A DNA stretch of 64,000 nucleotides from Planctomycetota bacterium. Lineage in GTDB: Bacteria > Planctomycetota > Phycisphaerae > WQYP01. This document shows, one piece after another, positions 1 to 64,000 of this stretch. The position numbers and the translations under genes are program-made. The notes below the pieces were generated by a model. That model worked only from the letters and a program-made list of their open reading frames with translations, did not search any database and was not told where the DNA came from. Each line of letters starts with the position of its first letter. Position 1 is the first letter of the stretch. The stretch is taken from assembly GCA_021790385.1 (NCBI GenBank), contig JAJYDW010000012.1, positions 1-64,000 of the forward strand, written 5' to 3'.

Positions 1-122
1 AACAGCGTCTCTCGATCTTCCTCGTGTAACGTGATCTGGGGGGCAATTCGCATAACGTTCTCCTTTATAGGAGAACAACGCTCATTATGCCAATATATTG
101 CATCAATTATGAGACACTACAC
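1..122 (-). mobile_element. 5' end of an IS630-family-like element, running off the window edge
   Basis: Minus-strand ATG at 53-51 after a GGAGAA-type RBS encodes MRIAPQITLHEEDRETL..., resembling the N-terminus of IS630-type transposases. The element abuts a TA dinucleotide (123-124) inside the 623-aa gene, fitting TA-targeting by this family. Confidence 0.6.
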
Positions 123-1988
123 TAGCGACTGGGCCACGGCATTGATGCCGCCGGATTGGGTAAACGTGCCGGTTCCAAGGGAGCCGATTTGTTCGGTGGT
201 GGCGGAAAGCTGGCCGCCGCTTAATGTATATACACCGGTGGCTCCGACATCATTACCCAGGATTAGACTGCCCGACGTTACCTGACTGTTCCCGCTTTGC
301 TGAAAATCACCGCTCGCTGCGTAACCGATGTACATAGCCGCGGCAACTTGCAGCGTTCCACCGGAGATGTCGTAAACACCTGCGCCGGTATTGCTGTAAC
401 CGATCTTTAAATTATCACCAACAGTGTTGGTGCCCCCCGTCTGGTTGACGCTGCCGAAACCACTTCCACCAATAACTTGGTTGGTCACTGTGGTTAATGA
501 TCCGGCGGAAATGTTGACGTTATAAACGGGACTGGCTCCGCTTTGCGAATTTTGCGATGTTGAATTGCTCCCGCTGGTTTGCCCAACGAACATGTAGCTT
601 CCACTGGCTTGGGCACTGCCGCTGATGTTCAGCGTGCCGTTGCCGCTGGCCCCGACGATAATCGCGCCGTAGCTCCCGGAATAAGCTCCGCCGGCGACAC
701 TTGTCAGGCTGCCGCCGGACGCGTTGACCGTACCATTGCCGCCGACGGCATTACCAATCACCAGGCTGCCCATGCCAACCTTGGCCGAGCCACTGACATT
801 AAACGTACCGCTGCCGCCACCGCCCACCACAATCGGACCGTAGTAGGCCGCAGAACCAACCATCAGGCTTCCGCCGGAAACGCTCACGGTTCCACTGCTG
901 CCGGCCGCGTAGCCGATATACAGCGAACCCATGCTTACCTGGGCGGAGCCGCTGATGTTGAGTGTGCCGGTTCCCATCCGGCCAACATCCACCTCGGCCC
1001 CAGATGCGTTTAATGTGCCCGCCGAGATCTGGTATAAGCCGACACCGCCGGCCAATGACCCAATTTCCAAGCTGCCGTTAAGCACATTGTTGGTTCCCCC
1101 GGTCTGATTGACGCTGCCGAAACCATAGTTACCAACGGACTGGAACGCACAGGTGAAGGTCCCTCCGGATATATTCATGTTGTAAACCGGAGTGCTGGTG
1201 CCCTGGGAATTTTGGGAGAAGCTGTTAGCCCCGGCGACTTGGCCAATTGAAAGGTAAGAGGCGCTGGCCTGGGCAGTCCCATAGATATTAAGAGTTCCGT
1301 TACCAGCATTCACGATAACAATGGTTCCGCCGCCCGCGACGGATAGGTTGCCGCCAGAAATATCATAAACCCCCACCCCTCCGGCTCTATCGCCAAGTAC
1401 AAGATTCGCGCTGGTCACCCCGGTAATGCCAACATTATTGGTTCCCCCGGCCTGATCGACATTGCCATAGCTAGAGGTCCCGATGCTTTGAGTGGAGCTG
1501 GTGCTCAAAGTTCCGCCACCTAAGTAATAATACCCGTATCCGCCCGTTGCTCCCCCTAACTCCAGCGCGTTTGCTTGATTGGTCCCACCCCATTGATAAT
1601 ATTCGCCAAAATTGGCGATGCCAACCACTTCCACACCACTGACATACATCGCTCCGGCGGTCTGGTACAGTTCCGCCATTATACCCGATGAATTTATACT
1701 CAGGTCCGATAATCCTGGATTGCTGTACGTGGCGCTATAAGTGACATTTACGTTGGTATCAATTACCGCGGTATCGCCGTTGGCTGGAGCCGCACTGTTT
1801 GACCAATTGCTGGCCGTACTCCAATCTCCGCCCGTCGGCCCGACAAAAGTATCCGTCGTGCCCGCCCGCGTAATCACGGGCATCGCCAGCGCTCCCGCGG
1901 CCACGGCGGCGGCCATGGCCAGAGTGAATCTTCCCATGCCCCGGCAGGCCGCCGACAACTTCCGCTGGTGATGATGATTTCTTACCAT
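117..1988 (-). pseudogene. Beta-solenoid/autotransporter-like repeat surface protein, 3'-truncated by the IS630-like insertion
   Basis: 623-aa ORF with signal peptide and many 'GTLNISGSAQ..S.LYIG' / 'GSVNQTGGTN' repeats. It ends abruptly mid-repeat (...GGINAVAQSLV*) at the IS boundary and has no PEP-CTERM tail. Confidence 0.7.
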
Positions 1989-2178
1989 GATATTCTCCTT
2001 CTAAAAAACACACGAATAAAGTCAAAGTTTATGTTCCACCGGATCCATCGCCCGGTGGACTAATGGATGCACATATCCATTTTCTGAAAATACGTACCCT
2101 CCGTCGCCATATTGACCCAAGCAATCTTGTCCATAATAGGCCCTTCCGCAATCATCATACTCCACCGCAAGCCCGCAC

Positions 2179-2204
2179 GCTATTCCCCTAGACAGGGGAA
2201 TAGC
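2179..2204. repeat. Perfect 11-bp inverted repeat GCTATTCCCCT-AGAC-AGGGGAATAGC
   Basis: Read directly. A second related dyad, TTCCCCT-AACC-AGGGGG, is at 2279-2295. Confidence 0.75.
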
Positions 2205-2363
2205 AGGTGCTCCGGCAAGCACATCTGCTGAAGCGCGCCATCCGGACTTCGTTCTAACATCCCTATCTAAAGCCGCAATTCCCCTAACCAGGGGGTGGTG
2301 CAGCGTGGCCAGCGCAGGTGCATTGAGAAAGTTGAAAATGCCGCACTTGGGAAGTCGACTGAA

Positions 2364-3215
2364 TCAGCCCTGGGGCGGCCGGGCCGCGGGAATGCGCGGC
2401 AAACCGGGAATATCCATGGCCAGACCGATCGGAGTCGGTGTCCGCCAGGTTGCCATCAGCTCCACATGCGAGCTGCATCCCATTCGGCGATAAAGCACTT
2501 TTATATATTGATGTACAGTATGCCGGCTGATGGCCAGATGGCGGGCAATGGCTTTTTCGGCGTGGCCGGCCAGAAGCAGTTCCAGCGTTTGCCGCAGGCG
2601 CGGGCTTAAGCCCGCCAGACGGGGGTTCTGCCGCGACTTGTTGCCGTCGCGCGCCAGCAGCAGCGCCAGCTCATCGTGAAAAAGTGAAAGAATCCGGCAT
2701 TGGCGGCGCTCCAGCGGCGGCGCATTCCATGCGCGGAGGATATAGATGAGGTGATCGCGCCTCAGCCAAGGCAACGGCCGCTGCGACATGATAAAGCCGT
2801 CCACGCCGCTGCCCCGACGATAACGCTGAACATGCTCGCTGCTATACCATTGCCGCAGTGGCATGAATTGGTCGCGGCAGCGCGTCAGGGCGCGGCCACG
2901 CCTAGGGTAAATCTGATGCCAGGTGGGATCGTCGCTCAGGTCCAGCCGGGAGAAATAGTCCAGCCAAATGCCGCGCTCGGCGGCACCCGACCAGCCGTGG
3001 TCAACCGGGTTCACCGGACACATCCGATTAAGGGTATAGGGCAATTCCATTTCACCGGTCAGGCCGACCTGGGCACCCAGCAGATCCGTCAATCCGGTGA
3101 GCATCCGCAAACGCCAGGCCCAGGGATCGTGGCCCAACTCGCGCAGTTCACCCAGCAGGCGAAAGACACCGCGTACATCCCCAAGAGTTAAGCTTTGATG
3201 TTTGCCCATTACCAA
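2364..3215 (-). CDS. LuxR-family helix-turn-helix transcriptional regulator
   Basis: 283 aa; C-terminal LSPRLRQTLELLLAGHAEKAIARHLAISRHTVHQYIKVLYRRMG is a LuxR/GerE-type HTH. Confidence 0.8.
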   Translation of the reverse strand: MVMGKHQSLTLGDVRGVFRLLGELRELGHDPWAWRLRMLTGLTDLLGAQVGLTGEMELPYTLNRMCPVNPVDHGWSGAAERGIWLDYFSRLDLSDDPTWHQIYPRRGRALTRCRDQFMPLRQWYSSEHVQRYRRGSGVDGFIMSQRPLPWLRRDHLIYILRAWNAPPLERRQCRILSLFHDELALLLARDGNKSRQNPRLAGLSPRLRQTLELLLAGHAEKAIARHLAISRHTVHQYIKVLYRRMGCSSHVELMATWRTPTPIGLAMDIPGLPRIPAARPPQG

Positions 3216-3392
3216 TCCCCGCAGTCTTGCCTTGCTTCGGCGGAAAAGTGCACATATTTATTTCAACATCATTATAATTAACGCAGCGTTCAATATCAAT
3301 CCGCACACCCGCTATCCAGAGCTTTGAGCTTTTGGCCGATCCGCACCCGCGATGCCACCTCAGCTCGGCTGCGGATTCAGTCGCTGGTAATG

Positions 3393-3840
3393 CCGCTGTC
3401 CAGCCCCCATTTATGACTCCACTTGTGCGTATAGGTTTCGAGCACATTAACATTAATTCACTCGTATAGTCTGTTCATTGAACAAGGCATAGTGGGCGCG
3501 GGGATTCAGCCTGGCTCGTACCGGCCGCTCCGCAGGGGTGGTGGTAACATCGGAAATGGTATCAGTTGCAAGACCGGGTGGGGGTGCGGGGGCGGGTGGA
3601 AGAACCCGTCCCTGCGCCGCGTGCGACAAACTCGTCCGGAGTCAGGTAGTCCAGACTGGAATGCGGACGCTCTCTCAATTGTATTGCCGACGATACAGTT
3701 GACAGATCGCCTGTGCATAGGCCAGAGTTCCGAATGTTTCCATATCCAGACACGCGCGGCGCAAGGTTCCGTTAAACCGCTCATTGGTTCCGTTCTGCCA
3801 AGGGCTTGCAGGATCAATGTGCCGGCAGGTAACCCCCGCC
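3393..3840 (-). pseudogene. Relic of an IS3-family transposase 3' end
   Basis: Reads CRHIDPASPWQNGTNERFNGTLRRACLDMETFGTLAYAQAICQLYRRQYN and RERPHSSLDYLTPDEFVARG in broken frames. Near-identical over long stretches to 22479-22905, including about 90 bp of noncoding end. Confidence 0.8.
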
Positions 3841-4479
3841 CGCGGATTTGTAAGGAGCAAAAAACAATGCCCAACCTCCAAAAGAACCAGCTAGAACGTG
3901 TGCAGTTATTTTGTCGCGGCCCTGAAGGCTCGCCTGCCTTGTGCAGCCCAGCTTGTTCCGCCCGACCGCGGGCATCCGGACATCCCTAAAATGCCGGCGA
4001 TCATTGACAAGTAAATACGTGCACCGTTATTGGCCCCGTCAAGGCACCGGCCCGCACTCTACCCGCTGGTAGCAGAAAGCTGACCGCATTGTGTTTCGTT
4101 TGTAGGAATTATTTCATGTTGAATCGTCAAACTCCCTACTCCCGTCACCCGACTCCCGACTCGCGGGCCGCAGCCCGCACCCCTTCCGGTTCCAACAACG
4201 TCGCCCATTGATCCGCCGCCTCGGTGGCTTCTCGTTGCCACCACACGTATGTGGCAGTAACCAAACCCGCCAGTACCACTACCGCAAAATATTCCAGACA
4301 CTATTCATGAGGACACCCGCGCTCCCGGAAATTCCGTTAGGCCTGGAAACTTGATGCCACCCTTGGAGATATTGCCACAAGTTAGTGGCCGCACCCCATT
4401 TTTGTTCATAGCCGATGCACCCGTTGACAATCGCCTATGGCGTGGGTACAAAAAGCAAGTCTTTTCCGGAGATTCTCTT

Positions 4480-4803
4480 ATGCTTGTTACGACCAGCGAG
4501 AACATTGCCGGTTTCCGCATCGTGGAAACCAAGGGCCAGGTCTTTGGTGTGGTGGTCCGCAGCCGGGGCGCGGCGGGCAATATCATGGCCGGCCTGCGAT
4601 CTATTGTCGGCGGCGAGATCAAAGAATACACCCAGATGCTGGAAGAGGCTCGTCGGCACGCCGTTGATCGCATGGTAAAAAACGCGCAGGTTATGGGTGC
4701 CAACGCCGTGATCATGATGCGGTTTGACTCCTCCGAAATGGGCCAGACCATGAGCGAGGTCGTTGCTTACGGCACCGCGGTAACCGCCGAGGCGGCAGGC
4801 TAA
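4480..4803 (+). CDS. YbjQ/UPF0145-family (heavy-metal-binding-domain) protein
   Basis: MLVTTSENIAGFRIVETKGQVFGVVVRSRGAAGNIMAGLRSIVGGEIKEYTQMLEEAR...ANAVIMMRFD. ATG 4480 preferred within the ORF 4351-4803. Confidence 0.85.
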   Translation: MLVTTSENIAGFRIVETKGQVFGVVVRSRGAAGNIMAGLRSIVGGEIKEYTQMLEEARRHAVDRMVKNAQVMGANAVIMMRFDSSEMGQTMSEVVAYGTAVTAEAAG

Positions 4804-4807
4804 GAAC

Positions 4808-5113
4808 ATGTTAAAACACCTGCTGATTGGATGCGGCTCAATCTGCGTGGTGGCGGCGGTGGTTCTATTGGTTGTATGGCCGGTAACATTTCCGCTGGCA
4901 CTGTGGCTCGGTGGGCTGGGCCTGTTGTTGACTCTGGGTTTTGCCATAGAACGCTGGAAGTATCGCCAAACCCCCGTTCCGGGCGGCCAATGGCAAGCCA
5001 CCGAAGAACGTTTCTTTGACGAAGAAAAAAACTGTAACATCCAAGTGTACTACAATCCTGCCACCGGGCAGCGGCGCTATGTTCCTGAAAGCCACAGCGC
5101 CGGCGAGCAATAA
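4808..5113 (+). CDS. Small membrane protein of unknown function
   Basis: 101 aa, two hydrophobic segments, 4 bp after the YbjQ stop. Confidence 0.6.
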   Translation: MLKHLLIGCGSICVVAAVVLLVVWPVTFPLALWLGGLGLLLTLGFAIERWKYRQTPVPGGQWQATEERFFDEEKNCNIQVYYNPATGQRRYVPESHSAGEQ

Positions 5114-5149
5114 AGCTGCGGATCGTGGTTGCTCTGCCGTCCCTAAGAA

Positions 5150-6460
5150 TTAAAGCACCATTCGCAGCGGATTTTCCAGAAGGGTTTTGATTTCAGCCAG
5201 AAATTCGGCCGCAGTTGCCCCATCCACCACGCGATGATCCGCGGAAAGCGACAGGCTCATCACCTGGCCGGGCACGACCTGGCCATTTTTAACAATGGGG
5301 CGAGGCTCGGTACCGCCGACAGCAAGAATAGCCGCTTCAGGGGGATTGATGATAGCCTGAAATTCGCGTACGCCGTACATACCCAGATTGCTGATGGTAA
5401 AGGTGCCGCCGGTCATCTGATCGGCCTTGAGCTTACGCCCGCGGGCCAATTCCGCCAACTGGCGGACCCGCGCAGACATTTCAAACACACTTAGCAGTTG
5501 CGCATCGCGGATCACGGGTACCACCAGTCCATCTTCAACCGCAACGGCAACGCCCAAATGCACGGTACCGTGGCGAATAATGGCCGCCGGTGAAAAACTG
5601 GCATTAACGGCGGGCACGTTGGCAATAGCCAGGGCGGTGGCCCGGCAAATAAAATCGGTTACGCTTAGCTTGGTAGGAGCAAACTGCTCGTTGACGGCTT
5701 TGCGCAACTCCAGCAGGGAATCCATGACCACATCTATGGAAACATAAAAATGCGGAATGGACTGCTTGGACTCCAGCAACCGCCGGGCAATGGTCTGCCG
5801 CATGTTGGACAGCGGCAACGTAGCGGCTTGAAGTTTATTTTTTTTCGGCAACCCTGCCGGTCTGGGTACGGCCCCGGCCACAGGTGCCTCAAGCACATCC
5901 CGGCGAATGATGCGTCCACCGGGGCCGGTGCCGTGAACGGAACTGATATCGACGCCTTTTTCCGCAGCAATTTTTCTGGCCAGCGGAGAAACGCGAAACT
6001 TGCCGGAGGCGGGCTGGCCGGCAGGACTGGGTGTTTTAGCCGCAGCCGCCGGAGCGGGTGCCGGTGCAGGCACGGGCGTGGGGGCCATGGCCGGTATCGG
6101 ACTGGGGGTGGAAACTGCAGGAGCGGCAGCCGCCGTGGTGGGTGCTGCCTGCTTAGTGGCAGCGGGTGCCGAAACTTTGGGTGCGTTGGCAACAGTCTTG
6201 GCGACATCGGCAACATTTTCGCCGGGGCCGGCAAGCACCACAATCACGCCGCCGATGGGAATCTGGCTGCCTTCACCGACCATAATTTTGGCGACGGTTC
6301 CCGGTTCAAAGGCTTCCAATTCCTGGGTGGCTTTGTCGGTTTCCACTTCGGCGATGATATCACCGGGATTCACCGAGTCGCCTTCCTTTTTCAACCATTT
6401 AACCAAAGTACCCGTGGTCATGGTGTCGGAAAGTTTAGGCATGGTAATTTCAATGGGCAT
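5150..6460 (-). CDS. pdhC: Dihydrolipoamide acetyltransferase (E2 of a 2-oxoacid dehydrogenase complex)
   Basis: Lipoyl domain (GDIIAEVETDKATQELEAFEPG), Pro/Ala linker, E3-binding domain (VSPLARKIAAEKGVDISSVHGTGPGGRIIRRDV), catalytic LSLSADHRVVDGATAAEFL. Confidence 0.95.
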   Translation of the reverse strand: MPIEITMPKLSDTMTTGTLVKWLKKEGDSVNPGDIIAEVETDKATQELEAFEPGTVAKIMVGEGSQIPIGGVIVVLAGPGENVADVAKTVANAPKVSAPAATKQAAPTTAAAAPAVSTPSPIPAMAPTPVPAPAPAPAAAAKTPSPAGQPASGKFRVSPLARKIAAEKGVDISSVHGTGPGGRIIRRDVLEAPVAGAVPRPAGLPKKNKLQAATLPLSNMRQTIARRLLESKQSIPHFYVSIDVVMDSLLELRKAVNEQFAPTKLSVTDFICRATALAIANVPAVNASFSPAAIIRHGTVHLGVAVAVEDGLVVPVIRDAQLLSVFEMSARVRQLAELARGRKLKADQMTGGTFTISNLGMYGVREFQAIINPPEAAILAVGGTEPRPIVKNGQVVPGQVMSLSLSADHRVVDGATAAEFLAEIKTLLENPLRMVL

Positions 6461-6701
6461 GTGTAATCCTTATATATAGTGGGGACGCATCATGTTCCAC
6501 ACAGCCAAATTATCGAGCCATCGACAGCTCGCCAAGATGTGATAGTGTAAACGCAATTGTCCCGAACGTTAAGCCTTGCCGGGTCGGGCCGCAGTTAGTT
6601 GCGGCGGCAGGCAGGGCGATACGAGCTTGCCAAAAATCAGAAATGTCATAAAATTCCTGGTTACGCATCCTCGCGCGTGCCGGTGTCTGCGAGGCGGCTG
6701 G

Positions 6702-9113
6702 ATGATGCTCTTAAAGAAACTGCCAATTTCGATCACCATGTTTGTTGCGCTCACGGTGGCGTTGCCGACCATGCTTTTTTCGGCGGCAGCACAGGGAGCA
6801 AATCTTACGCTTACGGGTGCGGTGTGCCCGCTGGGAGGCGTAAAACCGGGCCGGTGGGTGGAAGCCCGCTGCCAGGTTACCAATCGCAGCGGAGCAGCCC
6901 GGCGACTGTTGACCGTGATCAGCTTTAAGAGTCAGCCAAATGTGCAATTTGCGGCTCGACTGGAAATTCCAGCGCATTGCCGCCGGCAGGTCTGGATTCC
7001 AGTGCGCAGCGCCGGGCTTCAGCCGGGCGAACGAAGTATATGGCTGCATACCCTGCTGGTGGATGACACGGTGAAGCCGGAGCGGGTTCTGAACCGACAA
7101 ACCGGCGCGATGATGGTAGAACAGATGACGAGTCCAATGGCGGTGCTCGTCGGTTACAACGACCCTGCATCGATGAACCTGGCGGAAGCGATGCGCAATC
7201 AAATGGGCCTGGGTAAAGCCCTCTTTTTTACTTCTCCCCGGATGTTGCCCAATGAATTGCCGGGCTGGGGTGCCGTAGACTGCTGCCTGGTGGGCACAGA
7301 CAATCCGAAGATCGCTCCGCTGCAACTGCATATAATGCGGGACTGGCTGGCGGCCGGCGGGCGGTTATGGATTCAGGCCTCGCCCCAAAACGAAACTTTT
7401 TGTGCGGCACTGCTGAAACAGGCGTTTGTCTGCCAGACTGTAGCGGTGATCCACACGGCGCATCTGCATTTCACAGGCAAGATGCTCAACCAGCGAGTGG
7501 TGTTGAAACGCGCGGTACGGCTATCTTGTGCACTGCCCAACGGTATGAAGACGCTTGAAACCGTGAATGGATGGCCGGCAGTGATGGAGGCCTCTTTTGG
7601 TCGTGGACGCGTGTATGTATGCATGCTCAACGGGCGCGGCATGTTGAATGCCAAAAGACAAGGAACAGCGGCCCTGTGGACGGCAGTACAGCACTTTTTC
7701 CCCAGCACCATGCGAAGCCCGAAGTCTCTGCTACCGCAACTGCACCATTTTGCGATGGCCCAAATTGGATATCAGATCGTAGGTCGATCGGCGGTGGCTG
7801 GGATTCTGCTGGCCTTTACAAGCATACTGATATTGATAGCGCTGTGGCTGTATCGCCGGAAGCGGTTGGAAAGGCTGGCACTGCTGGGCGTAGCTGCGGC
7901 GGTGCTGGCGGTGATCGGCTTGACCATCCTGGGGATCCATTCGCGGCAAGCGGTACCGCTGACTTTGTCTACGGCGGAGATGGGCTATGTGGTACCGGAG
8001 GCGAAGACCCTGGTATTTTCCGGGGCGGCGGATGTGTACAGCCCGCAACAGCAAAACGCACGGATCAACTCGACGGGCGGCGGCGTATTCTGGCCTGATC
8101 TGACAGGCAGCCGCGAAACCGTAGTACGTATGATATGGACTGATTACAACCTCTGGAACTGGCGCGGGCTGCAATGGCCATCGGGGGCGGTGGCCCGGGG
8201 CTTTATTTCGGGCGTCAGGCACACAACGCATCTGCGCGAAGTAGCCGGGCGTTTTGGCCCTGCCGGTCTGTCTCTCCGGCCAACGCCGGACATTATGAAA
8301 CGGTTGACGGATGTGCTGATTGCCGCTCCATCCGGCGATTTGACGGTAAAACCGGCAGCGCATGGTCGCTGGCTGGCGGGGACGGCGCAGGTGTTGGCCC
8401 CCGGGCAATATGTAAGCTCCCTGGTGCTGGGCAACCGGCAGTGGCAACGCAGCCAGGTCTTTGCGACACTTTTGCACCAGCGGGAATTTTCAGCACCGGT
8501 GATGCTGGGCTGGATGACACGTGTGAACCCGGGCTTACAGGCGAACAATGATATTCGCCGGCAGCAGAATATGCTGGTGGAAATTCCCATTAAACTTCTG
8601 CGGAGCAAGACCGGCGGCAACGTGCGGATCCCGGCACCCTATATACATTTCCGGTTGGTGGCCGGACCTGGACAAGTGCGACCCGCCCTGGTGTACAACA
8701 CTCAACGGAAGAAGTGGCTGACCAGCCTGACCAACCCGACCAACATCTTTGTGACTTTTGCGTTGCCGCAGACGGTGCTCCCAATCCAGGTGCGACAGTT
8801 GCAGGTGCATCTGTTGATCCATGCGCCCAATCGCATGGTGAAAGTGCTCCTGGTACAGGGTACACGATGGCGCGTACTTAAGGCGCAGAAAGGGCCGATT
8901 GGAGAAATGGACATCACGCAAGGCGGGTTGAATTTGACTCTGGGACGCGGCCCGGGCATGAGGGCAAAGGGCCTTGAGATGGAAATTCAGGTGCAGGGAA
9001 GGGTGAACGTGGCACACCCGTGGGGAATCAGTGGGTTACAAGCCGGCGTGGAAGGGCACGTGCTGGCCCGATCGGCAGGGTACCGGCGGACAAAGCCATT
9101 GGCTCAAAAATAA
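6702..9113 (+). CDS. Large exported/membrane protein of unknown function, upstream of ABC-2 genes
   Basis: ORF 6576-9113; ATG 6702 gives a signal-like N-terminus and a central TM region (GILLAFTSILILIALWLYRRK). Confidence 0.7.
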   Translation: MMLLKKLPISITMFVALTVALPTMLFSAAAQGANLTLTGAVCPLGGVKPGRWVEARCQVTNRSGAARRLLTVISFKSQPNVQFAARLEIPAHCRRQVWIPVRSAGLQPGERSIWLHTLLVDDTVKPERVLNRQTGAMMVEQMTSPMAVLVGYNDPASMNLAEAMRNQMGLGKALFFTSPRMLPNELPGWGAVDCCLVGTDNPKIAPLQLHIMRDWLAAGGRLWIQASPQNETFCAALLKQAFVCQTVAVIHTAHLHFTGKMLNQRVVLKRAVRLSCALPNGMKTLETVNGWPAVMEASFGRGRVYVCMLNGRGMLNAKRQGTAALWTAVQHFFPSTMRSPKSLLPQLHHFAMAQIGYQIVGRSAVAGILLAFTSILILIALWLYRRKRLERLALLGVAAAVLAVIGLTILGIHSRQAVPLTLSTAEMGYVVPEAKTLVFSGAADVYSPQQQNARINSTGGGVFWPDLTGSRETVVRMIWTDYNLWNWRGLQWPSGAVARGFISGVRHTTHLREVAGRFGPAGLSLRPTPDIMKRLTDVLIAAPSGDLTVKPAAHGRWLAGTAQVLAPGQYVSSLVLGNRQWQRSQVFATLLHQREFSAPVMLGWMTRVNPGLQANNDIRRQQNMLVEIPIKLLRSKTGGNVRIPAPYIHFRLVAGPGQVRPALVYNTQRKKWLTSLTNPTNIFVTFALPQTVLPIQVRQLQVHLLIHAPNRMVKVLLVQGTRWRVLKAQKGPIGEMDITQGGLNLTLGRGPGMRAKGLEMEIQVQGRVNVAHPWGISGLQAGVEGHVLARSAGYRRTKPLAQK

Positions 9114-9160
9114 TAAGTCCGAAGCAGCAGACAGGAACTGGCCATGACCATGGAGCTATC

Positions 9161-10165
9161 ATGAACGGCGAATATGTGGTGCAAACCGAAAACCTCACGA
9201 AAAAATATGGCGAGTTCACAGCGCTGGACGGGCTGACCATTCAACTGGAAAAGGGAAAGATACTGGGGTTCATCGGACCCAACGGTGCGGGCAAAACTAC
9301 GACCATCAAAATTCTGGTGGGCATGGCGTTGCCCACGGCCGGCTGGGCGAAAATTGCCGGCATTGATTGTTCGACGCGCTCACGCGAAATTAAAAAGCTG
9401 GTAGGGTTCATGCCCGATACCTTCGGCGGCTATGACAATATGCGGGTGCATGAATATCTGGATTTTTTTGGTGCGGCGTTTGCAATTCCCCGAGCCAAGC
9501 GACAAAAACGCGTAGATGAGGCCCTGGAAACCACGGGAGCCACGGCGATGCGCGATTTGTTTGTCGAAAGCCTGAGCCACGGCATGAAACAGCGGGTGGC
9601 TATTGCCCGCACACTGCTACATGAACCGCCGGTGCTGATTCTGGATGAACCGGCCAACGGGCTGGATCCCACCGCCCGGGTGGAAATGCGCCACATTCTG
9701 CTGAACCTTGCGGCGATGGGCAAAACACTGATTGTTACGAGCCACATTCTTCCGGAGCTGGCCAGAATCTGTAACATGGTGGCGATTATCACCGGTGGCA
9801 AGTTGCGGGCCTTTGGCACATTGGACCAGATCATGCACGATGTGCGGGAAAAAAGGATGATTGAAGTGCAGCTTGCGGCCCGGGAGGATGTAGCCAAGGC
9901 TGCGGCAACGCTTACCGCGGTGCTTGGCCCGCAGGCACAGGTGCAGGAATCCCTGGCGGAAGGCATGGTGCGCTTCACGACTACACAAAACGATGCAGCC
10001 CTGGTCCGGATGCTGGCGGCGCTGGTAGACGCCAAAATTGCGGTGGCCCAATTCCGTGATGTACCGCAAAATCTGGAAGACGCGTTTTTGTCCGTAACCC
10101 AGGCAGCCCAGGCACCGGACAAAGCCGACGGAGAGAAAATTGCTGCAGGTGGAGGGCGGGCATGA
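9161..10165 (+). CDS. ABC transporter ATP-binding protein
   Basis: Walker A GPNGAGKTTT, signature LSHGMKQRVAIARTLLHEPPVLILDEPANGLDP. ATG 9161 within the longer ORF. Confidence 0.95.
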   Translation: MNGEYVVQTENLTKKYGEFTALDGLTIQLEKGKILGFIGPNGAGKTTTIKILVGMALPTAGWAKIAGIDCSTRSREIKKLVGFMPDTFGGYDNMRVHEYLDFFGAAFAIPRAKRQKRVDEALETTGATAMRDLFVESLSHGMKQRVAIARTLLHEPPVLILDEPANGLDPTARVEMRHILLNLAAMGKTLIVTSHILPELARICNMVAIITGGKLRAFGTLDQIMHDVREKRMIEVQLAAREDVAKAAATLTAVLGPQAQVQESLAEGMVRFTTTQNDAALVRMLAALVDAKIAVAQFRDVPQNLEDAFLSVTQAAQAPDKADGEKIAAGGGRA

Positions 10166-11829
10166 ATAATCCGATTATCCGGCGCGAACTGGTGGGAGTT
10201 TTGCGAAATTGGCGTACGGCCGCGGCAGAAATTATTTTTACCATGACCCTGATCGGGGTGGTGCTGCTGCGCTGGCCGACCAATGCCCAGGTGAGCTTGT
10301 CGGGCCGACAGTCGCAGGAAATGCTGCGGTTGTTCGGGTATGCGTTTATGACGGCGATGATTCTGATTGTGCCGGCATTTTCAGCGGTTTCGATGGTGCG
10401 GGAGAAACAGGCCGGCACCCTGGCGTTAATCTTGAACACCCCCCTTTCGCCCTGGTCGGTTTTTTCCGGAAAGGTTGCGGCGATAAGCGGCGTGATTGCG
10501 TTGTTGATGGGGCTAAGCGTGCCGGCGGCAGCGGCCTGTTACGCGATGGGCGGAGTAAGCCTGCGTGTGCAGATTGAGCCTTTATACCTGCTGCTGGCGC
10601 TGGCGTCTCTGGAATATACGGTGGTGGGCCTGTACATCAGCACACGATCCAACCGGATAGATGCGGCACTGCGGAGCACCTACGCAACGGTGTTTGCCCT
10701 GGTAGCGCTGGCGGTGATACCGCAAGAATTCGCGCAAGGCCGACTGACGGGTCTGCCGGCCCAGGTGTGCCAGTGGCTGGCCGCGTTTTCGCCATTGCCC
10801 GCCATTTTGCAGGTGTTTGGCCAAAGTGGTGTTACCCATGCCGGCAACATGTCAGCGGGCAGCGCGGTGTTGCGTTACGTAGTGGTAAGCATCGTGGTGA
10901 TACTGTGGGGCACACGGGCGACGCTGCAGCGTCTGAACAGCGGGCTTTTTGACCGGCCGCGCAGCGCCGGAACCATCACCGATGAAAGCTCCGGAGGCGT
11001 ACAGGCGTACCGACGGGTGATGTACCTGTGGTTTTTTGATCCGCAGCGCCGCAGCCGGCTGATTGGTCCCCTCACCAACCCGGTGATGGTCAAGGAATTC
11101 CGGACGTCCCGATTCGGGCGTTCGCACTGGATGATGCGTATGATAGGGGCGTGCCTGATTGTGTCGCTGGCCCTGATGCTGGCGGCCGCCCGCGGATCCG
11201 AAGTAGTGAACACCCGGACCATGGGGGCCATTCTGGTTATTTTGCAAAGCGCCTTGATCATCATCATGACCCCCGGCCTGGCGGGCGGCCTGATTGCCGG
11301 AGAAATCGAAAGCGGCTCGTGGCAACTGTTGCGGATGACGCCCCTGAGCGCACGCAGTATTGTGCTGGGCAAACTGCTGAGCGTGGGCCGCACCCTGCTG
11401 CTATTGCTGCTGGCCACCCTGCCCGGTTATGCGGTGATGCTGGTGATTGATCCGAATGAAAAAACTCAAGTGGTGGAGGCCCTGGTCAGCCTGGTGATCA
11501 TGGCGGTATTTGCGTTGTTGGCCAGTGCCGCCATCAGCAGCTTTTCCCGGCGTGCGGCCACGGCCACGGCCACGGCGTATGGATTTTTGGCAGTCCTTTG
11601 CGCAGGTACCCTGCTGGCATGGCTGGGGCGCGGATCTTTGTTTGGCTTTACCCTGGTGGATTGGATTCTGCGGTTGAATCCGGTGGCCGCAACGCTCTCC
11701 GCCATCCACGCTCCGGGCTTTGGACACTATGGCCTGATTCCGTTGACCTGGTGGATTATGGCCTATGGATGCGGGCTGGCGGTGGTGGTGCTGGTGCTGC
11801 GCACGTGGCGGTTGACCCGCCCACAGTAA
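10162..11829 (+). CDS. ABC-2 type transporter permease
   Basis: 555 aa, many TM segments; ATGA overlap with the upstream ATPase gene. Confidence 0.85.
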   Translation: MNNPIIRRELVGVLRNWRTAAAEIIFTMTLIGVVLLRWPTNAQVSLSGRQSQEMLRLFGYAFMTAMILIVPAFSAVSMVREKQAGTLALILNTPLSPWSVFSGKVAAISGVIALLMGLSVPAAAACYAMGGVSLRVQIEPLYLLLALASLEYTVVGLYISTRSNRIDAALRSTYATVFALVALAVIPQEFAQGRLTGLPAQVCQWLAAFSPLPAILQVFGQSGVTHAGNMSAGSAVLRYVVVSIVVILWGTRATLQRLNSGLFDRPRSAGTITDESSGGVQAYRRVMYLWFFDPQRRSRLIGPLTNPVMVKEFRTSRFGRSHWMMRMIGACLIVSLALMLAAARGSEVVNTRTMGAILVILQSALIIIMTPGLAGGLIAGEIESGSWQLLRMTPLSARSIVLGKLLSVGRTLLLLLLATLPGYAVMLVIDPNEKTQVVEALVSLVIMAVFALLASAAISSFSRRAATATATAYGFLAVLCAGTLLAWLGRGSLFGFTLVDWILRLNPVAATLSAIHAPGFGHYGLIPLTWWIMAYGCGLAVVVLVLRTWRLTRPQ

Positions 11830-11878
11830 CAGTACTTCCATACCGAGGTCTGGCGTGGCAGAAAGGAATTGGTAGTCC

Positions 11879-13690
11879 ATGACGGAAACGCCCCGATTGT
11901 TGCGGCACTTTTTTTTGATCGCTGGAGCGGCTGTGCTGCTGCTGGGTGGCGGACGAGGTTCGGCGGCGACTCGTGCAGGTGATGGAATTGATCAGCCGAT
12001 GAATCGGCAACCCCTCTTACCCAAGCTGCAAACGACCGAAACGTATGATTCAGCTTATCTGGTTTTGTGGCGTCAGGCACTGGCGGAACACAGCGTTCAG
12101 GTGCGATGCCACGTGTGCGAAGCCCTGGCACAGGCCGGACGGGCGAAGTTTCCCGGGCTGACTCTCTTTATGGCAACACTGGAAAACTTCGCCGCAGGCA
12201 GAGCGGAAAAGCCGGTCTTACGGCAAAGTGCGGTTCAGGCACTGGCGGCGATCAACAACCCGTCGGCAGCACCGGCCCTGTTACAAGCGGAAAAGCGCGG
12301 CGGGGTTGATGTGGCATTGGCGGCGGACCGGGCGCTGGTGCGCTGGCACTACCAGCCGGCGGTGCAATGGTGGCGATCCCGACTGCTGAATCGGCATGTC
12401 GCAGCGCTGGTGGAAATTTCCGCCATTACCTCGATTGCAAATATGCCGGCCCCGCAGGCCATAAGCCAGTTGCGGCAACTGGTGCTCAATGCGAGTACCG
12501 ATATCCGCATTCGTCTGGCAGCAGCCAGAGCGTTGGCCAGGCTCCACGCCAAAGGGGTGGTCGGCATGGCGAACAAACTGCCGGGGGAACATCTGCCGGA
12601 CGCAATGGAGCCTGACTTGATTGCGGTATGGCTGGTTTCCGACGGCCACAACGCGCCGCAGCAAAACATTTTGTCCACACTGGCGCGCAATAAGAATCTG
12701 GCAGTGCGGGTGATAGCCGTGCGCTGCTTGCTGCGAGCCAATTGGCATGCGTTAACGCCGGATACGCAAACCTTGGCCCAGGCCCGGAATTCCACCATCC
12801 GAATTTTGGCGGCGCGGCTGGCTCGGCGGGAAAAGAACGTGGCGGTTTTAGCGCGACTGCTCAACGATGTGCGGCGGCCGGTGCGATGGTACGCCCGAGA
12901 CGCTTTGGTGCGGCTGGGACGGCAAACTCATTTGGATGCAACCACGGAACATGTGCTGATGAAGCTACTGACTGTTGATCATCCGCGGCAGCAGCGACAG
13001 GCGGCACTTGCTCTGGGCATGTTGAATTACCGGCCCGCCGCCGGTGCTTTATTACGACTGCTGCGAGAGAAATTGCATCCGGGTGTGCGGCTGGGTGCCC
13101 TGGTGGCTTTGCGCCGATTGGCCGTGCCCGATACCTTGGCCCCGTTGTTCATTTATGCCAAACACGATGCGGCGATCTCCCGCCGCATGGCCGGTCCGAA
13201 CAAGCGGGTTCAAGCCGCCACAGCCAAAGAATTTAGAATTTGCAATGATGAACTGGCACAGTTGCTGCAACTGTTTGGGAAAACCCGATACCGTTCGGCC
13301 AGTGCGCTGCTGGCAAAATTCATTCCCAAAAAGTCTCCGTATGGCACAACGGCCCGCGCAGCCGCCATCTGGGCCTTGGGTAAAATTAATGCGGGTGATA
13401 AACACTCTCCACTGGTGGGATTGTTTCAAGGACGGCTGGCGGACCAGAGCATGTTGGATCCCGAAGCCCCGGCAGTGCGGCAGATGTCAGCTATTTCGCT
13501 GGCTCGCTTAGGCTCTGTTGCCAGTTTGTCGGAACTACAGGAGTTTTTCGCAGAAGCACCAACCAGCGACATAGGGCTGGCGTGTCGCTGGGCGATCGGC
13601 AAATTAACAGGAAAAATGCCGGCCAGACCGATGTTTCCGATGGAATTCCGCAGTAACTTCATTGCGCCGAAACGGCCCAATTCCCCATAA
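11879..13690 (+). CDS. HEAT-repeat protein with signal peptide
   Basis: 603 aa with repeated helical 'VRQMSAISLARLGS...' / 'QRQAALALGMLNYRPAAGALLRLL' units. Confidence 0.75.
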   Translation: MTETPRLLRHFFLIAGAAVLLLGGGRGSAATRAGDGIDQPMNRQPLLPKLQTTETYDSAYLVLWRQALAEHSVQVRCHVCEALAQAGRAKFPGLTLFMATLENFAAGRAEKPVLRQSAVQALAAINNPSAAPALLQAEKRGGVDVALAADRALVRWHYQPAVQWWRSRLLNRHVAALVEISAITSIANMPAPQAISQLRQLVLNASTDIRIRLAAARALARLHAKGVVGMANKLPGEHLPDAMEPDLIAVWLVSDGHNAPQQNILSTLARNKNLAVRVIAVRCLLRANWHALTPDTQTLAQARNSTIRILAARLARREKNVAVLARLLNDVRRPVRWYARDALVRLGRQTHLDATTEHVLMKLLTVDHPRQQRQAALALGMLNYRPAAGALLRLLREKLHPGVRLGALVALRRLAVPDTLAPLFIYAKHDAAISRRMAGPNKRVQAATAKEFRICNDELAQLLQLFGKTRYRSASALLAKFIPKKSPYGTTARAAAIWALGKINAGDKHSPLVGLFQGRLADQSMLDPEAPAVRQMSAISLARLGSVASLSELQEFFAEAPTSDIGLACRWAIGKLTGKMPARPMFPMEFRSNFIAPKRPNSP

Positions 13691-13931
13691 CCAGCAACGT
13701 CGCCACTTGCAGCATTACACCAATGTGCCGCTGCACAACAAGCCTCTGCCCGACACGGTGGCAACACCGGCGGGCAGATGGCCACATACAAAGCAGCATG
13801 CTGCCAGCATGGTCGGAAATTTCGTCTGCATGCGATCAGCGGTAGCCAAAGCAGCAGGCCACCCCTTATGATAAAAGCTGTTGGAGCCGCGTGCCCCGTG
13901 GAGATGCGATCCGTTGCAGGAGTAGGAAAAC

Positions 13932-14666
13932 ATGAGTTCTGTTGCAGTGCTGTTTGTCATTGCGCCGCCGGTGTGGGCGGTCGGCGCCCCCGGCAAACCG
14001 TTTAATAAAATTGACACCCGCGAAGTGTTTATGCGAACCATTGATATTTATTCCAAAAGAGATCAGGTGGCGCAGCGCATTCTCTGCGCAGCGCCGGATC
14101 AGCTTGGCCGCATTCAACAGAATTTTTCGGCCCATCTGGGGTTTCAGGGAGTTTCGGTTACCGCGGGTGGACCGGATTGGTTTGGTGCGGTCAGCCGGGG
14201 ACTGGAAAAACTCCAGCCGGAAATACAGATCGTAATTATTCATGATGGGTGTTGCCCGGCGGTGCCGTATCCTGTGATCGACGAATTGGAGGAAGCGGTG
14301 AAAAAGACGGGAGCGGCGGTACTGACGCTTACACCGACCATGCCACTGGCGCGCAGTGATGAGCGAGGCCATTTGCTGGAACGATTAAATCCTGCAACTC
14401 TGCGGGAAATTCAGTCACCACAGATTTTCAGCCGGCCGGTGCTGGAAAAGGCGTATGCCGGGCGGTCCGGGCTTGTTCCGCCGCCGCAGGACGATGCAGC
14501 ACTGGTGCGTGCATTGGGTGGCAAGCTGACCACGATACCCGGATCGCGGATGAACCTGCGTGTCGGAACGGATGAAGATGTGCGGGTGGTTGGAGAACTG
14601 GTAAAAATGCTGCCCAAGCCGCGAAGCAAGACTCCACTTTCACCGTTTGATGAAGCGCAATGGTAA
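13932..14666 (+). CDS. Divergent IspD-like nucleotidyltransferase
   Basis: IVIIHDGCCPAVPYPVIDELEEAV, LREIQSPQIFSRPVLEKAYA and a GTDEDVRVVGEL C-terminus match the IspD layout; the N-terminal nucleotide loop is not canonical. Confidence 0.6.
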   Translation: MSSVAVLFVIAPPVWAVGAPGKPFNKIDTREVFMRTIDIYSKRDQVAQRILCAAPDQLGRIQQNFSAHLGFQGVSVTAGGPDWFGAVSRGLEKLQPEIQIVIIHDGCCPAVPYPVIDELEEAVKKTGAAVLTLTPTMPLARSDERGHLLERLNPATLREIQSPQIFSRPVLEKAYAGRSGLVPPPQDDAALVRALGGKLTTIPGSRMNLRVGTDEDVRVVGELVKMLPKPRSKTPLSPFDEAQW

Positions 14667-14703
14667 AAGCCGGGATCAACCCGCTATCATTCCGGAACTT
14701 ACG

Positions 14704-15801
14704 ATGCGGAAGATCATATTTTTGATTACCGATCTGGACCTGGGAGGCAGCCCGCTGGTGGTGCGACGCGTGGCCCGGGGCCTGGCCGAAAGCGGTACGT
14801 GGCAACCAACGGTGGTCAGCCTGGCTACGCCCGGCGTTGTAGGACGTTTCATCCGCACGGATGGCGTGCCGGTGGTGGGTTTGCACGCACGCGGCCCACG
14901 CGATGGAGCGGTGCTGCGGCGCTGGCTGGGAGTTCTGCAGGCGCTGCAGCCAGACGTGGTGCTAAGCGTATTAATTCATGCCAATGTGATCGCCGCGATG
15001 GGGTCCGGTTTCGGGCCGCGCTGTACCTATTTGCAGTCCATTCACACGCTGGCGGAACATCCGGCATGGCATTGGCAGGCGCAAAGCCTGATTGCGGGGC
15101 AATGTGCCGCGATTATTGCGCCCAGCCGATTTATTTTGCAACGTATTGCCGGCTACGGTGCGGTGCCCCCCGGAGTGGTGATTCCCAATGGAATTGACGT
15201 GGAATGTTTTGCCGAGGCCAAGCCCATCGAACCGGCTCTGCGGCCGTGGCCCGCTGATGCCCTGGTGGTTGGATACGTAGGGCGTTTTGATCCGGTCAAA
15301 AGACTGCCGGTACTGCTGCAGGCTCTCGCGGCCTTGATTCACACCGATGCTGCCCGATGGCGACGCGTGCACGTAGCGATGGTGGGCTATGGCCGGCAGG
15401 AAATTTACCTCAAAGACCTGGCGCGGAAACTGGGGATTGCCGCGCGGGTTCATTTCACCGGTGCCACAACCACACCGCAGCGTTGGTACAAGGTAATGGA
15501 CGTGCTGTGCATGCCGTCGATTTCGGAGGGGTTCGGCTTGAACATGGTGGAGGCGATGGCGGCGGGCACGCCGGTGCTGGCCTTTGACACACCGGCGGTG
15601 CGGGAAATTATTACCCATTGCAGGACAGGGTGGCTGGTGGATCCGGTACGTACAGGGGCACTGGCGGATGGACTCGCCGCGCTGCTGGAGGATAGCTCAT
15701 TTCGGGGGCAGTTGGGGAAGCTGGCGGCTCAGGAGGCGTCGCAACGCTTCAGTTCGACGAAAATGGTAGAACAATACGAAAAAATTTTGGGGCAAATCTA
15801 G
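14704..15801 (+). CDS. Glycosyltransferase, GT4/GT1-like fold
   Basis: VGYVGRFDPVKRLPVLLQAL...VHFTGATTTPQRWYKVMDVLCMPSISEGFGLNMVEAMAAGTPVLAFDTPAVREII. ATG 14704. Confidence 0.9.
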   Translation: MRKIIFLITDLDLGGSPLVVRRVARGLAESGTWQPTVVSLATPGVVGRFIRTDGVPVVGLHARGPRDGAVLRRWLGVLQALQPDVVLSVLIHANVIAAMGSGFGPRCTYLQSIHTLAEHPAWHWQAQSLIAGQCAAIIAPSRFILQRIAGYGAVPPGVVIPNGIDVECFAEAKPIEPALRPWPADALVVGYVGRFDPVKRLPVLLQALAALIHTDAARWRRVHVAMVGYGRQEIYLKDLARKLGIAARVHFTGATTTPQRWYKVMDVLCMPSISEGFGLNMVEAMAAGTPVLAFDTPAVREIITHCRTGWLVDPVRTGALADGLAALLEDSSFRGQLGKLAAQEASQRFSSTKMVEQYEKILGQI

Positions 15802-15940
15802 GTTTTTCTCTAAAACAGTGCCACTTTATACAGTTCATATTACGCCATCAAACTACTATATGTAGTATAGCTAACAATTTATTCGCATTTTGTTTGGCAT
15901 TTAATCGAATTTAGCATCCGATAATTATGATTCTTTTCAC

Positions 15941-15969
15941 TTGCATCATGCCGATAGTCTTAGTATTGT
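15941..15969 (+). promoter_or_regulatory. Candidate sigma70-type promoter for mraZ
   Basis: TTGCAT (15941-15946), 17 nt, TATTGT (15964-15969). Confidence 0.45.
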
Positions 15970-15971
15970 AA

Positions 15972-16008
15972 TGGTGGAAAAAGGGGAAGAATGGGCTAAA
16001 AAGGGGTT
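15972..16008 (+). promoter_or_regulatory. Candidate MraZ operator: four G-tracts at exact 10-bp spacing
   Basis: TGGTGG / AGGGG / TGGGC / AGGGG with G-runs starting at 15973, 15983, 15993 and 16003. Confidence 0.55.
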
Positions 16009-16083
16009 GAGTGATGCAGGCGTGGGAAACTCTGGTGACTCCCGCTGAAAATAAACAGGCTCGTGGCTTGGCCCGGAATTGCG

Positions 16084-16602
16084 ATGGATAATAGGGTTTA
16101 TTTTCCCGGCACGTATGACCTTGTTATTGATGACGGAGGGCGTATAGCCATTCCAAGCGGTTTGTACAATATTTTTGTCAAAAATACAGTTCAACCTGAC
16201 ACGTTGTACGCAGAGACGGCAAAAAGAGTCGGTAAGAACGGCCAGATGTTTACATGTGTCAAGCTGCTGCGTTATGAAGTTTTGCATGATCGGGCCGGCA
16301 AACTTATGGTTGAATTTACCAGCGACGATGAACGGGATCAATTTGGGGAAATTTATTTTTCCAAGTATAAAGCATTGGAAATCAAGCTGCCCCAGCCACG
16401 TGTTACACTGCCGGCGGAATGGCTTACGCAGCGAAAAACCAAAACGGCACCCAAGGACAAGGCGTTTCTGGGCAACAAAGTAACCTTGACCGGCGCAGGT
16501 GAAGTCATCGAAATTTGGAACCTTGACGAATGGCCGGTGTGGCACGCCGAGAAAGACACGGAAAATGCCCGCGGCAGCGTACGCCAGGCAGCGGAAGCCT
16601 GA
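16084..16602 (+). CDS. mraZ: MraZ-like transcriptional regulator
   Basis: Two AbrB-like halves: GTYDLVIDDGGRIAIPSGLYN and KLPQPRVTLPAEW...NKVTLTGAGEVIEIWNLDEW. Located upstream of rsmH. Confidence 0.75.
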   Translation: MDNRVYFPGTYDLVIDDGGRIAIPSGLYNIFVKNTVQPDTLYAETAKRVGKNGQMFTCVKLLRYEVLHDRAGKLMVEFTSDDERDQFGEIYFSKYKALEIKLPQPRVTLPAEWLTQRKTKTAPKDKAFLGNKVTLTGAGEVIEIWNLDEWPVWHAEKDTENARGSVRQAAEA

Positions 16603-16998
16603 ACTTTGGAATCGCATGGGCGGCAGGAGGCCGCCGGAATCATGCGAGTTCCGCCAACTATACCGCCGAAACCATGGACCGGTTCGGCGGTTACCAAAAC
16701 CGGAGCGACGGATCGCTCTTAGAAATTTGGGTTGACGAGGCTGCATGGACGTTAGCTTCCCAACCTGACTAAGGCACGAAGGGTCGGCAGCCCATGGATG
16801 GGCTGCCGACCGCTTCCTCTGCGACTTAGAAGGCCATCAGACACAGTAACATACAGTCTGTTGGCCCAGGCCGATATCGCCATCTTAAAGCTTTTATCGG
16901 TCAAATACAAGCAGTGACTTTGCTTCAGGAAGGGGCATCGTAGAGCCACGGACGGCGGGTGAGGACATGCAGGCCGATCATGTCCTCGCCCTTTTTTT
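16603..16998 (+). ncRNA. Candidate structured ncRNA or long structured leader between mraZ and rsmH
   Basis: Successive strong hairpins (16612-16647, 16662-16691, 16703-16718, 16782-16811, 16832-16866, 16869-16902) ending in a rho-independent terminator; no plausible ORF. Confidence 0.5.
16957..16998 (+). terminator. Rho-independent terminator
   Basis: GGGTGAGGACATG-caggccgat-CATGTCCTCGCCC followed by T7; 13-bp stem with one G-U. Confidence 0.85.
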
Positions 16999-17077
16999 GA
17001 AGACAAGCGGTGCGTTAGACCGCTTTTAGAGACATGTCATTCGCTTTCGTGAAAAGTTAATGCCGGTCTCTTTATGA

Positions 17078-18019
17078 TTGATGGTCGCCGACTTTATGGA
17101 TGTTCCGGATCATGGTCACGAACCGGTACTCCTGAATGCCGTGTTGAATTTCCTTGCACCGCGCAGAGGCCAGGTGGCACTTGATTGTACTGCGGGGCGA
17201 GGCGGCCATGCGTTGGCTTTGGCAAAAGCGGTAATGCCGGGGGGCTTGGTGCTGTGTGTGGATGTAGATCCTGACAATCTTGCTTATGCCCGTACACGCC
17301 TGGGGCCATGGGGGGAAAACTGTCGTTACTTTCAGGCTAATTTTGCCCAGGCCGACGAGGTGCTTCAAGCGGCAGGTGTATCAGGTGTGGATCTGGTATT
17401 GGCGGATTTAGGGGTATCCACCAACCAGTTGACTCAAGACCGCCATGGTTTGAGTTTTTCGGTTGATGCACCGCTGGATATGCGCTTGGACCCCGAGTTG
17501 ACTATCACCGCCGCCGACTTAATGGCCAAACTTCCGGAAAAGGAACTTGCAGATATGCTTTTCACCCTGGCGCAGGAACGCTGGTCCAGGCGAATTGCCC
17601 GACGCATCGTGCAGGTTCGGCGGACCACACCCATTACCAGCACCCGACAACTGGCAGACTTGGTGCGGCAGGTCGTTCCACCAGTACCAGGGCAGCATAA
17701 AATTGATCCGGCCACGAAAACCTTTCAGGCGCTGCGGATGGCCGTGAACGCGGAACTTGAGAATCTTGGCACCTTGCTAAAGCAGGTGCCGCAATTCATC
17801 AAGCCGGGTGGCCGCGCCGCTTTTATCAGCTTTCATTCGGGCGAAGATCGGCTGGTTAAACACGCGATGCTGGAATGGCAAGCGCAGAACAGGTGCCTTG
17901 TGCTGACGAAAAAACCTGTGATGCCTGACGAGGTAGAGATCGAGTCTAATCCACGCTGCCGCAGTGCCCGGCTAAGGGCGGCAGAATTTGCTGTCTCGAC
18001 CGGTGAGCCACCACAGTAA
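17078..18019 (+). CDS. rsmH: 16S rRNA (cytosine(1402)-N(4))-methyltransferase RsmH
   Basis: HEPVLLNAVLNFL...LDCTAGRGGHALAL...VLADLGVSTNQL...GLSFSVDAPLDMRLDP...FQALRMAVNAELENL...AAFISFHSGEDRLVK. Confidence 0.95.
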   Translation: MMVADFMDVPDHGHEPVLLNAVLNFLAPRRGQVALDCTAGRGGHALALAKAVMPGGLVLCVDVDPDNLAYARTRLGPWGENCRYFQANFAQADEVLQAAGVSGVDLVLADLGVSTNQLTQDRHGLSFSVDAPLDMRLDPELTITAADLMAKLPEKELADMLFTLAQERWSRRIARRIVQVRRTTPITSTRQLADLVRQVVPPVPGQHKIDPATKTFQALRMAVNAELENLGTLLKQVPQFIKPGGRAAFISFHSGEDRLVKHAMLEWQAQNRCLVLTKKPVMPDEVEIESNPRCRSARLRAAEFAVSTGEPPQ

Positions 18020-18132
18020 CGGCGACTGGCTGGGACGAACTGGCCGTCCGCCGCAGGCGACGGCCGTATATCAGAATGATGAGATGGTGCCCAATGGAGC
18101 GGCAACATCCTGAATTTACACGGAGGTTTTTT

Positions 18133-19011
18133 ATGAACCGCGAAACCAAGTTTGGCCTGATTACCGGATTGCTGTTGATTGTGGCGATTGGCATGCTTAT
18201 TTCACGCTACCTAAGCTCCCGCACCGCACCGGCAATTCAAACTCCCAGCCTGCAAAGTCTGGGGGGAAATTTCCGCAAGCAAATTATTTCTCCCGCCGGA
18301 ACGGCACTTATTCCGCCGGCTTTGCAATCCCATCCATCAGGACAAAGTGCGACCACAGCTCCATCCGCTCTGGCAGAAGAATTACCCCCCTCTTCCCAGG
18401 GCCAAATCACCACTACTTTTCCAGCAACGCAGCCATCTGCCTTGGCAGGCACAACGGGACAAACTTCGGCCCTGGTTCCCACGACCGGTGCAGCGGTCTC
18501 GGTGGTAAGCAATGTCAGAGATCCGATTGCCAGCGCCAACCCGAAAACATCAAGAGAATATACGGTTAAAGCCGGCGATACCCTCTGGCGTATTGCACGC
18601 AGATTCTATCACCAGGTGGGGCCGACCCAACTGGCCCTGATCGTTCGTGCGAATCCCGGGAAGTTATCCTCGGCCAAGTCGATGCTGCAGATTGGAGAAA
18701 CACTGACCATACCCACAGTTCCAGCTTCCGGTCAAATTCGTCTGACACAGATGGCCGCCATATCTATGGGCACTGTGCCGATTCCCACCACGGCAACTAA
18801 TTTATCCAGCCTCCCCACCCATCACGTAACAACCAAAGCCCGCATGGTCACCTATAAAGTGCGTGCCGGCGACACGCTTTATTCCATTGCTCGCAAAATT
18901 TTCGGTGCGGGTTCTCATGCGGCGATTGCCCACATCATGCGGGAAAACCATATTCGCAAGGCCCGCGATCTGCGCGTCGGTCAGATTTTGCACATTGGCA
19001 AACCCTTGTAA
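18133..19011 (+). CDS. Membrane-anchored protein with two LysM domains
   Basis: N-terminal TM; EYTVKAGDTLWRIARRFY and TYKVRAGDTLYSIARKIFG. Confidence 0.85.
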   Translation: MNRETKFGLITGLLLIVAIGMLISRYLSSRTAPAIQTPSLQSLGGNFRKQIISPAGTALIPPALQSHPSGQSATTAPSALAEELPPSSQGQITTTFPATQPSALAGTTGQTSALVPTTGAAVSVVSNVRDPIASANPKTSREYTVKAGDTLWRIARRFYHQVGPTQLALIVRANPGKLSSAKSMLQIGETLTIPTVPASGQIRLTQMAAISMGTVPIPTTATNLSSLPTHHVTTKARMVTYKVRAGDTLYSIARKIFGAGSHAAIAHIMRENHIRKARDLRVGQILHIGKPL

Positions 19012-19251
19012 GATAATTTTGGCAGGTCCGGACTGGGCAATATTAGCCCAGAGTATTGGCATCAGCTACATGCGATCATGGTGCAGACTGGCGGGTACCT
19101 CGTGCATAAAAATAACCGCGCCAGGCGAGAATGCGCCAACACGCCGCGATGCACACCCGCCAGACCTAATCTCTGTCGGCCTGCCGATTTTGTCCTGCGC
19201 CATGCTGAAAATCATTGGCGAAAGCCTGGCGAAGCCGGCATGCGGCAACTT

Positions 19252-21444
19252 CTAATCACTGCATTTCTGATCGGCCGCCAAATGCAAGATGGTTTGCGGC
19301 GGCAATTCGTAAATACCGTGTTTGCGCAAGCTCGGACGGTCTGATTCCTGCTGTGTGCCATCCAGCACGTCGGTTATTCTAACGGAGCGTTCCAGAGACA
19401 ACCGTATGGCGGCAAAGGTCCAAAGGATCAGCCGATTCTCACTGCGATAAACCACGCCCGCTTCGGCAGGCAGTATCTTCCTTTCCAACATATCCGGCTC
19501 CACGTGGTTAAAAGCCTTTAATAACCGCCAATGGGCCAAAGTGGGTATGTCTTCCACCCCGCCTATGGAGCCGTAGCGAAAACTCAAGGCGTTGTGTTGC
19601 ACATTCCAATAGATAATCCAGACCATACGGTAAGCCAGCCCACGAAAGAAAATATCCAACGGATCGTGGCCCGCCCGCGCAATGGCCGGCCCATCAAATT
19701 CCACCAGACAATCGGCCCAGATCGGCATAGAGCCAATGCGCTTATCCACCGCCGGACCATGGCGATGAATTCCGAATACGCCCAGGTCTTCGTTGCAATA
19801 GTCATAGCCGATTCGCTGCATAGCCACCATCAGGTCCAGATGGGCCGCGTACTGGCTTAAAATAGCGCTCGGTCCTTGCACCGCAGGCCTATAATTACCC
19901 AGCAACTCCGTTTGATCCGCGGTGGCACCCTGAACCGATTGATCTGCCGTGTTTTGCACCCAATGAAACTTATCGCTGGAAAGATTAAAACTGCTGTCCA
20001 GAAATATTCCCTCCAGGCCGATTCGATCATGCAATTCCCTCCATCGCCGTATCCAGTAATCACGAATCGTCGGGTCACGCAGGTTCAGCACCGCAAATAC
20101 CGGCGTGTAATGATCCGCCTCAATCGCATTGGACGGGTTGCGTACGTAGGCGGCCCTGGCCGTAGCCAGGATCTGGTCTACGGAATCTTCCCCCGGCATA
20201 AATCGAATGCGATCCGCATTGCCATTTCGATTGCGAAAAATCTCCGTCAGCACAGATAACGACGTGTTGCCCCACATTTCCACCTTGGCACCCGCGGCCC
20301 GCACAAACTGGCATAAGGCCCGAAGTTTATCTTCCCCGACACTTTCCGGAATTTTATAATCAACCGTGCAGCACATGTTGCTCACGCCCCAAACATTCAT
20401 ATTGTTCGCACAGTGATTGGCCAGTCCGATTTTTCTAACACCCGCCGCCAGCAGCTTGGCGGCCCCCTGCGTGCGATAACGGTCCAGATCGGCCACCCCC
20501 CATTCTTCCATCAACCCGTAGGTAGTTACCCGCTGCCGCTTCATGCCTATCTGATTGTGCAGATGATTGAAAACAGTTTCGCGAATGTCGTGGTACACAT
20601 TCAGCCGCTCCACCCGATCCAATGGGCCAGCCAGCCAGAGCACTTCCATCGGCGATGTGGTGAATTGAGTTGCCAGATCGCTACAATGCTCATGCCAGTG
20701 AACCATCTGCCCACGGCCACGCGGTTTTTCAAACAGCGATCGAATATGGGCCGTGCGCGTGGCCCAGGTGACAAGCGTCCCGGCCGGGCCACTGGTAAAA
20801 GTGAATCCCTGTAATTCAGTCTGCAGCGGCAGAAACTGAAAAACTGAGGGATTGGCAGCGCTGGGCAGATACCATTCGCTGGAATAAAATTGTGCTTCTT
20901 CAGTAAACGGGACTTGGGATGGCACAAAACAGTTCCGCAACCAGAATTCGTTCCCAAGTATGGAACCCCCGGGTTCCCAGGTACCACGATCCAGCACTTT
21001 ATAAATCGGAATATCTTTGCTTGTATACTTGTATTGATAAGAAAACCCGATCCATATCTGATCAGCAATTTGCCTTTCCACAGGTATCAGAACCAATTCC
21101 AACATGGTGCCTTCCGCGGGTACGGCAAGGCTCGTCCAGTCCGCCGTTATATAGCGGTTCCGCACACTATGAACCATCCATTCCATGATACCCCGCTGCT
21201 CCCGGGAAGCGGTAAAAGTCAGGCGTACACCGGAGTTATCCCCGGAATAGTCCTGCAGACGGTAATCCAGGAGTTGCACGCCCCACGGATTGCGAATTTC
21301 CACAAACATCGGACGTGCCGCACTCCGAAGCGCCACGCCGTTGGCCGATACCGCTCCCAAACCTGAATAGTTTTCATTTTGCCACACAAAAGGGAGGCTG
21401 ATCCCGTTGGAGAATATAGTTTTGTCAGGCAACGCCGCAACCAC
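19252..21444 (-). CDS. Putative TIM-barrel glycoside hydrolase, family unassigned
   Basis: 730 aa; VTTYGLMEEWGVADLDRYR..., RDYWIRRWRELHDRIGLEGIFLDSSFNLSSDKFHW resembles alpha-galactosidase-like barrels. Confidence 0.5.
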   Translation of the reverse strand: MVAALPDKTIFSNGISLPFVWQNENYSGLGAVSANGVALRSAARPMFVEIRNPWGVQLLDYRLQDYSGDNSGVRLTFTASREQRGIMEWMVHSVRNRYITADWTSLAVPAEGTMLELVLIPVERQIADQIWIGFSYQYKYTSKDIPIYKVLDRGTWEPGGSILGNEFWLRNCFVPSQVPFTEEAQFYSSEWYLPSAANPSVFQFLPLQTELQGFTFTSGPAGTLVTWATRTAHIRSLFEKPRGRGQMVHWHEHCSDLATQFTTSPMEVLWLAGPLDRVERLNVYHDIRETVFNHLHNQIGMKRQRVTTYGLMEEWGVADLDRYRTQGAAKLLAAGVRKIGLANHCANNMNVWGVSNMCCTVDYKIPESVGEDKLRALCQFVRAAGAKVEMWGNTSLSVLTEIFRNRNGNADRIRFMPGEDSVDQILATARAAYVRNPSNAIEADHYTPVFAVLNLRDPTIRDYWIRRWRELHDRIGLEGIFLDSSFNLSSDKFHWVQNTADQSVQGATADQTELLGNYRPAVQGPSAILSQYAAHLDLMVAMQRIGYDYCNEDLGVFGIHRHGPAVDKRIGSMPIWADCLVEFDGPAIARAGHDPLDIFFRGLAYRMVWIIYWNVQHNALSFRYGSIGGVEDIPTLAHWRLLKAFNHVEPDMLERKILPAEAGVVYRSENRLILWTFAAIRLSLERSVRITDVLDGTQQESDRPSLRKHGIYELPPQTILHLAADQKCSD

Positions 21445-21837
21445 TCCTTGATTTTTAAGACTAATCCAACACGACCATTAAACCATGCTTCAGTTGCCCG
21501 TGTTACTTTTCCCAGCCAAAGGCAAGCTCATTGGCCCAGTGCGGTTCCCATTGGGCATCCAGAGCCGGCGTGTTCACGCGGGAGGCCAGCCGATGCATCG
21601 GCAGTTCCATCAGCGGCCCGCCTCATCCACTTTAAGGCAAAGAGGAAGACACCTGTCCTGCCACCATCAAACCCCGAAGACTGAAGCTCCCATACACTCC
21701 ACTATAATACCATAACAAACCGAGGGCCAAGACTAAGATCATTGCCATCCCGCTTGAAGAAACGCCTCTTGGCCCCGGTAACATCGCCTGATTGAGCGAA
21801 TACACCCACTATGGAGCAGTTATTGAGTGACGCCACG

Positions 21838-21882
21838 GTCCTCCTCGGAAGCAGTAAAAGACAGGCGTACACCAGAGCCATG
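21838..21882 (-). pseudogene. Short relic of a paralogue of the 19252-21444 gene
   Basis: Minus-strand GVRLSFTASEEDRGV matches GVRLTFTASREQRGI of the 730-aa protein. Confidence 0.5.
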
Positions 21883-22478
21883 GAACAGTCCTTCCTTGCC
21901 TGTCTTCCTTTCTCACCGGCAGGTACGGGGCAGCGCATGCTGTGGGAGAGTACTCAGGAACAGCCAATTGCCTTTCTGCCACAACGTCAGCGGCATCATG
22001 GACGGCTTGCCGGCGGGGCTGGACGAGCTGGCGTGACCGATCCAGCGATCTCCTTGCTGGCGTAAATGTGCCGCAAGGGCGATTCTGGACAATGACGCCA
22101 CGGCCTGTACACGAGAGGCAAAGCACGCCAGCCAGAGGGTGTCGCCATAGGCCCGCCGATCCAAACCATCGAGGTATTGCTGTATGGCATGAGAAGAACC
22201 CGAAGTAGACCATGTCCCCGGCTGATGGTATTTGGCTCGCCAAATGATCTGCGGTTCCACCTTGCACGCAGCCTGGACGCCGCGGTATTCGGTCTTGTCA
22301 GCCTGTATCCAGCCCATGCGCGTTGCAGGCCCCAAGTGCGATGGTGCAAAGGGCGGCGGCACAAAATCCGGTGCCAATGGGGCACGTTCGAGCAAAGATG
22401 GACGAGACCGCGTCCAGCCGGGCGCGGCCACTACGCCATCAATCAATCCTTGATCTAGAAAGGCGTGGACGGCAAGGA

Positions 22479-23460
22479 CCGCTGTCCAGCCCCCATTTAT
22501 GATCCCACTTGAACGTATAGGTTTCGCACACATTAACATTAATTCACTCGTATAGTCTGTTCATTGAACAAGGCGTAGTGGGCGCGGGGATTCAGCCTGG
22601 CTCGGACCGCCCCACGGCCGGAGGGAAGAGAGTTGCAATGCCGGGTGGGGGTGCAGGGGCGGGTGGAAGAACCCGCCCCTGCGCCGCGTGCGGCAAACTC
22701 GTCCGGAGTCCGGTAGGCCAGACTTGAATGCGGACGCTCTCGATTGTATTGCCGACGATACCGCTGACAGATCGCCTGTGCATGGGCCAGAGTTCCGAAT
22801 GTTTCCATATCCAGACACTCGCGGCGCAAGGTTCCGTTAAACCGCTCATTGGTTCTGTTCTGCCAGGGGCTTGCAGGATCAATGTGCCGGCAGGTAACCC
22901 CCGCCTGCTGGAGCCTCCGAATCAGGGCCTTGGCGATAAATTCCGGGCCGTTATCGCAACGGACGAAGGGTGGTGTTCCATAATGGCTGAACAGTCGCAG
23001 AAGCGTCTGGGCCACCATGGTGGCGTTCATACGCCGTCCCACCTCCAATGCCAGGACCGGTCGGGTGTATTCATCCTCCACGGTGAGGATTTTGCGCTTG
23101 CGGCCGTCGTCTGTGGCGTCCAAGACCAAATCCTACGCCCACACATGGTTGGGATATAGCGCCCGGCAGGGTGTTCGCGTGCCCTGCCCTCGGCGTTGGC
23201 GCAGCTTTCTGCGGGGTAGTGTGAGACGGTATTTCGGGCACAAACGTCGAATTCTTTTCACATTCAATCTTTCCTGCCGGCCCTGGAGCATCCACTGCCG
23301 CCGGATCCGCTGGTGCAACATCCGGTAGCCGGCACATGGATATCGCCGGGCCAGGTCGCACCGCAGCCGCACCAATGCCGTATCCTCCTCTTGTGGCTGG
23401 TAGGCCAACCAACGACGGCTCGGGCCTACCAGACTACAGGCCCGCCGCCGGGGCCTTGTC
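22479..23460 (-). pseudogene. IS3-family transposase (orfB-like) interrupted by an in-frame TAG
   Basis: ...TRTPCRALYPNHVWA*DLVLDATDDGRKRKILTVEDEYTRP...FVRCDNGPEFIAKAL...SPWQNRTNERFNGTLRRECLD; TAG at 23133-23135 (minus), same frame on both sides. Confidence 0.85.
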
Positions 23461-23664
23461 GGCCATGGAGCTAACCGGGATTAACCATCTTGATTAGACC
23501 GAGACTGCTTCGCGGCCTGTAAATGCTGCCGCTGCCAGCGACCACCCAAGCACTATACTCGAACCTAACGCCACGCTTGCGTTTTTTTTGACGAAACGCC
23601 GGTTAATTTGCCGTAATGTGAAGCGTATATCCTGCGAAATTTTCCTGGCAGCGAAGGATATAAA

Positions 23665-24594
23665 TCATCGATCCGGCCGATGAGAATGCGGAGGCTCCCG
23701 CCCGGCCCTCTTGCCCAGCAATAACCACCCCATCCGCATGGGTGATACATGCGGCTGCCCACATGCCACCGGAGACCAATTCATCGCCACAAGCTGGCGA
23801 TGCGCATCTTTAAGTGGTCCCGTGTAGTGATATCGCAGTAAATTCATCCGCATTCTCATTCCAACGTGAAAGTGCTGGTGCCCCGTGCGTTTGAGCACGC
23901 TGTTGGCGGGAATTGCCAAGTCCACAGTCCAGACGTACTTTTTACCGTCACGATGGATCGACGCAGCCGTCCGCAGGCCGCGTATATCGTAGCCAAGATC
24001 AGGCCAATAATTTCGCCGTAAAATATCCCCCGCCAGAACACCATCAGCCTGCGATCGCGGCCTGGTGGTAATTAAAGTATTCTGCTCCAATACACCATTG
24101 GCCGGCGAAACCTCGATCTCAAAATATTGCCGGCTGTCACCCACCGGATCCAAAAACACTTCCGCTACATCGCCGCGATAGTGCGGCGCGTTTCGCTTTT
24201 TCCCATAAGGGGCATAGGGCTTCGGACCCAGACAGTCAAAACGGATATACAGCCAATCCCGATTCCACTGCAACCAAATCTTTGTCGGCAAGGGATGGCC
24301 GGCCGAATTACAGCCCAGTGAAAGCGTCAAATGCCCGATAAGAGGCGGGCCGGCCCAGGCTGGATCCGACGGCCGGGCTGTAACGCCCGGCGTAACTGCG
24401 GCGTGCGGAACATCCAGATGTGGAATTGCTGCGGGCAGAGTCGCATAACAGCGCTGGCCCGCTGCCAAGCCTATCCACAACAACACGATACACAGCGTCG
24501 GCCAAAAAAGGCGAACGCCATTGCCCTGGCCGCCATCAAGCAAGCCGTCGCCCGTCGCTGACTGAAAATTGGCACTTCGTAAACAAATTTGCAT
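23665..24594 (-). CDS. CBM9-like carbohydrate-binding domain protein
   Basis: LQWNRDWLYIRFDCLGPKPYAPYGKKRNAPHYRGDVAEVFLDPVGDSRQYFEIEVSPANGVLE...YVWTVDLAIP. Confidence 0.65.
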   Translation of the reverse strand: MQICLRSANFQSATGDGLLDGGQGNGVRLFWPTLCIVLLWIGLAAGQRCYATLPAAIPHLDVPHAAVTPGVTARPSDPAWAGPPLIGHLTLSLGCNSAGHPLPTKIWLQWNRDWLYIRFDCLGPKPYAPYGKKRNAPHYRGDVAEVFLDPVGDSRQYFEIEVSPANGVLEQNTLITTRPRSQADGVLAGDILRRNYWPDLGYDIRGLRTAASIHRDGKKYVWTVDLAIPANSVLKRTGHQHFHVGMRMRMNLLRYHYTGPLKDAHRQLVAMNWSPVACGQPHVSPMRMGWLLLGKRAGREPPHSHRPDR

Positions 24595-24881
24595 TAACGC
24601 ACCGCATCACTGGCCACCGCATCTCATTTCTAACCACCCGGATATACCATCGCGTCTTTGGCTTTTCTGGTCCGCGCCTCGCCGCGTGACAGCTTGTGCC
24701 CTGCCGCCGCAACTGTCAAGTCCTGGTCTAAAGTTGTCACATTATTGTTCATTGTTCGCATCCAAGTTTAACTTCTTTCTGGGAATCGCATGGGGGTGTC
24801 TGCGCAGCGCAGCGAGTCCGACCGCAGCCCAGCAGACGCCCCCACGCGGCGCGGTTTTCCGTCCTCGTGCCGGACCTTCTG

Positions 24882-25739
24882 TCACGCCGTATCGCCTGCC
24901 GGTTTTGGCCTTACCGTCTGGGGTATTATCCCATCGCTGTGCACCTGCTGGGGAACACGCATCTGGAGCTTCCCGTGCGGGCGGCATTGGTTGTATATCG
25001 CTACCGCCTCCGCCACCGCAGGACCCACCATCGCCTTGCGGCTAAAGCTGATCCCCATCCCCAGTTCCTGCTTGAGAATCCCGTTGAGTCGTTCCGCTTT
25101 CCCATTCTCGTAACAGTGACTCTCTTCCGTCATGCTTATTCCCAGCTCCGCGGCCTGCAACTGCTTGATATACGCCTGGCAGCAGTATTGGCTGCCCCGA
25201 TCCGAATGGTGCACCGCATAGGCTCCAGCAGGTAATTGCTTGATCGCCTGGGCTCCGGCCCGGATCACGCCTTCCATCTCCAAGGTATCGCTGCTGTCGA
25301 ATCCCACGATCTTCCGACTATACGCATCCATCACCAGGCTCAAAGACATAAACCCTTCATCCGTGCGGATGTACGTTATGTCGCTAACCCATAGCTGATG
25401 CGGACTGGTCACCGGCATATTCTTGGCAAGGTTAGGATACACCGCAAATCCATGCCTGCTGTCGGTTGTGCGGACACCACGCTTGGGACGTTCTATGAGC
25501 ATATTGTGCCGCCTTAATAACGAAAAACACCGGTCTCGACCTAGCGCCACGCCCGCCACCTCCAACTCGGGTTGTATCAGGTACATTAACTTCCGACATC
25601 CCAAACGCGGCATATAACAGCGCTCCTTGCGGATGAGTTCCAGCACGAATGCTTCCTCCACCGTCAAACGTTCCCGCACCAGCCGCTGTTTGCAATAATT
25701 CTGCCGCGTCATGCCCACCAGTCGGCATAGCACCTTCAC
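24882..25739 (-). CDS. IS3-family OrfB transposase (integrase core)
   Basis: QLWVSDITYIRTDEGFMSLSLVMDAYSRKIVGF...VHHSDRGSQYCC...YENGKAERLNGILKQELG; DDE residues retained. Confidence 0.9.
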   Translation of the reverse strand: MKVLCRLVGMTRQNYCKQRLVRERLTVEEAFVLELIRKERCYMPRLGCRKLMYLIQPELEVAGVALGRDRCFSLLRRHNMLIERPKRGVRTTDSRHGFAVYPNLAKNMPVTSPHQLWVSDITYIRTDEGFMSLSLVMDAYSRKIVGFDSSDTLEMEGVIRAGAQAIKQLPAGAYAVHHSDRGSQYCCQAYIKQLQAAELGISMTEESHCYENGKAERLNGILKQELGMGISFSRKAMVGPAVAEAVAIYNQCRPHGKLQMRVPQQVHSDGIIPQTVRPKPAGDTA

Positions 25740-26137
25740 CCCACGCAGTTGCTGCTCTCCGACGGCGTGGACCGCCTCCCATCGGACTTTTTTTTAAAAC
25801 TCTCCACCTCCTGCCCCAACTGCTCGCAGGCCAGCTTCAAAAATGTCGCATTCAGCACATTCTCCGCTTGGGTTTTACCCAAGGCCTGCTCCAACTGCGC
25901 TATACGCTTTTTGTACTCCCGTATCCGATCTTGTTCGTCTGGCTTTTCCACCCGTACCACCTTCGCTTGTAAATGATTCCTACCGTAGTGTTTTATCCAT
26001 TTCTGTACCGTTGTCGCGCCTGGAATCCCGTGGTGCAACCGCGCCTGGGTAATCGAAGCAAATCGACCATCCTCCAACTCGGCAACCGCCTGCCTCTTGA
26101 AGCACTCACTATACCGCTTTATTACCCGTACCCGCAT
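25736..26137 (-). CDS. IS3-family OrfA (HTH)
   Basis: IKRYSECFKRQAVAELEDGRFASITQARLHHGIPGATTVQKWIKHYGRN. Confidence 0.85.
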   Translation of the reverse strand: MRVRVIKRYSECFKRQAVAELEDGRFASITQARLHHGIPGATTVQKWIKHYGRNHLQAKVVRVEKPDEQDRIREYKKRIAQLEQALGKTQAENVLNATFLKLACEQLGQEVESFKKKSDGRRSTPSESSNCVG

Positions 26138-26194
26138 ACCAAAACTCCTGATATTTCCATTGCCATAAGTGACAACCTATATCAGGACGTGACA

Positions 26195-26215
26195 TTTCCT
26201 GTTACCCATAAACAT
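26195..26215 (-). pseudogene. 5' stub of a third PEP-CTERM-type gene (MFMGNRK...), cut by the IS3 element
   Basis: ATGTTTATGGGTAACAGGAAA is identical to the start of the gene at 46339; the next base is the IS3 terminus. Confidence 0.75.
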
Positions 26216-26332
26216 TGCAACTCCTTCCGGGTCTGCGGCCCAAACACTTGAAACCCTCCCGCAAGATAAACACAACCCTGCGGAAGCCTGATACGCTTGA
26301 ATAATTTTAGCCGATGCCAAACGGTGCCACAA
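26216..26332 (-). promoter_or_regulatory. Promoter and conserved leader RNA, copy C
   Basis: TTGTGG (26332-26327), 17 nt, TAAAAT (26309-26304); leader with P1 hairpin at 26259-26283 and GGAAGGAG RBS. Confidence 0.75.
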
Positions 26333-26618
26333 GACAAAAATCACCGTATTTTCTATTACTTTACATTAATTCGGTATGTATAACGCGATTTTCCATCAAA
26401 CATGGATAATAAATTTAATTTCATCTTACAATAAATCGTTGCTTGTATCGCAGTTATAGGCCAGTTACGGCCATATTTTTTGGCAACGGCGGCAGGGAAT
26501 TTGGACGGTTGGCTCCTCGAGAAGCCTCGGCGGCCAAGATGCCCCCCAATACCACAGCGGACTTGCAGATCACCATTTGCTTTCGGTATGGCTTTGCCAA
26601 AAATCATGCCCCATCATG

Positions 26619-26776
26619 TTAACCCGGATTATTCACACGCTTTTGTGCAAATCATATGTAACGGCTTTAGGTTAAATGGGATACATCAAAAAATTCCGCT
26701 CCTATTTTTCTGCACACTGCTTTTTGAAATGCTTTATTCACGGGCTTTTCAGGCGACTGTGAATAATCCGGGTTAA
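26619..26776. mobile_element. MITE-like element with 19-bp perfect terminal inverted repeats bounded by TTAA
   Basis: TTAACCCGGATTATTCACA (26619-26637) and TGTGAATAATCCGGGTTAA (26758-26776); 120-bp noncoding interior. Confidence 0.75.
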
Positions 26777-27076
26777 GGTGGAGATTTGAGCGAGCGAGCA
26801 GATCAACCACCGGATTATCCTCTCAGCGCGGCTGCAGCCGCAGGAGTTAGAAGCCAGGTGCCGATGTGGCACGCTTCGTGGATGAAGAAGAATTGGACAT
26901 ATGTCTGTGAGGTCGGAAATCCTAGTGCTTTGCCGGCAAGCCACAGGATTACAGTTAAGTACACGATTAAATGTATAGTCGCTGATCCGGTGCGTGCACT
27001 CTCCGCCACGCGGTTTGCAAGCCGCGTATACCCGCCAGATCTGCTGACCCACAAGCCTCGTCATGGCCTGGGCCTA

Positions 27077-28219
27077 TTATTTCCTCGAGCCTGCTTTGGC
27101 CGTGATGCTTTCGCCGGACGATGCCCGTCGGATAAGCTCCGCGCTAAGCTGGACATGGGTTGCCGGAAGTCCCGGTTCCTCCAGGCGCTGGCGCATCAAC
27201 CGATAGGCGGTCACGCCCAGTCCCGCAGCGGGTTGGCGCATGGTGGTCAGCGGCACCTGCAGGTGGGCAGCCATGGGTAGATCGTCAAAACTTCCCAGGC
27301 GTAGTTGCTGGGGAATGGCCCAGCCGTCCTCCAGAGCGCAGCGCATGATCGGGGCGGCCCGGGAATCGGAAACGACCAGCACGGCTTCGGGTTTTCGCTG
27401 GCGCAGTTTTTCCAGTACCAAGGTGTTGTTCCGCAGGTCAAGATGGTGTACCGCACTGTCGTCCGGCCGCAGGCCATGGGCCTCAAATGCCGCCATGTAG
27501 CCGGCGATACGCGCTTCCTGCGTGGGGTGGCGGAAAGTGCTGCCGAAAAAGTCGATTCTCCGGCAGCCCAGTCGAATAAAATGCTGGGTCAGGTGGAACC
27601 CGGCTCCGAAATTGTCGATTCCCACCAAATCCAGATGGCTGCGCGCCGGATAACGCACGATGTCGCCATCGATGAGCACCACGGGAATTCGGGCGGCGGC
27701 GAATTCTTCCACCAAGGCGACGGTCGGGGAGATATTATCGGCCGGCGAAATTTCCAGCGGCATTAGAAATACGCCGGCCACTTTTTGTTGAATCAACCGG
27801 CGCGCAATCTCCTGATAGCGCAACTGCAGGCCGGCGGCATTCGTATGGCCGTCCCATTGCGGATCCTGCAGCAGCATCATGGAGTGCTCCATACTGGCGC
27901 GGTGGGCCAGTTCACTGCCAAGCCCAGCAAAAATCGTCTGTTCCTGGTCCTGCCGGGCCAAGCCCAGCAACACAGCTCCGAAGGTGAGGGTGCGGCGCGA
28001 CGGAAGACCGATGACAACCGTGCCGGCTTTGCGGCCGCGCTGCAGCAAGTGTTCCGCCACCAGCCTCCGTATGGCGGCGGTGGCGGTAGGCCGCGATACA
28101 TCAAAAAGGCGGGCCAGTTCAAGTTCGGTCGGGATGCGTTCGCCGGGACGGAACTTTCCACTATCAATTCCCGCAAAGAGAAAATGATAAATCTTATTTG
28201 ATTTTCGCGGCACACGCAT
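27077..28219 (-). CDS. GntR-type HTH + LacI-type ligand-binding transcriptional regulator
   Basis: KIYHFLFAGIDSGKFRPGERIPTELELARLFDVSRPTATAAIRRLVAEHLLQRG; C-terminal VGIDNFGAGFHLTQHFIRLGCRRIDFFGS. Confidence 0.9.
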   Translation of the reverse strand: MRVPRKSNKIYHFLFAGIDSGKFRPGERIPTELELARLFDVSRPTATAAIRRLVAEHLLQRGRKAGTVVIGLPSRRTLTFGAVLLGLARQDQEQTIFAGLGSELAHRASMEHSMMLLQDPQWDGHTNAAGLQLRYQEIARRLIQQKVAGVFLMPLEISPADNISPTVALVEEFAAARIPVVLIDGDIVRYPARSHLDLVGIDNFGAGFHLTQHFIRLGCRRIDFFGSTFRHPTQEARIAGYMAAFEAHGLRPDDSAVHHLDLRNNTLVLEKLRQRKPEAVLVVSDSRAAPIMRCALEDGWAIPQQLRLGSFDDLPMAAHLQVPLTTMRQPAAGLGVTAYRLMRQRLEEPGLPATHVQLSAELIRRASSGESITAKAGSRK

Positions 28220-28635
28220 GAAATTACTCTCGTAGAGCCTGTCTGATAATCACGACGGGGACGAAGTGTGAATTATGCCAACTGGTGATCCGGTATGCAA
28301 TCCCGAAACGAATTGGATGCCTGACACGTTATGCGGCCCGTCTTGGAACACAGCAATGGAATATGATGATTCTTGAAATGCCCCAGGTCTTCCGCCAACG
28401 CCCCCCACGCTGGAAAATCATCTGCACCCATTCGCAGGCCGCCCCTGCACCAATAATCCTGTCACCATTCGCACTCCCGCATATTACATCACGCACCCGA
28501 TGAATGGGTCCGAAAATACGCCACTAGTCATGATTTATTGTAAACTCACATAAAATTTATTATGCATGTTTGCTGGCAAATCACTGTATACCTACAGCTT
28601 TATTGTAAAGCAATAGGAAATCCGGTGTTTTTTCC

Positions 28636-28752
28636 TTGTGGCGCCGTTTTGTATTGGTTATAATTCCTAGATGTATCAGGTTCTGCGGGGTTGTGTTGAT
28701 CCTGTGGAAGAGTTTCCAGTGTCTTGGGACGCAGGTCCGGAAGGAGTTTCAG
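28636..28752 (+). promoter_or_regulatory. Promoter and conserved leader RNA, copy A
   Basis: TTGTGG (28636-28641), 17 nt, TATAAT (28659-28664); P1 hairpin 28683-28707; GGAAGGAG RBS. Confidence 0.75.
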
Positions 28753-29946
28753 ATGTGCATGGTTAATGCAAAACGCATGGTTGTTTTGGCGGCGGCAGCC
28801 GCAGCCGCTTGTTTGGCGGCAAACGGCATGGTTCGGGCGGCGTCGCAATCGATTGTCGTGGCGAATCCAAGTTTCGAGGATAACTCGATCACGACGGGTG
28901 TGGGCTATGGGGCGATCAACGATTGGACCAGCTCTAACCTGTCCAACACAGGCTTGAACACGGTGGGCGGCCCGTTCGCCACGGGTACCACAATTCCGGA
29001 CGGCGGGCAGGTGGCGTTCATTCAGTCGAATTTTACGACTGGCTCGACCGGTGAATCGCTGAGCCAAACCTTATCTGGTTTGATCCCCGGCGAACAGTAT
29101 TGGTTTCAACTCTTTTATAACGCCCGGCAAAATTACAGCCAGCCGACACTCTCGGTAACATACGGAAGCCAAACTTTGGCCAATATTGCCAATATTCCCG
29201 TAACCAACTCCAACTACACGTTTCTCAATGTTCCATTTACCCCGGCCGCGTCATCCGGCACACTGACAATATCAAATAATGACACTACAACGAGCGGCAA
29301 CAGCTCGCTGTTGCTGGACGCGGTTTCGGTCATTGAGCGCGGGGCCGGTCAGGTGGTAATCGCCAATCCGAGTTTCCAGGGCAGCTCGGCCGACCTGCAA
29401 CTCTTCAACGGTGGTTACGGCTATTCACCGGCCATCGCCGGCTGGAACATCGGCGGCAGCAGCGTCTTCACTGGCATAAATAAGTTGGGGGGACCATTCT
29501 ACGATAACGGCGTCGCTCCGGATGGCACCAAAGTAGCGTACCTGCAACATATTAACACCAACCCCGCGACCACAATCAGCCAGACGCTCGGAGGCTTGAT
29601 AGCCGGGGATACGTACAAGTTGACCTTTTATTACAACGCGCGAGCGGCTACCGCCGATCCACTGATGGAAGTGAGCCTCGGTGGCACCACCTTCACGCCC
29701 ACCGGCGGCCTTGATGTGGCACCGGTCGGCGGGAGCAATCCATTTTATGAAGGGCAGTATTTTTACACGGCGACTGGACCCACTGCCGTGCTTAGCTTCG
29801 GCAACATCAATCCAACGGCGTCCGATTCGAGCCTGCTGCTGAACGATGTAAGCTTGCAGGTCGTTCCCGAACCAGCCACGCTGGGCCTGATGGGTGCCAT
29901 GGGCGTCGGCCTGCTTTTGGTGGGTCGTAAACGCACACGTGCTTGA
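28753..29946 (+). CDS. PEP-CTERM sorting-domain protein
   Basis: Signal peptide; two related NPSF-type halves (VVANPSFEDN / VIANPSFQGS); C-terminus VPEPATLGLMGAMGVGLLLVGRKRTRA. Confidence 0.92.
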   Translation: MCMVNAKRMVVLAAAAAAACLAANGMVRAASQSIVVANPSFEDNSITTGVGYGAINDWTSSNLSNTGLNTVGGPFATGTTIPDGGQVAFIQSNFTTGSTGESLSQTLSGLIPGEQYWFQLFYNARQNYSQPTLSVTYGSQTLANIANIPVTNSNYTFLNVPFTPAASSGTLTISNNDTTTSGNSSLLLDAVSVIERGAGQVVIANPSFQGSSADLQLFNGGYGYSPAIAGWNIGGSSVFTGINKLGGPFYDNGVAPDGTKVAYLQHINTNPATTISQTLGGLIAGDTYKLTFYYNARAATADPLMEVSLGGTTFTPTGGLDVAPVGGSNPFYEGQYFYTATGPTAVLSFGNINPTASDSSLLLNDVSLQVVPEPATLGLMGAMGVGLLLVGRKRTRA

Positions 29947-29958
29947 AAGCACGCTTTT
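29938..29958 (+). terminator. Candidate rho-independent terminator overlapping the stop codon
   Basis: CGTGCT-TGAA-AGCACG followed by CTTTT. Confidence 0.5.
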
Positions 29959-30208
29959 CCAAAGGAATACCGGTGGTCCATCGCTGCCGGCCCCTTTCAC
30001 TAGTGCAGCCGTGTGCTGTTTGTGCTTGGTGCTGATCGGCTGGCGGCGAGCCTACGGAATCAGCCACCAACCGCCAGGGTGGATACTCAAATCGTTCCCG
30101 TGTCGAAGTGCCGCCGATGAATGAGGGATGAGAGTGGGTACGAGGGGCAGGTATCGGTCATCGTTACGTATGGTGCCCGTGGTTTTCATGGACTGAAAGG
30201 AGATACCG

Positions 30209-31084
30209 ATGCGGCGGTCCCCACAGGGTTTTACTCTCGTGGAACTTTTGGTGGTGATTTTGATCATCGCCATTTTAATTGCACTGCTGCTGCCGGCGCT
30301 GGCCGCGGCGCGAACCCAGTCGGAAGAGGTGGTTTGCGCCGCAAACCTGCGATCGATCGGCCAAGGCATATTTGAATACGCCGATGAACAGCGCGGAGCG
30401 TATCCGATGCCCGCAACTACGTTTATACTCAATCAGGCCTCGGCCAGCGGCCGCTCCTGGCCCTTTGCCCAGCTCGCCGTCACGGTGTCTGGCAGTTGGA
30501 ACACGATTGTAAATTCCTCCGGCGGTGAGGTTCCCTGGGGCATGGGGGATTTATACCAAACGGGAATCATCACCACGCCGCAGGTGTTTTATTGCACGCA
30601 GCCGGGAATATGGGGGGATGTGGGGCCTTCCCAGAACAATATGGATTGGCAAGGTTTGGGCTACGCGCTGCAGCAGAACCCGCAGTGGCTGCAACATCCT
30701 CTGGCGGCCAATGGAATTAACTGGGGCAGCATTTATGTTGGGTACTGCTATTATTACCAATTTCCCAATACCGTAGCCAATCTGTGGCCCTCACCATATG
30801 TCTTGCCGCATCCGCAGCACCCATTTGTCCAGCAACCCACCAGCCCCCCTGGAGATCTGCTCATGTCCGACATCATTGCGCCCGGCAACGACAGCACCTC
30901 CCCCGGATGGTCCAACCACGTTACCACCGGTGCCCAGCTAAACCCCTACAACGCCTACGGCATACCGGGGCCGGCTCCGGATGGCGGAAACAGCCTGTAT
31001 AACGATGGCTCGGTGGAATGGCATCAGTTTTACAAGATGCATGCGATTGTGCAGGGCATTGACGGCGTGGAATTCTGGGATTAA
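30209..31084 (+). CDS. Prepilin-type N-terminal cleavage/methylation domain protein (pseudopilin-like)
   Basis: [32 protein letters not shown]-terminal [10 protein letters not shown]. Confidence 0.9.
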
Positions 31085-31151
31085 CGGTTTGTTCCGGCGA
31101 ATGGCCAGCCGCATGGCATCGAAATAATCATAACAACAAGAAGGGTGACTA

Positions 31152-34100
31152 TTGGTAAATCGACGGGATTTTTGCCGGCTGGCAGCGGCAGGCGCCGTGG
31201 CAGTCACGTTGCGGCCTGGAACAAGCGTGTTGGCCGCGGGCCATGCCGCTGGAACTTTCAAGGCTTCGGTGCGGCGCTGGTGGTTTCTGGGGCCGGTTCC
31301 GTGTGCCAATGCCGCCGAATTTAACGCACCCACGGCGGTTGAGCATGGGGCGGTCGACTTTGTCGTGCCAGCCACTATTCTGGGCCGACACCTGCAGTGG
31401 CAACCAGGAATTTCACCCGGCGACCATATTGATTTGTACGCGCGATATTTTCCCGATATTACGAATTATTATGCTTATGGCGGTATTCGTGTTTTCGCCT
31501 CGGAGGCAACCGCGGCCACGGCCAGCGTCGGGGTGGATAACGTGATGCGGCTGTTTGTCAACGGCAAACTGGAACTCGATTATTCATCCGGCGGCGCGGC
31601 GACGCCCGGCCAAAGGCGGGTCAGGATCAGCCTCCGCAAGGGGTGGAATACCGTTCTGGCAAAAGTATGGAACCTGGGCGGACCGTGGGGTTTTTATCTG
31701 GAACTGGAATCCCCGGTGGCGCTGCGAATCGAACCGACGGAAGCCCAAGTGCCCTACCGGGCCACGGGTTGGCGGAATGTGGCGTATTGGCGCGAGCCGG
31801 GGGTTCAAGTTGAAACCAGCATGTCCGAGTCGGCAGCGCTGAGCTCGGTGCATACCGCGCGGCGGCTCAATGACGGCCGGAAGTTTTCGCCCGGCGCTGA
31901 TCCCGGGTCCCTCTGCTGGACCACCGATCCGTATCACGATTTGCCCTGCTGGGTATGGTTTGGATTTGCCGGCCCGCGGCGTATCAGCCGCGTGATTGTG
32001 TATGGCGGTGAGGCGAATTTGCAGCCGGTGGAGTTCCTCGGTCAGACCTCGGATGACGCGGGGGCTACGCTGCGGGAGCTTTTTCGGGTGAATAACGCGC
32101 GGTTTGACCCGGCCACGCTTTCCTACAGTGTGGATTTCGAGCCGGTCGATACAGATAATTTTCGGTTGCTGATCGTGCGCAGCGCCGGGCCGGAGACCCC
32201 GCAATCCAACTGGGCGCAGCTTTCGGAGGTTGAAGTTTATGGGGATAATGCCCCGGTGGCCAAAAAGGCCGCCCAGCCGGACGATGGGGCGAGCGCGGCC
32301 TTGGTGCCCGCTTCACGATTTCAAAGCGACGCGGCCTTTTCGCCGCACGTTAAGGACAATGGACGAACGCTGGATATCTCCACGCCGTGGTACAAAATTC
32401 AACTGGACAAGTACCGCCCGCGCATCGCGTATCTGGCGTGGGACAGCCTGGGCCGGGGCAATCTGGGGGTTAATTTTCTAAGGGGCACCGGCGGGTTCCC
32501 ACGGTTGACGCTTCCAATTTATGGGGCCGTCGCGCCCCGGCCCGGCAGCCTGACGCGAAAAGGCAATGTTTTTGAATATGAGGCGGTGGGCGTGGCACCG
32601 GGCGTAGCGGTGCGCGTGGCTTTGAAAATGGGCGAGCGGGATTTTGACCTGGAGCTGACGGCGGTGGCGGATCGCAAAACCGCCCTGCGCGGCGGCCTTT
32701 TCCGCTTCGACTTCGCGGCCAACCAGACTCCCACGACTTTTGTCTGCCGGCCGGAGAAAATTTTCAATTTTGTCTCCATCCCATGCTATCTGCATGCCCC
32801 GGACTTTGGCACGGCGTTTATCACCAGCAGCAACAAAGACACCTGTTTTTATCGTACGCCAGCGGGAATTTTTCCGGCGCTGGATTACCATGTTGAAATA
32901 GCTTTGCAAATACCGGCGCGCCCGGATCGGCTTTGTGAACTAAACGCCGGCGTCTGGCGGGACACGCTGCACTTTGCCATTGAAACCATCCGTCCGCTGC
33001 CGGACCTGACCGCATCTGATGCGCGGCTGCGTCGACTGCCGGCCTGGGCGCTGAATCTGACACAGTGGCGACCGGACACGGGCATTATCAGCAACAGCGT
33101 GGTGAGTGTAAATTGCGGATTGTCGATGCTGTTTTATGCGGAAATGGCAGCGTTTTCGCCGATGCTGAAGGCGGGCATCTCGGCAATGGAATTGGTGCGG
33201 GCGTCGGTGCATCGCTATTTTAACGGAGCGCCGGGTTATTATATGCCGCCGCGCAATGTCTACGCGGCCCGCGGCGATTGGCAATCGTCACGGGAGACAC
33301 CGGCTTATTTGATTATCTGCGCCTGGTATGTGATACGTACCATCGGCGGCATGCCGGAACTTGGTGAAAGTCTTCAGGCTCTGGAATGTATCGCCGGTGC
33401 AATAGAATCGCTGGACACCAACGATGACGGCCTGGCGGACCACGGGAACGGGATGTGGTTTGATTGTTATAATATTCACGGCGCGGATGCCTATTCCAAT
33501 GCCGCCAATTACCGGGCATTTCGCTGCCTGGCGGAGTTGGAAAACTCGGCCGGCCGCCCGGCCATGGCGGCGCATTATCATCAGAACGCCGAGCGCATTA
33601 AAAATGTGTATATGAGGACGTTTTTTAATCCGGCTACCGGCGTGCTGGCGGGATGGCGGGATGAAAAGGGGCAACTCCATGATTACATGTTCCCATGGGT
33701 GAACGGTTTTGCGATTCACCAGGGACTGGTACCCGACCGGCAGGCTAATGCAATCCTGGATCGCCTGCTGGCGCAGCTCAAAAAGGACGGGTTTAAGTCG
33801 TACTGGTTTGGTTTGCCCACCAACCTGCTTCCTATTCACCCCGCCGATTATATACCACATACCAGTGGTGCCCCGACCAACCCATCGGGCACGGACACCT
33901 GGCAGCAATATATGAACGGCGGAGCATGTCCGACTTTCGTCTACTATGTTATTCAGTCATTTTACAAACTGGGACGACGCCGCGACGCGGAAAAAATGCT
34001 CTGGCCTCTGGTTGGCTCGTTTGAAAAGGGAACCTTTAACGCGGGTGTGCAGGCGTCGGCGAAATGGCCACGGCGCAATCCCATCAGCAGCGCGTTTTAC

Positions 34101-34298
34101 GTGTGGAACGGCTCGCAAGCCTCCGGCGAGGGATATTTACCGGAGGACTGGCAGGCCATGACGGCGATATTCACCGGGCACTATGGTATTGGCCTTAATG
34201 ACCAGGGCTGGCACTTGGAGCCTTGGTCGCCGCTAAAGGGGCAACAGATCAAATGGGGCCTGCCCTTTATGGGCAAGGTCGTGGAGAGAATCGGATAA
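31152..34298 (+). CDS. Tat-exported six-hairpin glycosidase-like protein with F5/8-type-C-like region
   Basis: TTG start after AAGGGTGA; NRRDFCRLAAAGAVAV Tat motif; C-terminal (alpha/alpha)-like region GDWQSSRETPAYLIICAWYVIRT...YFNPATGVLAGWRDEKG. Confidence 0.7.
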   Translation: MVNRRDFCRLAAAGAVAVTLRPGTSVLAAGHAAGTFKASVRRWWFLGPVPCANAAEFNAPTAVEHGAVDFVVPATILGRHLQWQPGISPGDHIDLYARYFPDITNYYAYGGIRVFASEATAATASVGVDNVMRLFVNGKLELDYSSGGAATPGQRRVRISLRKGWNTVLAKVWNLGGPWGFYLELESPVALRIEPTEAQVPYRATGWRNVAYWREPGVQVETSMSESAALSSVHTARRLNDGRKFSPGADPGSLCWTTDPYHDLPCWVWFGFAGPRRISRVIVYGGEANLQPVEFLGQTSDDAGATLRELFRVNNARFDPATLSYSVDFEPVDTDNFRLLIVRSAGPETPQSNWAQLSEVEVYGDNAPVAKKAAQPDDGASAALVPASRFQSDAAFSPHVKDNGRTLDISTPWYKIQLDKYRPRIAYLAWDSLGRGNLGVNFLRGTGGFPRLTLPIYGAVAPRPGSLTRKGNVFEYEAVGVAPGVAVRVALKMGERDFDLELTAVADRKTALRGGLFRFDFAANQTPTTFVCRPEKIFNFVSIPCYLHAPDFGTAFITSSNKDTCFYRTPAGIFPALDYHVEIALQIPARPDRLCELNAGVWRDTLHFAIETIRPLPDLTASDARLRRLPAWALNLTQWRPDTGIISNSVVSVNCGLSMLFYAEMAAFSPMLKAGISAMELVRASVHRYFNGAPGYYMPPRNVYAARGDWQSSRETPAYLIICAWYVIRTIGGMPELGESLQALECIAGAIESLDTNDDGLADHGNGMWFDCYNIHGADAYSNAANYRAFRCLAELENSAGRPAMAAHYHQNAERIKNVYMRTFFNPATGVLAGWRDEKGQLHDYMFPWVNGFAIHQGLVPDRQANAILDRLLAQLKKDGFKSYWFGLPTNLLPIHPADYIPHTSGAPTNPSGTDTWQQYMNGGACPTFVYYVIQSFYKLGRRRDAEKMLWPLVGSFEKGTFNAGVQASAKWPRRNPISSAFYVWNGSQASGEGYLPEDWQAMTAIFTGHYGIGLNDQGWHLEPWSPLKGQQIKWGLPFMGKVVERIG

Positions 34299-34402
34299 GG
34301 GGTCTTCGCAGCCACCAGTACCGCGGTCTGCAGCCGCATGGGAATACGGGCCATCAGGAACAGGGTGATGGCTCAGAATTGTTTTTTATTTGGAGTTAAG
34401 AC

Positions 34403-37400
34403 ATGACGAACATGAACCGACGAGATTTTGTGGAGCGCATTGGATTAAGCGCGGCGGGGCTGATGGTTTTGCAGGCTGGGCCGGCGGTTCGCGCGGCATC
34501 GCTGTCGCTGGCGAGCGAGGCCGGCGACGGTGCCAGGATGGCCGGTTTGTTTGCCACGCCGCCTTTCGATTGCGGACCGTGGGTGTACTGGTTCTGGCTG
34601 GATGTAAATGTCACACGCGCAGGGATTACTGCGGATATGGAGGCGATGAAAGCGGTGGGCGTGGCGGGTGTATTGATTATGGATGTGGATCAAGGCACGC
34701 CGCCAAGCTTCAATGGAGCCAAATTCGGCGATGCCAAATGGTACGAACTATTTAAGTTTGCCTGCCAGGAAGCGCATCGTCTGGGTCTGCACATCAACAT
34801 GACCAATGACGCCGGCTGGTGTGGCAGCGGCGGGCCGTGGGTAACACCGGAACTTTCGATGCAGCGCGTGGTGTGGAGCGACACCGCCATCGCCGGGGGC
34901 CGAAAATTTAATGATGTGTTGCCGCAGCCGCAGGCAAAGTTGAACTTTTACCGCGATATCGCCGTATTGGCCTTCCCTACACCGGCGCAAGGATATGCCA
35001 TCGGGAACCTCAAAGAACAAACCGACGTCAACACGGCGTACAATATTTTTGCCGCCGCAACATGGCCGACCCTTAAGCCCGGTCAAGAGATTTCCAGGAA
35101 GTCGATTCTAAATTTGACCCGTCAAATGGATCGCAACGGGCGGCTGACATGGACCGTGCCGGCGGGAAAGTGGACTGTGCTGCGGCTTGGCCATACCACT
35201 ACGGGGGTGGATAACCATCCGGCACCGGCGGGCGGATTGGGCTTGGAAACCGACAAGCTTAGCCGGAAGGCCACTATTTTTCAGTTCAATTCCCTGATGG
35301 AGCGAATCATCAGGCAGATTGGCCCATTGGTGGGTAAAACGCTGGTGTCCACGCATATTGACAGTTGGGAAACCGGTTCGCAGAATTGGACGCCGACGTT
35401 TGCCGCGGATTTCAAAAAATTACGCGGTTACGACCTAACGCCGTACCTGCCGGTATTTGCCGGACTGGTGGTGGAAAGCTTAGAAGTGTCTGAGCGATTC
35501 CTGTGGGATGTGCGCCAGACTGTGGGCGATTTACTGGTTGAAAATTATGCCGCCGCCATGCGCCAGGTCGCCAGGAAACATGGATTGCGGCTGTCTATTG
35601 AAGGTTATTTTGGTGAACCTGCCAGCGATATCCGTTACGGGGGACAGGCGGTTGAGCCGATGTCGGAATGCTGGTCCTGGCCACGGTTTGGGGCCATGGG
35701 GTCGGTCATAGAGATGACCTCCGCCGGGCACGTCTATGGCCACAATATCATCGGTCAGGAAACCTGTACGGCCGACGCTAATGAAAAATGGCAGGGCTAT
35801 CCGGCGGTGGTCAAGGATATTTGCGATTGGACCCTCGCGGAGGGCATCAACCGCTTTGTTTTCCATCGCTACGCCATGCAACCGTGGACCAACCCACACT
35901 ACGCGCCGGGCATGTCCATGGGACCATGGGGATTGCATTATGAGCGTACCCAAACCTGGTGGTATTTAACCAAACCATGGCACGATTATGTGGCGCGGTG
36001 CTGCTGGCTGCTGCGGCACGGTCATTTTGTGGCGGATGTGTGCTACATGCAGGCGGAAGGAATGCCTCGGACGTTTTCACCGCCGTCCAATATCCCGGGT
36101 AATCCGCCGCCCCGTCCGGGTTACAACTACGATGGATGTCCGGCGGAAGTGGTGCGCACGGATATGGAGTATAAAGCCGGGTTTTTAACCCTGCCCGGCG
36201 GCATGAGATATCGCGTTTTGGTACTTTCCAATTCCCCAACGATGAGGCCGGAACTTCTTAAGAAAATCAAACTGCTGGTGGATGCCGGCGCGACGGTCAT
36301 TGGTCCGCAGCCGCAATCTTCGCCCAGCTTGAGTAATTTCCCTCATTGCGATAGTGAGGTTCAAACACTAGCCGCGGAATTATGGGGGACGAAAAAAATA
36401 ATCACCGGTAAAACCGCGGAAGAGGTTCTCTCGGCACGCGGCATCCAGCCTGATTTTGCCTGTGATCAAGTTATGGTGCGCTGGACGCATCGGCAAACCG
36501 CGGATATGGATATCTATTTTGTGGCCAACGGCGAAGCCGCGGCGACACTGCCCTACGCCGGCCGGGCGATGCTCGCCAATTGTGCTTTTCGAATCAGCGG
36601 TGTCGCGCCGGAATTGTGGAATCCGGAAACTGGAACCATGCGCCCTGCGCCGGCGTACCGTGTTGAGGGTGGCCGAACGCACATACCGCTTGTTCTGGGA
36701 CCCAAGGAATCGGTCTTTGTGGTTTTTCGGAATGGTAACGCGCACCGTCCGGAGAATATTATTACCAGCGCCAGTCACAGCGGGAAGGTTTTCTTGTCTA
36801 CCGATGCGCCGGCACATGTGGTTATGCCAAAAAACATCCGAGTTTTACAGGCTATTTATGGCAAACCCGGCCAACCCAAACACCTGCGGAATGTAACGGC
36901 TATCGTGCAAAAACTAGTGGCTGCCGGCCACAATGGCTTTCCGGTGGTCCAGATCGCCGCCATCGGGGGCGACCCGGATCCATACGTGGTTAAGACTTTG
37001 GATATTAAGTACGAAGTGAGTGGTCGTATTGGGCGGGTTAGTTTTCAGGATGGCGGCTGGGTGTGGTTTCCCATCCCGGGAGGAGAGACTTTTCGCCGGC
37101 CTGCGCTGCTGGAGATGGAAAATGACGGGAACGTACGGGGGGTATTTACGGAGGCGGGTCGGTACCAGTTTGCGTTGGCCTCTGGTCGTCGGACCACAGT
37201 TGCGATTCCCAGCGTACCCCGGCCGATTTCCATCACCGGCCCATGGCGGGTGGCGTTTCCCGCCGGCTGGGGGGCTCCGGCGGAGATCCATCTTCAGCAC
37301 CTGATTGCCTGGAACAAGCATCCGGATGCGGGCGTACGTTATTTTTCGGGTACGGCGGAATATCGGGCCGAATTTATGACTCCGGCAGGCTTACCGGCAC

Positions 37401-37807
37401 CGCATCGACGCATATATTTGGATCTGGGCGAGGTTGCGGTCATGGCCCAGCCAACGCTTAATGGTCACGAGCTGGGAATTCTGTGGAAGCCGCCATTTAA
37501 GGTTGACGTTACCGCGGTATTGCAGCCAGGCCGCAATCAACTTCGCGTCCGCGTAACCAATCTGTGGATTAACCGGATGATCGGAGATGAGCAACTACCG
37601 CCGGACTGCGACCAGGCTCCGAATGGTCATTTGCGTAAGTGGCCGCAATGGCTGCTCGATGGCAAGCCCAGCCCGACCGGGCGATTTACATTTACTACCT
37701 GGCGGCTATGGGGTAAAACTGACCCATTGGCGGAATCTGGCTTGATCGGTCCGGTTCAACTAATCTTCGCTGAGACCGCAACCATTTTGAAAGGCAACCT
37801 GAAATGA
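34403..37807 (+). CDS. Tat-exported GH106-like alpha-L-rhamnosidase
   Basis: MNRRDFVERIGLSAAG; PFDCGPWVYWFWLDVNVTRAGITADMEAMKAVGVAGVLIMDV; C-terminal galactose-binding-like ILWKPPFKVDVTAVLQPGRNQLRVRVTNLWINRMIGDEQ. Confidence 0.8.
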   Translation: MTNMNRRDFVERIGLSAAGLMVLQAGPAVRAASLSLASEAGDGARMAGLFATPPFDCGPWVYWFWLDVNVTRAGITADMEAMKAVGVAGVLIMDVDQGTPPSFNGAKFGDAKWYELFKFACQEAHRLGLHINMTNDAGWCGSGGPWVTPELSMQRVVWSDTAIAGGRKFNDVLPQPQAKLNFYRDIAVLAFPTPAQGYAIGNLKEQTDVNTAYNIFAAATWPTLKPGQEISRKSILNLTRQMDRNGRLTWTVPAGKWTVLRLGHTTTGVDNHPAPAGGLGLETDKLSRKATIFQFNSLMERIIRQIGPLVGKTLVSTHIDSWETGSQNWTPTFAADFKKLRGYDLTPYLPVFAGLVVESLEVSERFLWDVRQTVGDLLVENYAAAMRQVARKHGLRLSIEGYFGEPASDIRYGGQAVEPMSECWSWPRFGAMGSVIEMTSAGHVYGHNIIGQETCTADANEKWQGYPAVVKDICDWTLAEGINRFVFHRYAMQPWTNPHYAPGMSMGPWGLHYERTQTWWYLTKPWHDYVARCCWLLRHGHFVADVCYMQAEGMPRTFSPPSNIPGNPPPRPGYNYDGCPAEVVRTDMEYKAGFLTLPGGMRYRVLVLSNSPTMRPELLKKIKLLVDAGATVIGPQPQSSPSLSNFPHCDSEVQTLAAELWGTKKIITGKTAEEVLSARGIQPDFACDQVMVRWTHRQTADMDIYFVANGEAAATLPYAGRAMLANCAFRISGVAPELWNPETGTMRPAPAYRVEGGRTHIPLVLGPKESVFVVFRNGNAHRPENIITSASHSGKVFLSTDAPAHVVMPKNIRVLQAIYGKPGQPKHLRNVTAIVQKLVAAGHNGFPVVQIAAIGGDPDPYVVKTLDIKYEVSGRIGRVSFQDGGWVWFPIPGGETFRRPALLEMENDGNVRGVFTEAGRYQFALASGRRTTVAIPSVPRPISITGPWRVAFPAGWGAPAEIHLQHLIAWNKHPDAGVRYFSGTAEYRAEFMTPAGLPAPHRRIYLDLGEVAVMAQPTLNGHELGILWKPPFKVDVTAVLQPGRNQLRVRVTNLWINRMIGDEQLPPDCDQAPNGHLRKWPQWLLDGKPSPTGRFTFTTWRLWGKTDPLAESGLIGPVQLIFAETATILKGNLK

Positions 37808-39246
37808 CCACCCGGCCGGTACACCATCAACTCAAAGTTGGAATTTTTGGCGTCGGCCTGGCGGCGTACTGGCCGCAATTTGCGGGGCTGAGGCAGCGTT
37901 TGGACGGCTACGTCACCAAGGTGGCCGGTCGTTTGTGCAGGCCTGGCGTGGAACTGGTGAATCTGGGCTTAATCGATACACCGGAAAAGGCTTTCGACGC
38001 CGGCCATCGGTTTCGCCAGGCGGATGTGGACATCATATTTCTCTACGTTACCACGTATGCACTTTCGTCGGTGGTTCTGCCGGTGGTGCAGCGGGCCAAA
38101 GTGCCGGTGATTATCCTGAATCTACAGCCTGATCATGCGATTGATTATGATCGATTCAATAAGATGGGAGATCGTACCCGCATGACCGGCGAATGGCTGG
38201 CCTTTTGCTCGGCATGCCCGGTTCCGGAAATCGCCAATGTGTTTCGGCGGACCGGGGTGAATTTCCATCAGGTAACGGGCGTATTAGATGGAGATTCGAA
38301 TTGCTGGAATGAAATTTCTGACTGGTTGGATGCCGCCGAGGTAGCACACACCATGTTTCATAATCGTTTGGGTCTGCTGGGACATTATTATGGGGGCATG
38401 CTGGATATATATACGGACCTCACTCGCCAATGTGCTGTCTTCGGTGGGCACATTGAAATGCTGGAGGTGGGGGAACTGGCCGCTTTGGCGGCAAAAGTGT
38501 CGAGATCGGACATGGGCCGGCGGGTTCGACTGTTTCAGCAGAAATTTATCATTCAATCGGATTGCAGTGATGCCGAACTGGCTCGCGCCGCCCGCACTTC
38601 CATCGCGCTGGATCGTCTGGTGGAGAACCATGGCCTTGGGGCCATGGCGTACTACCAGATGGGGTTGGGTAACGCGGCGGAAGAAAATACAATGACTTCG
38701 ATCATACTTGGTACATCATTGCTGACCGCCGGCGGTATTCCGGTGGCGGGAGAATATGAGGTCAAGAATGTACAGGCAATGAAAATTATGGATAGCCTTG
38801 GCGTTGGCGGTTCGTTCACGGAATACTACGCCATTGATTTCAAAGACGACGTGGTGTTGATGGGCCACGATGGCCCAGGCCATATTGCCATTGCGCAGGG
38901 CAAACCCCGGGTGCGACCTCTGCGTGTATACCACGGCAAAGTCGGGCGTGGTCTTTCGGTGGAGATGGCGGTCAGGCATGGCCCGGTGACGCTTCTGTCT
39001 GTGGTGGAAAGCGCGGATGACCGGCTCAAACTGCTGGTGGCGGAGGGGCAGTCAGAAGCTGGGCCGATTCTGGCCATTGGTAACACCAACAGTCGCTATC
39101 GATTTTCCATCGGAGTTCGTGAATTTATCAACCAGTGGAACAGTCATGGTCCAGCCCATCACTGTGCTGTGGGGGTGGGCCATGTGGCAAGTAAGATTGA
39201 TAAACTCGCCAAACTGCTGGGAGTGCTGACCGTGCGGGTTTGTTAG
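37804..39246 (+). CDS. L-arabinose/L-fucose isomerase-family protein
   Basis: GGIPVAGEYEVKNVQAMKIMD...MGHDGPGHIAIAQGKPRVRPLRVYHGKVGRGLSVEMAVRHGPVTLLSVV...GPAHHCAVGVGHVASKIDKLAKLLG; ATGA overlap with the GH106-like gene. Confidence 0.85.
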   Translation: MTTRPVHHQLKVGIFGVGLAAYWPQFAGLRQRLDGYVTKVAGRLCRPGVELVNLGLIDTPEKAFDAGHRFRQADVDIIFLYVTTYALSSVVLPVVQRAKVPVIILNLQPDHAIDYDRFNKMGDRTRMTGEWLAFCSACPVPEIANVFRRTGVNFHQVTGVLDGDSNCWNEISDWLDAAEVAHTMFHNRLGLLGHYYGGMLDIYTDLTRQCAVFGGHIEMLEVGELAALAAKVSRSDMGRRVRLFQQKFIIQSDCSDAELARAARTSIALDRLVENHGLGAMAYYQMGLGNAAEENTMTSIILGTSLLTAGGIPVAGEYEVKNVQAMKIMDSLGVGGSFTEYYAIDFKDDVVLMGHDGPGHIAIAQGKPRVRPLRVYHGKVGRGLSVEMAVRHGPVTLLSVVESADDRLKLLVAEGQSEAGPILAIGNTNSRYRFSIGVREFINQWNSHGPAHHCAVGVGHVASKIDKLAKLLGVLTVRVC

Positions 39247-39269
39247 TAGCAACACGAAAGGAGAAGTAA

Positions 39270-40583
39270 ATGGCGGCAAATCCGGCACTGGGTGTGGTAT
39301 TTCATTGGATCGGCGGGTTAGCCTCGGCGAGTTTTTATGTGCCGTATCGCAAGGTGCGGCATTGGTCGTGGGAAACGTATTGGCTGGTGGGAGGATTTTT
39401 TTCATGGATTATTGCCCCGGTAGTTTTTGCCACGCTGCTGGTGCCGGATTTCTGGCGTGCAATTTTGAGTCCAAAATCCGAAACCATCCATTATTTCAGC
39501 AATACAATACAACTGCACAATAGTGGTATCCTCCTGCTAACCTACATGTTCGGTGCGTTGTGGGGATTGGGCGGATTAACCTTTGGCTTGACTATGCGTT
39601 ACCTTGGTATTGGACTGGGAATGGCCATTGCGCTGAGCTATTGCGCCGCTTTTGGCACGCTGATGCCGCCGATTTTTAACGGTTCGATTGTGCATATTGC
39701 CCATACGCTTTCCGGGCAGATCATTTTATTGGGGGTGGTGGTATGTCTGCTGGGCATTGGCCTAAGCGGGGCGGCGGGAATGGCCAAGGAAAAAGAAATG
39801 CCGGAAGCGCAGAAAAAAGCTACCGTGAAGGAGTTCAACTTTGGTAAAGGCATTCTGGTAGCCACGTTCTCGGGGATTATGAGCGCGAGCTTTGCCTATG
39901 GCCTGGCGGCGGGCACGCCGATTAATGTCATGGCCCGACATCTGTTGGCGCAGCATCACCGCGCTGTATTTTGGGATGGTCTGCCGGCGTTGATTGTCGT
40001 ACTGTTGGGCGGATTTACCACCAATTTCATCTGGTGCGCGGTTTTGCACCTGCGACATCGCAGTGCCCATGAATACCTGGCCTCCAGGGCCAGGGCGGAT
40101 GAAAATCGCCTGGTGACGGCGGTGGATGGTCCGGGTTATACCGAGCTGCCGGAAGCTTTACCTGCGGTGAAGGCTGCTGACAGCCGGCGGATTCCCGTTC
40201 CACTGCTGCTCAATTATGCCTTTTGCGCCGTAGCGGGTACGCTGTGGTACCTGCAGTTTTTCTTTTATACCATGGGGCAAACGCAAATGGGGCCGTATAA
40301 ATTTTCCGGGTGGACGCTGCACATGGCCAGTATCATTATTTTTGCCACATTGTGGGGGGTAGTGCTGCATGAATGGAAAGGCTCGAGCAAACGTACGCAT
40401 ATCATCATCGGCGCAGGTTTGGCGGTGCTGATTGGCTCGACGGTAATTGTGGGCTATGGCAATTATTTAAAAATCAGGCAAAAGACATCCGCGCCGGCGG
40501 TGCATAAAGCACAGGCGGCCCTGCGGTCCCAGGGAGGTTTCAGGGCGAAGGATTCATTGGCGAGTGTGTGGAGACTACCATAA
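39270..40583 (+). CDS. L-rhamnose/proton symporter RhaT-like transporter
   Basis: GVVFHWIGGLASASFYVPYRKVRHWSWETYWLVGGFFSWIIAPVVFA; LWGLGGLTFGLTMRYLGIGLGMAIALSYCAAFGTLMPP; about 10 TM. Confidence 0.88.
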   Translation: MAANPALGVVFHWIGGLASASFYVPYRKVRHWSWETYWLVGGFFSWIIAPVVFATLLVPDFWRAILSPKSETIHYFSNTIQLHNSGILLLTYMFGALWGLGGLTFGLTMRYLGIGLGMAIALSYCAAFGTLMPPIFNGSIVHIAHTLSGQIILLGVVVCLLGIGLSGAAGMAKEKEMPEAQKKATVKEFNFGKGILVATFSGIMSASFAYGLAAGTPINVMARHLLAQHHRAVFWDGLPALIVVLLGGFTTNFIWCAVLHLRHRSAHEYLASRARADENRLVTAVDGPGYTELPEALPAVKAADSRRIPVPLLLNYAFCAVAGTLWYLQFFFYTMGQTQMGPYKFSGWTLHMASIIIFATLWGVVLHEWKGSSKRTHIIIGAGLAVLIGSTVIVGYGNYLKIRQKTSAPAVHKAQAALRSQGGFRAKDSLASVWRLP

Positions 40584-43500
40584 TGTTCAGCAGTGCAGTG
40601 GTTTATACACGACGTATATTTTCCAAGTTGTGGCTATTGGTGTTTGTGGCCAGTATGGTTGTCGGTGGAAGATTATATGCAGGAACCATTGCGGCACCGA
40701 TTCATCTGCGATGTGATGGGTCGCACAATCCAGAGGCAATAAATTCCACCGAGCCGTTTTTGAGTTGGGTCGTGCCATGGAAACGTCGAGGAGAGACGCA
40801 AAGTGCCTATCAGCTTTTGATTGCCGGCTCACGGGCGCTGCTGGCTGCCAACAAGGTCAATTTGTTTGACACGGGCAAAGTTTTCAGTTCGCAGTCTGTC
40901 AACGTTCAATACGTGCTCCACGGTACGCCGCCACTGGCGTCCGGGAGGCGTTATTTCTGGAAGGTGCGCGTGTGGAACCAGGCGGGAGTGGAATCTGCCT
41001 GGAGCAAGGTAAACTATTGGCGGGAAGGCTTGTTGTCGCATGGAAATTGGAACAAGGCCCAATGGATCGGTATTCCACGTCCGCGCCAAAGCATGGCTTT
41101 GCATCCGTGTTTCTGGATCTGGTACCCGGAAGGATCGCCAGCCCAGGCTGCCCCGGTCGGTTCGCGCTATTTCCGCAGGATTATTAAACTTCCGGCCCGG
41201 CCGCGGCTGGTTTCGGCAACATGCACCATGACCGCAGATAATGCTTTTGTTATGCGGATCAATGGTCATCGCGCCGCCAGTGGCAGCAATTTTAACACGG
41301 CACCAATTACGCAGGTAACGGAGCTTTTTCATCCCGGGCGCAATGTCGTGGATTTAACGGCGGTGAATCAGGGCCGCACACCCAATCCCGCCGGCCTTAT
41401 CGGCGATCTGCATTTTGTATTTGCGCATGGCAAATCCCTGGACATTCGCACCAATGCACGCTGGCAAGCAGCCCGGCAGCCGAACCGGGGTTGGAAATCA
41501 TCTCTGGTGCTGGGCCGCTATGGCATGGGGCCGTGGGGCCAGGTGGGCGTATCGACGCGCCGGCAATCCGCGGTTTACCTGCGGCACAAATTTACACTGC
41601 GTGCTCCCGTTGAACGAGCCATTGTGTATTTCTGCGGTCTGGGCTTAAGCAAGCTCTATTTTAACGGTCACGCCGCCAGTCACAACCAGCTTTCTCCACC
41701 GTTGAGTTGGTATCCCAAGCGGTGTTATTATGTTGCGTACAATGTAACCAAGCTGTTGCGACCGGGCAGCAACGTCATGGGCGCGATTCTAGGTAATGGT
41801 CGCATGTATGGTATGCCGGGCTACACCATCAACATTCCACCACGGATGATTTTGTTGTTGCGTATCCGCTATGCCGATGGGTCCAAGGCCGTGGTTGTCA
41901 GTAATAATCAATGGAAAGAAACGGAACACGGACCGATCCGGATGAACAATGAATACAATGGTGAAACCTATGACACTCGCATGGAAATGCCCGGCTGGGA
42001 TACCGTGGGTTTTGATGCCGCCGGATGGAAACCTGCCCGATCGGTGCATTCACCGGGTGGACGTCTGGTGGCCGAATGTCAGCCGCCGATTCGGGTGACG
42101 CAGGTGATTCATCCGGTCGCGGTACTGCATGTCGGCAAAGGCCGGTGGATTTTCGACATGGGCCAGAATATGGTGGGCTGGTGTGAGATTCATGTGAATG
42201 GTCCAGCGGGCACAACACTGGTGCTGCGGCACGCGGAGGCGCTGACCCGCGACGGCCATCGCTGGATGCCGGCCCTGGGGCCAGGCCGACGCCTGATTGC
42301 CGCAGAGAAGGCCCACCCTGGCGGACTGGGACTGTACACCGCGAATCTTCGCTCGGCCCAACAAACCGACACGCTGATTCTTAACGGCAAGCCCATCATC
42401 TGGCATCCGATTTTCACCTATCACGGTTTTCGGTATGTGGAATTGATGGGTTATCCGGGTCGGCCGAATCGTTCCACCCTGGAGGGCCAGGAAGTGCACG
42501 ATGAGTTGTCGGCGGCCGGCGGGTTTGCCTGTTCGGACCCGTTGGTGAATCAGATTTATCATAATTGTAAATGGGGAATCCAGGACAACTACCGCAGCAT
42601 TCCGACCGATTGTCCGCAGCGAGATGAACGCCAGGGATGGATGGGGGATCGCAGCGCGGAATCAAAGGGTGAAATGTTCATTTACAATGTTGAGCGATTT
42701 TATGATAAGTGGTTGTGGGATATCCAAGATGGGCAAAAACCCGATGGGGACATCGCCGATGTCAATCCGCCGTATTGGAATATCTACAGCCACGACGTAA
42801 CCTGGCCCGGCACGTTCATCATGGTGGCAGACCATCTTTACGTGCAATATGGGCAAACTGCTCCTATCCGGGAGCATTATGCGGCCATGGTTCGGTGGGT
42901 CGATTATCAGATGAAAATGGTTCACCAGGGGATTGATTCGAATGGCGGCTTCGGCGACTGGGATTCGCCGCCGCATGCCCATTCCACCAACATTGGCTCG
43001 CACGATCCCAACCGCAGCACGCCAGGCCCGCTGCTGGCTACGGCCAGCATGTATAAGTATCTGCGTATTATGGCCAGGTTTGCCGGGTTATTGCATAAAC
43101 CAGCCGATCAGCGGCGCTGGTTGGCTGATGCCAGGAACCTGTACGCGGGCTTCCAGACCCTGTGGGATGCCAAGGGTGGTTTCTATGGCAATGGTTCTGA
43201 TACTTCCTGCCTTCTCCCGCTGGCGGTGGGAATCATTCCAGCCGCCCGGCAGGCGGCAGTGGAACATCGTCTGGTCTGGCTGATTCACCAGCATCAACAT
43301 GGGCATTTGTATTGCGGCCTTATTGGCATGCAATGGGCATTTGCGGCGTTAAACTGCATTCACGAAACACCTCTGGCCTGGACATGGCTTAATAAGACTA
43401 CGTATCCAAGTTACGGTTACATGATCAAACACGGTGCCACCACCCTATGGGAAAACTGGAACGGCAACACTGCCGGCTCGGGTATGAATTCGATGAATCA

Positions 43501-43891
43501 TGTGATGCTTATCGGCGATATGGTGAGCTGGTTGTATCAGGATTTGGGGGGAATCCGGGCTGATGTCGCAGATCCTGGCTTCAAGCGAATCATCATGTGC
43601 CCGCATCTGGAGAAGAATCTCACGTGGTTTAAGTGCTTTCACCGCTCGCCTTATGGCACCATTGTGAGCAACTGGAAAATAACCCGCAATCATCAGTTCC
43701 ACTGGCACGTGGAAATTCCCGCCAATTCCAGTGCGCTGGTGGAAATTCCAACCAGGTCCGCGGCGGCGGTGCGTTTGAATTCCAAGGCACTGCCGAAGAA
43801 AAGCTGGATCAAATACGTGCGGATGGCCAGAGGTCGTGCGATATACCGGGTTCAATCCGGAACATATAATTTCAGCGCACCGTTGCCCTGA
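40583..43891 (+). CDS. GH78 alpha-L-rhamnosidase
   Basis: PTDCPQRDERQGWMGDRSAESKGEMFIYNVERFYDKWLWDIQD; PSYGYMIKHGATTLWENWNG; signal peptide. Confidence 0.93.
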   Translation: MFSSAVVYTRRIFSKLWLLVFVASMVVGGRLYAGTIAAPIHLRCDGSHNPEAINSTEPFLSWVVPWKRRGETQSAYQLLIAGSRALLAANKVNLFDTGKVFSSQSVNVQYVLHGTPPLASGRRYFWKVRVWNQAGVESAWSKVNYWREGLLSHGNWNKAQWIGIPRPRQSMALHPCFWIWYPEGSPAQAAPVGSRYFRRIIKLPARPRLVSATCTMTADNAFVMRINGHRAASGSNFNTAPITQVTELFHPGRNVVDLTAVNQGRTPNPAGLIGDLHFVFAHGKSLDIRTNARWQAARQPNRGWKSSLVLGRYGMGPWGQVGVSTRRQSAVYLRHKFTLRAPVERAIVYFCGLGLSKLYFNGHAASHNQLSPPLSWYPKRCYYVAYNVTKLLRPGSNVMGAILGNGRMYGMPGYTINIPPRMILLLRIRYADGSKAVVVSNNQWKETEHGPIRMNNEYNGETYDTRMEMPGWDTVGFDAAGWKPARSVHSPGGRLVAECQPPIRVTQVIHPVAVLHVGKGRWIFDMGQNMVGWCEIHVNGPAGTTLVLRHAEALTRDGHRWMPALGPGRRLIAAEKAHPGGLGLYTANLRSAQQTDTLILNGKPIIWHPIFTYHGFRYVELMGYPGRPNRSTLEGQEVHDELSAAGGFACSDPLVNQIYHNCKWGIQDNYRSIPTDCPQRDERQGWMGDRSAESKGEMFIYNVERFYDKWLWDIQDGQKPDGDIADVNPPYWNIYSHDVTWPGTFIMVADHLYVQYGQTAPIREHYAAMVRWVDYQMKMVHQGIDSNGGFGDWDSPPHAHSTNIGSHDPNRSTPGPLLATASMYKYLRIMARFAGLLHKPADQRRWLADARNLYAGFQTLWDAKGGFYGNGSDTSCLLPLAVGIIPAARQAAVEHRLVWLIHQHQHGHLYCGLIGMQWAFAALNCIHETPLAWTWLNKTTYPSYGYMIKHGATTLWENWNGNTAGSGMNSMNHVMLIGDMVSWLYQDLGGIRADVADPGFKRIIMCPHLEKNLTWFKCFHRSPYGTIVSNWKITRNHQFHWHVEIPANSSALVEIPTRSAAAVRLNSKALPKKSWIKYVRMARGRAIYRVQSGTYNFSAPLP

Positions 43892-43893
43892 TT

Positions 43894-46074
43894 TTGAGCG
43901 CCGCAAATGTGGTTCACAACCGGAGCACGCCAGTGGTGATGATTACAAAATGGTGTGGATGCCCACCGCGCCGGTTCCTGCGGTGTCTGATGCTTGTCCT
44001 GACACTCTGGTTGGTGTCCCATAAGCAAGCCTTGTCGGCATCAGCACAATTTCCAGCCCCTTCACGTCCATGGTGTCTGGGACATAGTCGGTACTTTGCC
44101 ATTTGCGTCATCGACAGGGCTACGGGACGTGGCATTCCTCTGGTACGTCTGCAAACCGACAACGCAATCCGCTTCTATACCGACAGCAATGGGATTGTCG
44201 CTTTTTACGAACCGGGCCTTATGCATCGGCACGTTTTCTTTTCCATCAAAAGCCCGGGCTACCGCTATCCCAAAAATGGCTTTGGGTTTCGCGGTATTTC
44301 GCTGCGGATTCATCCGGGCGGACATACCACCTTGCGTATGCGGCGGGTGGAGATTGCCCAGCGGCTTTACCGTATAACGGGGGCGGGAATTTACCGCGAC
44401 AGCTTGTTGGTGGGTGCGGCAATCCCGATCCGGCAGCCGGTACTGAACGGATCGGTATTCGGCAGTGATGGAGCCATGCCCACCGTGTTTAAGGGCAAAA
44501 TTTACTGGTTCTGGGGTGATACGCTGGAGCCGCAGTACCCTCTCGGCAATTTTGCGGTAACCGGAGCCACATCAATGCTGCCTGGAAAGGGCGGGTTGAA
44601 TCCACAAGTGGGCATCAATTTGCATTATTTTCTGGATCGTCATGGTCGACCCGCGCCCATGACCGCCATTCCCGGCCCCGGACCCACCTGGATTGCCGCG
44701 CCCACGGTGCTGCCCGATCGTCACGGGCGATCCGCCCTGTATGCCACTTTCATGAAAGTAGGCAAGCATTTTGATCTTTATCGGCGGGGACTTCTCAAGT
44801 TCAACACATACAAACATCAGTTTCAAACGGTGACGACATTTTCATCCGCCTGGCCTCTGCTCCAGCATGGTGCCCCACCGGACGGGCACACCTTTATCAC
44901 CCAACGCCATGGTCAACGCTGGATTTACTTTGCAAATCCTTTGCCGCTGATCCGCGTTCCGGCTCTGGCCAGCGCCTTGGCCTCCATGGACGACTATCAG
45001 GCCTTTACCTGCCTGCAACCAGGTAGCAATGCGCAACATCCGCGTTTTAATCTCGGCCAGAATGGTGCCCTTCGCTGGCGCTGGCAAACAAACACTGGAC
45101 CAGTGAATCCGTGGACATTCGACCGGTGGAACCAACAGGGCAAAGTTCACCTGTACATTGCCCCGATACGGGATGTAACCACCGGTAAGCCGGTAATTAT
45201 TCATGCCGGTTGCGTGAATTGGAATCCGTACCTGAATCGGTGGCTGCTGATCGGCGAAAGCGCTAACGCTTTGCAGGCAACCATTCAAAAGAAAATGATC
45301 AACGGCAAACCGTGGGTATGCACAGCCAACATTCACCTTAAACGCATCGGCAACAAGGGCTGGATGGTGGTCAACAACGGCAGTACCAGTTCGCTCGGTG
45401 ATATCTATGCCGCCGTCGGCGATACACCGCTGGGGCCTTGGGTGTATGCCCAACGGGTGGTTAATTTTCCCCGGATGAGCTTTTATAATCCGAGCGAAGA
45501 TTGGTTTTTCAATCAGCACCGGAGTCGGATAGTATTTTTTGAAGCAACTTATTGTAATATGTTCAGTTCTTCGCGTACACCTACGCCCCGCTACAACTAC
45601 AATCAGTTGATGTACTCTCTGAACTTGGCTGACACCCGGTTGCTCCTGCCAGTAGCGCTGTATGGCACCGGCCCGGCGAATCCCGCCGTGGCTCTTCGGC
45701 CAGCAAACAGGCTTCGCCATGCACGTGTTGGCCGGTACATTGCCTTTTTTGCCTTATCCCAGACCCGCCCCGGTTGGCAAGCTGTTTACGTAGCATCGTC
45801 GGCGAGCGCCGGTTCTTGGCTTACACCGCGCGCACCCGGCAGCCATGCCCAGCCGCTGTTTTACGCGTACCCGATAAACGCGAGCCATGCGCCCAAGGGC
45901 CTGGTCGCCCTTGAACGTCTGGTTGGCCCGGACGGAAAGTATCTCTATACCACAAAAAGCAGGTTAAAAGTTCCCGGCTACCGGCATAGCGGCAAACCGT
46001 TCTGCCGGGTATGGCCGGCGGGATGGTTCGCGGCTTTGCCTTATGCGGTGGGAAATCCGGCAGAGAATCACTAA
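43894..46074 (+). CDS. Exported protein, possibly beta-propeller carbohydrate-active
   Basis: 726 aa; SDGAMPTVFKGKIYWFWGDTLEPQYPLGNFAVTGATS, PTWIAAPTVLPDRHGRSALYATFMKV; 3 bp after the GH78 stop. Confidence 0.55.
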   Translation: MSAANVVHNRSTPVVMITKWCGCPPRRFLRCLMLVLTLWLVSHKQALSASAQFPAPSRPWCLGHSRYFAICVIDRATGRGIPLVRLQTDNAIRFYTDSNGIVAFYEPGLMHRHVFFSIKSPGYRYPKNGFGFRGISLRIHPGGHTTLRMRRVEIAQRLYRITGAGIYRDSLLVGAAIPIRQPVLNGSVFGSDGAMPTVFKGKIYWFWGDTLEPQYPLGNFAVTGATSMLPGKGGLNPQVGINLHYFLDRHGRPAPMTAIPGPGPTWIAAPTVLPDRHGRSALYATFMKVGKHFDLYRRGLLKFNTYKHQFQTVTTFSSAWPLLQHGAPPDGHTFITQRHGQRWIYFANPLPLIRVPALASALASMDDYQAFTCLQPGSNAQHPRFNLGQNGALRWRWQTNTGPVNPWTFDRWNQQGKVHLYIAPIRDVTTGKPVIIHAGCVNWNPYLNRWLLIGESANALQATIQKKMINGKPWVCTANIHLKRIGNKGWMVVNNGSTSSLGDIYAAVGDTPLGPWVYAQRVVNFPRMSFYNPSEDWFFNQHRSRIVFFEATYCNMFSSSRTPTPRYNYNQLMYSLNLADTRLLLPVALYGTGPANPAVALRPANRLRHARVGRYIAFFALSQTRPGWQAVYVASSASAGSWLTPRAPGSHAQPLFYAYPINASHAPKGLVALERLVGPDGKYLYTTKSRLKVPGYRHSGKPFCRVWPAGWFAALPYAVGNPAENH

Positions 46075-46224
46075 TGTGCTCCATAAATGATATAATAACA
46101 TTACGAAGCCACGTTATCGGTTGTCTAAAAACAACTAAAAATTGGCGTTTTCAAGCGATTTATGCCAAAAGGTGGTTGGACAATAATTGCGGTAAAATAG
46201 CCCTGAAAAAATTTATTTTTTCTC

Positions 46225-46338
46225 TTGCAATGCAATTTACGATCTGTTATGATATGGCTTATCGAAGGTTGCAGAGTTGTGTTGATCCTGCGGCATGGTT
46301 TCAAGTGTTTTGGGCCACAGGCCCGGAAGGAGTTACGT
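46225..46338 (+). promoter_or_regulatory. Promoter and conserved leader RNA, copy B
   Basis: TTGCAA (46225-46230), 17 nt, TATGAT (46248-46253); P1 hairpin 46269-46293; GGAAGGAG RBS. Confidence 0.75.
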
Positions 46339-47229
46339 ATGTTTATGGGTAACAGGAAATGTATGGTTGTGCTCATGGGGCTGGCGGCATCGGCGTTGGC
46401 GCTCGCCCCGCCGATCGCGCCACCGGCTGCGGCCTCGATCACGCTGCCGGTCTTGCCGTCTGGACTGATGGTGAATTACGAGTCCGCCAATTACGACGCC
46501 AGCACCGGTGTTTGGACTGACACCTCCGGCAACGCCAACAACGCCAGCGTGGCCAATGCTGCTACCTATAACCAACTTTCCTCAAACGGTACGCCCACGC
46601 TGGTTACCAATGCCACACCGAACGGGTCGTCGGCGGTCCAATTCACATTCTCGGCGACCGCGCCGGGGACGCTCGGCCAATCGCTTGGCCTGACGACACC
46701 GCTGAGCTCCAGCATAGGCTTCACGATTTTCGCCTATATATTGCCGTCATCCGCGATGGCCACGGCCAATGGCGGATTTGTGGGAGGGCAGGGAGGCTCG
46801 CTTGAATACCGTCTCGCGAATACGTTCCATCAGGACCTGCTTGTGGAGGACACTGCAGATTTGGGCATGTCCAGCACCGCCCTGTCCGACGCCAGTTGGA
46901 ACAATATCAACGTCACCGCCAGCAGTGTTGGGGGTGGCGGTGGATATTTCCGCTTCAACGGAAGTGCAGATGGCACCACCACCGCGCCGAGTGGCGCCTT
47001 TAACCCGATCCAGGCGATAGGCGACGGTAATGTCAATGGTACCGAATACTTCGCGGGGGAGATCGCGGGGTTGCAGATTTACAGCGGCGAATTGACCGGT
47101 GCCCAGCGAACGACCGTGGAGACTTATTTTACCGATCTCTACGCCATCCCCGAACCCGCCACGCTGGGCCTGCTGGCGGCTATGGGTGTCGGACTGCTTT
47201 TGCTGGGTCGTAAGCGCCCACAAGCGTGA
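46339..47229 (+). CDS. PEP-CTERM sorting-domain protein with LamG/ConA-like domain
   Basis: MFMGNRKCMVVLMGLAASALALA...SIGFTIFAYILPSS...AGLQIYSGELTGAQR...IPEPATLGLLAAMGVGLLLLGRKRPQA. Confidence 0.92.
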   Translation: MFMGNRKCMVVLMGLAASALALAPPIAPPAAASITLPVLPSGLMVNYESANYDASTGVWTDTSGNANNASVANAATYNQLSSNGTPTLVTNATPNGSSAVQFTFSATAPGTLGQSLGLTTPLSSSIGFTIFAYILPSSAMATANGGFVGGQGGSLEYRLANTFHQDLLVEDTADLGMSSTALSDASWNNINVTASSVGGGGGYFRFNGSADGTTTAPSGAFNPIQAIGDGNVNGTEYFAGEIAGLQIYSGELTGAQRTTVETYFTDLYAIPEPATLGLLAAMGVGLLLLGRKRPQA

Positions 47230-47243
47230 GAGCCACGCTTTTT
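47223..47243 (+). terminator. Candidate rho-independent terminator overlapping the stop codon
   Basis: AGCGTG-AGAGC-CACGCT then TTTT. Confidence 0.6.
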
Positions 47244-47356
47244 CCAGAGGCCGGTGGCACCATGCCATCAGCCTCTTTTTCTCTGGTGCGGCGGCATATC
47301 AACTGGGCTTACTACTGATTGGGTAGTGCGACGAACGGCTATGTAATGGTGGACTC

Positions 47357-48433
47357 ATGAATGTGTTGTACCCTTTACGATGTCGCGGTGAGGATAGCCA
47401 GGGGCGTGATGCGTATTTACGTATCAGGAAGTGCTGCTGTCTTCCAACACGACGTAGCCGTAGCTGCTTTCGCCAGCCCCTACACGGTTTTACTCTCGTC
47501 GAGCTATTGGTGGTCATCTCCATCATCGCCTTGCTCATTTCTCTGCTGTTGCCGGCTTTGGCCTCCGCCCGGCAAAGTGCCCAGCAGATCGTTTGCGCAA
47601 GCAATATGCGCCAGCTGGGCCAGGCGCTGCACGAGTATTTCGTCACGGACAACGGTTTTTTTCCGCTCGACGGCCTGCTGTTTCCGCATAAGGCCAGCTT
47701 TCCGCCGTACAGCAACGCCAAATCTAGTACCGACGTCCAGACAGCAACATTCTGGAACAACCAGCAGGATTGGCGCGTGCAGGCGGGTGTTCTCTACAAC
47801 CAGCTCAATGGCTCGCTGGCCCAGATGAGTACTGCTACGCCCTACACCATTTCTCCCACCTCCACCACCCCCGCACCGGGCAGCCCGCCACCGCTCAATC
47901 CGCAATATGCCAAAATCTTCATGTGCCCGTCCGATATGGGCAACCGCAATTCCGCTACCGCTTTAACCATGGGGCCAAGTGCCCTTCCTGGCTGCGGCGC
48001 AATTAGCGTAGGGCCATCCACCACCGGTGGTTATTGGAGTTATTCGGTCAATTCTCTGGTCAACTCGCAGTCCATCACGCTGGCCACTATTTATCCACCG
48101 ACGACATCCGGCGGTGTTCCTTCCACACCGTGGAGCTATCCACTGCGCGCCGACGCCATTCAAAATAACGCGTTCGCAGTGTTTATTGAGGAGTCCGCCC
48201 TTTTATCCAATTTCAATGATGAAGTATTGGATCCTCCCGCCTTCAATCTGGGTGATCATTTAACTTCCCGCCATAACGGTCAGGGCAATATCGGCTTCCT
48301 GGATGGCAGCGTGCAAAGCGTGCCCGCGGTGGAATTTAACAATGCCCCGTCGGTTACCGGTGGTGGCACTTATTCTTTGCAATCCGCTATGCAATACCCC
48401 ATTACTCGATGGTTTATTCCGGTGTTGCCGTAA
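47357..48433 (+). CDS. Prepilin-type N-terminal cleavage/methylation domain protein
   Basis: [51 protein letters not shown]-terminal [14 protein letters not shown]. Confidence 0.9.
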
Positions 48434-48676
48434 AGATTCCTTCCATTCCATTCGCGGCAAAAAAATAATGTGACCGTTCACGGGCCATAAATTTGCAAAA
48501 AAATCACCAAAATGATGTGGAACCCAGAGTTAATGAGGCGTAAAAAACATACAAAATCAAGATATTAAAAGTTGAAAAGTGGCATTTTTATATTTGTTGT
48601 ACCACTTTTATTCGTACCCGGAAAGACTGGAAAATTTCGCAATATCAGAAACTTATTGTTTTTTGGAGATACCCTG

Positions 48677-49408
48677 ATGAAGTTGTTACACCGTTTTCCC
48701 TTGCTGGCTGCGGCTATTGCCTTGGTGGCATTGGCCGGTTGTCGTGCGCCGCTGGCAGTCAATCGTTCTCTGGTTCCACAACACAGCGCCTTTCAGGACA
48801 AAAACCTGCTGGGGGTCTGGCGATTGCAACATCATCATGGTGCCGGCAAACCGGTTCAAACCATCTTGTTTGTTTATCCCTTGGGTACAAAGAGGTATTT
48901 GCTCACCTGCTGCAACTTCAGGGCGGCGGCCACGTCCGATGGGCAGCCGAAACTTCAAGCAGTGCTTGCCGGCACGTTTATCGGCAGCTTAACGAGAATC
49001 CATGGTCGGCTGTGGATGAGTTGCCGCTCCATGGATCCACGCCTGATTTATTCACCCGCCATGGAAGCGTGGTGGAAAACACATGCGCCGGCTGGGCAAC
49101 CCACGAAGTATGCCGCGACCCTGAAAAAGATGGGGATGGCGGCGGGGCGGGCTACTGGAATGGCACGGGTCTTTTACCTGGTTAAACTGCAAAAGGTGTT
49201 GCCAAATAGGCTGGAGGTGTACCCGCTGTTGGTGCCCCAAAACGGTCAACATGCCGTTTTTAACGTACCTACGGGCATCCTCCATAACCGGAAAAAACTC
49301 CGCGTTTTTCTCAATTCCCACACGCTGGCGCACTTACTGCCCCGGCAGCCGTTGGTGCTGGACCGCTTGCCTTGGGCGCAGGCCGCTCCTTATATGCCGG
49401 CGCAATAA
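48677..49408 (+). CDS. Lipoprotein of an unnamed three-member family
   Basis: Lipobox VALAGC; NLLGVWRLQHHH...ILFVYPLGTKRYLL...TGMARVFYLVKLQKVLPNRLEVYPLL. Similar to the two proteins at 58214-59674. Confidence 0.7.
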   Translation: MKLLHRFPLLAAAIALVALAGCRAPLAVNRSLVPQHSAFQDKNLLGVWRLQHHHGAGKPVQTILFVYPLGTKRYLLTCCNFRAAATSDGQPKLQAVLAGTFIGSLTRIHGRLWMSCRSMDPRLIYSPAMEAWWKTHAPAGQPTKYAATLKKMGMAAGRATGMARVFYLVKLQKVLPNRLEVYPLLVPQNGQHAVFNVPTGILHNRKKLRVFLNSHTLAHLLPRQPLVLDRLPWAQAAPYMPAQ

Positions 49409-49425
49409 GGAGCCAATCGCAGAGG

Positions 49426-50040
49426 TTAGCGTTGTCGTGAAGAGCCTTGCTGTTTGGAGATTGAAACCCAATAACGTGGAATAATGCCACCACGAACTCT
49501 TTGCCGATATGCCGGATATGCCTCCGGAAATTGTCGTTGCATGAGTTTCTCTTCCTGCATGGACTTGATCCAGGCTGCCATAATAAATGCCACCAGCATC
49601 GTCAGGCCACCTGTCGTCGGCCATAACGCCAATGCCGTCCCGGTGTACGCCAGCAACAATCCGGTATAAATGGGATGCCGCACCACGGCGTAAGGCCCGC
49701 GACAAATCAATGCATGATCTTTTTTCACCGTTGCGATGCCGCTCCAATTCTTTCCCAGAATCGTGCGTGCCCAAATGGCAAACGCGATGCCACCGGCGCA
49801 CAAAACCACTCCGATTATCCGCTGTCCGGGCGATACGAACAGCAGCGGTATGTTCCTCCACGACCCGTGTGAAATAATCATGAATGCAAATAACAGCGGC
49901 AACACGTAACTCAACTGTGTCGGCAAGCTTTGGCGATAAACGGTTATTTTGTTGTTGAATGCACGTATCAGCCAATAAGCGCTCACTGTCAGCCACAGGC
50001 CTTGAATAATACGTACCGTTATCCAATGATCTAACCCCAT
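49426..50040 (-). CDS. Isoprenylcysteine carboxyl methyltransferase (ICMT)-family membrane methyltransferase
   Basis: LICRGPYAVVRHPIYTGLLLAYTGTAL...EEKLMQRQFPEAYPAYRQRV. Confidence 0.85.
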   Translation of the reverse strand: MGLDHWITVRIIQGLWLTVSAYWLIRAFNNKITVYRQSLPTQLSYVLPLLFAFMIISHGSWRNIPLLFVSPGQRIIGVVLCAGGIAFAIWARTILGKNWSGIATVKKDHALICRGPYAVVRHPIYTGLLLAYTGTALALWPTTGGLTMLVAFIMAAWIKSMQEEKLMQRQFPEAYPAYRQRVRGGIIPRYWVSISKQQGSSRQR

Positions 50041-50075
50041 ATCCTCTAATCCTGCTAAAATCGTCTTTTGTTTCT

Positions 50076-50089
50076 GTGATCATGATCAC
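50076..50089. promoter_or_regulatory. Perfect 14-bp palindrome GTGATCATGATCAC (CRP/FNR-like half sites)
   Basis: In context TGTGA-TCATGA-TCACG, 36 bp upstream of the ICMT-family start. Confidence 0.4.
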
Positions 50090-50331
50090 GTGATAAATGG
50101 TGTGTTAACGCTGTGTGTCGGATAAACAACCTAACCGCCTCGCTACATCGAACCACCGCACCAATGTCGTCGTTGTACGTAACGCAAAGCCTGCGGGCAC
50201 GCTGCAGTCGCGTAAGATAGTAAAGGGCCGCTTGTCAGCGGGTTTTCAAAAGCGGTTGATAAAAGAATATGACCGCTATATTATTTCCTTTTAATAAATT
50301 GTTATTGCCGCCAGTATTCATATTACGCATC

Positions 50332-53300
50332 TTAACGCGAGGTAACTTGATAGCTGCCGGGGGTATCAATTCTTATATACCTTCGCCGCCCCATGGTGTA
50401 AATCATCCTTGGCCGTTTTCCATTGAGACGGATATGCAGGCCGCGAACACCAACTGTTGCGGCCACGCCAGGTGGCAGCCGCAATGATACCACACGTTCC
50501 GTCGCAGTCTTTTCGGCTTTCACCTCAATATTGCCGCGGGGTGTCGGTACCCGGCCGGCAACCCAGGCCAGATTCCCCAGATGCGGTATAACGGTCGCCT
50601 TGGCAAAACCTGCTGCGGTCGGTTGCACCCCCAGCACGTACTCGGTAAGCCAGGTCGTAACCCCACAAGACCAGCCATGGCACAAACTTACAAAATATCC
50701 AGGACGATTATCCGCCTGCAAATAGCGGTGAAAATGTTTTTTCGGCCAGCGTGGATCATAAGCCTCCCAAAACGTCGTAGCACCTTCATGGATCATACCT
50801 CCCCAGTAGGAACGGATGAATCGCAGAGCCTGCATGGTGCGTCCTAAATTCCCCAGCGATTGAAGCACAAAGTAGTTATAATAAGGTGTGGTCACCTGCC
50901 GCCAGGCCGGACAACCGGGGCCAAGAATGGTTTTGGCAATAGCCTGCCGTTGTATTCTATCGGCGACGCCGGCATAAATTGCCATGGCATTGACCTGCCG
51001 CAGGCGGGTAAACGTATGAGTTTTGGCATTTGGCAGATAACGGCGGGCCGCGGTTACAAGCCGCCTATACCAATGCAGGTATATTTCGGCTCCGGCCTTG
51101 TCCTGGATTGCTTGAAGCAGAAATGCCGCCCGCTGTACGGCCAGGCAGGTGTATAAGTCTACGGCGACACGTTCCTGGGGCGTGTCGCCGGAATTCAGAT
51201 GGGGAGCCCAATCGGTAAAACACCAATGATTCCACTTGTTGGTAAAAATGTTACGATGGTCAAATCCACGTTTCATATAACGCAGCATGGATAACAGCAT
51301 CCGGCGCTGCCGACGAATATATTGTATATCTCCTGTGTGCATGTAAAGATCATACAATGCACAGATCCATGCATTCGAATATCCTACGATTCCGTTGATG
51401 TAATTTTCCGGCAGGGCCGCCGGTGGCTTATTCCCTTGAGCATTACGCCTCAGGGCGCTCATCGTTCGCTCGAGCAGAAATTTATTAAGAAAAACATTTT
51501 CAATCACACTGCCCTCAATCTGCAGATCGCCCATCCACATTCCACGGTCACGTTTAGGTGCATCATAGATGTGATTTTGCATGCACAGGTGTACAGTGTA
51601 CGCTCCTGTATACCATATACGGGTCAACAGGGGACTGGAGCAGGCAAAAGTCCCGCGGTACTTAACGGGACTGTATTGAAAATCGAGTTGCAGGCTATTG
51701 ATATGGATTGGTACTGTCCCGAGGAAACGAATGGCGGCATAGCGAAATCCAAAACTTTGCGGAACCGTCGCGGCGATGGTATGTGTGGACAAATGCAGAG
51801 TTTGTATGTCGGCCCAGGGACCATCACCGGCCTCAACCCCCGGATACAGAGCCTCGCCAGCGGACTCTCCCATATGAACCAGCAGCGTCCCATGGTTGCC
51901 GCGAAACTTAAGCTGGCCGGTTACCTCCCGGCCAAAATCCAGCAGCAATTCGGGGCTGCCTGCGGCTGATGCCGGCCAACCTGCCTGCACCGCCCTGCCA
52001 ATATTGCGGTCAACATGCGCAGCACTCCGGATCGTAAGTTGAAAATTGTGTATCGTGCCGCCGTCCGCATTATCACCTATGAACACAGCGGAAATTTTAT
52101 GCAGATCCGCCGGCGTCAAGGACCCGGCGGTGCAGGTGCGGTTTGACAAGCCGCGGCCATCCCAGAAGCTCACCCTGCCGTTGCCTGAGTTGATGCTGAT
52201 TTGAAACCTCTGGGTCACACGGTTACCAGCCTTGGCATAGGTTGTCCGGCCGTGGTGCGTGCCGCCACCCCAAAAAGTTTGTGCCGACACTTGCTGCTTA
52301 ACCAGTTTGTACAGCACCCACGCCATAGAGGACGGATTGTTGGGATTGGCTGTGGTCTTGCCGCCAAAGCCCAAGGCCAGCCATGGTCCGGCACTGCTGG
52401 CATGCGGCACAAGCGTGGCTGAGAGAGTATAGATGTGATCCGGCAATATCGTAAGGGGCAAATAGGCGCTGCCATTGACAGTGATGGCCACGGCGACATC
52501 CGAACCACTTGCCAAAAATTGCCCAGGTGCGGCATTCCAGGTGGCGTTTGTGGTATTAATGGGTGCCGGGGCGGTTCCGTTAATGTCTTCCGGATGAGCA
52601 ACGCTGCCTCGCTCAAAATCATCATGGTAAACCAGTTTTTCCGGCACCTCATGCGGCCGCGGATGCACCAGCAGTGCGGGCTGCCTGCCGCGAAGCAGCG
52701 TTGTTATTCCGGCAAAGGCCCGTCTGTCGTGAACCACGTAGACGCGACACGGCCGAAGATAAAGATGCGCCAACCGCGGGTTGGTCTTTAATCTCTGAAA
52801 CCGTGTAACATCATACGTAGGATCCAGGGCTGTAGGAGGTTGGAGAAACACACTTATACCGTTTTTTTCCGTCGGCGAACCATAAGCCGGCCCCAGCATT
52901 TCTATTTTGCTGAACTCCGGCATGAAAGAGAAATGGGAGATGGTTTGGACCGCTACCGCCGCGCCGCTACCGCCGGTAAAGCCGACCCAGGCTTTCGAAG
53001 CCGGCGCCCAAAAGGCAAGGCGGGTTTGCCACGTGGCACCGGTTTGCATATCCTTAAGCGCCACGTGCAGCATCAGGCCGTTAAAATTAAGTTGCACGCG
53101 TATCCGATGCCCCGAACCCAGGTGTACCGCGCCGGTGGGTATGAAAGCTCCAATATGACCGCAGGCCGGCCCCGCGTAGAAGCCGCTGCCTTTTCCGAGG
53201 ATGTTAAATGCCACCGCCGCGCTGTCGCTAATTCCGCCGTAACCTAATTCTGCACCATTACCGCCGAGAGCGCGGCCTCCGCGTGGATCGCGCTCCAGCA

Positions 53301-56300
53301 CAAAAGCGAACCCATCGCCTCCTGCCACACCGGTCTGATAGGTAAATTGGGCACGAAACGCACTGCTGCGCCAGGGACTTGCCGAGAAAGCAGAAGTCGC
53401 TTCATCAGGCTTGCCGTTGGTTAAGGTAAGAACAGTGCAGGCTTTATTAAATCCCACCGCTTTAGCTGTGCTGTTGACTGCCCCAAAATGGGAAAACAAG
53501 CCGAGTGTGGCTGGCTTTGCGGGGCGACTTGACATGGATGGCGGCCTGTCATCCGGAGCGCTACCCCAATGCCGGTCAGGCTTGTCTCCAAGGGCAACGA
53601 ACATTGACCCTCCGCGGACGATGGCTGCTTGTTTAATCCAGCAATGGGGCGACGGCGTGCCGTCGAGGGTAACAGATTGAATGTATTGATTCCTGGCTGA
53701 AGCCTTGGGAGAGTTGATTGTAAAGGTTTTGCCTCGGTATGGTGATCGCAAGTGAATAACAACATGGCGAAAAACGGGTGAGCAGAGTTCGAAAGCCGGC
53801 CGCCCCGGATCTGCCGGGTACATGCCCATCATGCTGAATATTACCCAGGAGGACATTGCGCCGCAGTCATCATTGCCGGCAAGTCCCGTGGGAGTAACGT
53901 TGTAGTCTTGCTGAACCAGGCGGCGAACCAGTTCCTGTGTTTTCCATGGCTGTCTGCAATAGTCATAAAGAAACGGCGCTTCGATATCGGGTTCATTGTA
54001 AGCATTGTAATAGCGTCCGCTCCACTCAAGGGTGATATAATGGAAGAAGCGGTTCAAACGCTGTATAAAACGATGTTGCCCCATCCGTTGAATTAGCCCG
54101 GCGATGTCCTGCGGCACGTACCACTGGTATTCCCACGCAGGACCTTCCACATAAGGGTGTGCGGCAAAGGTGAACGGCCGTGCCGCCGGATTAAAAGGCG
54201 AAGCCCAGCGGCCATTTTTCAGCCGGGGGCGCATAAACTTTGTGGTCGGATCGAAAAGATTTATCCAATACATGGCGCGGTGCCGCAGACGCCGGGCATC
54301 CGCGGTTCTGCCCAAATCCCTGGCTACCCTTGCCAGCGCCGAATAGGCGTAGCAGCCCTCCTCGGTTTTAGAGACCGAGCCGCCAATTCCACTGTCGGTG
54401 GGAATATAATGAAGTTTGTTCATATAAGCGATGCCTGTTTCACCAGTATAGGCTTTCCCGGGCGGAGCAGGCTCCGTAGCATCCTTAAACATTGCGCGGT
54501 AGGCCGCTTTCATGTTGAAATCATGCAGGCCATATTCCCACGCCGTACATATTACCGTGGTCAGCGGACTTCCTACCATAATATTGGTATATTTGTTGGC
54601 TTCCGGCCAACGCGGCATCCACCCTCCCTGTCGCACGTCGCGCACCAGCGACTGGCACATCTGCTCCATGCGCCCGGGCGCAACCAGCGCCAACAATGGT
54701 ACTTCGTCACGATAGATGTCCCATCCGGAATAATCTGTGTATTGTATCCCCCCGGGGCTAAGATCATGGATGCGGTTATCAAATCCGATATAGCGACCAT
54801 TTACATCCGAAAAAATACTCGGCATCAGCAGGCTGTGATACAACGCCGTGTAAAAAATCATCTTCTGCGCCGCAGTACCACCGTGCACGCTGATACGATG
54901 AAGAATGTGGTTCCACGCCTGCATCGCAGCTTGGCGTACCTGGTTGAATGACTTTCCGCCCAGTTCCGCGGCCAGATTTTTGCGAGCGTCATCTATACTC
55001 ACATAGGAAATGCCTATTTTTACGGTAATGATGCGTGGTCCTTGCGGCGACCAGCTTACGTATGCACCTACATGCGGTTGTCCCACACCGGACTGCATCG
55101 CCTGACCAGAGCCACTTGTTCTTTCTTTATTCGCCTTCCATGTTCCATAACGCCAAAACGGCGAACTGAACTGCATCACAAAATAGACCGTGTAATATGG
55201 CGAGCCTTGTGCCATACAGCGGCTGGTGACCAAGCCTTCCACTTCGCGCGGACCTGCTATCCGAACCTGCGCTGCACGTGTACGGGTCATCGTATGGCTG
55301 ATGGGAATAAGCAGGTTGGCGCGTTTTCCGGATGGAAACGTAAAGCGTGCCATGCTCGCTCGCGTGGCCGATGTTAATTCCACATTTACATTCGGTGTGA
55401 GCAGCCGCACCTGATAATAACCAACTTGTGCGGATTCCTGCCGATGGCTGAAACGCGATGTATAATGTTGTGTGTTCACGGATCCGGTGGTAGCGGTAAA
55501 AAATACATCCCCTTCGTCATTCATCCCCACGCCGGACATATGGAGCATGCTGAAACCGAGTATTCTGGAATCCCGATAATAGTATCCCATGGACCGCGGT
55601 CGTGTATCCGGACTAATCTGCACCATACCAAATGGCATCACCGGGCCGGGGAATTCTGCACCCGTGTTGGCGGTACCAATGAAGGGATTCACAAATGCTG
55701 TCAGTGGCGCTCGCCCGGACTTTCCTGGCATAATTTCCGGGAGGCCCAGCATCCGGCGCAGTTGTGGTAGCGTCAATGTTGCTACGCGCCGCGGCTGGAG
55801 CGATACAAAGGTAAAATGGCTGATTTTCTGTACCGCGGTGGCTGCACCGCTCGCCCCGGTAAAGCCTACGTACGCCCGGCGGTTTTCCGGTGCAAAGGGT
55901 GACGTCATCCGGTAAATTGCGTGCGTTTTCATATCTGCAAGAGTAACACGCAAAATCACCCCATTGAAAATCGCCGTTACGCGTATCAAATCGCCGCTGG
56001 ACAGATTGACCGGAGAGACGGGGGTGAAGGGGCCGGTCTGACCATTCATACCCAGAAGAGAAATGCCGTTCGAAAGAACATCCAACTCCAGGGCGTAACT
56101 GCCATTGATAGAATTATTTTGACCGCCCAACCCCAAATTTCCGCCGTTGCCTCCCAACGCCCGGACTCCACGCGGATCTCGTTGCAGCACAAGGGCCACC
56201 CCGTCGCCACCGCCGCCTGACGGAACTTTAGCTTGGTAGGTGAAAGCCGCCCGGAACGCGCCAACGCGTTGCCTGGTCGGAAAAAAGCAACTCGTCGCCT

Positions 56301-56481
56301 CGTTACGCTTGCCATCCGTAAGGATCAGTATAGTTTTGGACTTTTTCAATTTCGAGGATGTGCCGGCGGTATTCACTGCCGCAAAGCCCTCGAATCCCTG
56401 AATATTACCACGCCCCACCGCCGAGCAGGCCAGTAATACAATCAACAGAATCGCGAGGAATACCGTTCTATGGTTTCTCAT
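50332..56481 (-). CDS. Modular lectin-GH92-lectin-rhamnosidase-like fusion enzyme, 2049 aa
   Basis: GH92 motif FVNPFIGTANTGAEFPGPVMPFGMVQISPDT; two L-type-lectin-like repeats (DGVALVLQRDPRGVRALGGNG / DGFAFVLERDPRGGRALGGNG); GH78-like YDAPKRDRGMWMGDLQIEGSVIENVF. Confidence 0.85.
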   Translation of the reverse strand: MRNHRTVFLAILLIVLLACSAVGRGNIQGFEGFAAVNTAGTSSKLKKSKTILILTDGKRNEATSCFFPTRQRVGAFRAAFTYQAKVPSGGGGDGVALVLQRDPRGVRALGGNGGNLGLGGQNNSINGSYALELDVLSNGISLLGMNGQTGPFTPVSPVNLSSGDLIRVTAIFNGVILRVTLADMKTHAIYRMTSPFAPENRRAYVGFTGASGAATAVQKISHFTFVSLQPRRVATLTLPQLRRMLGLPEIMPGKSGRAPLTAFVNPFIGTANTGAEFPGPVMPFGMVQISPDTRPRSMGYYYRDSRILGFSMLHMSGVGMNDEGDVFFTATTGSVNTQHYTSRFSHRQESAQVGYYQVRLLTPNVNVELTSATRASMARFTFPSGKRANLLIPISHTMTRTRAAQVRIAGPREVEGLVTSRCMAQGSPYYTVYFVMQFSSPFWRYGTWKANKERTSGSGQAMQSGVGQPHVGAYVSWSPQGPRIITVKIGISYVSIDDARKNLAAELGGKSFNQVRQAAMQAWNHILHRISVHGGTAAQKMIFYTALYHSLLMPSIFSDVNGRYIGFDNRIHDLSPGGIQYTDYSGWDIYRDEVPLLALVAPGRMEQMCQSLVRDVRQGGWMPRWPEANKYTNIMVGSPLTTVICTAWEYGLHDFNMKAAYRAMFKDATEPAPPGKAYTGETGIAYMNKLHYIPTDSGIGGSVSKTEEGCYAYSALARVARDLGRTADARRLRHRAMYWINLFDPTTKFMRPRLKNGRWASPFNPAARPFTFAAHPYVEGPAWEYQWYVPQDIAGLIQRMGQHRFIQRLNRFFHYITLEWSGRYYNAYNEPDIEAPFLYDYCRQPWKTQELVRRLVQQDYNVTPTGLAGNDDCGAMSSWVIFSMMGMYPADPGRPAFELCSPVFRHVVIHLRSPYRGKTFTINSPKASARNQYIQSVTLDGTPSPHCWIKQAAIVRGGSMFVALGDKPDRHWGSAPDDRPPSMSSRPAKPATLGLFSHFGAVNSTAKAVGFNKACTVLTLTNGKPDEATSAFSASPWRSSAFRAQFTYQTGVAGGDGFAFVLERDPRGGRALGGNGAELGYGGISDSAAVAFNILGKGSGFYAGPACGHIGAFIPTGAVHLGSGHRIRVQLNFNGLMLHVALKDMQTGATWQTRLAFWAPASKAWVGFTGGSGAAVAVQTISHFSFMPEFSKIEMLGPAYGSPTEKNGISVFLQPPTALDPTYDVTRFQRLKTNPRLAHLYLRPCRVYVVHDRRAFAGITTLLRGRQPALLVHPRPHEVPEKLVYHDDFERGSVAHPEDINGTAPAPINTTNATWNAAPGQFLASGSDVAVAITVNGSAYLPLTILPDHIYTLSATLVPHASSAGPWLALGFGGKTTANPNNPSSMAWVLYKLVKQQVSAQTFWGGGTHHGRTTYAKAGNRVTQRFQISINSGNGRVSFWDGRGLSNRTCTAGSLTPADLHKISAVFIGDNADGGTIHNFQLTIRSAAHVDRNIGRAVQAGWPASAAGSPELLLDFGREVTGQLKFRGNHGTLLVHMGESAGEALYPGVEAGDGPWADIQTLHLSTHTIAATVPQSFGFRYAAIRFLGTVPIHINSLQLDFQYSPVKYRGTFACSSPLLTRIWYTGAYTVHLCMQNHIYDAPKRDRGMWMGDLQIEGSVIENVFLNKFLLERTMSALRRNAQGNKPPAALPENYINGIVGYSNAWICALYDLYMHTGDIQYIRRQRRMLLSMLRYMKRGFDHRNIFTNKWNHWCFTDWAPHLNSGDTPQERVAVDLYTCLAVQRAAFLLQAIQDKAGAEIYLHWYRRLVTAARRYLPNAKTHTFTRLRQVNAMAIYAGVADRIQRQAIAKTILGPGCPAWRQVTTPYYNYFVLQSLGNLGRTMQALRFIRSYWGGMIHEGATTFWEAYDPRWPKKHFHRYLQADNRPGYFVSLCHGWSCGVTTWLTEYVLGVQPTAAGFAKATVIPHLGNLAWVAGRVPTPRGNIEVKAEKTATERVVSLRLPPGVAATVGVRGLHIRLNGKRPRMIYTMGRRRYIRIDTPGSYQVTSR

Positions 56482-56544
56482 CAGTTATCGTCTCCTATGG
56501 CAGAGGTCAGTCGGTTCCAGTTCGCCAGCGAATTTGGAATGATG

Positions 56545-57528
56545 CTATTCCCAGAAATCGAAAATGCTAAGCGTGTAATTGCAGTGCAGTTGGGATGGAC
56601 CTTTCCATTCCACCGAACCATCGCTGTATAAAATATTGGATCCCGCCGCACTACCAGAGTCCACATGGTTGGAAATGGGCTCTGGCCACTGCGAAAAGAA
56701 CCAGTTGCCTCCGTAACTTGCCGTGAGATCGCTACCCATAATACCGTGCGGATTGTGCAAACCTTGCTGTGTAAACAATGCTGACGGATCAAGATAATTT
56801 ATATTTGAGGTTACCTGTGTCCATGGATTGGTCACAGTACCAGTGGTTGCGCCCGAGTTGCCTTGCGCCCGGCCCACCCAATAACAGTAGCCAAGGTAAA
56901 CATTGGTCCACCACGTTATATTGTTATCGGCGGTTTGGGCCAGATTCGGCTGCCATACCGGGGCATACGTGGGCAGATAATTACTTGGATTGGCCGGGCC
57001 GAAAAAACCCGCCTGCGGACAATAAAAGAATGTCGGATTTGTAATGATACCGTCGGTAAATAACAGCCCAAAGCCCCACGGAGTCGGAATTTCCGCGGAC
57101 TCTCCCGTATTACGTGAAAGATGTCCAAAAGGCCAATCGCCAGGATCCGTAGGCGGATAGGCTTGATATTCTTCCACGTAAATTTGCACACCCTGCCCCA
57201 ACTCACGCAAATTCGAGGCACAGATCATTTCTTCCGCGTCATTATGGGCGGAGGAGAGCGCCGGCAAAAGCAACGCAATGAGCAACGCAATAATAAAAAT
57301 CACCACCAAAAGTTCCACGAGGGTAAAACCGTATAGGGGCCGTTGGAAACAATTACGCTTCCGCGACGGCATGCCGGGATCGGACTTCTGCCAACTGCTG
57401 CCACAAAGAGACGTCTTAGACCGGAAGTTGCCGGCGTTTACTAACCAGTCGTAACCTGTGGTTTTCATAAATCTACCCTTACTATCTTTGCCGTGATTCC
57501 AAATGGCCGCAGTCTCCATCTGTGGCAC
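56545..57528 (-). CDS. Prepilin-type N-terminal cleavage/methylation domain protein
   Basis: [51 protein letters not shown]-terminal YSDGSVEWKGP. Confidence 0.9.
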   Translation of the reverse strand: MPQMETAAIWNHGKDSKGRFMKTTGYDWLVNAGNFRSKTSLCGSSWQKSDPGMPSRKRNCFQRPLYGFTLVELLVVIFIIALLIALLLPALSSAHNDAEEMICASNLRELGQGVQIYVEEYQAYPPTDPGDWPFGHLSRNTGESAEIPTPWGFGLLFTDGIITNPTFFYCPQAGFFGPANPSNYLPTYAPVWQPNLAQTADNNITWWTNVYLGYCYWVGRAQGNSGATTGTVTNPWTQVTSNINYLDPSALFTQQGLHNPHGIMGSDLTASYGGNWFFSQWPEPISNHVDSGSAAGSNILYSDGSVEWKGPSQLHCNYTLSIFDFWE

Positions 57529-57531
57529 TGA

Positions 57532-58104
57532 TCATCGGGTGTTACGCAGAGCCATAAAAAATTGTGCCATCGCGGCATGTATTTCCGGATTACCGCCGGC
57601 CAGGCCTATAGCCATAGTTCTCTGCAGGTCATTTCCACCATTTCGGAATGGTGCGGGAAACATCGCTTGTATTTGCTCAACCACCGCCTGTCGCTGCTTT
57701 TTAGTAGCATCAGCAAAGACTAAAGATCGCATCGCAAAACGTAAACGCGTTCGTTCGACCACCGCGCGTTGCTGTTCGGGAGTGGCATGGGCAAAGGCTA
57801 GGAAGAAAACTTCGTACCGCCAACGACGTTTTTGTGACAGAACGTGACGTTGGGTGGCGGTCATCTTGTGCCAGACCACACCACTCACCGGGTGAAGCCG
57901 GGGAAATGCCAAAGGTGCGCCACGCATTTTCGCCAGCATTCCCCATACCTTTGGCGGAATGCCTGCCACTGGAGTGGGCCGGGCCATCAGAATGATTCGC
58001 CCATAAACCAGTGCAATTCCAAATAGCAGCAAAACCAGCACAATCAGCGACCGCCGTTTGCGAAAAGATCGCGTAAGTCCAACGCTATCCAGCATTCTTC
58101 GCAT
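57532..58104 (-). CDS. Single-TM protein of unknown function with an internal helical repeat
   Basis: 190 aa; LAFAHATPEQQRAVVERTRLRFAM / LVFADATKKQRQAVVEQIQAMF. Confidence 0.6.
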   Translation of the reverse strand: MRRMLDSVGLTRSFRKRRSLIVLVLLLFGIALVYGRIILMARPTPVAGIPPKVWGMLAKMRGAPLAFPRLHPVSGVVWHKMTATQRHVLSQKRRWRYEVFFLAFAHATPEQQRAVVERTRLRFAMRSLVFADATKKQRQAVVEQIQAMFPAPFRNGGNDLQRTMAIGLAGGNPEIHAAMAQFFMALRNTR

Positions 58105-58213
58105 GATAAATTCCCTTTGCTCGCAGGAGATCGAAAAGCTGCCGGTTGTGCTAGGCCGGCGGGCATACGTCTACAACCTCAGACAACGTGGGCCATACTC
58201 TCCATATCCATTT

Positions 58214-58906
58214 TTAATACCCCATATAAAAGCCTTCGGGCAGCGCCTGGGGCGCGGAAATCCGATGAAACACCCATGGTTTTTTTGCGGCAAGTTTTGC
58301 GCCGGCGGGGCTGGAAATAAACTTCACCAGAGCCGCTGGCGAATCCATCGCCTTCCCCGCAATGGAGATATTCTTTGCCAAATGACCACTCATATAAGGC
58401 GTGATCGCAATTTTATCAGGGGTGATGGAATCCATCCGGACCACAAAATAAACATGCGCCATACCAGTTCTTCTCGCCGATGCGATTAAGGATTGCGTAA
58501 ACTGCTTCTGCCCATCTTTACCCGCTTGCAGATCTTTTTTCAGCGTAGCTATATTCCCGCGTTGATCGATGAGGTTAGGCATAAATACCTGGCAGGATAA
58601 ATATTGATGTGCATCCACCGTGGTCAACCACGCCTCAATCAATCCGCAGCCAATTTGCTGCTGCCTTGCCCCAAAACGCACCGCCTCCACCAGATAACTG
58701 CGAGGACCTCGCGGGTAGATAGCCAACGTGGTCTGCACGCCCTCTTTATCCTTGCGGCTCCACACACCCAACAGAGTGCGATCTGGTGTGGCCGTCGCCA
58801 TCGAACTTAGAGGCTGGTTAAAATACTCTGGGCCAGCGCACCCGCCGATAATTGCTGTTAATAGAACAGCCATTACACCCATAAAAACCAATCGAATTGT
58901 TGACAT
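58214..58906 (-). CDS. Lipoprotein, paralogue of 48677-49408
   Basis: Lipobox IIGGC; LLGVWSRKDKEGVQTTLAIYPRGPRSYLVEAV; ATG 58906 after AAAGGAG. Confidence 0.75.
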   Translation of the reverse strand: MSTIRLVFMGVMAVLLTAIIGGCAGPEYFNQPLSSMATATPDRTLLGVWSRKDKEGVQTTLAIYPRGPRSYLVEAVRFGARQQQIGCGLIEAWLTTVDAHQYLSCQVFMPNLIDQRGNIATLKKDLQAGKDGQKQFTQSLIASARRTGMAHVYFVVRMDSITPDKIAITPYMSGHLAKNISIAGKAMDSPAALVKFISSPAGAKLAAKKPWVFHRISAPQALPEGFYMGY

Positions 58907-58990
58907 TGTCAGCACTCCTTTATTTTCCATCCGGTATTTCAAAAAAAACAGTTCGTGTTTCAAAATGTCGATGCCGACCGACACCTACCG

Positions 58991-59674
58991 TTATGGACTG
59001 GTGTAAAATGCGACCGGCAGGGCCGATTTTGCGGTGGCCCGCTCAAATACCCGCGACTGGCTTGCGGCCAGTTGCCGTCCGGCGGGACTGCGAATAAACG
59101 CTACCAACGCCTTGCGCGAACTCACTATGCCTTCCGCCATCGTTAGCGATCCGAGAGCGTTTTTGCCCAGCATGGGCGTAATGACAATCCGATTCGGACT
59201 CATCGAATCCAGTCGCAAGGCGAAATATGTTCGAGCCAGGCCGGTCTCTCGCGCTGAATCAATCATCGTCCTTACCAGGGAACGCCGCGCGCCGCCGTCG
59301 GCGGTCAGGCTTTTTTGCAGAGTGGCAATGTTTTCCGGCTGGTCGGTAAGATTGGGCAACATCCATTGGCAAAATAAATAGCGATGCCCACCTACTCGCT
59401 GCAGTTGTGCCGTCGCCAACCCGCAGCCGATCAGTGGCCGTCTGGTGAAAAATGGCACTGCCTGCACCAGATAAGATCGTCTCCGCAGAGGATAAACCAC
59501 GGCCGTTAGATTAACACCCTTCTTGTGGCTGTGCCAATTCCAGATCCCCACCAAAGCCAGATTTGGTTTCGCACCGACCGTCGGGTGGTGCCCGGCGCAG
59601 CCGGCACACGACATGAGCAAAGTCCCGAAGATGAGTGGAATTACGCTGGGCACTCGAAGCTGAGCCATGGTCAT
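58991..59674 (-). CDS. Lipoprotein, paralogue of 58214-58906
   Basis: LALVGIWNWHSHKKGVNLTAVVYPLRRRSYLVQAV...NLTDQPENIATLQKSL versus NLIDQRGNIATLKKDL; RBS AAAAGGAG. Confidence 0.75.
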   Translation of the reverse strand: MTMAQLRVPSVIPLIFGTLLMSCAGCAGHHPTVGAKPNLALVGIWNWHSHKKGVNLTAVVYPLRRRSYLVQAVPFFTRRPLIGCGLATAQLQRVGGHRYLFCQWMLPNLTDQPENIATLQKSLTADGGARRSLVRTMIDSARETGLARTYFALRLDSMSPNRIVITPMLGKNALGSLTMAEGIVSSRKALVAFIRSPAGRQLAASQSRVFERATAKSALPVAFYTSP

Positions 59675-59908
59675 GTTAAAACTCCTTTTCTTTCTTACAA
59701 CCGTTACCCGGCAAATTACCGGTTCCGCCAACACCGCCGCTTCTGATTTCAGCAGCAAACGGCACCGCCACCCTCTCACCTTCTCCTTGATGGCGGTAAT
59801 GTTACATCAACCGGCAATAAAAAGCAAGTCTTATTTTTCATTAGTTATCCTGTGTATCGTGCGTTTATACCTATTTAAAGCCAGATATAGTGAATAATAT
59901 TTACTATA

Positions 59909-61654
59909 TCATTTAAGTAACTTCGGTTGGTGTCCGGCCATATAAGCCCCAATCAATAGCCGCACCAGTTGCGAAGGCGTTACCACACGAATCGAAGGCC
60001 CCAGATGCCGCGCTACATACAGGGCGGCCCCGTACTGTCGCAGCGCCTTGGTGTCGGGCTTTAAAGCGAAGCTGGACCAAGCATGAATACCCAGCCATGC
60101 AAAATGGCTGTCCAAAGAGGTTGGCGGGTGGTTGGCCCAGGCGTTAAGCTCCGTCGCCGCGTAATTCGGCCACTGAAAATACGCACTGTTGACGTTTTTC
60201 CCCTGGTTCCACAAAAAACTCCGCGCGGAAATCACTGGCATCGGCACGCCATGTGGACGGGGAACCCATAAAATTTTGCCACGTCCCGCCGCATAAGGAT
60301 TGAACTGAATCACGAAAAGGCCCTGAATATCGGGTAATTGTCTGGTCAACACCTGATAGGCTCGCCGGGCCGCCGGTGAATTCCACGTTTTTGTAAAAAC
60401 CAGCAACGTGTGAATATGCAGACGCTCCAAATTGGGCCGTACGCTGCGCATCAAAGCTATCAGCGCCGGCATGCCGCCACGAAGTTGTCCGTATTCATCC
60501 AGATAAAAATAGCCCAATCCGTATTGAAATAACTGATCGCTCGGCCGAGCCTTCTTGTCCATCCATTGCAGTTGCCATGGATTAGCCTGTGCCAGATCCA
60601 CCAGCGGCAAGCTCCAGCCAAACGGAATCGCGCCCCGCGATGGAGAATCCCACAAATTTCGCTGGGAACAATAATTGCCGATCGCCCACTGCACGTTATC
60701 ACCGTCGCTAAGAATAAAACTCAGATAATGAAACTTGGGATTGTAGTGCTGCTGAACCTTACCTTTGTTCTTTTGGCGGGCGTAGATTGTGGCGGGCGGA
60801 TGTCCGGAGGAAAGCACCGGTAGATTGCTGGCGCAATCTGCCGCCTCCACTCGCAGCGCGTACTTGGACGCCGCCTCCACCACGCCCAGTTCATTCATTC
60901 CCCATCCCAGGACGATCCCTCCCGGACGAATCAGCCTTATGCCGCGTTTGTATCCACCGCCATGCACGTCAATGGTAACCAGTGCTTGCGAAGCTACAGC
61001 CTCATCACGCAAATTAGGCTGGTCAGGGTTTAGAAGAAACAGTTGCCGATGAGAAAAATGGTTGTCGAGCTTGGCCAGCACCCAGTGAAACGTCTTGCCC
61101 CGTGCATCAGCCATCATCCGCAACCCGCACGCGCGCGCCTTTGGCAGCAAAGCTGAGGTAATGGCGATGGCATGAAGCTTGGCGCAAAGAGTGGTGGCCC
61201 AGTTCACCGAAATATCCCGTGATGGATGAGGCCCTGGTGTGGAATAAAGAATATATCCGCGTATAATTCCAAGTTTATGGTAATGACGAACAAGTGCCCA
61301 AAGCCGACCCGGTGCATGAAGAAAATCCACTCTTCTGTGGAAATAGGCCAGGAACAACTTCCGCCAACGAGTATAATTCTTGTTGTGCATGGTCAGCCAG
61401 ATCATCGAGCCGGATCTGGCAGTGCGTGCATGAAGTGCCACCACGCCTGAAAGTGTTTCTGCCGCAATTTGATCGGCATAACTTGCATATTTTGCCACTG
61501 AACAGCGGTAAATTCGTTGAGGAACCGGAAATGTAGTCCACCAGCGGGAGACACTGGCCGCAACTCCTTTTTCGGCGCACAACCCCAGAGACAACGCCAG
61601 CACACATCCGACGCCAACTTTGCCATAGCGGTAAAATATTGCGTGAATCCACAT
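59909..61654 (-). CDS. GxGYxYP-domain-like putative glycan-active protein
   Basis: FHYLSFILSDGDNVQWAIGNYCSQRNLWDSPSRGAIPFGWSLPLVDLAQ; start M at 61654 gives a signal peptide. Confidence 0.6.
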   Translation of the reverse strand: MWIHAIFYRYGKVGVGCVLALSLGLCAEKGVAASVSRWWTTFPVPQRIYRCSVAKYASYADQIAAETLSGVVALHARTARSGSMIWLTMHNKNYTRWRKLFLAYFHRRVDFLHAPGRLWALVRHYHKLGIIRGYILYSTPGPHPSRDISVNWATTLCAKLHAIAITSALLPKARACGLRMMADARGKTFHWVLAKLDNHFSHRQLFLLNPDQPNLRDEAVASQALVTIDVHGGGYKRGIRLIRPGGIVLGWGMNELGVVEAASKYALRVEAADCASNLPVLSSGHPPATIYARQKNKGKVQQHYNPKFHYLSFILSDGDNVQWAIGNYCSQRNLWDSPSRGAIPFGWSLPLVDLAQANPWQLQWMDKKARPSDQLFQYGLGYFYLDEYGQLRGGMPALIALMRSVRPNLERLHIHTLLVFTKTWNSPAARRAYQVLTRQLPDIQGLFVIQFNPYAAGRGKILWVPRPHGVPMPVISARSFLWNQGKNVNSAYFQWPNYAATELNAWANHPPTSLDSHFAWLGIHAWSSFALKPDTKALRQYGAALYVARHLGPSIRVVTPSQLVRLLIGAYMAGHQPKLLK

Positions 61655-61759
61655 CGAAAGTTCCTTTTTAGTCCACGACCGCATTTGCCTCTTTACCGAC
61701 AATAATGCTATAATAACAATATCGTGGTGGTTGTGTGGATTTTGACGGACTTCCAGACG

Positions 61760-62884
61760 ATGATTAGACCCAAAGCCGCGTTGACAGTTCCGCTCCCTCG
61801 CGAGCCGATACGCAACGGCAAGAAAAATAAATACGAGCGCGTTTATGAAGCACTCTTGAAATCGATTAATTCCGGTCAATATCACCGAGGTGCCCGGCTG
61901 CCCACAGAGAGCGATCTGATGGAGCAGTTTAACGTCTCCCGAATTACGGTGGTGCGGGCCTTGCGCGACTTACAGGTGCGGGGTCTGGTACGTCGCCGCC
62001 GCGGTTCCGGCAGTTTTGTGCAGGGCCCGCCGGAGTTGGTCACCAAACCGTTTGGCCTCGTGGTCACGGACGTTGAACAGGGCAGTATCTTTTCGACCGT
62101 CCAGCACATTCTGCTGCGTGAAGCGCAAAAACTTCATTGGCACATCGTCGTTGACGGTATCACCGGACATGAAACACCCGCGACCGTGGAGCAAATGTGC
62201 CGCCGTATCGTTGATAGTGGCGCACAAGGAGTGTTTTATCTTCCCCAAAGTGTGTCGCACGCGCAGGCGATACTTAATGAAAAAATTGGAGATTTTTTTT
62301 CAGTAAGTCACGTTCCTCTGGTGTTACTGGATCGCGATCTGCATAAGCTGCATCAACGCAGCAATTTTGACGTTGTCGGCAGTGACAATCGCCAGGGAGG
62401 TTTTCTCGCTGCGCAACATCTGATTCATCGTGGTTGCCGCCGTATCGTTTTTCTGACCGGTGAGGAAAAATATCCCACGGTGGAATCACGCATGGCCGGA
62501 GCCCGAGATGCCGTGCAGGCGGCCGGAAAAGTTAAATTTGATGTACACGTCGGCGAATCCGATGACCTGAATTTTATCCGCGGTGTGCTCTCAGAACGTT
62601 CTCCAGACGCGCTGATGTGCGACAATGACATGACCGCGGCCAAGGCTATGCGCAACCTCATCAACATGGGTATCAAAATACCCGACCAAATCAAAATCAC
62701 CGGCTTTGATGATACCATCACCGCATCGCTATTACCTATACCTCTGACCACTGTGCGACAAGCCGCCGAGGCCATTGCTATTAACGCCACCCTCATGATG
62801 AACCAGCGACTGTCGCGGCCAAATATGCCAGCGGTAACTGTGAATATCGCCTGCGAGTTAATCATCCGCCAATCAACTCAATAA
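61760..62884 (+). CDS. GntR-type HTH + LacI-type ligand-binding transcriptional regulator
   Basis: YERVYEALLKSINSGQYHRGARLPTESDLMEQFNVSRITVVRALRDLQVRGLVRRRRGSGSFV; VVGSDNRQGGFLAAQHLIHRGCRRIVFLTGE. Confidence 0.9.
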   Translation: MIRPKAALTVPLPREPIRNGKKNKYERVYEALLKSINSGQYHRGARLPTESDLMEQFNVSRITVVRALRDLQVRGLVRRRRGSGSFVQGPPELVTKPFGLVVTDVEQGSIFSTVQHILLREAQKLHWHIVVDGITGHETPATVEQMCRRIVDSGAQGVFYLPQSVSHAQAILNEKIGDFFSVSHVPLVLLDRDLHKLHQRSNFDVVGSDNRQGGFLAAQHLIHRGCRRIVFLTGEEKYPTVESRMAGARDAVQAAGKVKFDVHVGESDDLNFIRGVLSERSPDALMCDNDMTAAKAMRNLINMGIKIPDQIKITGFDDTITASLLPIPLTTVRQAAEAIAINATLMMNQRLSRPNMPAVTVNIACELIIRQSTQ

Positions 62885-63070
62885 GCACGCTTTCGTTTTC
62901 GTTCGCGCAACGCTCAAAAGCAGCCGAAACAGTCTATGAAGGCTGCCAGATATACCCAAGAGCCTCTTAGCCCCAATACGGTTTACTTAAGGAGAAATAG
63001 CGAAAAACAAGGGCCTCGATTGCCGATAAAAGTTTTGTGATCAGAACTTTTTAGCAAGGAGGACCTTCTC

Positions 63071-64000
63071 ATGCATATTATCGTCCATGGAAGGACGATT
63101 GATTCACAAGAAATCGTTGCGGTTCCGCCGTCCAAGGATCGGCAGTTTCTGGAAGCCTTGGCGCGGTACATTCCGCCGGTGCTGATTAAACAGGTGCTGG
63201 ATCGCACGGGTCGCAGCATTTCCCGACAGCGACGACTACCGGCGTCTTCGGTGGTATGGCTGGTTATTGCCATTGGTCTGTGGGGTGATCGTGATATTCC
63301 GGCCCTGTGGCGGCAGGTGGCCGGCACGTTGCACGACCTGCTGCAAGCGGCGGGGTTTGGCCAACCACCGCCCGGCAAATAGGCCCTCAGCAAAACCCGT
63401 TCCCGGTTGGGTGCCCGGCCGCTGCGGCAACTGTTTATGGCCGTATCGCGCCCCCTGGCACGGCGCACAACGCGCGGGGCCTTCTATCGCGGCCTGTGTT
63501 TGATGATCGTCGATAGTCAAAAACTCCTGCTGCCGGACACCCCTGCCAATCGGAAAGCCTTCGGCAAACATACGACCCGTCGTTTCGGCCGCATGGTGCC
63601 CGCAGGATATCCCCAGGTTCATCTGATGCGACTACTGGAGGCCGGCACACACCTGACGGTTGAACTGCTGGTCAAGCCCTGCAAAAAACATGAATATCTA
63701 CTGGCCGGGGCGCTGATGCACAAGGCCCGATCCCTGCTGGATTTAATCCTCTGGGATTGCGGGTTCTACGGCTATAGCCTGCTGCGCCAGGCGATCGATA
63801 CGAGCCGATACGTCTTGGGGCGTGTCTCCAGTACGGTAGTATTTGAAGCGGTACAAACGCTCCCCGATGGTTCTTTTCTGGCGCGAATATATCCCTCCTG
63901 GCAGGCTCGTCGGCGAGGCCGGGACGGTAGGATTGTGCGTGTGATTTCCTACAGTTTCAAGGACCCCAACCGTCCCGACCATGGACAACGCCATCGCCTG
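63071..64000 (+). pseudogene. IS4-like transposase with an in-frame TAG, incomplete at window end
   Basis: 63071-63382 ends PPPGK*; the same frame continues ALSKTRSRLGARPLRQLF...LMIVDSQKLLLPDTPANRKAFGKH without a stop to 64000. Confidence 0.7.

Follow-up and report, generated by a model that had tools for sequence, protein, structure and literature searches.

Conserved GGA-loop hairpins between mraZ and rsmH form a structured RNA that is a probable CsrA sponge in Planctomycetota

We analysed a region of a Planctomycetota MAG that lies between mraZ and rsmH, at positions 16603-16998 of a 64,000-nucleotide stretch of DNA (the window); the region and both genes are on the forward strand. The nearest named records to the source organism are Planctomycetota and Phycisphaerae MAGs. 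A preliminary description of this DNA had noted a hairpin-dense segment with its own terminator between the two genes, had found that no ORF fits it, and had proposed either a new non-coding RNA or an attenuator uncoupling rsmH from mraZ. Pfam confirmed both flanking genes, and all of the stems listed there were found at their positions; the list lacked the hairpins at 16730-16765, 16945-16956 and about 16921-16937, as well as the loop motif, GGA, that the hairpins share. The features of the locus are as follows.

16084-16602, + strand: mraZ (Pfam MraZ PF02381, E 1.6e-5, above cut-off; alternative start GTG at 16063)
16585-16601, + strand: hairpin at the mraZ end, CAGGC-AGCGGAA-GCCTG, spanning the last codons and the stop; loop GGA at 16593-16595; weakly conserved in the genus
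16603-16998, + strand: proposed CsrA-sequestering RNA (fold z-score, conserved block, GGA-in-loop enrichment), 3' end at the terminator
16612-16647, + strand: hairpin 1, loop AGGAG; GGA at 16626-16628 invariant in five congeners
16662-16691, + strand: hairpin 2, loop AUGGACC; GGA at 16676-16678 invariant
16703-16718, + strand: hairpin 3, hexaloop ACGGAU; GGA at 16710-16712 invariant, flanking loop bases variable (ACGGAT, ATGGAT, ATGGAC, ACGGAC)
16730-16765, + strand: hairpin 4, apical loop AUGGAC; GGA at 16747-16749 invariant
16782-16811, + strand: hairpin 5, hexaloop AUGGAU on a 12-bp stem; GGA at 16796-16798 invariant
16832-16866, + strand: hairpin 6, without GGA; loop variable in the genus
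16869-16902, + strand: hairpin 7, without GGA
about 16921-16937, + strand: hairpin 8 (small), loop CAGGA; GGA at 16928-16930 invariant
16945-16956, + strand: hairpin 9, GCC-ACGGAC-GGC; GGA at 16950-16952
16957-16998, + strand: intrinsic terminator, 13-bp stem at 16957-16991 (12 of 13 pairs complementary) and T7 at 16992-16998; loop with conserved GGCC(A/G)
17078-18019, + strand: rsmH (PF01795, E 1.2e-87; alternative start ATG at 17096)

The RNA begins directly behind the mraZ stop, at about 16603, and so counts formally as the mraZ 3' UTR. Directly 3' of the main terminator, at 17009-17029, we observed another hairpin, without GGA (GCGGTGCGTTAGACCGC, then TTTT), which is shared by the congeners, one of its pairs having changed in a compensatory way, and which may be a back-up terminator. 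Upstream of mraZ (15973-16026) there are GG(G)-containing repeats (AGGGGA, ATGGGC, AGGGGT) at a spacing of about 10 bp; GGG repeats at 10-bp spacing are present there in three of five congeners (the focal genome, G004 and G003). We take these repeats to resemble MraZ boxes, and therefore mraZ and the RNA may share their regulation, possibly by MraZ itself, although we regard this as a lead only.

The minimum free energy of 16603-16998 was -177.9 kcal/mol, compared with a mean of -133.7 (sd 6.8) for 100 dinucleotide shuffles, none of which was equally stable (z = -6.5). This upheld the earlier description of the segment as hairpin-dense, and the terminator of its own was also verified. The region does not encode a small protein: its ORFs are mechanical, their frames are lost to indels of 1-9 nt when congeners are compared, and changes in the stems are compensatory. 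Nor is it a dispersed repeat, as no second copy exists in the genome and the only matches were a palindromic self-match and one of 19 nt (E 0.69). None of the 4227 families of Rfam 15, the actinobacterial mraW motif included, matched the region at the gathering threshold, and the models of clan CL00106 (CsrB, CsrC, RsmY, RsmZ) had no match in the window.

The same block is present in four congeners, where the RNA region is 0.96, 0.92, 0.84 and 0.86 identical to the window. In the same genomes mraZ, where complete, has identities of 0.87, 0.71 and 0.72, and the third codon positions of rsmH of 0.66-0.88. Within the genus the RNA thus evolves more slowly than mraZ (84-96% versus 71-87% identity). 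The conservation profile of the genus rises right behind the mraZ stop, is complete over 16948-16987 and falls after the terminator; conserved stretches also exist outside the GGA loops, for example 16903-16920. Beyond the genus, the mraZ-rsmH spacer consists of a hairpin chain directly behind mraZ in all 22 family genomes with both genes, starting at most about 10 nt from the mraZ stop and always lying between the two genes. The number, order and length of the hairpins differ between genera; the GGA loops persist.

Covariation is limited within the focal genus (g1), because the sequence barely changes there. Genus g4 showed 19 doubly changed pairs compared with a shuffle mean of 7.6 (reached by none of 500 shuffles), a partner-sliding control giving at most 5, and genus g2 showed 16 compared with a mean of 5.6, with the proviso that these controls remove kinship between the sequences only in part. 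The 3' module comprises hairpin 9 (GCC-ANGGAN-GGC) followed by the terminator; most family members retain it, and a family-wide alignment of it was possible. In this alignment GGA is invariant in 16 of 16 rows and the base preceding it takes all four letters, while 7 of the 13 terminator pairs covary. The segment 16603-16998 is therefore a real, conserved structured RNA element. Comparison of the spacers of relatives, with the conservation and compensatory changes that it revealed and no known family above threshold, thus backs the earlier proposal of a new non-coding RNA with a terminator; the attenuator proposed with it did not stand as the main role and is a side effect at most, since the terminator is conserved yet the GGA-loop hairpins of the CsrA type, 4-8 in each family spacer, are left unexplained by it.

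The loops have a common sequence. A logo of 77 sites from 11 genus representatives reads C-A-N-G-G-A-(U/C)-G, the base after GGA being U or C in 60 sites and G in 11. CsrA selects RUACARGGAUGU in SELEX, mostly as hexaloops in which AC and GU are paired, and RsmE binds ANGGAN hexaloops (PMC7652899); by sequence, the family consensus is close to the CsrA site. The MFE fold of the focal region contains five GGA-loop hairpins (seven in the consensus), compared with 0.8 in shuffles, none of 200 reaching five; as a yardstick, E. coli CsrB in the same test has nine, compared with 2.0. Family spacers carry 4-8 hairpins with GGA in the loop (3 in the shortest) and their shuffles about 1, whereas six outgroup spacers carry 0-3, the same as their shuffles. 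GGA is the commonest triplet in the hexaloops of family spacers (46 of 126). This holds for the sense strand only, the opposite strand having TCC, and outgroup spacers do not show it; the motif was first noticed in alignments and then tested, which makes the first enrichment test partly post hoc. The loop GGAs are invariant in 7 of 7 cases in g1 (five congeners) and in 8 of 8 in g2, with varying flanking loop bases.

CANGGAYG occurs at 7.27 per kb in family spacers, where the antisense strand has none, and at 0.16 per kb in the genome (2.0 of 3.6 Mb scanned), an approximately 45-fold difference. Over the same 2.0 Mb, when segments containing five or more ANGGA were ranked by their number of ANGGA-loop hairpins, the focal region came first, with four compared with two in the best segment elsewhere. 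A phylum-wide scan for triple CANGGAYG was too noisy, matching 158 of 392 genomes, largely in coding repeats. We also observed two other GGA-containing sites. Behind another gene of a family member (locus L225; G017:C38:3601-3657) there is a hairpin, GCCACGGATGGC, with a strong terminator, possibly a second, single CsrA site. In many family members (for example L011, L015 and L022; 17096 in the window) rsmH starts in ATGGAY, with GGA overlapping the start codon, which could be a CsrA site on the rsmH mRNA or a plain Met-Asp start.

A covariance model of the 3' module (R1) gave one strong match in each of 23 of 28 family genomes, with weaker extras at E 0.01-0.07. The matched genomes include G042 and G043, which lay outside the model-building set and whose spacers carry full GGA arrays. 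For the genomes with an available rsmH locus, the match was in the mraZ-rsmH spacer. Among about 270 other genomes of the class R1 gave only two weak matches, in G185 and G135, which we rejected as members because they are plain terminators without GGA arrays; the element therefore appears, from these searches, to be restricted to one family. When 14 family loci were compared with the 4227 Rfam families, few matches were obtained, of which two were to CsrA-sponge families and fell in the expected spacers, that of G010 matching CsrB (37.1 bits, E 1e-6, threshold 71) and that of G011 matching RsmY (20.3 bits, E 0.84, threshold 57). These sub-threshold matches are suggestive only, since CsrB was not reported when the G010 spacer was searched alone (RsmZ 17.6 bits, E 0.053). 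A sub-threshold antisense match to Bacillaceae-1 was obtained in G010 only.

The focal genome encodes two CsrA proteins, both with long C-terminal tails and one of them divergent (E 1e-17).

G000:C106:24542-24697 (L049): csrA1
G000:C72:27024-27176 (L172): csrA2

Residues L4, R6 and R44 of CsrA bind RNA, and both proteins keep all three in an alignment to solved CsrA and RsmE; thus CsrA with RNA-binding residues is present in the same genome as the RNA. At least two CsrA matches were found in 21 of 25 family genomes, compared with 4 of the 16 genomes sampled elsewhere in the class, most of which have one. Searches for FliW detected none in the five g1 genomes, the focal one included; matches to it were weak across most of the family, and G010, G012, G013 and the majority of outgroup families had strong ones. 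Very weak FliW-like matches (E 1e-6 to 1e-13) adjoin csrA in non-flagellated family members and look, by sequence, as if decaying or repurposed. The distribution of flagellin nearly parallels that of FliW, and therefore the loss of FliW probably reflects the loss of flagella. A simple replacement of FliW by the sponge was considered and rejected: absence of FliW tracks absence of flagellin, and those family members that are flagellated carry FliW together with the RNA. That CsrA and the putative sponge remain after FliW is lost suggests that CsrA regulates something other than flagella in those genomes.

From the structure, conservation, covariation, invariant GGA loops, terminator and two csrA genes computed in this analysis, we conclude that 16603-16998 is very probably the gene of a structured non-coding RNA, some 400 nt long, that acts as a CsrA sponge similar to CsrB and RsmZ. 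About seven hairpins would present GGA, in most cases within an A-N-GGA loop of some six bases that a C-G pair closes; the predicted shape is that bound by CsrA/RsmA dimers. The source of the RNA would be either the mraZ transcript, whose 3' UTR it would form and from which it may be processed, or a shorter transcript started at a promoter within mraZ; both would end at 16998. The hairpins may capture about three to four CsrA dimers and thereby reduce the pool of free CsrA; when abundant, the RNA would titrate CsrA off its mRNA targets and so relieve CsrA-repressed mRNAs. The terminator would also limit read-through into rsmH. Several features count against a sponge: some stems are 12-13 bp, longer than typical SELEX hairpins; two hairpins lack GGA; no Rfam sponge model matches the focal RNA; no promoter-like site was found adjoining it; and the genus conservation profile has no conserved block in mraZ just upstream.

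The RNA starts no more than about 10 nt behind the mraZ stop, invariably before rsmH, and its terminator is strongly conserved, which would also suit a cis-acting 3' UTR element with three roles: termination of mraZ transcription, protection of the mRNA and uncoupling of rsmH. The GGA loops would then be incidental or serve CsrA control of this mRNA only. We consider this unlikely: a single hairpin suffices for a terminator, but there are about ten here with invariant GGA loops; the RNA changes more slowly than mraZ itself; and several GGA hairpins in one molecule are better suited to titration than to regulation at one site.

Conserved stretches such as 16903-16920 outside the GGA loops and the absence of an Rfam match are what an unrelated class of structured RNA would show, one with its own protein partner or a catalytic function in which the GGA loops play another role. 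However, persistence of the GGA loops while hairpin number, order and length vary by genus is expected of a sponge and not of a fixed three-dimensional fold, making such a class very improbable. GGA and AGGA are the core of Shine-Dalgarno sequences too, and loops enriched in GGA might thus mimic these and pair with the 3' end of 16S rRNA as a ribosome decoy. This would not account for a random base before GGA or for U or C, seldom G, after it; AGGAGG is rare in the spacers (0.20 per kb), and A-N-GGA-Y in small closed loops is the form of a CsrA site, so that we regard a decoy as extremely improbable.

A CsrA sponge at this locus would most resemble CsrB/CsrC and RsmX/Y/Z of Gammaproteobacteria (Rfam clan CL00106), with which the RNA shares its non-coding nature, multiple hairpins, GGA in the loops, an intrinsic, Rho-independent terminator (T7 and a 13-bp stem, which covaries through the family) and CsrA encoded in the genome. 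CsrB, at 369 nt, is similar in length and has a clear GGA-loop excess in the same test. In contrast to that group, the RNA belongs to Planctomycetota, lies directly behind mraZ and scores below the Rfam thresholds, and most loops of its family read A-N-GGA-Y with a closing C-G where CsrB mainly has CAGGA. TwoAYGGAY (RF01731) and the reverse complement of Bacillaceae-1 (RF01690) are predicted CsrA-binding RNAs of Clostridia and of Bacillales/Lactobacillales (PMC4333381); like the focal RNA they have AYGGAY-type loops and predicted CsrA binding outside Gammaproteobacteria, but with two motif matches rather than about seven, and the TwoAYGGAY model matched neither the focal region nor the family loci scanned. 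UpsM of Rhodobacter sphaeroides (PMC5089854) is also a terminated sRNA, linked to mraZ at the start of the dcw cluster and confined to one family; it differs in lying in the 5' leader upstream of mraZ, and its abstract describes no CsrA-sponge architecture. Another known antagonism of CsrA, the FliW-CsrA-flagellin switch, uses a protein rather than an RNA, one that was not detected in the five g1 genomes.

CsrA RNA sponges had been identified only in Gammaproteobacteria as of 2014, those of Clostridia and Bacillales being predicted without proof (PMC4333381), as were those of Geobacter and Oceanobacillus (PMC5568370). A 2015 survey proposed FliW as the CsrA antagonist of other phyla, among them Planctomycetes, where it is presumed to serve this role (PMC4682653); in the open-licence literature we found no paper joining CsrA, sRNA and Planctomycetota. 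On balance, we favour the view that the RNA represents a CsrA-sponge family of Planctomycetota, not recognisably homologous to the CsrB/RsmZ sRNAs and made as the 3' UTR of mraZ, which would tie CsrA activity to the regulation of the division and cell-wall cluster and would coexist with FliW or outlive it where flagella are lost. If true, titration by GGA-hairpin RNA either evolved repeatedly or is far more widespread than assumed. FliW and sponges would no longer be mutually exclusive, as had been supposed, because G010 and G012 carry both, and CsrA control would be linked to the mraZ-rsmH cell-division locus.

Follow-up and report, generated by a model that had tools for sequence, protein, structure and literature searches.

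A putative cis-acting RNA leader family upstream of PEP-CTERM genes in an uncultured family of Planctomycetota

What is the conserved stretch between promoter and start codon at three loci of one planctomycete contig, and does it act as an RNA on the genes behind it? The window, by which we mean the whole stretch of DNA analysed, comprised positions 1-64,000 of contig JAJYDW010000012.1 (assembly GCA_021790385.1, Planctomycetota bacterium). The loci, termed copies A, B and C, were located at 28636-28752 (+), 46225-46338 (+) and 26332-26216 (−), where the initial annotation had placed them, and the promoter with an exact 17-nt spacer that it had described could be read directly in all three. On the plus strand, copy A showed a −35 hexamer TTGTGG at 28636-28641 and, after 17 nt, a −10 hexamer TATAAT at 28659-28664; copy B (46225..46253, +) showed TTGCAA, 17 nt and TATGAT (46248-46253), and copy C (26304..26332, −) TTGTGG, 17 nt and TAAAAT. 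The geometry of the copy A promoter was repeated in B and C and in the related genomes G002 and G004. Its −35 hexamer has only three of six matches to TTGACA, and the promoter is therefore absent from the list of a consensus promoter scan. The three copies aligned over the leader, the Shine-Dalgarno (SD) site and the first codons, with the leader, the SD-containing CCGGAAGGAG and the loop TTGTGTTKA in common, as had been reported. In copy A, CCGGAAGGAG lies at 28737..28746 (+), and it was invariant in the seven close copies found by BLAST, three in the genome of the window, three in G002 and one in G004, all from the same genus. The leaders of A and B were 79% identical. Stronger conservation of leader than of protein was correctly noted for A/B and also held for B against the G004 copy, but not for B against its G002 orthologue, with the gene at about 98% and the leader at 84%. 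In this last pair (B leader 46256-46338; G002 locus L015, 3292-3374) the usual pattern is reversed, and the G002 gene carries a nonsense codon.

The leader of the three copies folds into a 12-bp hairpin closed on GUGUU, followed by a linker, a short hairpin and CCGGAAGGAG. The first hairpin, P1, had been drawn as 8 bp around a 9-nt loop; folding and covariation in relatives favoured 12 bp closing the pentaloop. In copy A it occupies 28681..28709 (+), with the arms TTCTGCGGGGTT and GATCCTGTGGAA and the loop GTGTT at 28693-28697, and it begins 16 nt after the −10 hexamer, so about 9 nt from the predicted mRNA start. Copy B P1 (46267..46295, +) has 12 positions per arm with one A-C mismatch and the loop GTGTT at 46279-46283, and copy C P1 (26257..26285, −) carries the 9-nt stretch TTGTGTTTA, one change from TTGTGTTGA. 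The SD-side hairpin, P3, was as described perfect in B (GGGCC-ACA-GGCCC, 46312..46324, +, followed by the SD AGGAG at 46328-46332) and imperfect in A and C, as also in the G002 copy G002_1. Folding of copy A gave a weak 4-bp GGAC-GCAG-GTCC directly 5' of the SD (28727..28738, +), at a position equivalent to the copy B hairpin and to P3 of the wider family described below, where the hairpin recurs with other sequence. Compensatory change, which had been seen in the three copies, was not borne out at this range: the seven closest copies gave one two-sided pair, equal to shuffles, and their remaining substitutions were mostly one-sided G-U changes. Since covariation is not significant in the close copies alone, relatives were needed. 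Folding energies of single sequences were likewise unremarkable, with z of −1.0 (A), −0.6 (B) and −1.7 (C), and ordinary for the close copies with the exceptions of the G004 copy and G002_2. Kissing of the P1 and P3 loops in the three copies was considered and dropped, the loops being mismatched in G002_2.

PEP-CTERM proteins are proposed exosortase substrates and are thought to form part of the exopolysaccharide matrix. The products of the genes behind A and B belong to this class by their signal peptide and C-terminal PEP-x-x-L-hydrophobic-RKR tail. Protein A (28753..29946, +, 397 aa) combines a signal peptide, an HpiC1/choice-of-anchor C-like part and a VPEPATLGL tail, and passes TIGR02595 with 22.4 bits (cut-off 16). 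Protein B (46339..47229, +, 296 aa) has a laminin-G-like domain and gave no NCBIfam match; its tail IPEPATLGL...GRKR was read directly and aligns with that of A. A significant BLASTP alignment between the two was confined to the last 30 residues, their bodies being unrelated. Placement before PEP-CTERM genes, as claimed for all three leaders, was found for A and B and not for C, whose gene is cut by an IS3-type element (24882..26194, −; OrfA 25736-26137, OrfB 24882-25739) inserted about 20 nt after the ATG (26215-26213, −). The element ends with TGTCACGTCCTG, and over about 340 nt on its far side no PEP-CTERM gene was seen to resume. Copies A and C, unlike A and B, also have DNA in common upstream of the promoter, so that the A/C pair looks like a duplication. 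The concern that the leaders are merely parts of recently duplicated genes would thus apply to A/C but not to A/B. Copies A and B flank a rhamnose-utilisation cluster (27077-46074 of the window) with a GntR/LacI-type regulator, which adjoins A on the opposite strand, a GH106 rhamnosidase, an isomerase-like protein, a RhaT symporter and a GH78-type rhamnosidase. Given this gene arrangement beside it, leader A may head a longer (rhamnose) operon. The G004 copy comes after rhamnosidase, GH92 and sugar-transporter genes.

A covariance model built from the seven close copies (R1) was run on 28 genomes of the family. Such a search had been suggested, and it yielded distant copies with unlike but still pairing stems before PEP-CTERM genes. 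Outside the training set, R1 matched G025:C323 (1.5e-8), G002:C3 (2.8e-8), G000:C61 (2.4e-6), G004:C60 (1.3e-5), G015:C109 (4.2e-5) and, weakly, G027:C40 (0.038). All of these precede PEP-CTERM ORFs except G002:C3 and G000:C61, where SD and gene are lost; for the G015 copy the contig ends before the ORF tail is readable. The low-scoring R1 matches L052 and L054-L061, without the context of hairpin, SD and PEP-CTERM gene, were rejected. The loop TTGTGTTGA was found on the differing stems TCTCGGGG/CTCCGGGA, CGCGGA/TCTGCG and GCCTCTGC/GCGGAGGC, and a search with the loop pattern added three copies in genus g4 (G023) with the stem GGCYGCAG/CTTGCAGCC, so that genera g1, g2 and g4 share the loop although their stems differ. 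Besides these three bridging leaders, the exact-loop pattern TTGTGTTGA...GGAG gave mostly chance matches. In 17 aligned copies of the A/B/C class, 91.5% of the cells were paired as compared to 77.1% in shuffles, and covariation, which had been expected of further copies, was present with 36 two-sided cells against 9.1 in shuffles; these alignments, and those of the wider class below, were fitted to the structure and favour it, a concern that is limited by slid controls (here at most 16 two-sided cells) and by agreement with single-sequence folds.

The exact TTGTGTTGA was present in every A/B/C-class copy with an intact gene behind it, a link to which the three G023 copies, having been found through this very pattern, contribute no independent evidence. 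Copies with a changed loop were all broken loci: TTGTGTTTA in C (IS3 insertion), TTATGTTGA in G002_2 (nonsense codon in a gene about 98% identical to B) and TTTTATTGA in the orphan copies of G000:C61 and G002:C3. The orphans (G000:C61:6475-6557, −, and G002:C3:671-753, −) retain promoter and P1 without an SD or a PEP-CTERM gene, and would represent either a decayed leader or a stand-alone RNA. The one in G002:C3 is located after the orthologue of window ORF 43894-46074.

Comparison of the DNA preceding about 70 PEP-CTERM genes of G000, G004, G023 and G025 revealed a second, commoner leader. It consists of P1 with an NYGUU pentaloop, a linker around ACCGCAG, a hairpin P2 of the form CCCGCC-CGGTT(C)-GGCGGG, an AT-rich linker, and P3 (GCTCCC-...-GGGAGC) abutting the SD, followed by the ATG. 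A model built from 12 such sequences (R2) had matches in at least 22 of the 28 family genomes, with at least 12 in the genome of the window, at least 16 in G023 and at least 19 in G025, and none in 272 genomes of other families of the class at E <= 1e-4. In a pattern scan of named genomes, this leader was restricted to MAGs that carry the label Planctomycetota, among them one labelled as Phycisphaera mikurensis. The single R2 match in the window (33529-33614, +, E 0.035) falls within an ORF and was attributed to chance. Among 72 aligned R2 matches, 93.1% of the cells were paired (72.8% shuffled, at most 53.1% slid), 252 cells were two-sided against 65 in shuffles, with two-sided changes in all 21 pairs, and covariation amounted to 0.462 against 0.160. 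Hairpins P1, P2 and P3 were also recovered for many members when sequences were folded singly and independently. Variation affects every one of the ten P1 pairs in this class, while the pentaloop is kept: of 55 pentaloops, 50 have G at position 3, 51 have U at position 4 and 43 have U at position 5. The CCG of the linker is complementary to the CGG of the P2 loop and both show almost no variation, the compensatory variants being CCU:AGG (L207) and CUG:CAG (L197); this candidate pseudoknot pairing was not significant against shuffles when the register was set automatically. Promoter enrichment upstream of these leaders was barely above shuffles (7.02 versus 6.90), good hexamers being visible in a subset only. 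In A, B and C, and at the best promoters of the wider class, the leader is placed between promoter and start codon.

Several features connect the two classes. The GUGUU of A, B and C fits the pentaloop pattern of the wider class, and at loci with a recognisably good promoter the −10 hexamer is separated from P1 by 16-17 nt in both classes. The G023 leaders combine a P1 bearing TTGTGTTGA with P2 and P3 directly behind it. R1, trained on close copies only, had already weakly listed G023:C356 (0.35) and G025:C234 (0.22). A model of the A/B/C class that included the bridging members (R3) matched wider-class leaders on which it had not been trained, namely G001:C347 (8.4e-6), G001:C182 (1.5e-5), G004:C7 (7.1e-5), G003:C86 (1.5e-4) and G023:C190 (4.7e-4), then G000:C27 and G004:C81, a cross-finding that is partly circular through the three bridging G023 leaders in its training set. 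In the reverse direction A, B and C, which have no P2, were absent from the R2 list. We regard the A/B/C class and the wider class as one family on these sequence features. The picture of three local copies was consequently sound in that the leaders are real and too narrow in its extent, the family being wider and one of the three loci disrupted.

The link to PEP-CTERM genes was assessed on loci L160-L207, which were chosen by RNA score alone. Of 37 complete ORFs at the leader ATG, 35 encode PEP-CTERM proteins, 30 by pattern and five by eye (L181, L202, L204, L167 and L189); some of the 37 loci are orthologous to each other, so that the number of independent events is smaller. The two other ORFs are unrelated (L196) and prepilin-like (L194). 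In the genome of the window, all 11 checked R2 matches (of at least 12) precede PEP-CTERM genes, one of them by eye. At L194 (G002:C101), a wider-class leader and a PEP-CTERM-like start, MLSKSRSTILLAAAG, are joined to the prepilin-like (GFTLVEL) protein, as though a different gene had acquired this 5' end by exchange.

Because covariation, a conserved loop, a fixed position and the gene association coincide, we attribute these leaders to a structured cis-acting RNA family, with a probability of about 0.93. The surmise of a cis-acting RNA before surface-protein genes is upheld by covariation at many loci, by the near-exclusive link to PEP-CTERM genes, and by reading frames and indels that behave as in non-coding DNA. 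A translated leader, in which an upstream ORF or an N-terminal extension accounts for the conservation, could appeal to the frames of A and B, which are open back to the −35, and to several wider-class leaders (L108, L111, L142 and L154), where an SD and ATG precede P1 and the frame is open across it. The reverse complement is equally open, however (41/33/44 versus 42/40/51 of 64), leader lengths modulo 3 are mixed (35/17/12), the P2 loops are either 5 or 6 nt long, and stems that change on both sides do not follow a codon pattern. G002_1 differs from A, and C from the remaining copies, by one-base indels, which break the frame in C and G002_1. On open frames, lengths and P2 loop sizes, a coding reading was rejected and we consider it highly improbable. 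The same small chance is given to a shuffling cassette devoid of RNA function, in which gene 5' ends are alike only because they were recently duplicated or recombined. It would fit the upstream DNA shared by A and C, the similar leader, start and C-terminal tail that A and B place around unrelated bodies, and leaders L112 and L113 of the window's own genome, which stand before duplicates of one gene. Duplication yields no compensatory changes, though, and distant copies keep the pairing and not the sequence, members differing in all three stems (for example L110 versus L112).

More serious is a constitutive leader without regulation, in which P1 blocks 5'-end-dependent decay, as in ompA, and P3 keeps the SD free. 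In its favour, the distance of 16-17 nt from the −10 hexamer places P1 close to the 5' end, covariation preserves a P3 that abuts the SD, and PEP-CTERM proteins are numerous and exported. A leader that only stabilises could do without a conserved loop, yet the pentaloop retains G-U-U/C and TTGTGTTGA persists on stems that differ; the CCG linker and P2, including the CGGU loop, are also retained. We hold this explanation to be unlikely as a full account, bearing in mind that very similar traces would be expected of a structure that only stabilises or exposes the RBS. A riboswitch responding to a metabolite or second messenger, with P1 and P2, perhaps joined by the CCG linker-CGG loop pseudoknot, as aptamer and P3/SD as expression platform, is a decidedly poor prospect. 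The high copy number before exported proteins and the tandem arrangements recall GEMM-I (PMC6456294), and linker and loop are nearly invariant with two compensatory variants. Against this, the linker-loop pairing was not significant compared to shuffles, P2 is altogether absent from A, B and C, the large conserved core of the usual aptamer kind is lacking and no Rfam riboswitch matched.

Within the structured leader family, the first 80 or so bases are probably an RNA control element for a whole class of matrix proteins, serving dozens of genes in one uncultured family. That the leader coordinates translation of surface proteins, as initially proposed, is plausible because a hairpin abuts the SD and the best genomes hold at least 12-19 copies each. 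Transcription would start just upstream of P1, placing at the mRNA 5' end a hairpin whose stem sequence is almost free while the pentaloop N-Y-G-U-U is kept. Most family copies then present the second hairpin P2 with its CGGU(Y) loop, and P3 ends directly at the SD. Control would most likely be post-transcriptional, via access to the SD and/or mRNA decay: a putative shared trans-acting factor would read the P1 loop, and P2 where present, the P3/SD region would set the ease of loading of the 30S ribosome, and many exported matrix proteins could be tuned together. For this mechanism we see even odds; the transcription start, the existence of the factor and the sign of control are what we infer from the sequences. 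A bolder version, in which one protein or small molecule reads the NYGUU hairpin (with P2 where present) across dozens of mRNAs and switches the planctomycete PEP-CTERM matrix proteome as a unit, making the leaders an undescribed leader or riboswitch class with a dedicated regulon, is advanced tentatively, at somewhat below even odds.

In leaders controlled by CsrA/RsmA a hairpin stands beside the SD; the motif recognised by CsrA is GGA, usually within a loop. The planctomycete leaders resemble them in the SD-adjacent hairpin, in a genome with two CsrA copies, but differ in the conserved loop NYGUU, and CsrA does not track leader presence: 27 of the 28 family genomes have it, usually in two copies, whether or not they carry the leader. 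Hfq had no match in any of the 28. Neither was retained as a discriminating trans factor, CsrA being near-universal and Hfq nowhere in these genomes; CsrA is a possible factor, not a specific one. In ompA, which encodes an abundant envelope protein, a hairpin near the mRNA 5' end lies upstream of the RBS. The planctomycete leaders likewise have a hairpin near the predicted mRNA 5' end upstream of the RBS, but unlike the ompA 5' UTR stabiliser (Arnold, Yu and Belasco 1998, as cited in PMC3997798) their structure recurs before dozens of different genes with the loop sequence kept.

For proteobacterial PEP-CTERM genes, Haft et al. 2006 described an upstream sigma-54/PrsR DNA motif, and left many upstream regions outside the described class unexplained (PMC1569441). 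The two cases are alike in that a shared upstream element marks most PEP-CTERM genes of a genome as a regulon. The earlier motif is a DNA site with a −24/−12 promoter, confined to Proteobacteria, whereas the planctomycete leader would be transcribed, has a secondary structure that reaches the SD, and comes with a sigma-70-like promoter wherever a promoter is visible. The conserved part of A, B and C lies downstream of −35/−10 hexamers 17 nt apart, a layout that does not readily fit a −24(GG)/−12(GC) element. GEMM-I riboswitches number 17 in Geobacter sulfurreducens, some in tandem, and the GEMM-Ib (cGAMP) leaders there belong to genes for extracellular structures (PMC6456294). The planctomycete elements resemble these in being 5' leaders present in many copies per genome, some in tandem, and differ in consisting of three simple hairpins ending at the SD without a match to Rfam riboswitches.

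Comparison with Rfam, which had been recommended, identified no family: Rfam 15 gave no match in the window at gathering thresholds, relaxed scans of copy A and ten wider-class loci gave only chance or off-target matches, and neither the GEMM covariance model nor other Rfam riboswitch models matched. The open papers searched, with few subscription papers and no preprints covered, held nothing relevant on an RNA element for PEP-CTERM genes. The kind of element, a cis-acting leader RNA, is known; the family, its loop and its link to a protein-sorting class are not described in the literature searched. Our verdict is that these leaders form a family of cis-acting RNAs, hitherto undescribed, that belongs to a putative PEP-CTERM regulon and adds to Rfam a family that it lacks, from an uncultured bacterial lineage. 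How PEP-CTERM expression is coordinated outside Proteobacteria, unanswered in 2006 (PMC1569441), is now directly testable, as the analysis provides a covariance model that marks the regulon, a specific loop for mutagenesis and a bait with which a trans factor could be captured.

Finally, some arrangements of the leaders stand apart. Two wider-class leaders stand in tandem ahead of a single PEP-CTERM gene, at a distance of about 110 nt, in G025:C234 (L154, 348-550), G015:C80 (L167, 1393-1589) and G020:C74 (L205, 2003-2199); at least in L205, the ATG frame of the first leader runs through the second. In L108, L111 and L142 (G000 and G004), a strong SD and ATG (AAGGAGG..ATG) lie ahead of the wider-class leader, and the short upstream frame of L108 ends just past the main ATG. 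A coupled upstream ORF is possible in this subgroup. Other PEP-CTERM genes are preceded by a hairpin such as CCGGCC-ATGCGGTT-GGCTGG within an outer stem, matched by neither R1 nor R2. This type was seen in L138 (G004:C140) upstream of 2217, 3349 and 9167, in L145, and in L150 upstream of 1303, and is possibly a third class.
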